Assembly (NCBI GenBank): GCA_029941135.1 | Contig: JAPYRI010000014.1 | Span: 1-43,108 of the forward strand | Length of the DNA stretch: 43,108 nucleotides | Source of the DNA: Alphaproteobacteria bacterium | GTDB taxonomy: Bacteria > Pseudomonadota > Alphaproteobacteria > JAPYRI01 | Reading direction: 5' to 3' | In this document: piece after piece, positions 1 to 43,108 of the stretch | Numbering within the stretch: the first letter of the stretch is position 1 | How the letters are laid out: every line of letters begins with the position of its first letter | Notes under the pieces: model-generated | Seen by the model: only the letters and a program-made list of their open reading frames with translations | What the model was told of the DNA's origin: nothing | Database searches by the model: none | Made by a program: the position numbers and the translations under genes

Positions 1-2
1 CC

Positions 3-104
3 TCTAGCCAACGGCAAAAGTCCCTGATCGAGCTTACACGGAAGGTGCGCCGTCCCCGGTCACCTGGGTTCCTCGACGTCGAAACCGGGGCACGAAACCC
101 GTGA
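3..104 (+). CDS. C-terminal tail of an unidentified gene (5' end outside window)
   Basis: One frame is open from the window edge to a TGA at 102-104, giving about 33 residues rich in Arg/Lys and ending in GARNP. The TGA overlaps the GTG at 101-103 that may start the next gene (GTGA), an arrangement typical of translationally coupled genes, which is the main argument that this tail is real. The tail is too short to assign a family. The frame could also be open by chance. Confidence 0.4.
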   Translation, partial: SSQRQKSLIELTRKVRRPRSPGFLDVETGARNP

Positions 105-679
105 CTTTGACAATGCAAATCCTGTTGTCCGCCAGCTACGTGGCGGTGGCGGCGCTGCTGCTCAGCCTCAATATTGCGTCGGCCTGGCGCTGGCAGATCA
201 AAACCGTATCGATTGTTCTGGTCTCGGCGCTTTATATTGGCACCTACCTGGGTGTCAAAGAGTTGCCAGGCTGGCCTAGCCGTGCCGAATTGCCGGGTTA
301 TTTCAGACTGCATTGGGGCATCGTCACCGAACCCGATAAATATTCGGGCGAGCAGGGCCGTATCCTCGTTTGGGTGGAAGCCTTGGATGACAAAGATCAA
401 TCCCTGGCTTCGCCCCGCACCCACAATTTGCCCTACGAAGATGATTTGGCGCTTAGGATTGAAGCCGCTCTGCGGTTAGTGTCGGAAGGACAAAAGGTAA
501 CCGGCAGCTTGCACAGTGAAGGCGATGGCGAGGAGGCGGCTGACGGCGACGCATCGACACAAAACGTAGAACCCGGAGGAGGTGACGGCGAAGCTGTATT
601 TTCAACCACAGGGGCCCCACCCGACGTGCACTTCGAGCAGATGAAACCACCTAAACAGCCTACCAAATCAGTGCTTTAG
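101..679 (+). CDS. Two-helix membrane protein of unknown function
   Basis: This 192-residue protein has two hydrophobic segments near the N-terminus (about residues 6-28 and 33-52). A soluble region of about 85 residues with no family I recognise follows, then a low-complexity Glu/Gly/Asp-rich stretch (about 137-165) and a Pro/Lys tail. It is likely anchored in the inner membrane with the C-terminal part on one face. The start is uncertain: GTG at 101 overlaps the preceding stop, while ATG at 113 would remove four residues. It is first in a plus-strand series with short gaps (10, 18, -8, 34, 19 bases) that runs to the DUF1501 gene, so it probably works with those periplasmic proteins. I cannot give it a function. 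Confidence 0.7.
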   Translation: MTLTMQILLSASYVAVAALLLSLNIASAWRWQIKTVSIVLVSALYIGTYLGVKELPGWPSRAELPGYFRLHWGIVTEPDKYSGEQGRILVWVEALDDKDQSLASPRTHNLPYEDDLALRIEAALRLVSEGQKVTGSLHSEGDGEEAADGDASTQNVEPGGGDGEAVFSTTGAPPDVHFEQMKPPKQPTKSVL

Positions 680-689
680 GAGAGCAATA

Positions 690-1148
690 GTGAATATTAT
701 GAAATTGAAAGGCGGCGGCACAAAACGCATGTTTATGGTTATGTGCGGCCTTTTCGCCGCCACATTGCTGAGCATCGGCGAAAGTGCTGCCAGTGGCAAT
801 TTAGCGTCTCGCGGGACCCGGCTCGAAACCCTGAAACTCACGGGCGATCTCGGCTTTTCGGTGACCGAATACCGGATCGAAACCGGCAAGTATTATCGCT
901 GGCGCATCGAAAGCGATGGCGGCGAGGAGTTTATGGTTCAGGCGCCCGAACTGATGCGGAACGTGTGGATTGATGAAATCATCATCAATGAAATCGAAGT
1001 AAAACCCATGGGGGGGGTCTATGGAATTGAGTTTGACGATGCAGGTCAGGCCGATATCTGGTTCGTCCCCATTCGCCCCGGCGCCTTCGAGTATTACGTA
1101 CGGGGCTACAAAAACCGGGGCATGGTTGGTAAGTTTATTGTTGATTAA
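690..1148 (+). CDS. Exported cupredoxin-like protein lacking a copper site
   Basis: The protein has 152 residues. The start is GTG at 690, preceded by a strong AGGAGAG at 678-684 that overlaps the stop of the upstream gene. A hydrophobic signal segment lies at about residues 15-34, followed by a small beta-rich domain. The C-terminal pattern, with a negatively charged strand, a PIRPGAFEYYVRG turn and a final strand ending in GKFIVD, resembles the cupredoxin fold (PIRPG resembles the loop before the copper cysteine). However, the mature part contains no His and no Cys, so it cannot hold a type 1 copper centre. It may be a structural or docking protein of the neighbouring periplasmic system. 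The fold assignment is by pattern only and is moderately sure. Confidence 0.7.
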   Translation: MNIMKLKGGGTKRMFMVMCGLFAATLLSIGESAASGNLASRGTRLETLKLTGDLGFSVTEYRIETGKYYRWRIESDGGEEFMVQAPELMRNVWIDEIIINEIEVKPMGGVYGIEFDDAGQADIWFVPIRPGAFEYYVRGYKNRGMVGKFIVD

Positions 1149-1166
1149 ACGGGAGAAGCCAAGCGG

Positions 1167-2165
1167 ATGACAACATTGAGCCTCAAAATCAATGCGCGAC
1201 CCTGGGTGCTGTATGTCCTGGGAGCGGTTCTTTGTCTGCCATCGGCCGCTGAGGCGGGCTCTGGGCTGGTGTTTGTCAGCAATGAAAAAAGCCATACCAT
1301 TTCAGTGATCGATCCCAATAAACGGGAAGTGGTGCGCGAGATTAAAACGTCACACCGGCCACGCACCATGCGCTTCAATCCGGCAAGAGATCAAATTCTG
1401 GTCGCGTGCGGCGACGATGATGTGATCGATATCATCGACCTCAAAAGCCTGAAAGTTGTCGATCAGATACCCACGGGCCCGAGTCCGGAGGCGTTTGCAT
1501 TTTCCGCCGACGGCAAAACGATCTTCGTGTCCAACGAAGAAGATTCGATGCTCGAGGTGATCGACGTTGCCGAAAAAATTGTAACCCACGACATTCCCAC
1601 CGGGGCCGAACCGGAAGGCGTGATCGTCAGTGCAGACGGTAAAACGGTTTATGTGACCTCCGAGGTGGCCGACATGGTGCACGTAATCGACCCGGCGGGC
1701 GGGTTCGTTACGAAGAACATTATTGTCGGCACGCGCCCGCGGCGATTTGCATTAACCCCGGATGGTAAAGAACTTTGGGTGACGGCGGAACTTTCGGGAG
1801 AGGTTTATGTGATCGACCGGGACACCCACAAAGTCAAAGACGTGATTACATTTTTACCGCCCGGACTGCGGCCCGAAAAAGTGACACCGGTTGGTTTGGT
1901 CATCTCAAAATTCGGTGAAACAGCCTTCGTTACCTTGGGGCGTGCCAACCACGTGGCGGTTGTCGACGTGGCCAGTCGCAAGATCGAAGACTATGTCCTG
2001 GTCGGGCGCCGTGCCTGGGGTCTCGGCATGAGCGCCGACGAAAAAACGCTCTATGTCACCAACGGACTTTCGGATGATGTTACCGTGATTGATACTGAAA
2101 GTCGCAAGCCGCTCATCTCTATCCCGGTGGGCCGGGTGCCATACGCGGTCTTGATCGATGACTAG
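1167..2165 (+). CDS. Periplasmic YVTN beta-propeller protein (PQQ-dependent catabolism-associated type)
   Basis: The protein has 332 residues with a signal peptide (about 1-30, cleavage near AEAGS). About seven 40-residue blades follow, each carrying a variant of the YVTN motif: VFVSNE, IFVSNEEDSM, VYVTSEVADM, LWVTAELSG, AFVTLGRANH and LYVTNGLSDD. It has the length and organisation of the PQQ-dependent catabolism-associated beta-propeller family (TIGR03866 as I recall it), which sits beside quinoprotein alcohol dehydrogenases. Its biochemical role is not established; a periplasmic scaffold or carrier-binding role is inferred. The stop overlaps the start of the next gene by eight bases, so translation is probably coupled. 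No quinoprotein dehydrogenase is present in this window. Confidence 0.88.
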   Translation: MTTLSLKINARPWVLYVLGAVLCLPSAAEAGSGLVFVSNEKSHTISVIDPNKREVVREIKTSHRPRTMRFNPARDQILVACGDDDVIDIIDLKSLKVVDQIPTGPSPEAFAFSADGKTIFVSNEEDSMLEVIDVAEKIVTHDIPTGAEPEGVIVSADGKTVYVTSEVADMVHVIDPAGGFVTKNIIVGTRPRRFALTPDGKELWVTAELSGEVYVIDRDTHKVKDVITFLPPGLRPEKVTPVGLVISKFGETAFVTLGRANHVAVVDVASRKIEDYVLVGRRAWGLGMSADEKTLYVTNGLSDDVTVIDTESRKPLISIPVGRVPYAVLIDD

Positions 2166-3369
2166 GGCTGCGAAAATACTTGTTGTCGTGATGATGTCGC
2201 TTTTTGCGGCCATGATGGCAAACCTCGCGACTGTCGCCGCCGAAGAGCCGTCGGAGCTGGCCCTTGGATACCTGGAGCTGGCGGATGATCCACGCTATGC
2301 GCTGCGACGAGCTTACGCGCGCATCGGACTCCCGACCTACACGCGACCGTTTCCCGGGGCTGAACTTGGGGTTTCCGACGCCGCCATGATCGCGACTGCC
2401 GCAGAGACCCGTTTGACACTGCAACGGCTCACCGGAAGCAATGCGGTGGAACTGGTTGCAGCGATCAAGCAAGCGCGCGAAGAAAATGCCATCCACTATT
2501 TTCTGATGGATCTGCCCGCAACCATCGTGCGGGATGTCGTCGCCGCAACCGGGGGACTGGACGTCATGTTTCTCAACATTAGCGAGGGCGCAAATATCCT
2601 ACGCGAAGCCGATTGCGCGGCGCACATGGTTCACATTTATCCAAGTCTTCGCATGCAGACCGATGCCCTCGCCCAAAACTTACGGGGGCGCGCCTGGGAC
2701 AAAATACTACTGCTGACCGGGCCGAACGGCGCAGACGCCGCCTACGCTGACAGTTTGCGTGCGTCATTCAAACGCTACGCCTTAAAAATTGTCGAGGACC
2801 GGGCGTTCGAATTATCAAACGACCCACGTCAGAGAAATCGTAACAATGTCGCCCTGCTGACGGCAACCAATCGCGAATACGATGTGGTGGTTTTGGCCGA
2901 CCATGATGGCGAGTTTGCCCGCTACGTGCCCTTCGCGACCAACCGGCCGCGGCCGGTCATGGGCGGTGCGGGACTGCATGCCACCCCTTGGCATTGGGCG
3001 TTCGAACGGTTTGGCGCGCCCCAATTGAACAGTCGCTTTTTGCGCGCGAACAACGGCCGCCACATGGCCGGACCTGACTGGGCCGCCTGGGTTGCGATTA
3101 AAGCCATCGTTCACGCGCGTGTCCGTGGTGGCAGCAGCGCTTTCGAGGTTATGTCCAAGTATCTGCGCGGTAAGTCCATGCGCATAGATGGCTTTAAGGG
3201 TGTCGCCCTTAATTTTAGGCCGTGGAATAATCAGTTGCGTCAGCCGATATTGCTGGCAACACACGACGCTGTGTTAATGACGGCGCCGGTTGAAGGTTTT
3301 TTACATCAAGTAAACGACCTCGACACCTTGGGTATTGATGAGAAGGAAAACAAGTGCACCTTTCCCTGA
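2158..3369 (+). CDS. Periplasmic ABC-type substrate-binding protein of the PQQ-dependent dehydrogenase type
   Basis: The protein has 403 residues with a signal peptide (about 1-27, hydrophobic core followed by VAAEE). The body looks like a type 1 periplasmic binding fold: an alternating Rossmann-like pattern with strands such as KILLLTGPNGADA and DVVVLADHDGEF. The Cys and Trp-rich positions and gene context match the family annotated as the substrate-binding protein of a PQQ-dependent alcohol dehydrogenase system (TIGR03863 as I recall). No ABC permease or ATPase lies nearby, so transport cannot be inferred from this window; it may act as a ligand sensor or chaperone. The start ATG overlaps the end of the beta-propeller gene. 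Confidence 0.85.
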   Translation: MTRAAKILVVVMMSLFAAMMANLATVAAEEPSELALGYLELADDPRYALRRAYARIGLPTYTRPFPGAELGVSDAAMIATAAETRLTLQRLTGSNAVELVAAIKQAREENAIHYFLMDLPATIVRDVVAATGGLDVMFLNISEGANILREADCAAHMVHIYPSLRMQTDALAQNLRGRAWDKILLLTGPNGADAAYADSLRASFKRYALKIVEDRAFELSNDPRQRNRNNVALLTATNREYDVVVLADHDGEFARYVPFATNRPRPVMGGAGLHATPWHWAFERFGAPQLNSRFLRANNGRHMAGPDWAAWVAIKAIVHARVRGGSSAFEVMSKYLRGKSMRIDGFKGVALNFRPWNNQLRQPILLATHDAVLMTAPVEGFLHQVNDLDTLGIDEKENKCTFP

Positions 3370-3403
3370 TCTGCATACTTAACCGATACAAGGGGTAAAG
3401 CGA

Positions 3404-5221
3404 ATGTTCGGCAGTAAGTTAGCGATGACTTTGGGACTTATCGCGTTAATAAGCACCGCCCCCGCTTACGCAAACTCTGAGGCGGAAAATTGGCAAGGGG
3501 ATCTCGCACCGATCGCTCAGTCGGACTGGTGTTATGAAAGAGCTGCTCACTTGTTGGAGCGCGCGGGCTTCGGCGGCACACCGGGGGAAGTTGCCCATTT
3601 AGCTGCCCTAACACCGCAGCAGGCGGTCGATTATCTGGTCGACTATGAGACCATCGACGGCTCGAACCTCGCTGACTTCGATCCCTCAGACATTCATGAC
3701 CCGGGACTCATCGGATTTCCGCCCAGCCGGCCCGCGACAACGAAACTTGCCAAGGAAACCGGCGAAGCTTTGGGCGTCAAAGTCAAACCAGCAGGCAATC
3801 GGCCCCTCCAACCCGTGGTCAATAAATTCTTTTACTGGCTGCGTGCGAGCATGCTGGAAACCCGCCGGATTGCTTATTGGTGGGCAAACCGGATGCTCAA
3901 CACAAAGCGCCCCTTGGAAGAGAAATTAACCCTGTTCTGGCATGGCCATTTTGCCAACAGTGAAACCAAAGTGCGCGAATACCGGAAGATGCTGAAGCAA
4001 AATCAAACCTTTCGTCAGCATGCGACCGGTAATTTCCGCGACCTGATGATCGCGGTCGCCCAGGACCCGGCAATGCTGTATTTCCTCGACGCCGGCGTGA
4101 ACGTGAAGGGTGCTCCCAACGAAAACTTTGCCCGCGAGATTATGGAACTGTTCACCATGGGCGTCGGTAACTATAGCGAAAAAGATATTCGCGAAGCCGC
4201 CCGCGCATTTACCGGCTGGAACGCGAACGACTTAATTTTTGTCGTCAACCAGGATCTGCATGATGATGACGACAAGACGCTACTCGGCCAAACCGGTAAT
4301 TTCGATGGCGTCCAAGTGATCGACATTATTTTGGCGCAACCGGCAACCGCTACGCATTTGTCCGCCAAACTGTATCGCTACTTAGTGCGAGCCGACCTAT
4401 CGCCTGAATTAAATCAGAAGGTTGCCGCCGTTTTTCGCGACAACAATTACGAACTGAAACCGCTGTTACGAACTCTGTTTCTGTCGCGCGATTTTTACAG
4501 TCTAGCCTCCGTCGGCACCCATATAAAAAGTCCCGTTCAGTTGGTGGTGTCCACCTATAAAAAACTGGATCAAACCGTGATACCGGGCAATCCGGATTTC
4601 AATGAGGTCACCACAACACTCGGTCAAACTTTGTTCTGGCCGCCAACCGTGGCCGGGTGGGCTCAGGGACGCAGTTGGATCACGCCCGGCTTGTTGTTGG
4701 AGCGTGGTAACTTTGCGCAAAACGTCCTGTTTCCCAACATCAATTTTATGCCCCACGACCGGTACCCTGCCGATCCGACCATTCGGGCGGTGCACGAGCA
4801 GGTTCAACGGGGGGCCGACATCACCACCGCCACCATGGCCAGTAACAATCCGGGCGAGATTATGGCCGAAAGCAATATGATGGCCGACCGGGATGAAGAA
4901 TTTAATACGCGCTACGGCTCCTACCGGGGCTGGCAAATGGCAACCCAGAAAGTAAAACCGATTCCCCGCGCCAGCGCTCAAATCAATCTCTCAAAAATGG
5001 TCCTGGCGGTTGGAGTCAAAACCACAGACGAGGCCGTGGATTTTTTCCTGGATCGTTTTTTAGCTGTTGCCATTGGCGCCGATGAGCGTACCAAATTGAT
5101 CGATTTTTTGAACGCCGAACTGGGCACAAAAGATATAGCGCGCGCCAGGTCCTATATGGAGGACCCACTCAGGATGTTGGTCCATCTGATTATGAGCCAG
5201 CCGGAATACCAATTGGGATAG
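3404..5221 (+). CDS. DUF1800 family exported protein
   Basis: The protein has 605 residues, with start ATG at 3404 after AGGGG at 3391-3395. A signal peptide covers about residues 1-23 (ending APAYA). The body matches DUF1800: an N-terminal HLLERAGFGGTPGEV segment, a central LTLFWHGHF motif (about residue 180), NENFAREIMELFTMG, and FTGWN. The family is widespread and nearly always precedes a DUF1501 gene, as here. Its activity is unknown. It is co-transcribed with the beta-propeller and binding-protein genes, which suggests that it works in the same periplasmic system. The gap to the DUF1501 gene is 19 bases. Confidence 0.9.
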   Translation: MFGSKLAMTLGLIALISTAPAYANSEAENWQGDLAPIAQSDWCYERAAHLLERAGFGGTPGEVAHLAALTPQQAVDYLVDYETIDGSNLADFDPSDIHDPGLIGFPPSRPATTKLAKETGEALGVKVKPAGNRPLQPVVNKFFYWLRASMLETRRIAYWWANRMLNTKRPLEEKLTLFWHGHFANSETKVREYRKMLKQNQTFRQHATGNFRDLMIAVAQDPAMLYFLDAGVNVKGAPNENFAREIMELFTMGVGNYSEKDIREAARAFTGWNANDLIFVVNQDLHDDDDKTLLGQTGNFDGVQVIDIILAQPATATHLSAKLYRYLVRADLSPELNQKVAAVFRDNNYELKPLLRTLFLSRDFYSLASVGTHIKSPVQLVVSTYKKLDQTVIPGNPDFNEVTTTLGQTLFWPPTVAGWAQGRSWITPGLLLERGNFAQNVLFPNINFMPHDRYPADPTIRAVHEQVQRGADITTATMASNNPGEIMAESNMMADRDEEFNTRYGSYRGWQMATQKVKPIPRASAQINLSKMVLAVGVKTTDEAVDFFLDRFLAVAIGADERTKLIDFLNAELGTKDIARARSYMEDPLRMLVHLIMSQPEYQLG

Positions 5222-5240
5222 GACATCACAAAGGTTCGTC

Positions 5241-6479
5241 ATGAACACAAAGAAAGCGCTTAACCAGAACATCTCCCGCCGCCGTTTGCTTCGCTGCGGC
5301 GTGGGCGCCGCCGCTATGGCCGGCCTCTCGGGTCCAGGTGTTTTCGGCCATTTAAGCAGGGCCATAGCGGCAGACAATCCGCACAGCAATCGTATTCTCG
5401 TCGTGCTCGAACTTTCGGGCGGCAATGATGGTCTGAACACTGTGGTGCCCTATGGCGACGATGCCTATTATCGCCACCGTCCAAAGATTGGTCTGAAGCC
5501 CGATCAAGTGCTTAAAATCGATGATCATTTCGGCTTCAATCCCGGCTGCGTGGGCTTGGAGAGATTGTATCAACAAGGCAAACTTGCCATCATTCATGGG
5601 TGCGGCTACGACAATCCGTCGTTTTCCCATTTTACTTCGATGGCTTATATGCACACCGCCGCGCCCAATAGCGGTGAGGAATACGGCTGGATGGGTCGCT
5701 TAGCCGACGCCACTGACCCCGCCAATACAGCCAATTTCATGATCAACATCGACGCCACCCAGTCGCTGGCCGTGCGCAGCCGCAACCACGTCCCGGTGGT
5801 CTTCGATGACCCGGCTCGGTTCTCGCGCCAGGGTTTTTATCAAGAACAGGCCTTATTCCAACACGTGGCCGAAAACACGAACGACGGCAACCCATCGCGG
5901 CAATTTCTGTCGGAAGTCGCCCACAGTGCTCTGGACGCATCAGGCTTGGTGCGCGAGGCCTGGACCGCTTACAAAACGCCCATCGATTACGGTTTGATCG
6001 CTCTCGATCTGGACAAGATCGCAGCCCTCATTGACGCGCGCATGCCGACCCGCCTCTATTACACGTCGTTCCGCGATAACTCGTTTGACACCCACGTCCA
6101 TCAAAGCGCCTTGCATCGTCGGTTACTGACCTATGCCGCAGATGCGATCGCGGGCTTTATGGCCGACATGGAACGCATTAGCCGCGCCGACGATGTGGTG
6201 CTGTTGGTGATGTCCGAGTTTGGCCGGCGGGTACCGGAGAACACTAGTCTTGGTACCGATCATGGTGCCGCCAACAATATGTTCATCGTCGGCAAACCAA
6301 TAAAAGGCGGGCACTACGGCGACCTGCCCAGTCTTACTGAATTGGACGAAGGCGATAATTTGGTTCACACGTCGGATTTCCGCCGGGCTTATGCGACCGT
6401 CACCAAGAGCTGGCTCGGCCACCAGGACACTAAAAGTCTACTCGGTGGAGAATTTGAGCCCTTCCCTGTGTTCGGCTGA
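5241..6479 (+). CDS. DUF1501 family protein, Tat-exported, sulfatase-like fold
   Basis: The protein has 412 residues. The N-terminus carries a twin-arginine signal (SRRRLLRCGVGAAAMAGLSG, about residues 12-31), so it is folded in the cytoplasm before export. The body has DUF1501 hallmarks: LVVLELSGGNDGLNTVVPYGD, FHSxx-like sampling of DNPSFSHFTSM, VVLLVMSEFGRRVPEN and TDHGAANNMFIVG. DUF1501 belongs to the alkaline phosphatase/sulfatase-like superfamily, and the Asp/His residues of SGGNDG, EFGRR and TDHG are the likely metal-site residues. The substrate is unknown. It is last in the plus-strand operon and followed by a strong terminator. Confidence 0.92.
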   Translation: MNTKKALNQNISRRRLLRCGVGAAAMAGLSGPGVFGHLSRAIAADNPHSNRILVVLELSGGNDGLNTVVPYGDDAYYRHRPKIGLKPDQVLKIDDHFGFNPGCVGLERLYQQGKLAIIHGCGYDNPSFSHFTSMAYMHTAAPNSGEEYGWMGRLADATDPANTANFMINIDATQSLAVRSRNHVPVVFDDPARFSRQGFYQEQALFQHVAENTNDGNPSRQFLSEVAHSALDASGLVREAWTAYKTPIDYGLIALDLDKIAALIDARMPTRLYYTSFRDNSFDTHVHQSALHRRLLTYAADAIAGFMADMERISRADDVVLLVMSEFGRRVPENTSLGTDHGAANNMFIVGKPIKGGHYGDLPSLTELDEGDNLVHTSDFRRAYATVTKSWLGHQDTKSLLGGEFEPFPVFG

Positions 6480-6502
6480 TTAAAATCCGCGCGCAGACGC
6501 AA

Positions 6503-6532
6503 AAAAGGGCAGACCCCTCGATCTGCCCTTTT
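6503..6532. terminator. Bidirectional intrinsic terminator
   Basis: A perfect 11-bp stem, AAAAGGGCAGA (6503-6513) with TCTGCCCTTTT (6522-6532), encloses an 8-base loop. It has A-rich and T-rich flanks on the appropriate sides for both directions. It lies between the convergent DUF1501 gene and the GST gene and would end both transcripts. Confidence 0.9.
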
Positions 6533-6566
6533 CGACTGACGAATTGACGTCAAAACATTCAGCAAC

Positions 6567-7217
6567 TTAGCCCTGCATGCCCACTTCGGCGGCCCCGGGA
6601 TGGAGGCTGGAAGTTGCACTCGGCCGCGCCGCGATCCGTTCCTTCCATGCGGTGATATTTTTATGTTCCGGGTTTAGCGGTTGTCCGACACCGGCGATGA
6701 AGTCGGTGGCACAGAACAAAATGATGTCGACCATGGTGAACCGGTCACCAACCACGAAGTCGTGCCCTTCGAGTAGTTTGTCCAACCATTCAAGGCCATC
6801 TTGGGCCTTGGCTTTGAGGCCGTCGGCGGCTTCAGGCAAACAGCGCATGCGATCCTTGAAAATTTCGATGCCTTGAGAATAACGGAACCCATTGTACAGA
6901 TTTTCGGTGATACCGAGCTCGATCCGCCGTTGCCACATACGGGTTTCGGCCCGCTCCTCGGCGTTAGATCCCACCAAAGCAGGCGAGGGGTTCTTTTCTT
7001 CGAGATACTCGAAGATTGCTACGGTTTCAGCAATAACCGTCCCGTCTTCCAACTCAAGTGCCGGCATTTGACCGCCCGGGTTCTTGTCGGTGTACGGTGG
7101 GCGGCGGTTCTCACCCCCCATCAGATCAAGTTCTTCGCTCGGAAGTGAAATTCCCTTTTCGGTGAGGAACATCCTCACAGCCCGCGGGTTCGGGCCAAAC
7201 GAGTCGATAAGTTTCAT
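6567..7217 (-). CDS. Glutathione S-transferase family protein
   Basis: The protein has 216 residues, with start ATG at 7217 after GGGGTAGAGAG. The N-terminal thioredoxin-like domain (about 1-82) has the glutathione-binding cis-Pro segment GGQMPALELEDG and the following AETVAIFEYLEE. The C-terminal helical domain (about 90-205) has the conserved VGDRFTMVDIIL Asp. A Ser at position 6 (DSFGPNPRAV) is a candidate activator of glutathione. GST genes often accompany aromatic meta-cleavage operons (for example bphK), and this one follows dmpH on the same strand after 129 bases. The substrate is unknown; a detoxification role in phenol metabolism is inferred. Confidence 0.88.
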   Translation of the reverse strand: MKLIDSFGPNPRAVRMFLTEKGISLPSEELDLMGGENRRPPYTDKNPGGQMPALELEDGTVIAETVAIFEYLEEKNPSPALVGSNAEERAETRMWQRRIELGITENLYNGFRYSQGIEIFKDRMRCLPEAADGLKAKAQDGLEWLDKLLEGHDFVVGDRFTMVDIILFCATDFIAGVGQPLNPEHKNITAWKERIAARPSATSSLHPGAAEVGMQG

Positions 7218-7346
7218 GTCTCTCTACCCCATTGGTTTGGTGAATATTCGCAGATCCGCATACGCGGCAACCGCAGTTGATTGGCTTCGGGTCTAAATGC
7301 ATTAGAGCGACCGGTCAAGTCGCTTTGCCGTGATCGAAAGGCCCTG

Positions 7347-8114
7347 TTAGGACCTAACCGTAAAGCCGACACGGCCTAGATTCTCAACTGTATTCGACAC
7401 ATGCACGCCGGGGCGCAAGGCTTCAGCGGCGGTCACCCCGCCGGCCATGACGATCCACCCAGCTTCGACCGATAACCCTTGTGCCCCCAGCATGCGCGAC
7501 CCGGCGGCCAAAGAGCGCGCGGGATTGCCCAGTATGGCGGCGGTTGACCCGATTTGAACCGGACGGCCATCAAACTCAAACACGACCCCCAAGTTTGACG
7601 TATCCGTATCGGGCCGCGCCCAGGGGCCCATAACAAATCCCGAAGATGACGAATTATCGGCCACCACATCGGCCAATGAAAATTTGAAGTTCTGATAACG
7701 TGAATCAATGATTTCGATGGCCGGCGCAATCGCTTCCACAGCCGCCAAGGCCTGCGCAGGCGATACTAGACCCGACAGGGACTTTTTCATGAGGAACGCA
7801 ATTTCAGGCTCGGCACGCGGGTGCACGTAGTTGGCAATGTCGATTTCGCCGCCGTCGTCCACCAGCATGGCATCGGTGAGCCGCCCCCAGATGACTTCAT
7901 CGACCCCCACTTGCACCATTTTCGCGCGGCTGGTGAGACCCATCTTAATGCCAATCTGACGCTCGCCGCGCTTGTAGCGCTGCTCTAACGACAGTGCCTG
8001 CACTTGATAGGCTTCGTCGACGGTAATATCCATGCTCGAAGAAAACTGCGGGATAGCGGTTGCGCTGCGTGCCGCCTCGTCGACAGCTAGGGCGGTTTTT
8101 TCGATATCAATCAT
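7347..8114 (-). CDS. dmpH: 4-oxalocrotonate decarboxylase (DmpH type)
   Basis: The protein has 255 residues. It decarboxylates 2-oxo-3-hexenedioate (from 4-oxalocrotonate) to 2-hydroxypenta-2,4-dienoate in the oxidative branch of catechol meta-cleavage. It belongs to the fumarylacetoacetate hydrolase-like hydratase/decarboxylase family. The segment [14 protein letters not shown] and the metal-binding [10 protein letters not shown] and [12 protein letters not shown] motifs separate it from the hydratase DmpE in the same operon. In characterised systems it forms a complex with DmpE. ATG at 8114 overlaps the stop of dmpG (ATGA). It is last in the dmp operon; a 13-base near-perfect dyad (GTTAGG-A-CCTAAC, 7346-7358) lies over its stop codon. 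Confidence 0.92.
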
Positions 8115-9145
8115 GGGGCTGCAGCTTCCCGTTCTTTGACCAAATCGAGCGCCACATCGACGATCATATCTTCTTGTCCGCCGACCATGCGCCGACGGCC
8201 AAGCTCAACCAAAATATCTCGCGTGTCGAGACCATAGGTTTCGGCAGCGGTTTCGGCGTGACGCAAAAAACTGGAATAGACCCCGGCGTAGCCGACCGAC
8301 AACGTTTCCCGGTCAACCCGCACCGGCCGGTCTTGGAGGGGCCGCACGATATCCTCGGCCGCGTCCATCAGGGCAAACAAATCACAACCGTGCTCCAATC
8401 CCATCCGGTCTGCCGCCGCGATAAACACTTCCAGCGGCGCGTTGCCCGCACCCGCGCCCATGCCGGCCAGGGACGCGTCGACCCGAATGGCGCCGTGCGC
8501 AACCGCTGTCAAAGAGTTAGCCACCCCCACCGACAAATTGTGATGGGCATGAATGCCGCGTTCGGTTGCCGGATCGAGCACCTCGTTGAACGCTTCGAAC
8601 CGGGCGGCAATCCCGTCCATCAGCATCGCGCCCGCTGAATCAACCACGTAAACACAATGCGCACCGTAGCTTTCCATCAATTTTGCTTGCTGCGCCAAGG
8701 CTTTAGGCTCGCTCATATGGGACATCATGAGGAATCCGGACACGTCCAAGCCGGCTTCGCGCGCATACTCGATGTGCTGCTTGGCCACATCGGCTTCGGT
8801 GCAATGGGTCGCAACCCTAACTGATTGAACCCCAGCGGCAACGGCAGCTTTCAGATCTTGGATGGTGCCAATGCCGGGAATCAGTAAGGTCGTCACCTTG
8901 GCGTGCTCGACCGCATCGGCAATCGCCTCAATCCATTCAATGTCAGTGGCCGCGCCAAAGCCGTAATTGAAGCTTGACCCATTCACGCCGTCGCCATGGC
9001 AAATTTCAATCGCATCCACGTGCGCGCGATCAAGAGCCTTGGCAATTTGCGCCGCCTGCTCGGGCGTATAGGAATGCCGGATGGCGTGCATGCCATCCCG
9101 CAGGGTGACATCCTGGATGTAGAGTTTTTGTTTGGCATTGATCAT
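8111..9145 (-). CDS. dmpG: 4-hydroxy-2-oxovalerate aldolase
   Basis: The protein has 344 residues, the usual DmpG length. It cleaves 4-hydroxy-2-oxovalerate to pyruvate and acetaldehyde, passing acetaldehyde to DmpF through an intersubunit channel. It is an HMG-CoA-lyase-like TIM barrel: [14 protein letters not shown] (about residues 14-27) carries the metal Asp and catalytic His, and [15 protein letters not shown] supplies the two metal-binding His residues. The C-terminal part is the DmpG communication domain that contacts DmpF. It is directly downstream of dmpF (7-base gap), as in other meta operons. Confidence 0.95.
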
Positions 9146-9152
9146 AGCAGTC

Positions 9153-10094
9153 TCACCCGTTGTCTTTGGCGGTGTATTTCGATTTTGCCATCATCTCAGC
9201 CGTACCCAGTGCCGCCGACGTCATGATGTCGAGGTTACCGGCGTAGGGTGGAAGGTAGTCACCCGCGCCCTCGACTTCCACAAACAGCGAAGATTTCAGT
9301 CCGGTAAACTCACCGTAGCCAGGAATGCGGAGCGGCCGGTTAGCACCAATACGTTCGAACTGGATGTCTTGTTTTAAGCGATACCCCGGCACATAAGCTT
9401 GAATTCTTTTAACCATCCGATGGACCGATTTCTCGATGTCAGATTCATCCGCCGCGTCGCTTAAGCAAAATACAGTGTCGCGCATCAGCATCGGCGGCTC
9501 GGCCGGGTTGAGGACAATAATGGCTTTGCCCTTTTTGGCGCCGCCAACCACTTCCAGTCCGCGCGCCGTGGTTTCGGTGAACTCGTCAATATTTGCGCGA
9601 GTTCCCGGCCCTGCCGACTTGCTGGCGATGGACGCAACGATTTCGGCATAGTGCACGTCGGCCACGTGCGACACAGCAGAAACCATGGGGATTGTCGCCT
9701 GACCACCGCAGGTGACCATATTTACGTTGTCTTCAGTCATATGGGCTTCCATGTTGACTACCGGCACCACATAGGGGCCAATCGCCGCGGGGGTTAGGTC
9801 GATCATCTGCTTGCCGTGCGCGCGGCAGACCTCGGCGTTGCGTTTGTGGGCGCCGGCAGAGGTTGCGTCGAACACCACCTTCACATGGGCAAATTCAGGC
9901 ATCGCAACAAACCCGTCAATGCCGTCGCTGGTGGTCGCGATGCCCATGTCTCGCGCTCGTTTCAGACCGTCCGAATGCGCGTCGATCCCCACCAGAACCG
10001 CGTTTTCCAACACCTTCGAGCGTTTGGCGATTTTGATCATCAAATCGGTGCCTATATTGCCCGAGCCAATGATCGCAACTTTTACTTTGGACAT
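9153..10094 (-). CDS. dmpF: Acetaldehyde dehydrogenase (acylating)
   Basis: The protein has 313 residues from ATG at 10094; an upstream extension is possible but not expected, because the family is about 312 residues and starts with this [12 protein letters not shown]. It oxidises acetaldehyde to acetyl-CoA with NAD+ and CoA. The N-terminal Rossmann motif GSGNIGTDL (10-18) binds NAD. The catalytic cysteine is Cys129 in [10 protein letters not shown]. It works as the partner of the aldolase DmpG, encoded next. Confidence 0.95.
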
Positions 10095-10101
10095 AGCGTA
10101 A

Positions 10102-10896
10102 TCACCCGGAAAAATTGACGTGAACACTGCCAAGGCCTGAAATTCGGCATTGGTAGGCGGCACCAGGTTCAACCGTAACCATGGGTCCAAGCGCGCCGGA
10201 CAATACGAGATCGCCCTTTTTTAAAGGCCGCCCCACCGCGACCATTTTGCGGGCGAGCCACAATGTCGCAGTCAACGGATTACCAAGACACGCCGCCCCC
10301 GCTCCCACTGACACAGGCTCGCCTTTGTGCTCCATCACCATGCCGCACAGGCGTAAATCAAGGCCTTTCAGATCGCGCGGCTGGCTGCCGAGCACATAAA
10401 CGCCTGAAGACGCATTGTCGGCAATGGTGTCCAGCAAGCGAATGTCCCAGTCTTGCACTCGGCTGTCGACCACCTCAACCGCCGCCACCGCATAGTCCAC
10501 CGCCGCCATCACATCGGCACTGGTCAAAGCGTCACCGTCCAAATCACCCCCCAAGTAAAAGGCGATTTCTCCCTCGACCTTGGGCTGAATAAGACGATCA
10601 AGGGCAATTTCTTCTCCGTCAGCCAACGCCATGTCCGCGTACAACATGCCGTAATCGGGCTGATCGACCCCCAGTTGCTTTTGGATGGCAACCGACGTGA
10701 GACCGATTTTACGGCCCACCACCCGTCGGCCATCGCTGATCCAACGCCCGGTATTCAGCTCCTGCACCGCATAGGCGTCTTCGGGCGCGGCGTCACCCAG
10801 TAGATCGCGCACCGGCGCGCACACCGTGACGGTATCGCGGGCGTCGCGCAGGGCATCCGCAGCTCTCTGAAGGATTTTTGCATCGATGTTGGTCAT
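10102..10896 (-). CDS. dmpE: 2-hydroxypenta-2,4-dienoate (2-oxopent-4-enoate) hydratase
   Basis: The protein has 264 residues from ATG at 10896. It adds water to 2-hydroxypenta-2,4-dienoate to give 4-hydroxy-2-oxovalerate, using a divalent metal. Family motifs: [20 protein letters not shown], the metal-binding [11 protein letters not shown] (two Glu) and [15 protein letters not shown] at 10911 that overlaps the stop of dmpC (GTGA) would add five residues and is an alternative coupled start. It sits between dmpC and dmpF; the dmpD hydrolase that is found here in Pseudomonas is absent. Confidence 0.93.
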
Positions 10897-10907
10897 AAAA
10901 GGTCCCG

Positions 10908-12374
10908 TCACAGCTTCAAGCAGACATTGCGCAGTTCAGTATAGAACTCGAGCGAGTGAACCCCGCCCTCGCGGCCAATACCGGATTGCTTGGCGCCCCC
11001 GAAAGGTGTACGCAAGTCGCGCAAAAACCAGCAATTGACCCAGCAAATCCCGCTTTCGATTTGGGCCGCAACCCGATGGGCGCGGGAGGCATTTTCGGTC
11101 CACACCGCAGCTGCCAAGCCATAGTCCGTGTCGTTGGCCATGGCAATGGCTTCATCCTCGGTGTCGAATGGCTGAATATGGCAGCACGGTCCGAATATTT
11201 CTTCGCGGACGACCGACGACGTTTCGGGCAGCCCGGTCCAGATGGTCGGCTGGACCCAGGCGCCTCCCGTCAAATCTTCAGACATGGGAGGCACGCCTCC
11301 GCCCGTAATGATGGTTGCCCCTTGGTCTTTGGCGCTTTCATAATAGGACAGGACCTTGTCCCGATGTTCAAGGCTGATGAGCGGGCCAAGGGTGGTCGCC
11401 TCTTCCTCGGGACGGCCCAGTTGCAAAGCTTCAGCACCAGCTTTAAGCCGTGCCGTGAATTCATCGAAAATGGGGCGTTCGACGTAAACCCGCTCGGTTC
11501 CCAGACAAACCTGGCCGCAATTGGCAAACACCGAACGCATGGTGCCTTCGATCGCTATGTCCATGTCGCAATCGGCAAACACGATGGCCGGATTCTTGCC
11601 GCCTAACTCGAACGACACGTCGCGAATGCCGTTGGCCGCCGCCTTCATGATCGCGGTGCCGGATGTGGTCTCACCGGTAAATGTGATCGCGTCCACATCC
11701 TGGTGGCGGGTGAGCATTTCGCCCGCACTGTCAGGCCCGAACCCTTGAATAACATTAAAGACCCCGGGTGGCACTCCTGCATCGTTCATCACCTGGCCCA
11801 GCAAAGCGGTTGTGGTCGGGGTTTCCTCGGACGGCTTAACCACAACCGTGTTGCCGCAGGCGAGCGCGGGGCCGACTTTCCAAGTCATCAGCAAAAGCGG
11901 CAAGTTCCACGGCGAGATTACCGCCACCACCCCTTTTGGCACACGCAGCGCATAGTTGATCGCACCCGTGCCATCAGGGGTCGCCATCGAGAAAAATTCA
12001 GCCCCCACATTTTTGACCACGTCGGCGAAAACTTTGAAGTTCGCGGCGCCACGCGGGATGTCAATATGGCGTGCCAGCGACATGGGCTTGCCGGTATCGG
12101 CACATTCGGCGGCGAGGAATTCGTCGAACCGCGCGCTAATGCCATCGGCTACCTTATGCAGAAGCGCCGCCCGTTCGGCTACATCCATCTGACCCCAGGG
12201 GCCGGTAAGCGCTGTTTTGGCTGCCGCCACCGCCGCATCCACCTCGGCTTGTCCAGCCTCATGAACCCTTGAGATCAGCGCACCATCTACCGGATTACGA
12301 TTCTCGAAGACATTGCCTTCAGCGGATTTTACGTAGGCACCCCCAATAAAATTGAGGACTTCGTTAGAAGACAT
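10908..12374 (-). CDS. dmpC: 2-hydroxymuconic semialdehyde dehydrogenase
   Basis: The protein has 488 residues from ATG at 12374, placed two bases after the dmpB stop. It is an aldehyde dehydrogenase that oxidises the ring-fission product 2-hydroxymuconic semialdehyde to 4-oxalocrotonate with NAD+. Catalytic residues by family pattern: Glu256 in [10 protein letters not shown] and Cys290 in [11 protein letters not shown]. The NAD region includes [10 protein letters not shown] and FTGETTSGT. Together with dmpH it forms the oxalocrotonate branch. Confidence 0.95.
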
Positions 12375-12376
12375 GC

Positions 12377-13300
12377 TCACGTGACAACACCCATGAAGCG
12401 GTCGTTCAATGCGCGTTCGTAGTAGAAAATTGCCTTCCCAGCTTGATCCGCCGTCCATGTGCGGGTTGGGTTATCCGGGTAGTAGTGATAACCGCCGGCG
12501 AATACTTCATTGCGGTTGCCCGAGGGATCGAAGAAATAAATGGTTTGACCACGGGTGATACCGTGGCGGGTCGGGCCGATATCGACCGACATGTCATAGC
12601 GGGTCAGGATATCAGCGGCATGACCAACGTCGTTCCAATTGTCCAACAGAAACGAACAGTGGTGAAACTTGGCGTCTTCCGTATGGCGCACAAGAGCAAT
12701 GTCGTGAGCTTTGTTGCTGCACGTGAGGAACACCGCAATTTTCGTATCGTCGGGTGCGGCGGCATATTCGCTAATCGAAAAGTCGAGCGCCTCGGTGAAC
12801 AGTTTCGCTGTACCATCAATGTCGACGCCGTACAGCAAACAATGGTCAAAGCGCAACGCCCCCATGCCATGTGGCTCTTCCCGCCAGAGATCAGGGTTCT
12901 CTGTCATCGGACCGTTGTCAGACAATTCCATATCCGCGTAGAGATCGAACTGATGTCCTGTCGGTGACAAAAAACGCACTCGGCGACCGACGCCGGGTTG
13001 CTCACCAGCCTCGACGGCTGACACCTCAGCGCCCAGATCGGACAGACGCCGGGCATAGTCATCAAGCAAACTATCGTCTGAAACTTTAAAGCCCATCACA
13101 TCCATGCCGGCTTCGTCGGTCTCGCGCAGAATGATACTATGCCGGTCAAACTCATCGTAGGCCTTCAAGTAGACCCGGCCGTCCTCACTCTTCCCCACAA
13201 AATCAAGACCCAAACGATCCCGGTAGTGGACCAGAGATTCTTCCATGTCGAGAATCCGGATTTGTACGAATCCGGGGCGCAAAACGCCCTGTAACGCCAT
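12377..13300 (-). CDS. dmpB: Catechol 2,3-dioxygenase (extradiol, type I)
   Basis: The protein has 307 residues from ATG at 13300, the same length as XylE/DmpB. A GTG at 13309 is in frame, but the AGGTGAG ahead of the ATG suits the ATG better. It cleaves catechol next to the hydroxyls to give 2-hydroxymuconic semialdehyde, using non-haem Fe(II). Two vicinal-oxygen-chelate domains are present. The iron ligands fall at His153 (RFDH), His214 (KFHH) and Glu265 (NRNE), with the acid/base His246 (TRHG), identical in numbering to those known for XylE. Its place after the hydroxylase genes matches the dmp order. Confidence 0.97.
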   Translation of the reverse strand: MALQGVLRPGFVQIRILDMEESLVHYRDRLGLDFVGKSEDGRVYLKAYDEFDRHSIILRETDEAGMDVMGFKVSDDSLLDDYARRLSDLGAEVSAVEAGEQPGVGRRVRFLSPTGHQFDLYADMELSDNGPMTENPDLWREEPHGMGALRFDHCLLYGVDIDGTAKLFTEALDFSISEYAAAPDDTKIAVFLTCSNKAHDIALVRHTEDAKFHHCSFLLDNWNDVGHAADILTRYDMSVDIGPTRHGITRGQTIYFFDPSGNRNEVFAGGYHYYPDNPTRTWTADQAGKAIFYYERALNDRFMGVVT

Positions 13301-13353
13301 GTCACTCACCTCTCGCTTTTGTTCGGTCCCACTTGACCGGGTGTCTGAAATAC

Positions 13354-13665
13354 TTACCCAGGAGCTCGGTGGAGCAAACTGCCTACCGGCCGCACCTCTA
13401 TATCGGTTTCAGGGTATAGACGGCAAGCCAGGGCATACCCCTCCTGCTCTTCAAATTTGGTTATGTGCAGGCGGCTGATTTTGCCCAGCCGGTATTTTCC
13501 GTTGAGCACCAGAACTTTACAGGCGCCACAGCCGCCGTTTCGGCAGCCAACCGGTATTTCAGCGCGCCCAGCTCGCTCCATCGCCCGCAGCACGCCCTCG
13601 CCCCGATCATCAAACACGGGCATGGGATCGCCTGCGATAAAGACTTTGAATTTAATAGCTGCCAT
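13354..13665 (-). CDS. dmpQ: Chloroplast-type [2Fe-2S] ferredoxin of the phenol operon
   Basis: The protein has 103 residues. The [2Fe-2S] ligands are Cys41, Cys46, Cys49 (GCRNGGCGACKV) and Cys81 (LACRLY). DmpQ/XylT-type ferredoxins reactivate catechol 2,3-dioxygenase by re-reducing oxidised iron, which fits its position directly before dmpB. It is not part of the hydroxylase electron chain itself. Confidence 0.93.
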   Translation of the reverse strand: MAAIKFKVFIAGDPMPVFDDRGEGVLRAMERAGRAEIPVGCRNGGCGACKVLVLNGKYRLGKISRLHITKFEEQEGYALACRLYPETDIEVRPVGSLLHRAPG

Positions 13666-13684
13666 TTATGCTGCCCAAGTCAGG

Positions 13685-14749
13685 TCAAATGCGCCGGAAC
13701 AAGGGGCTGCGGGCGAGCGCCGCCTCGCCGTCAGCTAGCGTAACGAACTTCTCGGTATAAATATCTTTCTCGAACAAACGCCCCTTCATCAAAACCCGAA
13801 TTGACGCCTCGATCATTGCCGGTGGACCACACACGTAAGCTTTATGCCCCGTAAATCCGTTTGCGAAGTGCTGCGCCGCCACGTCACTTACAAATCCGGT
13901 TGCGCCCGCCCATTGATCATTGTCGTTCAACTCGGAAAGCGCGGCCATATAAGTAAAGTGGTCATGAGATTCGGCTAGATCGCGAAATAAGTCATGGTCG
14001 TAGAGATCGCATTGCGCCCGCACACCATGAAAAAGAGTAATGTCTTCGGTTTCATCGGCTTCGAGCAAATCAAGAACCATAGCTTTGCAACTCGAAAGTC
14101 CGGAACCACCGGCAAGAAAGATCATTGGCAGTTTCGCCGACTTGCGCACAAAAAACCGGCCGAACGGGCCCGACAATGATAACCGATCCCCGACTTTAAG
14201 ACGATTGTGGATGATTTCCGTGCCGGCACCTTCGGGCACTCGCTTGATTTGAAATTCCAAAAGGTTGGGCTGGGAGGGAGGGTTGGCCAATGAAAACGCC
14301 CGTGGACCGCTAACCCCTGGCATGGCCAAATTGACATACTGTCCCGCCTGAAATTTGAGACCGTTTCCCGGCAATTTGATCCACATCCCCTTGATGTCGT
14401 GGGTGAGATCAGTCAATTCCATGACCTCACCCTCTAAATCCGAGATCGGGTGAACGACCGCGTCTTCATCTTCGTCCACATCGGCTTCAATCACCAGATC
14501 GCTGAGGGCGGTCGCACAGCACGCGAGAATTTTGCCGTCCGCGCGTTCAAAATCCATAAGAGCAAACAAGGACGGGTCCCCTAAATCGACTTCCCCTTCC
14601 AATAAATCCACTTTGCAGGTACTGCACAGACCGTGGCCACAGGCATAGGGAATAGCGATGCCGCTGCGCAACAAAGCGTCGAGCAAGGTCTGCTCCTCGG
14701 AGATCTCGATCGTTTCTCCGAGCGGCTCAACAGTCAGTTGGTAAGTCAT
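13685..14749 (-). CDS. dmpP: Phenol hydroxylase reductase component P5
   Basis: The protein has 354 residues from ATG at 14749 (DmpP is about 353). It passes electrons from NADH through FAD and a [2Fe-2S] cluster to the diiron oxygenase. The N-terminal plant-type ferredoxin domain has Cys37, Cys42, Cys45 and a Cys at 77/78. Next come the FAD domain (GPRAFSLANPPSQ) and the NAD domain (FLAGGSGLSSCKAM; C-terminal CGPPAMIEAS). The reading frame continues upstream into dmpO, but homology and the start context favour this ATG. Confidence 0.95.
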   Translation of the reverse strand: MTYQLTVEPLGETIEISEEQTLLDALLRSGIAIPYACGHGLCSTCKVDLLEGEVDLGDPSLFALMDFERADGKILACCATALSDLVIEADVDEDEDAVVHPISDLEGEVMELTDLTHDIKGMWIKLPGNGLKFQAGQYVNLAMPGVSGPRAFSLANPPSQPNLLEFQIKRVPEGAGTEIIHNRLKVGDRLSLSGPFGRFFVRKSAKLPMIFLAGGSGLSSCKAMVLDLLEADETEDITLFHGVRAQCDLYDHDLFRDLAESHDHFTYMAALSELNDNDQWAGATGFVSDVAAQHFANGFTGHKAYVCGPPAMIEASIRVLMKGRLFEKDIYTEKFVTLADGEAALARSPLFRRI

Positions 14750-14769
14750 GTTTTTGGGGCGCACAACGA

Positions 14770-15129
14770 TCAGGTGCGCGATCCTTTTATGCCGTCCAGG
14801 CCCGGTGTCTCGAACTTGACGACGCTCTTGTGACCGAGACCATTTTCGGCCAAGCTTCGGTCCAAATCCGGGGTGAATGTTTGACCATCTAAGGTCCATC
14901 TTGCTGCAGCCCAGTCGATTTTGTTGAAATCCGGATGCGCCCCGTATACGCCGGGGAAAACCTGCTCCAAGACGTCGCCGAAACGCATGTCGGGCGGAAA
15001 TGGGAACGCCACCGGCGCACAGAACATCAAGTGATCCAACCAATTCCAGTAAGTGACCAGAACGCCGCCAAAGTTCTCAATGGCGTCACGGGCCGGAAAG
15101 TCGTAATCGCCAATACTTTGAATAGCCAT
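14770..15129 (-). CDS. dmpO: Phenol hydroxylase component P4
   Basis: The protein has 119 residues, the typical DmpO length. It is a small subunit of the hydroxylase holoenzyme (alpha-beta-gamma type), probably needed for assembly of the oxygenase. The motif DYDFPARDAIENFGG near the N-terminus and the segment around LMFCAPVAFPFPPDM are characteristic. It lies between the large subunit and the reductase, as in all dmp-type operons. Confidence 0.93.
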   Translation of the reverse strand: MAIQSIGDYDFPARDAIENFGGVLVTYWNWLDHLMFCAPVAFPFPPDMRFGDVLEQVFPGVYGAHPDFNKIDWAAARWTLDGQTFTPDLDRSLAENGLGHKSVVKFETPGLDGIKGSRT

Positions 15130-15138
15130 GGCTATCTC

Positions 15139-16659
15139 CTATTCCGCAGCCTTAGAGCGGTTCGCCGTCCATTCTGCCCACAGCCTTTGATCGGGCGAGC
15201 CCTCATAGTCCATATTGTCGACGCCATCGTTCAAGTGGTACCACTTGAGGACATCCTTCAAGTCAGTCCCACCGCAATTTCCCTTAAAAATCTCGTGCAC
15301 CGGCAGCCAGCTTTGCACGTACTTCTCGGGCTCCCAGTCAAAAATGTCCTTACAGCCATCCGAGCAAAAATGATAACGCTCGTGCTTGAATACGCTTTCG
15401 CGGAAACAAATTTTGGTCGGGTCGTCAGGCTCGGTAAATCCCATAGGGATCTGACAAGTGGTGCACAGCTGAGGTAAAGCTTGGTTATAAAAGCGGTTCC
15501 CCGCTGCGGCTTGTTCACGCCAATAATCGAACCGTGGCCGATACATTTTGTCAAATGTGTCCGGGTACTTCTCCGACAACCAATCCAGTTCGTTGTCTTC
15601 CGGCGACCAGGTGTGAAACGCAGCGGCATGGGTGTAATTGTAGAAAATGCTCCATACCTCATGCGATAGGCGGTTCTTTTCTTTTGTTGCGATGTCGGCA
15701 TATTTGGGAGGGCGCAACCCGTAACGCTCAAGATCTTCAAACAGCGCCGCGCCAGCATCTTCGTAATACATCTCCCAGGCTTCAGCCCACGACATCACCC
15801 GCTTGGGCAGCATGTAGTCCATCATCATGGCAACCAGACTCAGCAGCCGATAGCCACGCCAAAACCATTTATCGATCCAGCGCTGGACAATGGGCACATT
15901 GGCTTCATCCTGCTCGAGCATAAACTTGATCACTTCGAGGCCGAGAGTCATGTGGCGGGCTTCGTCGGACTGGGCTGAGAATCCGAACGTCACCGTCGCC
16001 ATATCGCCGTTATAGGCGGCACCCGACATAAACGGCACGAACAGCAAGTTGGTCAGTACGTATTCGAACGAGAATGATATCGCGGTCACGAATTCGAAGG
16101 GCCCCGCCGTCATGGCGTCATCGAAAAACGATTTTGGCACTGACAGGTACCAAACTCGATCATACATATGGCGCCAGTCATGAAAGCCATCAAAGTAGCG
16201 ATTGTAGTGGCTGAGGGTATGAATCTGGGTTTGGGCATGCCGCAGTTCATCGATGGCCTGCATCTGACAAGCAACCCGCGGCCCAACCCCGCGCAAGTGT
16301 CGGCCGACATGGGAAAATCCCCGATGGGCCGCGTATTCCAGTGATGTCACCCCGGTAAGCAGTATCTTGATCGCATTCACATAACGCGCGTCGGTAATGC
16401 CCATGTGCCCGTTGTTTTGGGCAAACGAATCGATTACCGCATAGAGTTTGCGCTCCTTTTCCGCTTGATACTTCCAGTAGGCGTCCATGGTTAGGCGAAA
16501 AGGATCTTCCCAACCGTCCCAATCGTGAATTTTGATGCCCTCGAACGTATCAAATGGAAACACCTTATCCATGGGTTGGTATGTGGTTTCCCAGTCGAGA
16601 CCACGGGTGAGCAATTTGTAGCGCTGCTTAAGATTTAGTTTTTTGGGATTTTCGGACAC
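15139..16659 (-). CDS. dmpN: Phenol hydroxylase large (alpha) subunit P3, diiron oxygenase
   Basis: The protein has 506 residues from GTG at 16659. A TTG at 16665 that overlaps the dmpM stop (TTGA) is an alternative; no ATG start fits homology. It hydroxylates phenol to catechol with O2. The carboxylate-bridged diiron ligands are Glu108, Glu138/His141 (DELRH), Glu199 (SFEY) and Glu233/His236 (DEARH). The C-terminal part contains a YHS-like Cys cluster (LCTTC, FCSDGC). Very close matches to the DmpN pattern (for example EYVLTNLLFVPFMSGAAYN) put it in the phenol hydroxylase group rather than the methane or alkene groups. Confidence 0.96.
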   Translation of the reverse strand: MSENPKKLNLKQRYKLLTRGLDWETTYQPMDKVFPFDTFEGIKIHDWDGWEDPFRLTMDAYWKYQAEKERKLYAVIDSFAQNNGHMGITDARYVNAIKILLTGVTSLEYAAHRGFSHVGRHLRGVGPRVACQMQAIDELRHAQTQIHTLSHYNRYFDGFHDWRHMYDRVWYLSVPKSFFDDAMTAGPFEFVTAISFSFEYVLTNLLFVPFMSGAAYNGDMATVTFGFSAQSDEARHMTLGLEVIKFMLEQDEANVPIVQRWIDKWFWRGYRLLSLVAMMMDYMLPKRVMSWAEAWEMYYEDAGAALFEDLERYGLRPPKYADIATKEKNRLSHEVWSIFYNYTHAAAFHTWSPEDNELDWLSEKYPDTFDKMYRPRFDYWREQAAAGNRFYNQALPQLCTTCQIPMGFTEPDDPTKICFRESVFKHERYHFCSDGCKDIFDWEPEKYVQSWLPVHEIFKGNCGGTDLKDVLKWYHLNDGVDNMDYEGSPDQRLWAEWTANRSKAAE

Positions 16660-16661
16660 AC

Positions 16662-16934
16662 TCAAGAGCCCCAAGCAATGATTATGCGATCGTCGTCTTC
16701 GTCCACGTTCCCCGCCAAAGAGATCAGACTGAGGTGCAATTCTTGCAGATCCCAATCGCGGCCAATTTTTTCTTCGACCGTCACTCGGTTAATGATCAAG
16801 CGCCCAGGACAATCGATTTTGACCATGGCCGGCATGACGACCGCCGTCGCGTTCTGGTTGTCCGCCTCAATGGCTTCAATGATCGGCCGCGCCTCTTCGG
16901 TGTTTTGAAATGTAATAGTTACATTGCGGGTCAT
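16662..16934 (-). CDS. dmpM: Phenol hydroxylase regulatory component P2
   Basis: The protein has 90 residues from ATG at 16934, the usual length for this effector protein (MmoB/DmpM family). It has no cofactor and binds the hydroxylase to raise activity and coupling. Recognisable segments are VTITFQNTEEARPIIEAI at the N-terminus and KIDCPGRLIINR. Its stop overlaps or abuts the start of dmpN, so translation is probably coupled. Confidence 0.95.
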   Translation of the reverse strand: MTRNVTITFQNTEEARPIIEAIEADNQNATAVVMPAMVKIDCPGRLIINRVTVEEKIGRDWDLQELHLSLISLAGNVDEDDDRIIIAWGS

Positions 16935-16947
16935 GACATTTGGTTGC

Positions 16948-17946
16948 CTAAAATTCGATGCCGATTTTGGCGAGACGGGCGTGCAGCTCCAAGATTCTGA
17001 CGTCCATTGCTTGGGCCGCCCCATCGCCCAGGACATGTTCCGAGATTGGCTTGAATGCGTCTTGTGCCCGCCCCTGCCAGGTTCTAATCCATTCGCTTAT
17101 CTGGTCACGATTTGAGTCGGACTCAGCAGCCACCACCTTGAGCAGTGCATCAACCCAGCGCCGGCTGTCCGCGTACCAATCGACGGCAAATTCGTTCAAC
17201 AACGACACCGGCGCGCCGCCGTAATTTATGCCGATGGCATCAAAGGTCTGGAACACCAATGGGTGGATAATCGAATCCATGGCAACGTTTTGGGCCACTA
17301 AAACTTCAAACCAATCATCCACGACAAAGCTGTCTTCGACCATGTGGCGCAGGCCCTGCCACATGGAGTCGTGGAGCCACTCTTCCTTCGCCGTCCCGAG
17401 GCTGTCGCCACTGTTGCCGTCCATCATCAGGCCAACGCGGCTGATCATTTGGGCGATGCCCAAACGATCAGTGGCCGCAAACATGGTCGCTTGGGTGATC
17501 GCGGTACCGTAGCCGTAGTCCGTCATCAGGCAATTGTTCATGTTCGCACCCCACTCGTAATGACGGAGGGGAATAAGATATGCGCGCACCTTGTCGAGCC
17601 ATGCCGGATCAACGCTCGAGAGCAAGTTGCGCTTGGCGACGAACTTGAAGTTCTTTTCTTGGGCTTCCATCATGCGCGCGCGCGCGATGGTGTACGTACC
17701 GTAGTAAAACTGCCGCGGGTCGCGAAACGCATACCAGTCGGCCATACCAATTTTTGTCCGGCTGCGGTCGAAAAGCTCGTGCTTCGGATCCCACAAAGGG
17801 CGGTAATGGAAATTTTCCGTCGGTTGAACATCAAGCGTCGCTTCGTCGTAACGGGACCCCGGCTTGTCAGCGCCCAGTCGCCGCGCCACGTTGGCAAACG
17901 TCTGACGACGGGGCTCTACCCCAGATGTCTTGATGTCCAGTGTCAC
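16948..17946 (-). CDS. dmpL: Phenol hydroxylase beta subunit P1
   Basis: The protein has 332 residues (DmpL about 331), starting at GTG 17946 behind GGGAGGG. It is the catalytically inactive ferritin-like partner of DmpN in the hydroxylase core. Family segments: TENFHYRPLWDPKHELFD, DPRQFYYGTY and RHYEWGANMNN. It is the first gene of the operon here, since the small assembly gene dmpK, which precedes dmpL in Pseudomonas, is absent. Confidence 0.95.
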   Translation of the reverse strand: MTLDIKTSGVEPRRQTFANVARRLGADKPGSRYDEATLDVQPTENFHYRPLWDPKHELFDRSRTKIGMADWYAFRDPRQFYYGTYTIARARMMEAQEKNFKFVAKRNLLSSVDPAWLDKVRAYLIPLRHYEWGANMNNCLMTDYGYGTAITQATMFAATDRLGIAQMISRVGLMMDGNSGDSLGTAKEEWLHDSMWQGLRHMVEDSFVVDDWFEVLVAQNVAMDSIIHPLVFQTFDAIGINYGGAPVSLLNEFAVDWYADSRRWVDALLKVVAAESDSNRDQISEWIRTWQGRAQDAFKPISEHVLGDGAAQAMDVRILELHARLAKIGIEF

Positions 17947-17981
17947 TTATTGGCCCTCCCTACCGGGAAAATCCGCCCATC

Positions 17982-18010
17982 TTTTTATCAATCGCCGATA
18001 ACAATAACAA
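17982..18010 (-). promoter_or_regulatory. Candidate promoter of the phenol operon
   Basis: On the minus strand, TTGTTA (18005-18010) and TAAAAA (17982-17987) are 17 bases apart, ending 35 bases before the dmpL GTG. TTATCG occurs twice as direct repeats (spacing 9) across the -35 region, and TTATC-N7-GATAA is an inverted repeat. I saw no sigma-54 GG-N10-GC element, which drives the classical dmp promoter. The match to sigma-70 consensus is only moderate. Confidence 0.3.
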
Positions 18011-18043
18011 CGATAAGCGCACTCGGTAAGAAATTTGACCGGT

Positions 18044-19870
18044 CTACTTTCTTTCCACCGTTTCTCGTTTAATCTCCATTTCCAGCCACTGCTCTTCAGC
18101 TGCAGCCAGTTCTGTCCGCGATTTATCGAGTCCTGCAGTCACAGCCGCGAATGCCGCGGGATCTCGGTTATAGAGATCGGGATCAGCGATGCGGACTTCA
18201 AAATCCGCGATCTCGGCTGTTAGTTTCGTGATATGGGCCGGCAAAGTTTCGAGCGCGTGTTTATCTTTAAACGTTAGCCGCGAGGATGGACGTGAAGAAC
18301 GATCGGCGTTAGACAATTGCGACCGAGCGGGCGAAGGCTTGGATTTGAGTGGCGTTTTAATCTCGCTCTCTTCAGCAACACCTCCACCGCGTTGGGTCAC
18401 CATGTCGGAGTATCCCCCCGCGTACTCGACCCACCGGCCCGCTCCCGCCGACGCAATGACCGACGTGACCGTGCGATCGAGGAAATCCCTGTCGTGACTG
18501 ACCAGCAGCACCGTACCCGCATAGTCGCTCAACATTTCTTGCAATAAATCCAAGGTTTCAAGATCGAGGTCGTTGGTGGGCTCGTCCAGTACCAGCAAAT
18601 TGGAGGGCCGGGCCAAAGCACACGCCAACGTGAGTCGCCCACGTTCGCCCCCAGACAGGGCCCCCACTGGGGTTCGCGCTTGTTCGGGTGCGAACAAAAA
18701 ATCTTTCATGTAACCAATCACATGGCGGGATTGCCCACCGACGGATATGGTCTCGCCACGCCCCTCGGTTAAAACATCGGCGAGGGTGCTATTAGGGTCC
18801 AGACTTTGCCGCCGCTGATCAAGCGCCACGGTTTGAAGGTTTGTGCCGAGGCAAACGGTCCCCACATCTGGCGCAAGCACGCCGGTGAGCAAATTCAACA
18901 ACGTGGTTTTGCCCGCCCCATTAGGTCCGACGAGGCCAATGCGGTCACCCCGTTGTACGCGTGTCGAGAACTCTCGAACCACAGGGAGGCCGCCATAGGA
19001 CTTGGAAATTCCCGTCGCCTCGATGACCAGTTTTCCCGATTGTACGCCCTTAGCCGCGTCCAGCGCGACCGACCCGGTAACACGCCGCTGTTCCCGTCTC
19101 TCAGCCCGAAGAGCATGAAGCGCCCGCAACCGGCCTTGATTGCGTTTTCGCCGGGCCGTCACCCCGGTACGCAGCCAATCTGTTTCGGCGGCTATCTTGC
19201 GGTCAAGTTTATGGCGGTCGAGGGCCTGCTGATCCATCGCTTGGTCGCGCCATTGCTCAAACTCAGAAAAATTTTGCTCCTGGCGACGGGTTTGCCCCTG
19301 ATTAAGCCACAATGTTGCCCGCGAAAGTTTCTCAAGAAAACGGCGGTCATGGCTGATCAGCACTAAAGCCGAGCGCGATCCTGCTAATTCCTCTTCAAGC
19401 CATTCTATGGCCGGCAGATCAAGATGGTTGGTGGGTTCGTCAAGTAACAGAATATCCGGCTCGGGCGCGAGGGCGCGGGCAAGCGCACACCGCCGCGCTT
19501 CGCCACCTGACAACCGATCCGGATGCTCAGAGCCATCAAGGCCCATTTGCTCCAACAGATACATCGCCCGGTAAGGATCGTCACCCGGCCCCAAGCCCGC
19601 CTCGACAAAGGCAAGCGATGTCTCGAAGCCACTCAGATCGGGTTCCTGCGGCAGATAACGCACGGTAGTCCCGGGCTGTAAGAAAGTGTCGCCATGATCC
19701 AGTTCGATCATCCCTGCGGCTATTTTAAGCAGCGTCGACTTGCCGGAGCCGTTCCGCCCCACGAGGCACAGCCGTTCGTCTTCCGAGACTGACATCTGGG
19801 CACCCTCTAACAGGGGCGTACCCCCGAAGGTCAGGTGAATGTCGCGCAGGATGAGCAAGGGTGTCGCCAT
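18044..19870 (-). CDS. uup: ABC-F family ATPase (Uup type)
   Basis: The protein has 608 residues from ATG at 19870 (MATPLLILRD); 33 further in-frame upstream codons do not look like family sequence. Two soluble ABC domains are present: Walker A GRNGSGKST (38-46) with signature LSGGEARRCALARAL, and GPNGAGKTT with LSGGERGRLTLACAL. There is no membrane domain. A linker with many Arg and a charged C-terminal coiled-coil-like region (about residues 535-608) fit Uup, which acts on ribosomes or branched DNA rather than in transport. It lies upstream of the phenol operon on the same strand, 97 bases away, and is probably a separate unit. Confidence 0.88.
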   Translation of the reverse strand: MATPLLILRDIHLTFGGTPLLEGAQMSVSEDERLCLVGRNGSGKSTLLKIAAGMIELDHGDTFLQPGTTVRYLPQEPDLSGFETSLAFVEAGLGPGDDPYRAMYLLEQMGLDGSEHPDRLSGGEARRCALARALAPEPDILLLDEPTNHLDLPAIEWLEEELAGSRSALVLISHDRRFLEKLSRATLWLNQGQTRRQEQNFSEFEQWRDQAMDQQALDRHKLDRKIAAETDWLRTGVTARRKRNQGRLRALHALRAERREQRRVTGSVALDAAKGVQSGKLVIEATGISKSYGGLPVVREFSTRVQRGDRIGLVGPNGAGKTTLLNLLTGVLAPDVGTVCLGTNLQTVALDQRRQSLDPNSTLADVLTEGRGETISVGGQSRHVIGYMKDFLFAPEQARTPVGALSGGERGRLTLACALARPSNLLVLDEPTNDLDLETLDLLQEMLSDYAGTVLLVSHDRDFLDRTVTSVIASAGAGRWVEYAGGYSDMVTQRGGGVAEESEIKTPLKSKPSPARSQLSNADRSSRPSSRLTFKDKHALETLPAHITKLTAEIADFEVRIADPDLYNRDPAAFAAVTAGLDKSRTELAAAEEQWLEMEIKRETVERK

Positions 19871-20033
19871 GGGAGGCGCGTATACAGGGCGGGGGATAGG
19901 GAGGGCAAGCCCATTCATGGGCATTGAACCTCTACACCCACAGGGGACGCTCGGATACTGTGGGTTCATGAATGACCCGCACCCGAGTTCCGATCAAACC
20001 CTTCCACGCTAGCGCAGATGGCCGGCCGGAGTG

Positions 20034-20346
20034 ATGTCACTCGTCGGCGCTGTCCTGCTTTTGGGCGTTTGCCGACGGACGACCTTTGGATGCGCCGCGG
20101 GCTGCGGGCATGGTGGGCGAACGCTGGGATGGGTTTGCCAAGGTGCGGGACACGAACGCGACAGCCGATGTTACGGCACTGTTCGCCTCGACCAACGCCA
20201 AGCGGCGCGCGGTCTATCAGACGCGGGCTTCTTCCGAGGGCACTAATGTGGTCGAAGTGGGCAGGATTTACGCGCAGCAAATCATTTCAGCCGCACCGAT
20301 GGGCACATGGTCGTTGTCCGAAAACGGGTCCTGGTCACAAAAGTAA
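20034..20346 (+). pseudogene. YdbL/DUF1318 family periplasmic protein, broken by a frameshift
   Basis: From a TTG at 20086 an 86-residue reading frame matches YdbL/DUF1318 throughout: LDAPRAAGMVGERWDG, NAKRRAVYQTRA, QIISAAP and a terminal Trp-Ser-Gln-Lys. No start codon or signal peptide exists upstream in that frame (stop at 20032-20034). The needed signal sequence (MSLVGAVLL) is in the neighbouring frame from ATG 20034. Removing one T from the run of four at 20059-20062 joins the two frames into MSLVGAVLLWAFADGRPLDA, a normal exported start. So the gene is either a recent frameshift mutant or carries a sequencing error. YdbL function is unknown; in enterobacteria it is linked to YnbE/YdbH envelope proteins. 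Confidence 0.75.
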
Positions 20347-20383
20347 CCTGCCTTTAATTCGTCCACATTCAAATAGCCGGCCC

Positions 20384-23300
20384 TTACCAGGTATCAATCC
20401 ATGGACTTCTTTGTCCGGCAGGCCGATCGCTCGGGTATGGCGTGTCCAAAGCGCTGGATATCCAGCGCCGGGTATCGGCGGGATCAATCACGTCGTCGAT
20501 CTCGAACAGGGACGCTGCGCTGAGCGCTTTGCCTGTATCGTACGCCTCGGCAACCATTCTCTCGAACTCGACCTTCCGTTCTTCCGGGTCTTCAATCGCT
20601 TCCAACTGATCCCGAAATCCAAGTTTCACCGCTCCTTCCAACCCCATGGGGCCAAACTCAGCGGTTGGCCAGGCCACCGAAAATAACGGATTGTGGAATC
20701 CCCCCGCCGCCATGCCCTGGGCGCCCAACCCATAGGCCTTGCGTAAAACCACGGTGAAAAATGGGACACTCAAATTGGCGCCAATGACGAATAATCGACA
20801 ACAATGCCGGACCAAAGCGGTTTTTTCGATCTCGGGCCCGACCATGTTTCCTGGAGTGTCGCACAAAAACAAAAGTGGGATGTCGAAGGCATTGCACAAT
20901 TGCATGAAGCGCGCTGCCTTGTCGGCGGCTGGACTGTCGATGGCGCCCCCCAAATGAAGTGGATTGTTGGCGATGATCGCAATCGGTCGCCCCTCAACCC
21001 GCGCAAACGATGTGATCATACCGGCGCCGAAGGCTTTTCTGATCTCTAGCACCGACCCCGTGTCTGCCAACGCTTCGATCACCTCACGCACGTCATACAC
21101 CCGCAAACGGTTTTCCGGAATCGCCCGGCGCAGCCAACGCTGATCCGCACACGTCCAGTCGCTGACCCGGCCTTGAAAATACGACAGATACTGTTTCGCG
21201 ACCTTGACCGCCTCGGCTTCGTCCTTGACTGCGATATCAACCACGCCGTTGGGCACTTGCTCGCGCATGGGCCCCACTTCTTCGGGCCGAAATACACCCA
21301 AGCCCCCGCCCTCGATCATCGCAGGACCGCCCATACCAATGTTCGAATCTTCGGTCGCAATAATGACGTCGCAACAACCGAGCAACACCGCATTACCAGC
21401 GAAGCAATATCCTGATGTGACCCCGACTAGGGGCACCGAACCACTGAGTTCGGCAAACTGATGAAATGTGGTGATGTGAAGACTGCCTGCGACAATCGTA
21501 TCCACGTCGCCAGGGCGGCCCCCACCGCCTTCGCAGAAAAACACCAAGGGCAAGCGGCGCCGCTTTATGATGTTAAACATACGGTCTTTCTTTTCGTGGT
21601 TTTTGGTGCCCTGGGTGCCCGCTAAGACCATGTAATCATAGGATATAACTGCGCAACGCGCTTTTTCCGGCGCAATCAGATCACCGTTCACATGGGCTAA
21701 TCCGGCGACCATGCCGTCGGCCGGAGTGCGGTCAATCAGCTCTTCGATGGAGTAGCGCCCCCGCCGGGCAGCGACCGTCAGCGCGCCATACTCGATAAAG
21801 CTGTCATCATCAATGAGATCTTCAATATTTTCGCGGGCGGTTCGGTGTCCCCGATTGTGCCGCCTTTCCACAGCCGCCGGCCGAGCTTCATCGAGTGTCA
21901 CTCGGTGCCGTTCAACATTTTCGGCAAGATCAGGACGGATGTAGTCCAGATCCACGTCTTCTTCCGCCGCCACTTCGGCAATGGCTACATCGCCTGCTTC
22001 CACGTAGGCAAGTGGATCTCCTTCATAAACCGTGTCCGCCGGAGCAACGGCCAATACCCGCACTGTTCCCCCAATCTCAGCTTTGATCACGTGCTCCATT
22101 TTCATGGCTTCCATGATCAATACCGGCTGCCCGGGATGTACCGCATCCCCAACAGAGACGACGACGGAAATTATGGTGCCCTGCATGGGCGCCAACAGCG
22201 GAACCGTGCCGTCGGGCCCCTTTATCTCAACCGGGGAGCTGGCCTTAGGGCGGTCATCGGTTCTGGCGTAGTCGAGCACGGCAAGGGGGTCAACCGCATC
22301 AATCTTTGCGCCTGCCCGGCGCGGCTCGGTTGGCCGATTGTCCACGTAAAGTTTTCGATGATCGTCACCATTTGCCGCCGCCAATTGAGCCGCATTCTCG
22401 TCGACAAATCCGGTATAAATTTGGTTCTCCAAAAATGCCGGCTGGCGCAGCAGATTTTGAAGAAATGGAATGTTCGATGACACCCCTTCGATTTTGAACT
22501 CACACAAGGCCCGATAGGCCCGTGTCACCACATCCCGATAGTCCATTGATCGGGAATGCCCAATCAACTTCGCCAGCAATGAGTCGAAATTGGGATTTGT
22601 GCGATAGCCGACAAACCCAGATGTGTCGACCCGAATACCGGGACCAAACGGAATTTCAAAAGCACCTAAAGTACCGCCCGAGGGACGCACACTGCCGTCG
22701 GGGTCCAAAGTTTCCATGTTAATGCGAAGCTGAATGGCGTAGCCCTGGGTGGGCGGCGGGGCGCCGTCCAATCCCAGGTCGGCCAGGCGCGCGCCCTGGG
22801 CCAGGCGCAACTGCATTTTGACCAAATCCATGCCAGTCACTTGCTCGGTCACTGTATGCTCGACTTGAAGACGCGGGTTGGCTTCAATAAAGGCAAAAAA
22901 GTCGTGACTGCCGACACCTTCCGCGTCGACCAAAAATTCGAAGGTACCGAGACCCAGATAATTGGTTTCAGCAGCCAGCTTTGTTGCAGCCGCAATCAGT
23001 TTTTCACGCAGGTCGGGGTTGAGGGAAGGCGATGGCGCAATCTCGACGATTTTCTGTTGGCGGCGTTGAATAGAGCATTCCCGCTCCCATAGGTGGTTGA
23101 CCGCGCCGCTACCATCACCAACAATCTGGACTTCAATGTGGCGGACGCGCGGCAGAAATTTTTCGGCGTAAACGTCGCCATTGTCAAACGACTGTGCCGC
23201 TTCGGAACAACAGCGCGCGAAAGCTTCGTCGAGCTCATCGGCACGGTGCACAACCCGCATGCCCCGACCGCCGCCACCGGCAATCGCTTTGATCATCATG

Positions 23301-23758
23301 GCGCTATCGGGTCCAAGTCCGTCAAAGAACGCACGCACATCCGCAAGACTGGTGGCACCATTGGTCCCGGGAACCAGCGGGACACCGCATTTTTTAGCAA
23401 GTTTCCGCGCAGCCGCTTTGTCGCCGAATGTCTCCAGTGTTTCTGCTTCAGGCCCCACAAATGTAAGACCGGCGGCGCCACATGCCCTTGCAAACTCGGC
23501 ATTTTCGCTCAAAAACCCGTATCCCGGATGCACAGCATCACAATTGGTATCGCGGGCAATCTCCAGAAGACGTGTGCCATTCAAATAAGCGGCCACACCT
23601 TTTGCACCCAATGAAACCGCCTCGTCGGCTTTTCTGGGGTGCAGCGCTTCGGAGTCGTCGTCCGAATACACGGCGACACTATCAATCCCCAATTCGGCCG
23701 CCGCGTGCATGATCCGGATTGCGATTTCGCCCCGATTGGCGATCAGCAACTTGTTCAT
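20384..23758 (-). CDS. Single-chain acyl-CoA carboxylase (BC-BCCP-CT fusion)
   Basis: The protein has 1124 residues, with start ATG at 23758 after AGGAAGAG. Domains: biotin carboxylase 1 to about 450 (ATP-grasp loop GGGGRGM at 161-167; EANPRLQVEHTVTE at about 292-305), biotin carrier about 515-590 with the biotin lysine Lys553 (EAMKMEH), then carboxyltransferase about 605-1124 with oxyanion segments EGGGGRPGD and SGYCFAGNAV. It carboxylates an acyl-CoA using ATP and bicarbonate. This layout is known for single-chain long-chain acyl-CoA carboxylases, which take a wide range of acyl-CoA substrates; the actual substrate here is unknown. It is last of four minus-strand genes with gaps of 61, 22 and 31 bases. 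Confidence 0.93.
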   Translation of the reverse strand: MNKLLIANRGEIAIRIMHAAAELGIDSVAVYSDDDSEALHPRKADEAVSLGAKGVAAYLNGTRLLEIARDTNCDAVHPGYGFLSENAEFARACGAAGLTFVGPEAETLETFGDKAAARKLAKKCGVPLVPGTNGATSLADVRAFFDGLGPDSAMMIKAIAGGGGRGMRVVHRADELDEAFARCCSEAAQSFDNGDVYAEKFLPRVRHIEVQIVGDGSGAVNHLWERECSIQRRQQKIVEIAPSPSLNPDLREKLIAAATKLAAETNYLGLGTFEFLVDAEGVGSHDFFAFIEANPRLQVEHTVTEQVTGMDLVKMQLRLAQGARLADLGLDGAPPPTQGYAIQLRINMETLDPDGSVRPSGGTLGAFEIPFGPGIRVDTSGFVGYRTNPNFDSLLAKLIGHSRSMDYRDVVTRAYRALCEFKIEGVSSNIPFLQNLLRQPAFLENQIYTGFVDENAAQLAAANGDDHRKLYVDNRPTEPRRAGAKIDAVDPLAVLDYARTDDRPKASSPVEIKGPDGTVPLLAPMQGTIISVVVSVGDAVHPGQPVLIMEAMKMEHVIKAEIGGTVRVLAVAPADTVYEGDPLAYVEAGDVAIAEVAAEEDVDLDYIRPDLAENVERHRVTLDEARPAAVERRHNRGHRTARENIEDLIDDDSFIEYGALTVAARRGRYSIEELIDRTPADGMVAGLAHVNGDLIAPEKARCAVISYDYMVLAGTQGTKNHEKKDRMFNIIKRRRLPLVFFCEGGGGRPGDVDTIVAGSLHITTFHQFAELSGSVPLVGVTSGYCFAGNAVLLGCCDVIIATEDSNIGMGGPAMIEGGGLGVFRPEEVGPMREQVPNGVVDIAVKDEAEAVKVAKQYLSYFQGRVSDWTCADQRWLRRAIPENRLRVYDVREVIEALADTGSVLEIRKAFGAGMITSFARVEGRPIAIIANNPLHLGGAIDSPAADKAARFMQLCNAFDIPLLFLCDTPGNMVGPEIEKTALVRHCCRLFVIGANLSVPFFTVVLRKAYGLGAQGMAAGGFHNPLFSVAWPTAEFGPMGLEGAVKLGFRDQLEAIEDPEERKVEFERMVAEAYDTGKALSAASLFEIDDVIDPADTRRWISSALDTPYPSDRPAGQRSPWIDTW

Positions 23759-23789
23759 AGAAATACTCTTCCTTAGTTCTTTAAAACGC

Positions 23790-24884
23790 TCAGCCGTTAC
23801 TCAAAAACCAATCCATAATGCGGGTGTTTTCCTCGCGCGGATAGGTGTGCGATAGATCGGCGATTTCGCGGTAAACCACATCGGCTCCTGCTTCACGCAA
23901 AGCTTTATTGGCGGTTTGGGCGATATCGACCGGGAACATCCAATCCAGTGCACCGTGGGTAAGATACACGGGCAGATCCTTGATCCTCCCGTCGCCTGCG
24001 GCCTGGAGGATCATCGGATGAAACGCCGCCGATATGGGCGCTAAGTGCGTATAGGGCGCGTTGTCCCGCAAACCACTCACATAGGAAAATGTGCCGCCGT
24101 CACTCATGCCGGTGAGAAGCACGCGCGTTCTGTCCACATTCCATCGGGCGCAAACACGCTCCAGCATGGCGTCGATGTTTTCGCTGTCGATGTCGGTTCC
24201 CATCAAAGCCCAAGTGTCGCCGCGCGACGAAGGGCTGATAACGATGGCGCCCCGGCTGCGGGCCTCGCGCAACCAGGTCCACAGAAAATAGCGGCCGTGT
24301 CCAGTGCCGCCATGCAATGCCATCACGACAGGATAGATGTGTTTCGGATCATAATATTCCGGCACGTACATGGAGAACCCGCCCCGCGATCCTTTGTCAT
24401 TGTCCGCGTGCATGACGCCCACATCTTCACGCTCGGCATTGGCAGCGGCCAGTTTGGCCAACAGGTCCGTATCGTTGCGCGCATCGGCTTCCAAGTAAAA
24501 TTGGCTGACCGGTGGCAGCATGGCGGCAAGCGGATACAGAGCCTCGGTCGCGCGGGTATGAAAACGCAGCGCGCGGTAGGCTTGAAACACCCCGTCGGGT
24601 TTACCGACCGAAGCCCGCAAACCCTCGGCCGCCCGGCACACCGCGTCGCCCGCCGCCTCAATCCGTTGCTTGAAGCCCAATAGGTTTTCTGGCCACGGCG
24701 CATTCCGAAATTCGTCTAACGCCGCCCGAACCGGTGCGTCGAGATCGCCCAGTTGCGTGGCAAGTTCCGCCAAATTTGGCGGATGCAAATAGCGGCCGGC
24801 CATGCCCAGAGATTCTATGGCGTTCAGTAACGGCGGAAGGATCGCTGTTATAGCGTCGAGCAGCGGCTCATTTTGATCGCTCAT
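23790..24884 (-). CDS. Alpha/beta hydrolase (phospholipase/carboxylesterase or depolymerase type)
   Basis: The protein has 364 residues, with start ATG at 24884 behind a strong AGGAGG. The N-terminal 160 residues are helical with no clear match. The hydrolase domain follows: oxyanion HGG at 191-193, nucleophile Ser261 in GMSDGG, Asp314 in HGALDWMFP and His346 in DLSHTYP, completing a catalytic triad. No signal peptide is seen, so it acts in the cytoplasm. It is in an operon with the acyl-CoA carboxylase, AEC transporter and amidohydrolase, suggesting hydrolysis of an imported ester or amide. The substrate is unknown. Confidence 0.85.
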   Translation of the reverse strand: MSDQNEPLLDAITAILPPLLNAIESLGMAGRYLHPPNLAELATQLGDLDAPVRAALDEFRNAPWPENLLGFKQRIEAAGDAVCRAAEGLRASVGKPDGVFQAYRALRFHTRATEALYPLAAMLPPVSQFYLEADARNDTDLLAKLAAANAEREDVGVMHADNDKGSRGGFSMYVPEYYDPKHIYPVVMALHGGTGHGRYFLWTWLREARSRGAIVISPSSRGDTWALMGTDIDSENIDAMLERVCARWNVDRTRVLLTGMSDGGTFSYVSGLRDNAPYTHLAPISAAFHPMILQAAGDGRIKDLPVYLTHGALDWMFPVDIAQTANKALREAGADVVYREIADLSHTYPREENTRIMDWFLSNG

Positions 24885-24906
24885 CCGTACCTCCTCCCTT
24901 AGGCGT

Positions 24907-25848
24907 TTAGTTGGCTTGCCCGAACCAAACCACCAGCGCTGTCACTGTCACGACCGAGACCGCTGTCGAAATAAGAACGGTGGCGGTCGTACGCGCCACG
25001 TATATTTGATACTGGTGCGCAATGATGAAGACGTTGACCCCCGTCGGCAATGCCGCTGTTAGGGTTGCGACCAAGACCCAAACCGGCGGCAGGCTGAATA
25101 TTTGTGTTGCCAGCACCCAGACCAAGGCCGGCAGCAATAATAATTTTAGTGCCACCAGGGTGATGCTTTCCCGAAAATCTCCGCCCAATCGGTAAGCCGA
25201 CAATGTGGCCCCGAGGGCGAACAATGCACAGGGTGCGCTGGCGCCACCCAAAAGCGATGCCAGACGATCTACGGACCCAGGCAACGTCAGTCCAGACAAA
25301 TTGAAGGCGATACCGGCAATGATCGATAAAATCACCGGGTTTTTTAGAACCGCGACAAATGACTGAGCGAGGGCATGCCGCATACTGTTTCCCGCGCCCC
25401 GCCCAAACTCGATCAGAACCATGGTCAAGGGCAGCAGGATGAGAGAATGAAGCGTAACGATTATCATGATTGGCAGCAGGCCCGGCGCGCCGAACAGTGC
25501 ATAAATGAGGGGAATTCCCAGCAGCACGATGTTGGAGTAGGTCGCCCCCAATGCCAATACCGGTAGTTCCTGTGGCCTCGAGCCAAACAATAAAGACCCA
25601 ATGATCCACGCGACCGCCATTACCAGAAAAACAGCGGTGAAATAGACGGCGAGGATTTGCGGATCTAGGGCTTGGACAATATCGCCACGGCCGAGTGTGC
25701 GAAACAACAGCGCCGGAATAGCCAAATAGTAAACGAACGAAGAGAGGCCCTTCACCATCTCTTCGTTCATCCAACGTGACCGGCCCCCCCCGTAGCCGAT
25801 CAAAACCAGAGTAAACAGGGGCAATATGTTTCCGAGGACTTCACTCAA
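24907..25848 (-). CDS. AEC family transporter (auxin efflux carrier-like)
   Basis: The protein has 313 residues with about ten hydrophobic segments over the whole length, typical of bacterial AEC carriers. The start is TTG at 25848, since the first membrane segment (LPLFTLVLIGYGG) begins within ten residues of it and no ATG precedes it. Bacterial members move dicarboxylates such as malate or malonate, or related anions. Its neighbours (amidohydrolase, hydrolase, acyl-CoA carboxylase) suggest uptake or export of an organic acid or acyl compound used by them. A reading frame of similar length in another phase is a shadow. Confidence 0.85.
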   Translation of the reverse strand: MSEVLGNILPLFTLVLIGYGGGRSRWMNEEMVKGLSSFVYYLAIPALLFRTLGRGDIVQALDPQILAVYFTAVFLVMAVAWIIGSLLFGSRPQELPVLALGATYSNIVLLGIPLIYALFGAPGLLPIMIIVTLHSLILLPLTMVLIEFGRGAGNSMRHALAQSFVAVLKNPVILSIIAGIAFNLSGLTLPGSVDRLASLLGGASAPCALFALGATLSAYRLGGDFRESITLVALKLLLLPALVWVLATQIFSLPPVWVLVATLTAALPTGVNVFIIAHQYQIYVARTTATVLISTAVSVVTVTALVVWFGQAN

Positions 25849-25860
25849 AAGTAATCGATC

Positions 25861-25878
25861 TGATCCCGTATAGGATCA
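25861..25878. repeat. Inverted repeat between amidohydrolase and AEC genes
   Basis: TGATCC (25861-25866) and GGATCA (25873-25878) form a perfect 6-bp stem around a 6-base loop in the 61-base gap before the TTG start of the AEC gene. It could be an attenuator, a regulator site or an mRNA processing hairpin. No T run follows it, so it is not a standard terminator. Confidence 0.4.
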
Positions 25879-25909
25879 AACACCTTTTTGCCGGATCGGA
25901 GAAATCCCG

Positions 25910-27604
25910 TCAGGCACTGCGCAAAACCTGGCCCGAAAAGGCGCCGGTGTGCTCGCCGCTCACCATGAACACTTGACCATTTACGATCGTGTACGGATAT
26001 CCCTCTGCCCGTTGTATGTAGCGTCCGGCGCCGGTTGGAAAATCATGCACGAATTCAGGGATATGAAGTCCAAGACCGTCAAAATTGATCACGTTCACAT
26101 CGGCGCACGCGCCCGGCGCCAGCGTGCCCCGGCCGGAAAGCCCATAAAGTGCCGCTGGTTCGGCGGTCAACTTGTGAATAGCTTGTTCGATCGTAAAAAA
26201 TTCACGTTCTCTCACCCAATAAGTAAGCAAGTATGTGGGCTGGCTGGCATCCATGATCTGTCCACAATGGGCGCCAGAATCCCCTAGGCCGAGAACGACA
26301 TTCGGGTCTTTCAACATGCGTTCAACGGCTTCCAATTCAGGGTTGAGGAATGGAAAATTGAACAAGGTAAGTCCGTCGTCTTTGAGTGACAGAGTAATAA
26401 ACGCGTCCGGCGCGCTGGTTCCCAATCGCTCAGCATGGGCCGCAAGACTATCTTCGGGAAGACTGTCATAGCGCAGGTTATCCCGGGACAGTACGTATAC
26501 CTGGCTCATATCCAGGGGCGGCGGATCCTCCACCGCCTGCTTGACCATGTCGGCCCGATACTCCGGGTTTTTCAGTTTTGCGAGTTTTTCCTCAAGAGTT
26601 AAGCCACGCAGTGCGCGCCAAGCCGGAGCCCGGTCGAAAAAGGTTCGGTTCTGAAATCCGAACAAGACGCCGATGCCGCGAGTCGTGGATTGAGGAAATA
26701 ATTTAGCGCCGCGTTTGGTGCCATTCTCAACTTGATCCAACACGTCGGCATAGGCGCCCAACGCTTCCCGACCCTGCGCAAGTCCAAATGTCACAGGACG
26801 GCCGGTATCCAGGCTCACATCGACCATCCATTTAACTTCTGTAATCAGTTTCTTGGCGACCGTTTCGGGGTCGGTGCCATTAATGCCGGTGGCGGCCTCG
26901 ACCACGCCCCGATTTTGTTCCCCTAAGGCCGCGCAAATGCCCTTTAATTCTTCAATCGTCGCATAAGTCCCGGGGACAGCGTCTCCCGCCGGAGTTACAT
27001 GAAGCGGCGTACGCGAGGTCGAAAACCCAAGTGCCCCACCAGCAATGGCTTCTGAAACCGAGGCATGCATGCGGGCGATCTGATCTTCTGACGCCGGTTT
27101 GTTTTCCAGCGCTTCCTCACCCATGGCATAGAGCCGAAGCGCGCAGTGACCGATTAACCCACCGGCATTGATACCCTTGGGCAGGCCATTAAGCACGGTC
27201 AAGTATTCACTGTAGTGTTCCCATGTCCACGGCATACCGGCGAGGATGCTTTTCGCCGGCACGTCTTCGACCGATTCCATCAGTCGTGCCAAATAATCAC
27301 GATCGGCTTCCTTGCACGGCGCGAACGTGACCCCGCAATTGCCCATCACGACCGAGGTAACCCCATGCCAGCACGACGATGACGCGATCGGATCCCATGT
27401 AATCTGAGCGTCTAAATGAGTATGAATATCGACAAATCCCGGCGTCACCAGGTGCCCTTCGGCGTTGATCATGCGAGTCGCCGCGCCGTCCACGTCGCCG
27501 ACCGCCACGATGCGATCGCCGGAAATAGCGACGTTGCCCCGGTAACCGGGCCGACCCGTCCCGTCAATAATCGTGCCGCCTTTAATGAGAATGTCAAATT
27601 TCAT
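25910..27604 (-). CDS. D-aminoacylase-like amidohydrolase
   Basis: The protein has 564 residues, with start ATG at 27604. It is a member of the N-acyl-D-amino-acid deacylase branch of the amidohydrolase superfamily: a small beta domain at both ends around a metal TIM barrel. Metal ligands by pattern: His61 and His63 (HTHLDAQ), Cys90 (GNCG) as the bridging-type Cys of this family, GHCALR, and an Asp in GDSGAHCG. It would hydrolyse an N-acyl amino acid or a related cyclic or open amide. The exact substrate cannot be read from sequence, and many members have other activities. It is first gene of the operon containing the AEC carrier, hydrolase and carboxylase. Confidence 0.88.
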   Translation of the reverse strand: MKFDILIKGGTIIDGTGRPGYRGNVAISGDRIVAVGDVDGAATRMINAEGHLVTPGFVDIHTHLDAQITWDPIASSSCWHGVTSVVMGNCGVTFAPCKEADRDYLARLMESVEDVPAKSILAGMPWTWEHYSEYLTVLNGLPKGINAGGLIGHCALRLYAMGEEALENKPASEDQIARMHASVSEAIAGGALGFSTSRTPLHVTPAGDAVPGTYATIEELKGICAALGEQNRGVVEAATGINGTDPETVAKKLITEVKWMVDVSLDTGRPVTFGLAQGREALGAYADVLDQVENGTKRGAKLFPQSTTRGIGVLFGFQNRTFFDRAPAWRALRGLTLEEKLAKLKNPEYRADMVKQAVEDPPPLDMSQVYVLSRDNLRYDSLPEDSLAAHAERLGTSAPDAFITLSLKDDGLTLFNFPFLNPELEAVERMLKDPNVVLGLGDSGAHCGQIMDASQPTYLLTYWVREREFFTIEQAIHKLTAEPAALYGLSGRGTLAPGACADVNVINFDGLGLHIPEFVHDFPTGAGRYIQRAEGYPYTIVNGQVFMVSGEHTGAFSGQVLRSA

Positions 27605-27622
27605 GGAATCCCCCTAGGATTC
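27605..27622 (-). promoter_or_regulatory. Hairpin overlapping the ribosome-binding site of the amidohydrolase gene
   Basis: On the mRNA strand GAATCC and GGATTC (plus-strand positions 27617-27622 and 27606-27611) form a perfect 6-bp stem with a 5-base loop. The AGGGGGA ribosome-binding site lies in the loop and 3' arm, one base from the ATG. The stem would hide the site when folded, so translation may be structure-controlled. Confidence 0.4.
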
Positions 27623-27717
27623 AGGTACAGCCCGTCGGGCACGAATGAATACATTAGGCACATTGTACCCGTAACGCGAGATCGTCACCACCTCAGGGCT
27701 CAATATGCCTCTTGGAA

Positions 27718-28210
27718 CTAATTAGAAAGTGTTGTTTCGGAATGTGCGATGGGCACTTCGACCCAAAATGTCGTCCCTTCGCCCAGCGAGCTTTTGAACC
27801 CGATTTTACCACCCATACGCTCGATGAGTTGCTTGGAGACTGAAAGGCCGAAACCTGTGCCTGGCGTACTTGAAATTTCCGCTCCCAGCCGATCAAAGGG
27901 TTCAAAGACACGGCTCCATAATTCCTCGGAAATTCCCTAACCCGTGTCTATTACGTTTATTTGAAGCGATCCGTTGGAGCCGGGCGCACTTTCGACGAAG
28001 ACCTGACCGCCGGGACTGTTGTATTTGATTGCATTACATCGCAAACAGGTCGAACGACTAAAAAGCCCCGAAAATTGCGACGCCTGAAACAAACATAATT
28101 GACCCAAGTCCTGAGTCGGTCTTGCTTCGACTGGCCCGCAGAGCGTAAAGACTCCAAAGCGCAAAACAGGCGACCACGATCAACAGTAGATCTATAATTG
28201 TCATCGCCAT
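27718..28210 (-). pseudogene. Decayed membrane histidine kinase (N- and C-terminal remnants only)
   Basis: Two pieces remain. From ATG 28210 a 50-codon frame encodes hydrophobic segments around LLLIVVACFALWSLYALRAS and a second one (IMFVSGVAIFGAF) before a TAG at 28058-28060. In another frame, about 28044 to 27718, lies the end of a HATPase_c domain: N-box NAIKYNSPGG, G1-type DTG, then GISEELWSRVFEPFDRLG, GTGFGLSVSKQLIERMGG and GTTFWVEVP. The G1 box is interrupted by TAG at 27937-27939 where DTGPG would be expected. The phosphoacceptor (HisKA) region and half of the ATPase domain are missing, so an internal deletion plus a nonsense mutation has inactivated it. It follows the MBL-fold gene on the same strand, perhaps its former partner. 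Confidence 0.85.
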
Positions 28211-28524
28211 TGTCGACTACCAGATCATAGGTCAAAGCCCTCTAGGGCAAGAAGGTTATGCGGTTGTTGGCGGCCCGTTCTACGTCTCGGCTCGTTAGCT
28301 GGCTGGGTTCATCATATACCATAAGCTGATTATCGAGGTTTACTGATTGGTCGGTTGCAGGATTGTCGATGTGGTGATCAATTCCTAACTACCCCAAATA
28401 CGGTACAATTCACTTTCGCTCAAAATGTTAGGGTTCAAAAATTAATAGAGTCATATTAACTTCACCGGATTTGTTGATCCGACACAATTTTTCTTCGGGG
28501 AGAAAAAGGCTTTGTAGGCAGGGC
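28211..28524. other. Gene-free, A/T-rich stretch with possible coding debris
   Basis: No intact gene is seen in these 314 bases, which are visibly richer in A/T than the flanking operons. On the minus strand 28388-28242 is open for 48 codons with no start codon and reads like protein sequence (for example DNQLMVYDEPSQLTSRDVE), but I recognise no family. A weak hairpin at 28488-28507 (TTTTTC arm and GAGAAAAA arm) just past the MBL gene stop may act as its terminator. Confidence 0.45.
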
Positions 28525-29352
28525 CTAAAAATCTACCGTCAATCCCTCGTGAGCAACCTGAGCCCCAGAGAATATTTTTGTAGCATTGATCCCGATAGCA
28601 TCCATGAAAGTGTCGTTATGGGCAGGGTCATGGTGGAATATAAACAATTTCCCAACTTCGGCTTCTTGACATAATCGAACGCCTTCTTCCCACGTGGAGT
28701 GCCCCCAACCCAGATGTCGTGGGTATTCCGAATCACAGTAAGTGGAATCGTAGATCATAGCATCGGCGCCGCGCACCAGATCCAAAATGTTCTGGTCCAG
28801 AGTTCCCGGCGTGTGTTCGGTATCGGTAATGTAGGCCACGGCGCGGCCATCGAATTCAATTCGATATCCAGTGGCGTCATTAGGGTGATTGAGTTGAGTT
28901 GTTCTAATCGTGATCCCGTCGTCCAAATCCAACGTATCCCCAATATTGAAATTCATATATGTCATTTCCGACCCAAACGCTTCGACCGGAATAGGAAACA
29001 GGGGCGACCGCATCAATGTTTGCATAACTTGCTCAAGCAACATTCCGTGACCAGCCCGCCCTGCCCACATGCGAAAATGATTCTGCAATCCGTAAAAGGG
29101 AGCAAAAAATGGCAGGCCCAGAATGTGATCGTAATGAGTATGGGAAAGAAAAATATCGGCGTCCACTTGCCCTTCACCCATGGATTGACCAAGTTCGCGC
29201 AGTCCGGTGCCCCCGTCCAGTATGATCAATCGGCTGCCGCAATGTATCTCGATGCATGAAGTGTTGCCGCCATACTTCATCATATCGCGGCTGGAACATG
29301 GAATGCTTCCCCGCACGCCCCAAAATTTGACTTGAAATTTACTGCCGGTCAC
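28525..29352 (-). CDS. MBL-fold metallo-hydrolase
   Basis: The protein has 275 residues, with start GTG at 29352. It is a metallo-beta-lactamase fold hydrolase of the group that starts with FWGVRGSIPC and YGGNTSC, related to phosphodiesterase/PhnP/RNase Z-type enzymes. Two-metal site: His71, His73, Asp75, His76 (HTHYDH), His156, Asp177 and the C-terminal FIFHHDPAHND His. The likely substrate is a phosphodiester or cyclic nucleotide, but this is not proven. Homologues often lie beside sensor kinases; here the downstream kinase is only a remnant. It is divergent from the carboxymuconolactone decarboxylase-like gene. Confidence 0.87.
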   Translation of the reverse strand: MTGSKFQVKFWGVRGSIPCSSRDMMKYGGNTSCIEIHCGSRLIILDGGTGLRELGQSMGEGQVDADIFLSHTHYDHILGLPFFAPFYGLQNHFRMWAGRAGHGMLLEQVMQTLMRSPLFPIPVEAFGSEMTYMNFNIGDTLDLDDGITIRTTQLNHPNDATGYRIEFDGRAVAYITDTEHTPGTLDQNILDLVRGADAMIYDSTYCDSEYPRHLGWGHSTWEEGVRLCQEAEVGKLFIFHHDPAHNDTFMDAIGINATKIFSGAQVAHEGLTVDF

Positions 29353-29528
29353 GGCGACATATCCTTTGCCCCAATTACCGTATTTTCAATAGCATCCAAT
29401 TACGAATGCGCCGATCAAAAAGTGCATTAATTCAACTTTACTACCTATCGCATCAACATGCGGTAACCACCCTAAACCGCACTAAGTAATTGGGTCTACA
29501 CGGGGGTGAACCGCCTAACAATGACGTG

Positions 29529-29550
29529 TTGCCGCTCTCCGGCAATTGCC
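29529..29550. promoter_or_regulatory. Palindromic operator candidate in the divergent intergenic region
   Basis: TTGCCG-N5-CGGCAA (29529-29545) is a perfect inverted repeat, and it overlaps a second perfect palindrome GGCAATTGCC (29541-29550). It lies 50-70 bases upstream of the plus-strand gene at 29600, near a TATAAC-like -10 (about 29558). It is a plausible regulator site. No cognate regulator is identified. Confidence 0.35.
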
Positions 29551-29599
29551 CCATGATTATAACTGATGATTTTATCGATCTGGGGGAGAATGCACAGAC

Positions 29600-30400
29600 A
29601 TGACGGATAGTTCTAACGGAAGTACAACACGGCGCGCGCGCGGCCTTGACGTCATCGGTACATTGTCGGGAAGCGACGACCCGGCAAGCCGCGCTGACGC
29701 GTTAATAAGCGAGTTCGGTCCGATTGGCAGCTACGTCATCGATCATGTCTTGGGCACTGTCTGGGCACGCCCGGAACTTTCACGCCGAGACCGAAGTTTA
29801 ATCGTCATTTCTATGCTGATATCAATCGCGCAACTGCGTCAATTGGCAACACACGTGAAGGGCGGACTCAATCATGGGCTCACTCCCGACGAAGTCCGTG
29901 AAGTTGCCGTTCATTTGTGCGGTTATGTTGGTTTTCCGCGCGCTATTGAAGCCATGCGGGTCATTAACAAAGCCATTGAAGACGAGATGGGGGATGCGAC
30001 ACCCGCGATGGTTCCGGCTGATGTCATCGACGACGAGAAGCGCCATGCCGATGGTATCGAGATATTCCGCCATTTGACTGAGACACCGGATGGCCCCGAT
30101 ATCGACACGCGCATCAGTGAATTGGAAGATGTTTTGGGGCCCATGGCCGCGGTTGCCTTCGACTGGGGATTTGGCGAATTATGGACCCGGCCGCAGCTCT
30201 CGCAACGTGACCGCAGCTTGCTCATTGTCGCCATGCTTGCGGTTACCGGACGCGACTCTCAACTGCAGTTTCATGTCCCCGGCGCCCTAAATAATGGGGT
30301 CAGTGTGAGCGAGTTGAAAGAAGTGATGCTGATGGTGTCGATCTATGGGGGGTTTCCGCCCGCCGCCAGCGCCATGCGCATCGTGCACGAATTAACGTGA
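29600..30400 (+). CDS. Carboxymuconolactone decarboxylase-like protein with two CMD domains
   Basis: The protein has 266 residues, with start ATG at 29600 behind GGGGGAGA. Two tandem CMD domains (about 35-125 and 160-262) each show the pattern WxRPxLSxRDRSLxxxxML and a following L-x-x-H-x-x-G-x-L-N-x-G segment. The AhpD-type CxxC redox pair is absent (a single Cys in LCGY), so a peroxidase role is unlikely. Related proteins act as lactone decarboxylases or have unknown roles in catabolic clusters. It is alone on the plus strand, convergent with the HyuB gene (37-base gap). Confidence 0.83.
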   Translation: MTDSSNGSTTRRARGLDVIGTLSGSDDPASRADALISEFGPIGSYVIDHVLGTVWARPELSRRDRSLIVISMLISIAQLRQLATHVKGGLNHGLTPDEVREVAVHLCGYVGFPRAIEAMRVINKAIEDEMGDATPAMVPADVIDDEKRHADGIEIFRHLTETPDGPDIDTRISELEDVLGPMAAVAFDWGFGELWTRPQLSQRDRSLLIVAMLAVTGRDSQLQFHVPGALNNGVSVSELKEVMLMVSIYGGFPPAASAMRIVHELT

Positions 30401-30437
30401 CCAGGGTCGTCGAAGCAATACAATATCCCGCGCCAGA

Positions 30438-32672
30438 TTATTCAGCAGCCTGCAACTGACCGGTTGCGAACGTAAATACAGGGGGTGTCCGCTCTGCTTC
30501 CTCGACCTCGATATCAACACTGAGACTGCTCGCACAAGTGGGACAATAGCGTTCCGCCAGGTGGACAGGCTGGTGCTGACGCCTGCGAACCTGGGTCTGA
30601 ACCGCGCCAAACAAATCGGCGAGCAGGCGGCGTCGCGGAGCAAGACGTTCTTTCCAATTATCAGCTGTGGACGCCAATTCAGTATCGCAATAGGCGCACG
30701 CCCAATGATCTTTGCCGGCTTTGACACTATTGAACCCGCCAGCCGAGGCAACATCTTTGAGGCGAAGCGTTTTGGTCGGCACCAATGCCAACCGCACGCT
30801 ATCCCGATTTTCCCAAGTGCCGTCGATATCCACTGTAAGGCCGTCTGAGCTCTCGCACACCACAGTGCCATAAAGTTCTTCGGCGGCAGAACGCGTGATG
30901 CGTGCGTCCCGCAAATCTCGATCGACAAGTTCCGGTGACCGGTGGAAAGGATCTCCCAAGCCACCTCCGCCAGACGAGATCGCCCAATACACATCACCTT
31001 GACGCAGAGGCACGTTGCTCACTTTGGCCGGTAATATGTCGAGCGTCCCCTGAAGCTTCTCAGGCGAGGACACAGATTTTCCCGCTTCCAATTGGGCAAG
31101 AACGTCGGACGAACGGATGACCGCGCTGCGTCCGGCGCCCCCCGGATAGCCGCCGGATATACCGCGGGCAGGCAGTTCAACCGCCGCCATAAAGCACGAT
31201 CCACTAAAGTTATCTACGTTCCACAGCATGTAACCCTGGTCCAGCGCCATACCCCCTCGGTTGTGCCCGGCACCGCCGGAGTTGACCTTGAAGCGGCGCC
31301 ATAAAATAAAAAACGGATCCACCAGCTCATGCACTTCCACATCCGGGAACGAAACCGCCAACGTGGTTTGGAAACCGTACATATCTTGTCCATCGCCCGT
31401 GGTTTGCGCGCCGCCGCCGATGGCGACCAAACTGTCGAGCGGAAAAATAATCGCCAATTCACCGTCTTCCTTGACCCCAAACCAGGCCGCGCCCGGCCCC
31501 GAACTGGGCGCCTGCCCAGCCACGCGATCACGTAAGGTTGCCGACGAACTGAGACTGCAAACTTGAGAAAGCACTTCGCCAACCATGCGGCCCAGACGCG
31601 CGCCAGTCTCCATATGCGCATTTGTCACTGGCGCGGGCACCACCGGATTAACAACTGTGCCGGGTCTGCCGGTGTCGATTTCGATGCAATTCCAAATGCC
31701 CTCGTTGAACGGAATATCCTGGGCGAATTGACATAAAAAGGGGGTCATCACCCCCAATCCGGCCACCGCACTGGGGGTCGCATTGATAAACGCGGCCACC
31801 TGATCCACACCGGTAAAAGTGAATTTCAGTTTGTCGCCATCGACTATCATTTCGCACGATACGGCGTGCAGGTCGGCCGTTCCCCGGCCATCGTATTCCA
31901 CCCAATCGTATGTGCGAGCTGTCCCATCCGGTAAAAGCGCGATCCGTGCACTAAGTGCTTTTTCGGTTAGTTCGATGTTGTAATCGATATAATCGTGCAA
32001 GGTGCCGAGGCCGTATTCGGCGACCAATCCGCGCATGCGTACGGCACCCGCATTGCAGGCCGCGATAAGACTGCGCACATCGTTGATGAACGACACAGGG
32101 ACGCGGACGTTCACTTCGATAAAGCTCACCCACTCAGGGTTTAGCACCCCATTGGTGCCAGCGCGCACACCGGGAAAACGAATGGCTTCTTCAAAACAAT
32201 CGTGGGCTTCCGGCGCCATACCGCTGATCGACGCGCCGCCGACATCAATTAAATGCGCATTGGTAAAAGTCCAACCGATTAGTTTCTCCCCGTCATAAAT
32301 CGGCATTACAATGCCAACGTCACCTTGATGCAGCGCGCCGACGGTGTAGGGATCATTGCAAATAAATATATCCCCGGGCTCGAGGTCATCGGGCATCCGC
32401 TTTTTTATGATCTCCTGAACCGCGATGCGTGAACTGGCAAAATGCCCGAGCACATACCCCGCCACGCCAACCTGTCGCCCTGCAGCATCAAACACAATCG
32501 CCGAAAAATCTTTCGCTTCGGTCAAAACCGGCGAGCCAGAGGTTCGCAGCAAAACGATCGCCATTTCATCAGCGATATTTTCAAACGCACACCGAACAAC
32601 TTCAGCGGTGATCGGATCTAGTGCCGACGCACTTCGCGCCACGTCGGCAGTATCTTGCGATAATTTGTCCAC
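30438..32672 (-). CDS. HyuB-type carboxylase/hydantoinase subunit with C-terminal acetone carboxylase gamma-like extension
   Basis: The protein has 744 residues from GTG at 32672, eight bases after AGGAGG; a TTG two codons earlier is too close to that site. Residues 1 to about 575 are the hydantoinase B/oxoprolinase domain (LDPITAEVVRCAFENIADEM; GDIFICNDPY; NSGGAGHNRGG). The C-terminal 90 residues carry Cys659/Cys662 (CAYC) and Cys710/Cys713 (YCPTCASSLSVDIEV), a zinc-ribbon-like pattern that resembles the acetone carboxylase gamma family (PF08882). This suggests ATP-dependent ketone carboxylation, as in acetone or acetophenone carboxylase, rather than hydantoin cleavage. The partner HyuA is encoded 12 bases upstream. 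Confidence 0.87.
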   Translation of the reverse strand: MDKLSQDTADVARSASALDPITAEVVRCAFENIADEMAIVLLRTSGSPVLTEAKDFSAIVFDAAGRQVGVAGYVLGHFASSRIAVQEIIKKRMPDDLEPGDIFICNDPYTVGALHQGDVGIVMPIYDGEKLIGWTFTNAHLIDVGGASISGMAPEAHDCFEEAIRFPGVRAGTNGVLNPEWVSFIEVNVRVPVSFINDVRSLIAACNAGAVRMRGLVAEYGLGTLHDYIDYNIELTEKALSARIALLPDGTARTYDWVEYDGRGTADLHAVSCEMIVDGDKLKFTFTGVDQVAAFINATPSAVAGLGVMTPFLCQFAQDIPFNEGIWNCIEIDTGRPGTVVNPVVPAPVTNAHMETGARLGRMVGEVLSQVCSLSSSATLRDRVAGQAPSSGPGAAWFGVKEDGELAIIFPLDSLVAIGGGAQTTGDGQDMYGFQTTLAVSFPDVEVHELVDPFFILWRRFKVNSGGAGHNRGGMALDQGYMLWNVDNFSGSCFMAAVELPARGISGGYPGGAGRSAVIRSSDVLAQLEAGKSVSSPEKLQGTLDILPAKVSNVPLRQGDVYWAISSGGGGLGDPFHRSPELVDRDLRDARITRSAAEELYGTVVCESSDGLTVDIDGTWENRDSVRLALVPTKTLRLKDVASAGGFNSVKAGKDHWACAYCDTELASTADNWKERLAPRRRLLADLFGAVQTQVRRRQHQPVHLAERYCPTCASSLSVDIEVEEAERTPPVFTFATGQLQAAE

Positions 32673-32684
32673 GACCAAATCCTC

Positions 32685-34760
32685 CTAGAGCTTCAGTATA
32701 AAATTTAAATATCCGTCGCGTTCAACCGTCGCTTCCCGCGGCACATATATAGTCGTGTCACGAACTTCAATAATACCCGGCCCTTGGAACCATGCCCCTG
32801 GTTTCATTTTTTCCGAATCATACACCGGCGTATCCAGTTGCTCACTGATATCGGGCAAAAACATGGAACATGAGCCGGTTAAGGCTTCATCCGCCGGGTG
32901 GCGTGTCACCTCAACCGGTTTCAAATCCGGCTTTTGGCGCACGGCAACGCCGGTGATCACGTAATTAATCAACATGAGGCCAGCGTCGTGCCAGGCTGTT
33001 TCGGCACCAAATTCTTCTTCATAAGCCAGGTCAAATTGTTGCCGCAGGTCTCCTTCCCCCTCTTTCAGGAGGTCTTCAGGGCTGAAATCCATATACAATT
33101 CGTTCAATTGCCCAGCGTAACGAATATCAGCGCCGTGGCGGAGTTGAATGCCTTCCCGGTCAAAACCGGCGCGTTCAATCTCGTCCAGAATTTCGCGCTC
33201 CAAATTATCGCGAGCCTCAACAATGCTGGCCAACTGGTCGCGATTTTCGACCCCCCACCCCAGTGTGATTGACTTACGGCTAATATAGTCGGCTTCCAGC
33301 AAACCGTAGGCGGAGAAGGCTGAGCTGTGATTGGGCACGATCATGTCGGCAATATTCAGTTGCCGGCAGATGGCCGCGGCAAACATCGGCAATGCACCGC
33401 CATAGGCAACGAACGTGCATTTGCGCGGGTCGTGACCTCGCTGGATCGACACGCCACGCAGCGCATTGGCCATATTGGCGACCGCCAACTTGTAGGCGCC
33501 GGCGGACGTCTCCACGGCATCCCAACCCATGGCGTCTCCTACTTCTGATACCAGGGCTTTTTTCGCCGCCTCAACGTCTAGCGCATGCCTGCCACCCAGG
33601 TAATTGTCCGGCCGCAGGAACCCGAGCGTCACCATGCAGTCGGTTATGGTTGGTGCGGTGCCGCCATTGCCGTAGCACACCGGCCCGGGGAAGGAGCCCG
33701 AGCTTTGCGGACCGACCTTCGGTACGCCCCGCGCATCGAGCCCCACAATGCTGCCGCCCCCCGCGCCAATCGACACAATATCCAGCAAGCTGATCGCGGT
33801 ATCGAAGGTGCCGATGCGGCAGCGCTGGGCGACAATTGGTTTTTCACGATGGACGAGCGTGGTGTCGAAACTGGTACCCCCCATATCACCGCACAGCAGA
33901 TTTTCAATACCGTAGCGGCGGGCGAGAGCGGCTGCCGCTATGGCTCCGCCTGCGGGCCCCGAACTGTAGAGCAGGATTGGCAGTTCGCGCACCTCGTCCG
34001 CACCGAGGACACCGCCGAGACCATTGAAGAACTCAACCGCTCGCGTGTAGCCGCGCGCGAGCAAACCGTCTGACACTTTATTGACGAAATTCTCGACCGG
34101 CGGCTGGACGAAGCAATTCAAGATCGCCGTCATCCAACGTTCGAACTCGCGGAACACGGATGCCGCGGTGACCGAACAGGTGACAAATATGTCGGGGGCG
34201 ATTTCGCGAATGATGCGTTCAACTTCACGCTCATGGGCGTCGTTTCGCGTACACCACAAGAAGCACACAGCGATCGCATCCACCCCAAGGTCCTTCAGAC
34301 GGATCACCTCGCGCTCAACCTGCTCTTTGTCCAGTGGCACAACGACATTGCCGTCCCGGTTGATACGTTCGTCAATTTCGGCGACCATTTCTTTGGCGAC
34401 AGTTTGGGGAAGATTTTGTTGCAGCTGATCGTCAAAGTCGTTCGACCTATTGCCCCGGCCAAACTGCAGGATATCGGCAAAGCCCGAGGTGACTAGGACG
34501 CCGACGCGCGCGCCCTTCATCTCGGTGATGGCGTTGGTGACAATGGTGTTGCCGTTTACAAAAGCGCGCGCGTGATTGGACAGTAAGTCATCGACCGAAA
34601 GGTCAAACTCGCTGGCCGCGCCTTCCAACGCGCTGAATATGCCTTCGCTGTAATCATCGTGAGTCGTGAGCGCCTTCGCTCTGACTACTTGATCGTCCAT
34701 GATGGCAATGAGATCAGTGTGGGTCCCGCCCACATCTATACCGATACTGATCTCGGACAT
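32685..34760 (-). CDS. HyuA-type ATP-dependent subunit (hydantoinase A/oxoprolinase, acetone carboxylase beta-like)
   Basis: The protein has 691 residues from ATG at 34760 (MSEISIGIDVGG), with AAGGGA upstream; 18 in-frame upstream codons are not conserved in the family. It has the actin-like ATPase fold: phosphate loop GIDVGGTHTD (7-16), GGTSFDTTLVHREKP and IGAGGGSIVGLD. It activates substrate or bicarbonate by phosphorylation for the reaction completed by the HyuB partner. The AGGAGG ribosome-binding site of hyuB overlaps its TAG stop, so the two are made together. The substrate is unknown; a ketone is favoured because of the gamma-like domain on the partner. Confidence 0.9.
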   Translation of the reverse strand: MSEISIGIDVGGTHTDLIAIMDDQVVRAKALTTHDDYSEGIFSALEGAASEFDLSVDDLLSNHARAFVNGNTIVTNAITEMKGARVGVLVTSGFADILQFGRGNRSNDFDDQLQQNLPQTVAKEMVAEIDERINRDGNVVVPLDKEQVEREVIRLKDLGVDAIAVCFLWCTRNDAHEREVERIIREIAPDIFVTCSVTAASVFREFERWMTAILNCFVQPPVENFVNKVSDGLLARGYTRAVEFFNGLGGVLGADEVRELPILLYSSGPAGGAIAAAALARRYGIENLLCGDMGGTSFDTTLVHREKPIVAQRCRIGTFDTAISLLDIVSIGAGGGSIVGLDARGVPKVGPQSSGSFPGPVCYGNGGTAPTITDCMVTLGFLRPDNYLGGRHALDVEAAKKALVSEVGDAMGWDAVETSAGAYKLAVANMANALRGVSIQRGHDPRKCTFVAYGGALPMFAAAICRQLNIADMIVPNHSSAFSAYGLLEADYISRKSITLGWGVENRDQLASIVEARDNLEREILDEIERAGFDREGIQLRHGADIRYAGQLNELYMDFSPEDLLKEGEGDLRQQFDLAYEEEFGAETAWHDAGLMLINYVITGVAVRQKPDLKPVEVTRHPADEALTGSCSMFLPDISEQLDTPVYDSEKMKPGAWFQGPGIIEVRDTTIYVPREATVERDGYLNFILKL

Positions 34761-34826
34761 TTTGTATTTTCCCTTACTCTCAAACCCAAATTTTACGAAG
34801 CGCCAGGCGCACACCTGACTCCGCCT

Positions 34827-35975
34827 TTAAAATCGTTTGGCAACCTCTTCCAGCATCACCTCGGTCGCACCGCCACCAATGGATTCGACGCGCGCGTCGC
34901 GCACCATCCGCTCAATGGCAGAATCGCGCAAGTAACCGGCGCCGCCGTGAAATTGCTGGCAGTCGTACAACACGGCGTTGACCAGTTCGCCGCACAACGC
35001 TTTGACCATCGACACTTCTTGCACGCAATCGCATCCCTGAGCATCCAGCCAAGCGGTATGATAAAGCATCTGACGCGCAGCCAATACCTCTGCTTGCCGC
35101 ATGGACAAACGCTGACGAATAACCTGCTTATCCCAGAGGGCGCCGCCAAAGGCCTTGCGGTCCTTTACATAGTCGATCGTAAAGTCGATGGCATACTGAG
35201 CTTCGCCCATGGCCTGAGCGCCGACCACCAGTCGCTCATTCTGGAAGTTTTGCATAATCGCGTAGAAGCCTTTGTTGACTTCGCCCAGGATATTCTCTTC
35301 CGGCACCCGGCAATCGTCGAATATAAGTTCTGCGGTATCCGAACTCAGCCAGCCCATCTTGTTAAGGGCGCGGCCGACGCTGAAACCCTCGGTCCCAGCT
35401 TCAACGATGAAAATCGTAATGCCCCTCGACCCTTTGACCGACGGATCGGTGCGGACGGCGACAAAGTACACGTCGGCGTGCACGCCATTGGTGATGAACA
35501 TTTTGGTGCCATTGATGATCCAGTGATCACCATCTTTGACCGCGCGGGTTTTGAGACCGGCCACGTCAGATCCGGCATCGGCTTCGGTGACTGCCACCGC
35601 CGTGATCAACTCGCCTGTGATGATCTTGGGCATATACTTTTGCTTTTGTGCTTCCGTGCCTGCGTTCGACAAATGGGGCGATGCCATGTCGGTATGGACC
35701 AGCACCGTGATCGCGAAACCTCCGTAGGTCGAGCGCCCGAGCTCCTCCGCCAAGAGGACAGTCGCGAGCGTATCAAGCTCCGATCCGCCATACTTCTCAG
35801 GATACCTAATGCCTAGAAGCCCAAGCTCACCCATTTTTTTGAGCACGCTTCGGGGGGTCATGCCGTCTTCTTCCCACTGGTCACCGTAGGGGCGTACTTC
35901 GGTATCGACAAAGCGTCGGATCTGATCCCTCAGCATGTCATGGGTTTCGTCTAAATAAATGTTCTTTTCAATCAT
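34827..35975 (-). CDS. Acyl-CoA dehydrogenase
   Basis: The protein has 382 residues from ATG at 35975, which overlaps the stop of the preceding biotin carboxylase gene by eight bases (ATGATTGA). It is an FAD-dependent desaturase of an acyl-CoA: AVTEADAGSD (FAD/substrate segment about 128-137), IINGTKMFITNG and the C-terminal FHGGAGYLRDSAIERMVRDAR. The usual Glu of the YEGT motif is replaced (SIGGGATEV). Glu247 in QNERLVVG aligns by pattern with the catalytic Glu of isovaleryl-CoA and long-chain acyl-CoA dehydrogenases. So a branched or long-chain substrate fits, in line with the carboxylase genes beside it. Confidence 0.92.
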   Translation of the reverse strand: MIEKNIYLDETHDMLRDQIRRFVDTEVRPYGDQWEEDGMTPRSVLKKMGELGLLGIRYPEKYGGSELDTLATVLLAEELGRSTYGGFAITVLVHTDMASPHLSNAGTEAQKQKYMPKIITGELITAVAVTEADAGSDVAGLKTRAVKDGDHWIINGTKMFITNGVHADVYFVAVRTDPSVKGSRGITIFIVEAGTEGFSVGRALNKMGWLSSDTAELIFDDCRVPEENILGEVNKGFYAIMQNFQNERLVVGAQAMGEAQYAIDFTIDYVKDRKAFGGALWDKQVIRQRLSMRQAEVLAARQMLYHTAWLDAQGCDCVQEVSMVKALCGELVNAVLYDCQQFHGGAGYLRDSAIERMVRDARVESIGGGATEVMLEEVAKRF

Positions 35976-38004
35976 TTGGAAAACCCTGATCTTCATCTTG
36001 TGGGTCGGCGCTCGCGATCACCGCCAGGCGATCACCGCCATTTACTGTATCGCCGGGTTGAGCGTTAATCGCCTCCACGACACCGCCTATAGGCGCGCAA
36101 AGTTGCTGGAACAGTTTCATCGCTTCCATGACAAACACCGGTTGGCCGATCTCGACCGTGTCGCCGTTTGAGACCATTACTTCGGCAATCAATCCTGGGG
36201 TTGGGGCAATTACGGAATTGCCGGTTGCCACTGGTTTTACAATTTCACCCAGCGACACGTTTTTGGAACTGAGCACGTCAAATACCGGGTCGCCGGCGGC
36301 GCAGTGGCAGGTTACGTGCACACCATCAACTGACACATCTATACTTTGTCTCAGCGTTTGCTCGGTATAGGTGAGGCGGCCCGCACGCCAAGTTGCCTCC
36401 CTTACCTGGAGTACAGCTTTACCATCGCGTTCAATTGTAAAGGTGCCGCCTCGGCCAATGACCGTGGTTTCACCGAACGTCTGATCGCCGGTACGGATGT
36501 AATAGACAGCTGCGCCACGGCGTCCACTTCTTTCACCCACTCGCCACCCGCCCAAGGTGGACCAGGGGGATTGTGAGCCGCTCCCTTCGCGTTCCAGGTG
36601 ATAGGCAAGTGCGGCGACGGCTACGTCAGTGTTGGTTATGGGGGAAGAACTCCAGCCATCGGGAAATCCTTCGCGTAAGCAACTGGTCAGATGACGGCCG
36701 GCTTGAAAATCGTCGAGATGTAAGACATCGCGTAAATAGCGGGTGTTGACCCCCACGCCGGCGATCCTGAACCGGGATAACCCCGCGTCCAATTTTTGAA
36801 TTGTTGTTTCCCGGTCCACACTCATGGCTATCACTTTGGCGAGCAGGGAGTCATAGTAAGGTGTCACCCTACTGCCCTGCTGCACGCCGCTATCGATGCG
36901 CAATCCTTCCATGCTCGGTTCGGCATAGCTGGTAATAGTACCGGTTTGCGCGCGATAATTTTCCGCCGAATTTTCCGCCGCGACCCGCGCTTCCATGGCC
37001 CAGCCCTTACATACGATGTCGTCCTGTGCCAACGAAAGGACGTCGCCACCGGCAATGCGCAACTGCCATTCCACCAAGTCGATACCGGTGATCATTTCAG
37101 TGACCGGGTGTTCGACCTGAAGGCGCGTATTCATCTCGAGGAAAAAGGCATGGCCGGTTGCGGCATCGACGATAAATTCGATCGTCCCCACACTGTCATA
37201 ACCAATGGTGACAGCAAGCTTCACCGCACTCTCAAGGATTTGCTGCCGCAACTCAGATGGGAGGCTGGGTGCCGGGGCTTCTTCAATGATCTTTTGGTAG
37301 TTGCGCTGAACCGAACAATCCCGCTCAAATAAGTGCCGTACGTTGCCGTGTTGATCAGCCATTATCTGAACTTCAATGTGGCGCGGGCTTTCGACATATC
37401 GCTCCAGCAAGAGTTTCGGATCGCCGAAGGCTGCCTGCGCTTCTTGCCGTGCGAGGCTCAAGTTCTCAACCACAGTGTTCAATTCATCGACCCGGCGCAT
37501 GCCCCGGCCACCACCGCCCGCGCTCGCCTTAATGAGCAGCGGCATGCCAATCTTTTCGGCTTCCCGCAGCAATCCCTCATCACTTTGATCGTCACCGTGG
37601 TATCCGGGCACGCATTCGACTCCCGCACCGATGGCGATGCGCTTGGCTTCAATCTTGTCGCCCATTGTTGCAATGGCGTCAGGTGACGGTCCGACAAATA
37701 CGAGACCGGCTTCTACACAACGACTGGCAAAGCCAGCGTTCTCGGCCAAAAATCCATAACCCGGGTGGATGGCTTCAGCGCCGGTAAGCCGCGCGGCATC
37801 GATAATCTTATCACCATCTAAATAGCTTGCGCGCGCCTCGGGCGGCCCAATGTTGACCGCCTCGTCAGCCAATTGCACATGCAGCGCATCGACGTCAGCG
37901 TCGGAATAGACCGCGACTGACCGCAGACCAAGGCGGGCGCAGGCGCGAATGAGCCGGACGGCAATCTCGCCCCGATTGGCAATGAGAACTTTGCTGAACT
38001 TCAT
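35968..38004 (-). CDS. Acyl-CoA carboxylase alpha subunit (biotin carboxylase + BCCP)
   Basis: The protein has 678 residues. It has a biotin carboxylase domain (1 to about 450; ATP-grasp GGGGRGM, EMNTRLQVEHPVTE), a connecting region, and a C-terminal biotinyl domain with Lys630 in EAMKLFQQ. It is of the methylcrotonyl/geranyl/propionyl-CoA carboxylase alpha type. It supplies carboxybiotin to the carboxyltransferase encoded nine bases upstream. The biotin motif reads AMKL instead of AMKM, which is seen in other carriers. Methylcrotonyl-CoA or a terpenoid acyl-CoA is a candidate substrate, but the usual glutaconyl-CoA hydratase and lyase are not present here. Confidence 0.93.
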   Translation of the reverse strand: MKFSKVLIANRGEIAVRLIRACARLGLRSVAVYSDADVDALHVQLADEAVNIGPPEARASYLDGDKIIDAARLTGAEAIHPGYGFLAENAGFASRCVEAGLVFVGPSPDAIATMGDKIEAKRIAIGAGVECVPGYHGDDQSDEGLLREAEKIGMPLLIKASAGGGGRGMRRVDELNTVVENLSLARQEAQAAFGDPKLLLERYVESPRHIEVQIMADQHGNVRHLFERDCSVQRNYQKIIEEAPAPSLPSELRQQILESAVKLAVTIGYDSVGTIEFIVDAATGHAFFLEMNTRLQVEHPVTEMITGIDLVEWQLRIAGGDVLSLAQDDIVCKGWAMEARVAAENSAENYRAQTGTITSYAEPSMEGLRIDSGVQQGSRVTPYYDSLLAKVIAMSVDRETTIQKLDAGLSRFRIAGVGVNTRYLRDVLHLDDFQAGRHLTSCLREGFPDGWSSSPITNTDVAVAALAYHLEREGSGSQSPWSTLGGWRVGERSGRRGAAVYYIRTGDQTFGETTVIGRGGTFTIERDGKAVLQVREATWRAGRLTYTEQTLRQSIDVSVDGVHVTCHCAAGDPVFDVLSSKNVSLGEIVKPVATGNSVIAPTPGLIAEVMVSNGDTVEIGQPVFVMEAMKLFQQLCAPIGGVVEAINAQPGDTVNGGDRLAVIASADPQDEDQGFPND

Positions 38005-38013
38005 GCCATTGAC

Positions 38014-39612
38014 CTACATCCGGTATATGGGTGTGCGCCGGTCAAATTCGGGCACGGTGGTCACAAGTGCTAAGCAAAGTCCGAGGATATCTCTCGTCAG
38101 AGCCGGCTCAATCAGACCGTCGTCCCAAAGCCGTGAAGTCGCGTAGTAAGGATCGCTCTGCTCGGCATACTGGGCGCGCACGGTTTGTTCAATCTCAGCC
38201 AGTTCGTCCGCTTCCGGAGGCGGCAATTTAACATTGGTTTGCCGCAACTCGAGCATCACGTTGGACGCGATATCGGCGGACATGGTGGCAACCTCGGCAT
38301 TTGGCCAGGCAAACAGAAAATCCGGCCGAAAGCCGCGACCGCACATGCCGTAATTACCGGCGCCATAGGAGCCGCCGACGATGATCGACAGCCGCGGCAC
38401 TTGTGCAATGGACATTGCGTAAACCATCTTTGCGCTGTTCTTGGCGATGCCGCCCCGTTCCGCCTCGGTGCCGACCATGTAGCCGGTGATGTTGTGCAAG
38501 AACACCACCGGAATGCCCTGCTGATCGCAACTGGTAATGAAGTGTGCTCCTTTGAGCGCTGACTCCGAGAACAACGCGCCGTTGTTGCCGAGAATGCCAA
38601 TTTGGTGACCATGAATTTTTGCCGTCCCGCAAACGAGAGTTTCCCCCCATTCAGGCTTAAACTCCTGAAAGGCACTGCCATCCACAAGCCGCGCGATGAT
38701 CTCGCGCACATCATACGGGATGCGGCGGTCATGACTGATGACACCATTTAGTTCTTCAGGATCGTAGAGTGGCGGGGTTACCGGTCCGGCACTTTCAAAT
38801 CGCGGCGCGGCACCCAGGTCAGCGACCATATCACGCACCAGCGCCAATGCATGCGGTTCATCGCGGGCCAAATGATCGGAAACGCCGGACACTCGAGTAT
38901 GCATTGCGGCTCCGCCCAAGGTATCACCGTCTACGGTTTCGTTGATCGCGACTTTGACAATTGAGGGTCCGCCCAGGTGAATGCGGGCGTTGCCTTCTAC
39001 CATGACCACCTGGTCGGATAAGGCCGGGATATAAGCCCCACCGGCTGTGCAGCCGCCGAACACCGCCGAGATTTGTCGCAGTCCTGATGCCGACATGTTG
39101 CATTGGCGGTAAAAGCTGTTGCCGAAGTGGTCACGATCCGGGAACACCCGGTGTTGTTCGGGTAGGAAAGCACCGCCGCAATCGACCAAATAAATAGCCG
39201 GCAATCGATTGTCGCCGGCAATTTCCAGCGCGCGGTTTTGCTTCTTCACTGTTTCGTGGAAAAACGAGCCGCCTTTCACCGTCGCATCGTGGGCAATGAT
39301 CATGCAGGCATGGCCGGACACAATCCCAATTCCAGTAACGATACCGGCGCTCGGTACTTCATTGCCGTACTGGCCCCAGGCCGCCAGTGACGACAGCTCC
39401 AAGAACGGAGTTGCCGGATCCACCAAGCGGTCTATGCGGTCACGGGCGAGGATCTTGCCCCGTTGATGATGACGGTCACGCAATTTTTGTCTGCCACCCG
39501 TCATGGCCTGCGCGGTGCGCTCCCGCAAAGTTTTTAACAATCCGTCATAGTGTTCTTGATTGGCAGCGAACACCTCTGAACGAGGATCGATGTGACTTCG
39601 GATGCGGCTCAT
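38014..39612 (-). CDS. Acyl-CoA carboxylase beta subunit (carboxyltransferase)
   Basis: The protein has 532 residues, the usual MccB/AtuC length. It is a crotonase-fold carboxyltransferase with AHDATVKGGSFFHETVKKQNR, FGGCTAGGAYIPALSDQ (N-terminal half), and NITGYMVGTEAERGGIAK and IIVGGSYGAGNYGMCGR (C-terminal half), all typical of methylcrotonyl-CoA-type enzymes. It transfers CO2 from carboxybiotin to an acyl-CoA. ATG at 39612 overlaps the stop of the tetR gene (ATGA). Confidence 0.93.
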   Translation of the reverse strand: MSRIRSHIDPRSEVFAANQEHYDGLLKTLRERTAQAMTGGRQKLRDRHHQRGKILARDRIDRLVDPATPFLELSSLAAWGQYGNEVPSAGIVTGIGIVSGHACMIIAHDATVKGGSFFHETVKKQNRALEIAGDNRLPAIYLVDCGGAFLPEQHRVFPDRDHFGNSFYRQCNMSASGLRQISAVFGGCTAGGAYIPALSDQVVMVEGNARIHLGGPSIVKVAINETVDGDTLGGAAMHTRVSGVSDHLARDEPHALALVRDMVADLGAAPRFESAGPVTPPLYDPEELNGVISHDRRIPYDVREIIARLVDGSAFQEFKPEWGETLVCGTAKIHGHQIGILGNNGALFSESALKGAHFITSCDQQGIPVVFLHNITGYMVGTEAERGGIAKNSAKMVYAMSIAQVPRLSIIVGGSYGAGNYGMCGRGFRPDFLFAWPNAEVATMSADIASNVMLELRQTNVKLPPPEADELAEIEQTVRAQYAEQSDPYYATSRLWDDGLIEPALTRDILGLCLALVTTVPEFDRRTPIYRM

Positions 39613-40232
39613 TTTTCGGGCTCCCTAGCCGGCAGTAGTCCGTGCAGTAGTATTTCCGCATAGCTATCGGCGAGATTTGCCAAATTGCCGCGTTTCGGAT
39701 CGAACCACTCGATGGTCGCGTTAAGCGCTCCGATCACCATCAAACGAAATGCTTTCAAATCAACATTCGCGCGAACGCCGTTTTGGACGGCAACTTGCTG
39801 CAGCATGTGGTCCCACAGGGCTTCATAGTCCCGGCGCGCTTTCAGGTTGGCCGTCCTCACCGGTTCCGGCACTTGCCCGTAGATGCGCACATTGGCGGCG
39901 GTGTAATCGCTAAACTCGAACATTGCGCGCAGGTGGGCAAGGATACCTGCACGAACTGTCGCGCTCGCCGAAACGCCCGACGGCAGATTCTCGATGGTTT
40001 GACGGACTTCGCCATGCACCATCGAAATTCCCAAATCCAGAATTTCGATCACGATCGCCTGCTTGGACTCGAAGTGATAGTAAACGCTGCCGGCTTTCAT
40101 CCCGGCGGCGGTGGCAATCGCCCGCAAGGACACCGACGCATAACCATCCGCACTGAACAAGCCGGCCGCCGCATCCAAAATGCGGGTGCGCGACATGTCA
40201 GCTTTATCGGATTTCCTCGTGGCTACGTTCAT
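39609..40232 (-). CDS. TetR family transcriptional regulator
   Basis: The protein has 207 residues. The N-terminal helix-turn-helix (about 14-60) is typical: RTRILDAAAGLFSADGY, then LRAIATAAGMKAGSVYYHF. The C-terminal ligand domain is divergent as usual. It lies inside the operon between the CitE-like and carboxyltransferase genes, with an ATGA overlap to the latter. It therefore probably represses its own operon and responds to an acyl-CoA or acid intermediate. A palindrome over the predicted promoter at 42986-42995 is a candidate operator. Confidence 0.92.
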   Translation of the reverse strand: MNVATRKSDKADMSRTRILDAAAGLFSADGYASVSLRAIATAAGMKAGSVYYHFESKQAIVIEILDLGISMVHGEVRQTIENLPSGVSASATVRAGILAHLRAMFEFSDYTAANVRIYGQVPEPVRTANLKARRDYEALWDHMLQQVAVQNGVRANVDLKAFRLMVIGALNATIEWFDPKRGNLANLADSYAEILLHGLLPAREPEK

Positions 40233-40268
40233 GGGTTTACACTTTTATCAGTCGCCGGAGATGCGCCT

Positions 40269-41147
40269 TCATCCGCTAAATTGCCTGGCAATTTTGAGCA
40301 CACGTTCGGCTTGCGTCAGATGCGGCTTGTCGAGCATTTTGCCGTCAAGACTGAGCGTGCCCTCATCCGGGTTTTGAGCGAACAAATCGACCACGGCGCG
40401 CGCATGTTCAATCTCGGCCACGTTGGGCATGAAAGCCTCATTGATTGGCGCCACCTGCGCCGGGTGAATGGCGATCTTGCCGAGAAACCCGTCCCGGCGC
40501 GCATCGCTACAGGTTTTTCGCAACCCATCGTCGTCTTTGAAATTTGTAAACGCCGTATCCACTGCCTGCACACCGCATGCATACGCCGCCACCAGACATT
40601 GCGTGCGGGCGAGCACATAGGGCGGAGTTAGGTTGCCATGCTCGTCACTGTTGGATGACGCTCCCAAGGCGGCGCTTAGATCTTCGGCCCCCCAGGAGAT
40701 AGCCACAACGCGTGAGTTAACTTCGGTGTAGCTGTTAATATTCAGCATCGCCGCCGCGGTTTCCGTGGCCAGCGACAGCACTTTGGTCGATCCAACATCA
40801 AACCCGTGCTCGGTCTCGAGCACGTCCAGATAGTTGCCCAGAAGCTCAGTGTCGAGCGCGTGTTCTGCTTTTGGGAGAAAGAATCCATCCGGCCGGCCTT
40901 GGATAACCCCGGCCAAATCCAACAGAGCATGAGGTCCGTCGAGCGGGTTCATTCTGACCCAAAGTTGACTGATAGAACGGTCAGCGGATTTGAGGTAATC
41001 GCACACCATTTTACGCGCCACCGGCTTGCGCGAATCGACCACCGAATCTTCCAAATCGAGGATCAAGGCGTCGGCGCCGAGAGACGCGCCTTTGCCGAGT
41101 TTCTTCTCGCTATCGCCGGGAACAAACATCCATGAACGTAAAATCAT
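40269..41147 (-). CDS. CitE-like CoA-ester lyase (HpcH/HpaI family)
   Basis: The protein has 292 residues. It is a Mg-dependent TIM-barrel lyase or thioesterase acting on beta-hydroxyacyl-CoA (citramalyl-, malyl- or methylmalyl-CoA type): FVPGDSEKKLGKG and LILDLEDSV at the N-terminus, an Arg in WVRMN, metal-binding Glu in FFLPKAEHA and Asp in ISWGAEDLSAALG. ATG overlaps the stop of the MaoC gene (ATGA). With the MaoC hydratase it would hydrate an unsaturated acyl-CoA and split the product, as in the mesaconyl/methylmalyl-CoA systems; the substrate is unproven. Confidence 0.9.
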   Translation of the reverse strand: MILRSWMFVPGDSEKKLGKGASLGADALILDLEDSVVDSRKPVARKMVCDYLKSADRSISQLWVRMNPLDGPHALLDLAGVIQGRPDGFFLPKAEHALDTELLGNYLDVLETEHGFDVGSTKVLSLATETAAAMLNINSYTEVNSRVVAISWGAEDLSAALGASSNSDEHGNLTPPYVLARTQCLVAAYACGVQAVDTAFTNFKDDDGLRKTCSDARRDGFLGKIAIHPAQVAPINEAFMPNVAEIEHARAVVDLFAQNPDEGTLSLDGKMLDKPHLTQAERVLKIARQFSG

Positions 41148-41602
41148 GACTGCGGCTTCTTCAGCATCAGGCCGCTACGATCACAAATTCCGACCAGCTC
41201 ATCTTTTTGGTTGTAGGCGCGGTGAGTGAACGTAACGATGCCGTTGTTGGGGCGCGACTTGCTTTCGCGCTTGTCCTTTATTTCGGTCACAAAATGTAAG
41301 GTGTCGCCGAGAAACACCGGCGCTGGAAACCGCACGTTGTCCCAACCGAGATTACCGACCGTGGTGCCAAGTGTGGTGTCGTAGACCGACACGCCGACCA
41401 TCAGCGCCAAGGTGAAGCAACTGTTCACGATGCGCTGGCCAAACTCGGTTTCGTTTTTGCAGTACTCTTCGTCCAAATGCAAAAGTGCCGGATTGTGGGT
41501 CATCGTGGTGAACAAAAGGTTGTCGGTTTCTGTGATTGTGCGCCGAATGGGGTGGTCAAAAGTCTGGCCAACCTCAAATTCTTCAAAATATAGCCCTGCC
41601 AT
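41144..41602 (-). CDS. MaoC family (R)-specific enoyl-CoA hydratase, mesaconyl-CoA hydratase-like
   Basis: The protein has 152 residues, a single hot-dog domain. The hydratase segment TTMTHNPALLHLDEEYC has His and Asn/Asp in the MTHN pattern of mesaconyl-CoA/methylmalyl-CoA dehydratases, in place of the DxNPxH form. SCFTLALMVGVSVYD is the central helix. The start ATG at 41602 follows GGAGG with good spacing. A TATAAT-like A/T-rich stretch lies just upstream (about 41620-41635), so a second promoter is possible. It is coupled to the CitE-like gene. Confidence 0.9.
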   Translation of the reverse strand: MAGLYFEEFEVGQTFDHPIRRTITETDNLLFTTMTHNPALLHLDEEYCKNETEFGQRIVNSCFTLALMVGVSVYDTTLGTTVGNLGWDNVRFPAPVFLGDTLHFVTEIKDKRESKSRPNNGIVTFTHRAYNQKDELVGICDRSGLMLKKPQS

Positions 41603-41667
41603 GAAATTCCTCCAAGTTATTGATTATATTATATTTTATGACCCGTATTGCTGGTGTTCTACGGACC

Positions 41668-42849
41668 CTAAAAACTATCCAGAGAAGCAAGATCGTCAAT
41701 CGCCGCGGTCATGCGCTCGACCATTGAGAGCGACATCTCTTCGGTTTGCATGGCCGCCGGCAAAAACTCAGACGGGCACAATGTGGGTGTCCAATTCAGC
41801 AGTGCATGAAACATTTGCTGCCGGTAGTAGGTCCAAGTTTCGTTAAAACCAAACGTATGCCCGGACACTTCGGCGAAACGCGCCAGATACCGCCGCACAA
41901 GGTCCTCTTCCCACGCCCGTCTGTCGTCGATGGTAAGCGCCCCTGAAATTGCATAGGATAAATCCCGCGACCAGTGTCCCCGGCCGGCGCATTGCCAATC
42001 GCACAAGCCCATGCGGCCTTTGTCGGTTTGATACCAATTGCCGATGTGAACGTCGGAGTGAAGGAAAGTTTCAGGCAGTTCCTGGTGAATTTTGAGTGCC
42101 GCCATGGTCGCCGGCCAGATCTCGTCCCGCCGCGCGAGCAAGCGATCAGGAATAACATGCGCGCCTTCGGTTAGTGCGCGCTCGGTGGATTTATCCACAT
42201 GCAACTTGGTAACGCCGCCCATGAACCAGCGGGTAAACTGGGCCACCCATTTGAAGTCCGTTTCAAACCTGGGATCATCATAAAAATGAGCATGAAGACC
42301 GGCCAATAATTCGACCATGTCTTCAGCCATTTCGCGGGTCACATACGTTTCCCAGTTGGTGAACGTTGCCCCTTTGATGGCCACCAGGTCTTCAAGAATA
42401 TGTATCGCCGCGCAGGAATTGCGATCCACTGTCGAGTGGAAACAGAGTGGGATTTCAAGATCGAGCTCGGGCCGCAATTGAGTGTAGAAGCGGCCCTCAG
42501 TACGAGCGTGACCGGTTATGCCCACCATCATGCGATTTTCGACGGTGGGTAGCGTCTTGGTGAAGATGGACGCGGGTAATTTTGCCACCACTCCGGCCTG
42601 ATTGTAATTCACTTTTAAACGATGGCGGGCGTGGGTACCGGCGCTAACGAGAGAAACCTCGAAATCTATTACTTCCGCGCCTATTGCATCACCGCACAAT
42701 ACGTCGGTCAACCACTCGCGGGTAACCGCATCAATGGTCGGCACGATATCACCGGACTTGGTGGCCTTTGGCTTTAAACGCTGCTCTTCGGCAATGACTT
42801 GCGCGATACGCTCAGACGCGACCTCAACTGTCTCCTGTGTCTTAGCCAT
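41668..42849 (-). CDS. Phosphotransferase of the aminoglycoside phosphotransferase/ecdysteroid kinase-like fold
   Basis: The protein has 393 residues from ATG at 42849 after GGGGGAG; a 25-codon upstream extension crosses a hairpin and is not used. The kinase-like C-terminal lobe has the catalytic loop FLHSDVHIGNWY (Brenner-type HxDxHxxN) and the metal-binding DW in GLCDWQCAGRG. It phosphorylates a small molecule, not an antibiotic by context. Such proteins are common in catabolic clusters with acyl-CoA dehydrogenases, and some may activate or dehydrate a hydroxy substrate. It is first of the nine-gene operon; the true substrate is unknown. Confidence 0.85.
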   Translation of the reverse strand: MAKTQETVEVASERIAQVIAEEQRLKPKATKSGDIVPTIDAVTREWLTDVLCGDAIGAEVIDFEVSLVSAGTHARHRLKVNYNQAGVVAKLPASIFTKTLPTVENRMMVGITGHARTEGRFYTQLRPELDLEIPLCFHSTVDRNSCAAIHILEDLVAIKGATFTNWETYVTREMAEDMVELLAGLHAHFYDDPRFETDFKWVAQFTRWFMGGVTKLHVDKSTERALTEGAHVIPDRLLARRDEIWPATMAALKIHQELPETFLHSDVHIGNWYQTDKGRMGLCDWQCAGRGHWSRDLSYAISGALTIDDRRAWEEDLVRRYLARFAEVSGHTFGFNETWTYYRQQMFHALLNWTPTLCPSEFLPAAMQTEEMSLSMVERMTAAIDDLASLDSF

Positions 42850-42861
42850 GGAACTCCCCCC

Positions 42862-42892
42862 AAAGCCCGGTATCTCGCAGAGACCGGGCTTT
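42862..42892 (-). promoter_or_regulatory. Leader hairpin just before the nine-gene operon
   Basis: AAAGCCCGGT (42862-42871) pairs perfectly with ACCGGGCTTT (42883-42892), and an inner TCT/AGA extends the stem. On the minus strand the structure ends a few bases before the GGGGGAG site of the phosphotransferase gene. It is terminator-shaped but lies inside the predicted leader, with GGGG instead of a T run after it. An attenuator or mRNA-stability element is likely; it could instead end a small upstream transcript. Confidence 0.6.
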
Positions 42893-42985
42893 AATCTACT
42901 GAGCAAAACGCGTGGCTGCGGCAAATTGAGTCATCTGCCACTGGTCCCGTTCAGCACGTTTCGCCGCGTAAATTATTAAATCTAA

Positions 42986-43017
42986 CTAACGTTAGGTTCC
43001 AATAACTGGAGAGTCAA
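42986..43017 (-). promoter_or_regulatory. Predicted promoter with overlapping palindromic operator
   Basis: On the minus strand TTGACT (43017-43012) is 17 bases from TAACGT (42994-42989). The perfect palindrome CTAACGTTAG (42986-42995) covers the -10 element, as expected for a TetR-type repressor site. Transcription would start about 140 bases before the phosphotransferase ATG and run through the hairpin at 42862-42892. Confidence 0.55.
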
Positions 43018-43094
43018 GCCACTCTGGTCGCCACGATCCGTGCTCTGCTGTTGACAGGATTGGCCTTTACCCGGATAGACGTACATTCTAATCT

Positions 43095-43108
43095 CCCCCC
43101 CCCCCCCC
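43095..43108. repeat. Run of 14 C at the window end
   Basis: The final 14 bases are all C. Their position at the extreme end suggests a contig-edge or homopolymer assembly artefact and not biology. Confidence 0.7.

Follow-up and report, generated by a model that had tools for sequence, protein, structure and literature searches.

The window, that is, the whole stretch of 43,108 nucleotides of contig JAPYRI010000014.1 analysed here, carries on its minus strand a HyuA/HyuB pair whose HyuB protein ends in a fused domain that is, as judged by sequence and predicted fold, homologous to the gamma subunit of acetone carboxylase (Acx) and acetophenone carboxylase (Apc), the resemblance being more than chance. 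An ATP-dependent ketone carboxylase was found to be the best single explanation of this HyuA/HyuB-gamma pair, and we hold it with roughly even confidence.

Gene pair, motifs and the fused tail

The following features were assigned to the pair, with HyuB residues numbered from the TTG codon.

30438..32678, minus strand: HyuB-gamma, hydantoinase B core (residues 21-577) with fused gamma domain (Pfam; model and fold search)
30513..30722, minus strand: fused Acetone_carb_G (gamma) domain, residues 653-722 (PF08882 above cut-off; fold search; alignment)
30534..30545, minus strand: second CxxC, CPTC 712-715, predicted Zn ligands (alignment)
30687..30698, minus strand: first CxxC, CAYC 661-664, predicted Zn ligands (alignment)
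32253..32255, minus strand: HyuB H142, predicted catalytic metal ligand (aligned with CapB H124 and Acx H175)
32319..32330, minus strand: HyuB H117xxD120, predicted catalytic metal ligands (aligned with CapB H99/D102 and Acx H150/D153)
32508..32510, minus strand: HyuB D57, predicted catalytic metal ligand (aligned with CapB D41 and Acx E89)
32685..34760, minus strand: HyuA, ASKHA-type ATP-binding subunit, 691 aa from ATG 34760 (PF05378, PF01968, PF19278)
33681..33698, minus strand: HyuA adenosine motif GSFPGP (GxxPGP), residues 355-360 (sequence motif)
33864..33887, minus strand: HyuA phosphate-2 motif DMGGTSFD, residues 292-299 (sequence motif)
34713..34736, minus strand: HyuA phosphate-1 motif DVGGTHTD, residues 9-16 (motif definition from PMC8453981 and PMC5214803)

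The hyuB gene is a single open frame of 746 codons counted from TTG. A GTG two codons downstream, which is preceded at 8 nt by AGGAGG and gives a product of 744 aa, appears the likelier start because of its better ribosome-binding site. Counted from this GTG, the gamma-domain cysteines lie at 659/662 and 710/713, exactly where the first-pass annotation had placed two CxxC pairs.

Pfam analysis of HyuB revealed PF02538 (Hydantoinase_B) at residues 21-577 with an E-value of 2e-112, and PF08882 (Acetone_carb_G) at residues 653-722 with an E-value of 1.7e-5 and 25.5 bits, passing the gathering cut-off of 21; the HMM check that had been proposed for the C-terminal region was thus positive. In the alignment, separate gamma proteins matched the tail in register at the CxxC...CxxC spacing and at the motifs (N)WK and CPxC(A/G), and all four tail cysteines aligned with their Zn-binding cysteines. 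The tail was modelled with AlphaFold (pLDDT 82, pTM 0.72) and the model submitted to a fold search, in which the top five PDB matches were gamma chains (5l9w_C, 5svb_C/F, 5svc_C, 5m45_C); probabilities of 0.98-1.00 were obtained for Acx and Apc gamma chains only, with modest E-values of 0.02-0.07. Next came low-probability matches to yippee-type Zn domains, to which Acx gamma has been likened earlier (PMC5543143). Since the alignment behind the tail model contains four classical gamma rows, the single-sequence Pfam match is the cleaner homology test. Profile, alignment and fold search agree on the likeness to Acx gamma that had been noted at first pass. As that annotation also held, Acx and Apc carry gamma as a separate subunit (PMC5214803, PMC5543143); they are defined by separate gamma genes, and gamma is absent from any hydantoinase-type (Hyd) complex (PMC5214803).

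The metal tetrad D57/H117/D120/H142 is intact in the aligned window HyuB and also in its close relatives; mutants in the corresponding site of the caprolactamase subunit CapB (D41, H99, D102, H124) are inactive (PMC8453981). The model of whole HyuB was mediocre (pLDDT 67.8) and matched Acx alpha, Apc beta, N-methylhydantoinase and CapB at E-values of at most 1e-31. In HyuA all three ATP-binding motifs of the family are present, and its closest PDB kin are N-methylhydantoinase 7hk5, Apc alpha 5l9w_B and caprolactamase 6yra_A.

Distribution, phylogeny and relation to characterised enzymes

That the fusion might be unique to the window genome was rejected, as it recurs across bacterial and archaeal groups. 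Four other proteobacterial MAGs/SAGs (loci L009-L012) encode close relatives with the same fusion (61-78% identity in HyuA, 62-74% in HyuB), and more distant fused relatives are located on plasmids of Natrinema, Halorientalis, two Rhodococcus species, Mycobacterium and Niveispirillum; several further alphaproteobacterial genomes have it as well. A second fused HyuA/HyuB-gamma pair is present in the window's own genome on contig C53 (L021:1494-5899), directly after an AMP-binding CoA ligase and near enoyl-CoA hydratases, acyl-CoA dehydrogenase and CaiB. Separate short gamma genes (about 93 residues) right after hyuB were found in Haloterrigena, Natronosalvus, Halomarina and nine alphaproteobacterial loci. 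Open frame length proved unreliable as a measure of fusion, L058 and L067 being separate genes in a long open frame. Any PF08882 match was obtained in 24 of the 385 genomes sampled from the same class. The gamma cysteines are all intact in the window HyuB and its close relatives and are lost in the fused proteins of genome G288 (L056), R. opacus (L077) and R. koreensis (L107). Contig C50 of the own genome carries Acx-like and Apc-like clusters; the gamma of the former (L022:11418-11939) lacks the zinc cysteines (TKSTSGF..., DPIDGT) and keeps the fold motifs. None of the papers searched describes a HyuB-gamma fusion; the design, shared by several bacterial and archaeal groups, appears to be undescribed.

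Unrooted trees of HyuA and of the HyuB core (LG+C20 PMSF) were concordant on the gamma-less clade and on the placement of the window group. A single clade with 100/99 support unites all 15 HyuA rows that lack gamma, namely N-methylhydantoinase, caprolactamase and 13 rows drawn from 12 genomic loci; outside it lie Apc, Acx and three further groups, all gamma-bearing. Group I, comprising the window, its close relatives, Natrinema, R. pseudokoreensis and G288, is the sister of the gamma-less clade (99-100/97). Group II contains the C53 pair, haloarchaea, Mycobacterium, R. opacus and alphaproteobacteria, with fused and split forms mixed, and group III contains alphaproteobacterial split sets with the fused Halorientalis; the fused Niveispirillum falls near group III with weak placement. 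Because the gamma-less set was hand-picked, five loci were added after the tree: three without gamma joined the hydrolase clade, a Sinorhizobium HyuA-HyuB-gamma set joined the Acx clade, and R. koreensis with its degenerate, Cys-less tail joined group I. The fused label requires five changes on the tree; therefore, fusion or fission was repeated. Gamma presence requires a single change on the unrooted tree in this sample; placing the root would decide between a loss of gamma in the hydrolases and a gain in the other groups.

The window HyuA and HyuB lie outside the Acx, Apc and Hyd clades. With Acx (Xanthobacter autotrophicus, 5svb/5m45) the pair shares an ATPase subunit, a metal subunit and a gamma part that is predicted to be a Zn finger in the window protein, as well as the single ATPase subunit without alpha-prime; in contrast, Acx gamma is encoded by a separate acxC downstream of acxB, and the Acx metal site has Glu89 in place of D57. 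With Apc (Aromatoleum aromaticum, 5l9w) it shares the two CxxC pairs of gamma and the Asp-His-Asp-His metal site, and several of its kin have a CoA ligase neighbour as in the apc operon (benzoylacetate-CoA ligase logic); unlike Apc, it has neither alpha-prime (one hyuA in the operon) nor epsilon, and gamma is fused. The NCBIfam ApcC/ApcD equivalog cut-off was missed (322 and 120 bits vs. 1500). The Hyd enzymes (hydantoinase, caprolactamase, 5-oxoprolinase; 7hk5, 6yra) share the two polypeptides in the order A then B and the ATP and metal motifs, but have no gamma domain, and the sampled Hyd loci are without acyl-CoA neighbours; the caprolactamase equivalog cut-off was likewise missed (455 and 222 bits vs. 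1000). Since gamma is fused and the pair falls outside the Acx clade, alpha-prime is missing for Apc, and a gamma is present outside the Hyd clade, we conclude from sequence comparison that the window enzyme is not a member of Acx, Apc or Hyd and is a variant of the same superfamily.

The window operon and the neighbourhoods of relatives

The pair ends a tightly packed minus-strand run, in agreement with its earlier description as lying at the end of an acyl-CoA operon. The genes, nearly all of which abut or overlap, follow each other as APH phosphotransferase, MaoC, CitE-type lyase, TetR, carboxyltransferase, biotin carboxylase, acyl-CoA dehydrogenase, HyuA and HyuB-gamma.

34827..35996, minus strand: acyl-CoA dehydrogenase, FadE19-like position (Pfam; PDB)
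35968..38004, minus strand: biotin carboxylase/BCCP subunit with MCC-type BT domain, AccA1-like (PF21139 and others)
38014..39612, minus strand: carboxyltransferase, MCC-beta/AccD1-like (PDB matches)
39609..40232, minus strand: TetR regulator (Pfam)
40269..41147, minus strand: HpcH/CitE-type lyase (PF03328; PDB kin including Rv2498c 6aq4)
41144..41602, minus strand: MaoC-type hydratase (PF01575)
41668..42924, minus strand: APH-type phosphotransferase, possible first gene of the run (PF01636)

For the carboxyltransferase, PDB matches were AccD1 4q0g (E 1e-177), MCC beta 3u9r (E 3e-173) and geranyl-CoA carboxylase 5ikl (E 2e-123); identity as a geranyl-CoA carboxylase was rejected, MCC/AccD1 being far closer. 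The APH gene product may possibly be a hydroxyacyl-CoA kinase partnering the acyl-CoA dehydrogenase; in Mycobacterium branderi and Haloterrigena, too, gamma-bearing HyuAB have APH-type genes nearby.

The gene families of the run are those of the mycobacterial leucine operon (AccD1, AccA1, FadE19, MaoC, CitE), which yields acetoacetate as its final product. In mycobacteria, the TetR protein BkaR controls accD1, accA1, fadE19, the Rv2499c hydratase gene and citE (PMC3920632), and the CitE protein Rv2498c converts (R)-HMG-CoA to acetyl-CoA and acetoacetate (PMC6689899). The window operon shares these five enzyme families and a TetR gene, but differs in gene order, in having hyuA and hyuB-gamma at its end and APH upstream, and in lacking bkd genes. 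Acetoacetate loses CO2 to give acetone; therefore, a ketone carboxylase in such an operon would be a salvage step, a role that by analogy may also apply in the window genome. The own genome also encodes SCOT-type CoA transferases and a second MCC-type operon. Elsewhere in the window, the minus strand of 7347-17946 holds genes for a multicomponent phenol hydroxylase and, after them, those of a meta-cleavage pathway with extradiol dioxygenase, aldehyde dehydrogenase, aldolase and FAH-type hydratase. A 1124-aa protein encoded at 20384-23758, also minus, has a biotin carboxylase-like start and a carboxyltransferase region (20453-21901) and thus seems to be an acyl-CoA carboxylase in a single chain. 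The Hpe/Acv pathway for hydroxyphenylethanones likewise has, within one operon, a carboxylase and an ATP-dependent step that activates a substrate bearing a ketone; there, however, carboxylation is biotin-dependent, and HpeHI, a rifampin phosphotransferase-type dikinase, was rejected as HyuAB kin for its different fold (PMC12167813).

The operon context is not conserved, since no leucine-type genes were present in the flanks of the close relatives L009-L012. All of these have an Amidohydro_3 gene beside hyuAB (L009:3770-5506, L010:3216-4946, L011:10197-11927, L012:10197-11927), the 74% orthologue of which lies in the own genome on contig C128 near the contig end; the Amidohydro_3 of the window (25910-27604) was hence rejected as the relatives' partner. 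A CaiB-type CoA transferase is found near hyuAB in L009, L011 and L012. In L010 (a 72-76% relative), a gene for a beta-keto acid cleavage enzyme (BKACE, PF05853; L010:10239-11111) follows 21 bp downstream of hyuB on the same strand, and the group III locus L058 has one, too (L058:9039-9965), so that BKACE stands beside gamma-bearing hyuAB in two separate clades. BKACE acts on beta-keto acids, the kind of product that a ketone carboxylase should yield. A CoA ligase adjoins hyuAB in L017, L021 and L078; in L077 it lies one gene further off.

Acyl-CoA genes (dehydrogenase, CoA ligase, CaiB, enoyl-CoA hydratase, MaoC, thiolase, BKACE) lay no more than 6 kb from hyuAB in 12 of the 28 loci with gamma and in 0 of the 12 without it (Fisher p 0.007), a contrast to be read as supportive only, because loci are non-independent, the sets were hand-picked and the BLAST-based counts are lower bounds, BLAST having missed the BKACE of L058, found by Pfam alone. 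Among the gamma loci this signal stems mainly from groups I and II. Group III sets, nine alphaproteobacterial HyuA-HyuB-gamma sets among them, lie in several genomes beside isochorismatase-type hydrolases, Bmp-type ABC transporters or molybdenum-dehydrogenase genes, which suggests that some gamma enzymes act in N-heterocycle breakdown; thus, gamma alone does not fix the chemistry. Neighbours among kin further include P450s, a dihydroxyacetophenone dioxygenase-like protein, HMG-CoA lyase and reductase and, near L009, flavin monooxygenase and ring-cleavage-like genes.

Predicted reaction and competing explanations

For the window enzyme, the analysis established homology, motifs, domain architecture, clade and operon content; from these we infer reaction and substrate as well as oligomeric state and metal occupancy. 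As a ketone carboxylase, HyuA would phosphorylate bicarbonate and a carbonyl compound able to enolise, which is most likely a ketone; the products of this step would pass to the metal site of HyuB, where the C-C bond would form and a beta-keto acid be released. The putative Zn-finger tail may be structural, by analogy with what has been proposed for Acx and Apc. Given the operon, acetone would be a natural substrate, or else a longer methyl ketone left behind when a beta-keto acid has lost CO2.

The first-pass proposal that the layout indicates a ketone carboxylase is partly supported by gamma homology, by the place in the operon and by the separate clade of gamma-less, hydrolase-type HyuAB; the intact ATP motifs and metal tetrad and the acyl-CoA, BKACE and CoA ligase neighbours also favour a ketone carboxylase. 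Against it count the operon context that close relatives do not share, and the SCOT-type CoA transferases, second MCC-type operon and Acx-like and Apc-like clusters of the own genome. It is not proven by gamma, because the gamma-bearing group III sits beside isochorismatase-type hydrolases, and the sister relationship of the window group to the hydrolases in both trees also weakens it. These two points equally speak for the main rival, an ATP-dependent hydrolase of a cyclic amide, imide, hydantoin or lactam that keeps gamma as a structural relic, as does the Amidohydro_3 gene of the relatives with its orthologue elsewhere in the own genome. We regard such a hydrolase as a real, if lesser, possibility: no characterised hydrolase has gamma (PMC5214803), none was sampled with it in the hydrolase clade, and the operon has acyl-CoA genes and no cyclic-amide transporter or amidase. 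The position of Tyr136, the proposed acid/base of CapB, is Met or Ile in the aligned window group, which also argues against a hydrolase, although Tyr136 was rejected as a hydrolase marker given that the hydrolases themselves vary there; no residue is known to tell carboxylases from hydrolases (PMC5214803).

The diverse neighbours among kin, from P450s to HMG-CoA lyase, and the phenol hydroxylase/meta-cleavage cluster in the same window would fit an ATP-dependent enzyme, be it a kinase/activator or a carboxylase, whose carbonyl substrate is no simple ketone and could be a lactone, a thioester or a cyclic enone of aromatic or terpenoid breakdown. We consider this unlikely, as a free beta-keto acid is what the neighbouring CoA ligase and BKACE genes indicate; to our knowledge, no family member with lactone, thioester or cyclic-enone activity has been described. 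That the tail is a metal-free vestige and the pair inactive or serving assembly only could be read from the loss of gamma cysteines in L056, L077, L107 and the Acx-like gamma of the own genome, but is highly improbable for the window, which keeps the four cysteines, the metal tetrad and the ATP motifs, cysteines and tetrad being kept in close relatives, too.

Starting again from a ketone carboxylase, a broader reading is offered tentatively and held to be rather doubtful: the gamma-bearing groups outside Acx and Apc (the window clade and at least two more, from bacteria and haloarchaea, whose gamma is either fused or encoded by a separate 93-residue gene) would be undescribed biotin-independent ketone carboxylases, of which the window member would re-carboxylate acetone or a longer methyl ketone derived from beta-keto acids in a leucine/isoprenoid-type operon, and the hydrolases would be gamma-losing descendants. 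The papers searched contained nothing on isoprenoid ketone carboxylation. We know of no biochemically characterised biotin-independent ketone carboxylases of the HyuAB family other than acetone and acetophenone carboxylases. Gamma is the least understood part of these enzymes. Fused to the metal subunit and placed phylogenetically between carboxylases and hydrolases, it forms part of a simple two-gene system that makes both its role and the carboxylase/hydrolase switch directly testable, and proteins annotated merely as hydantoinase B or oxoprolinase may be CO2-fixing enzymes.
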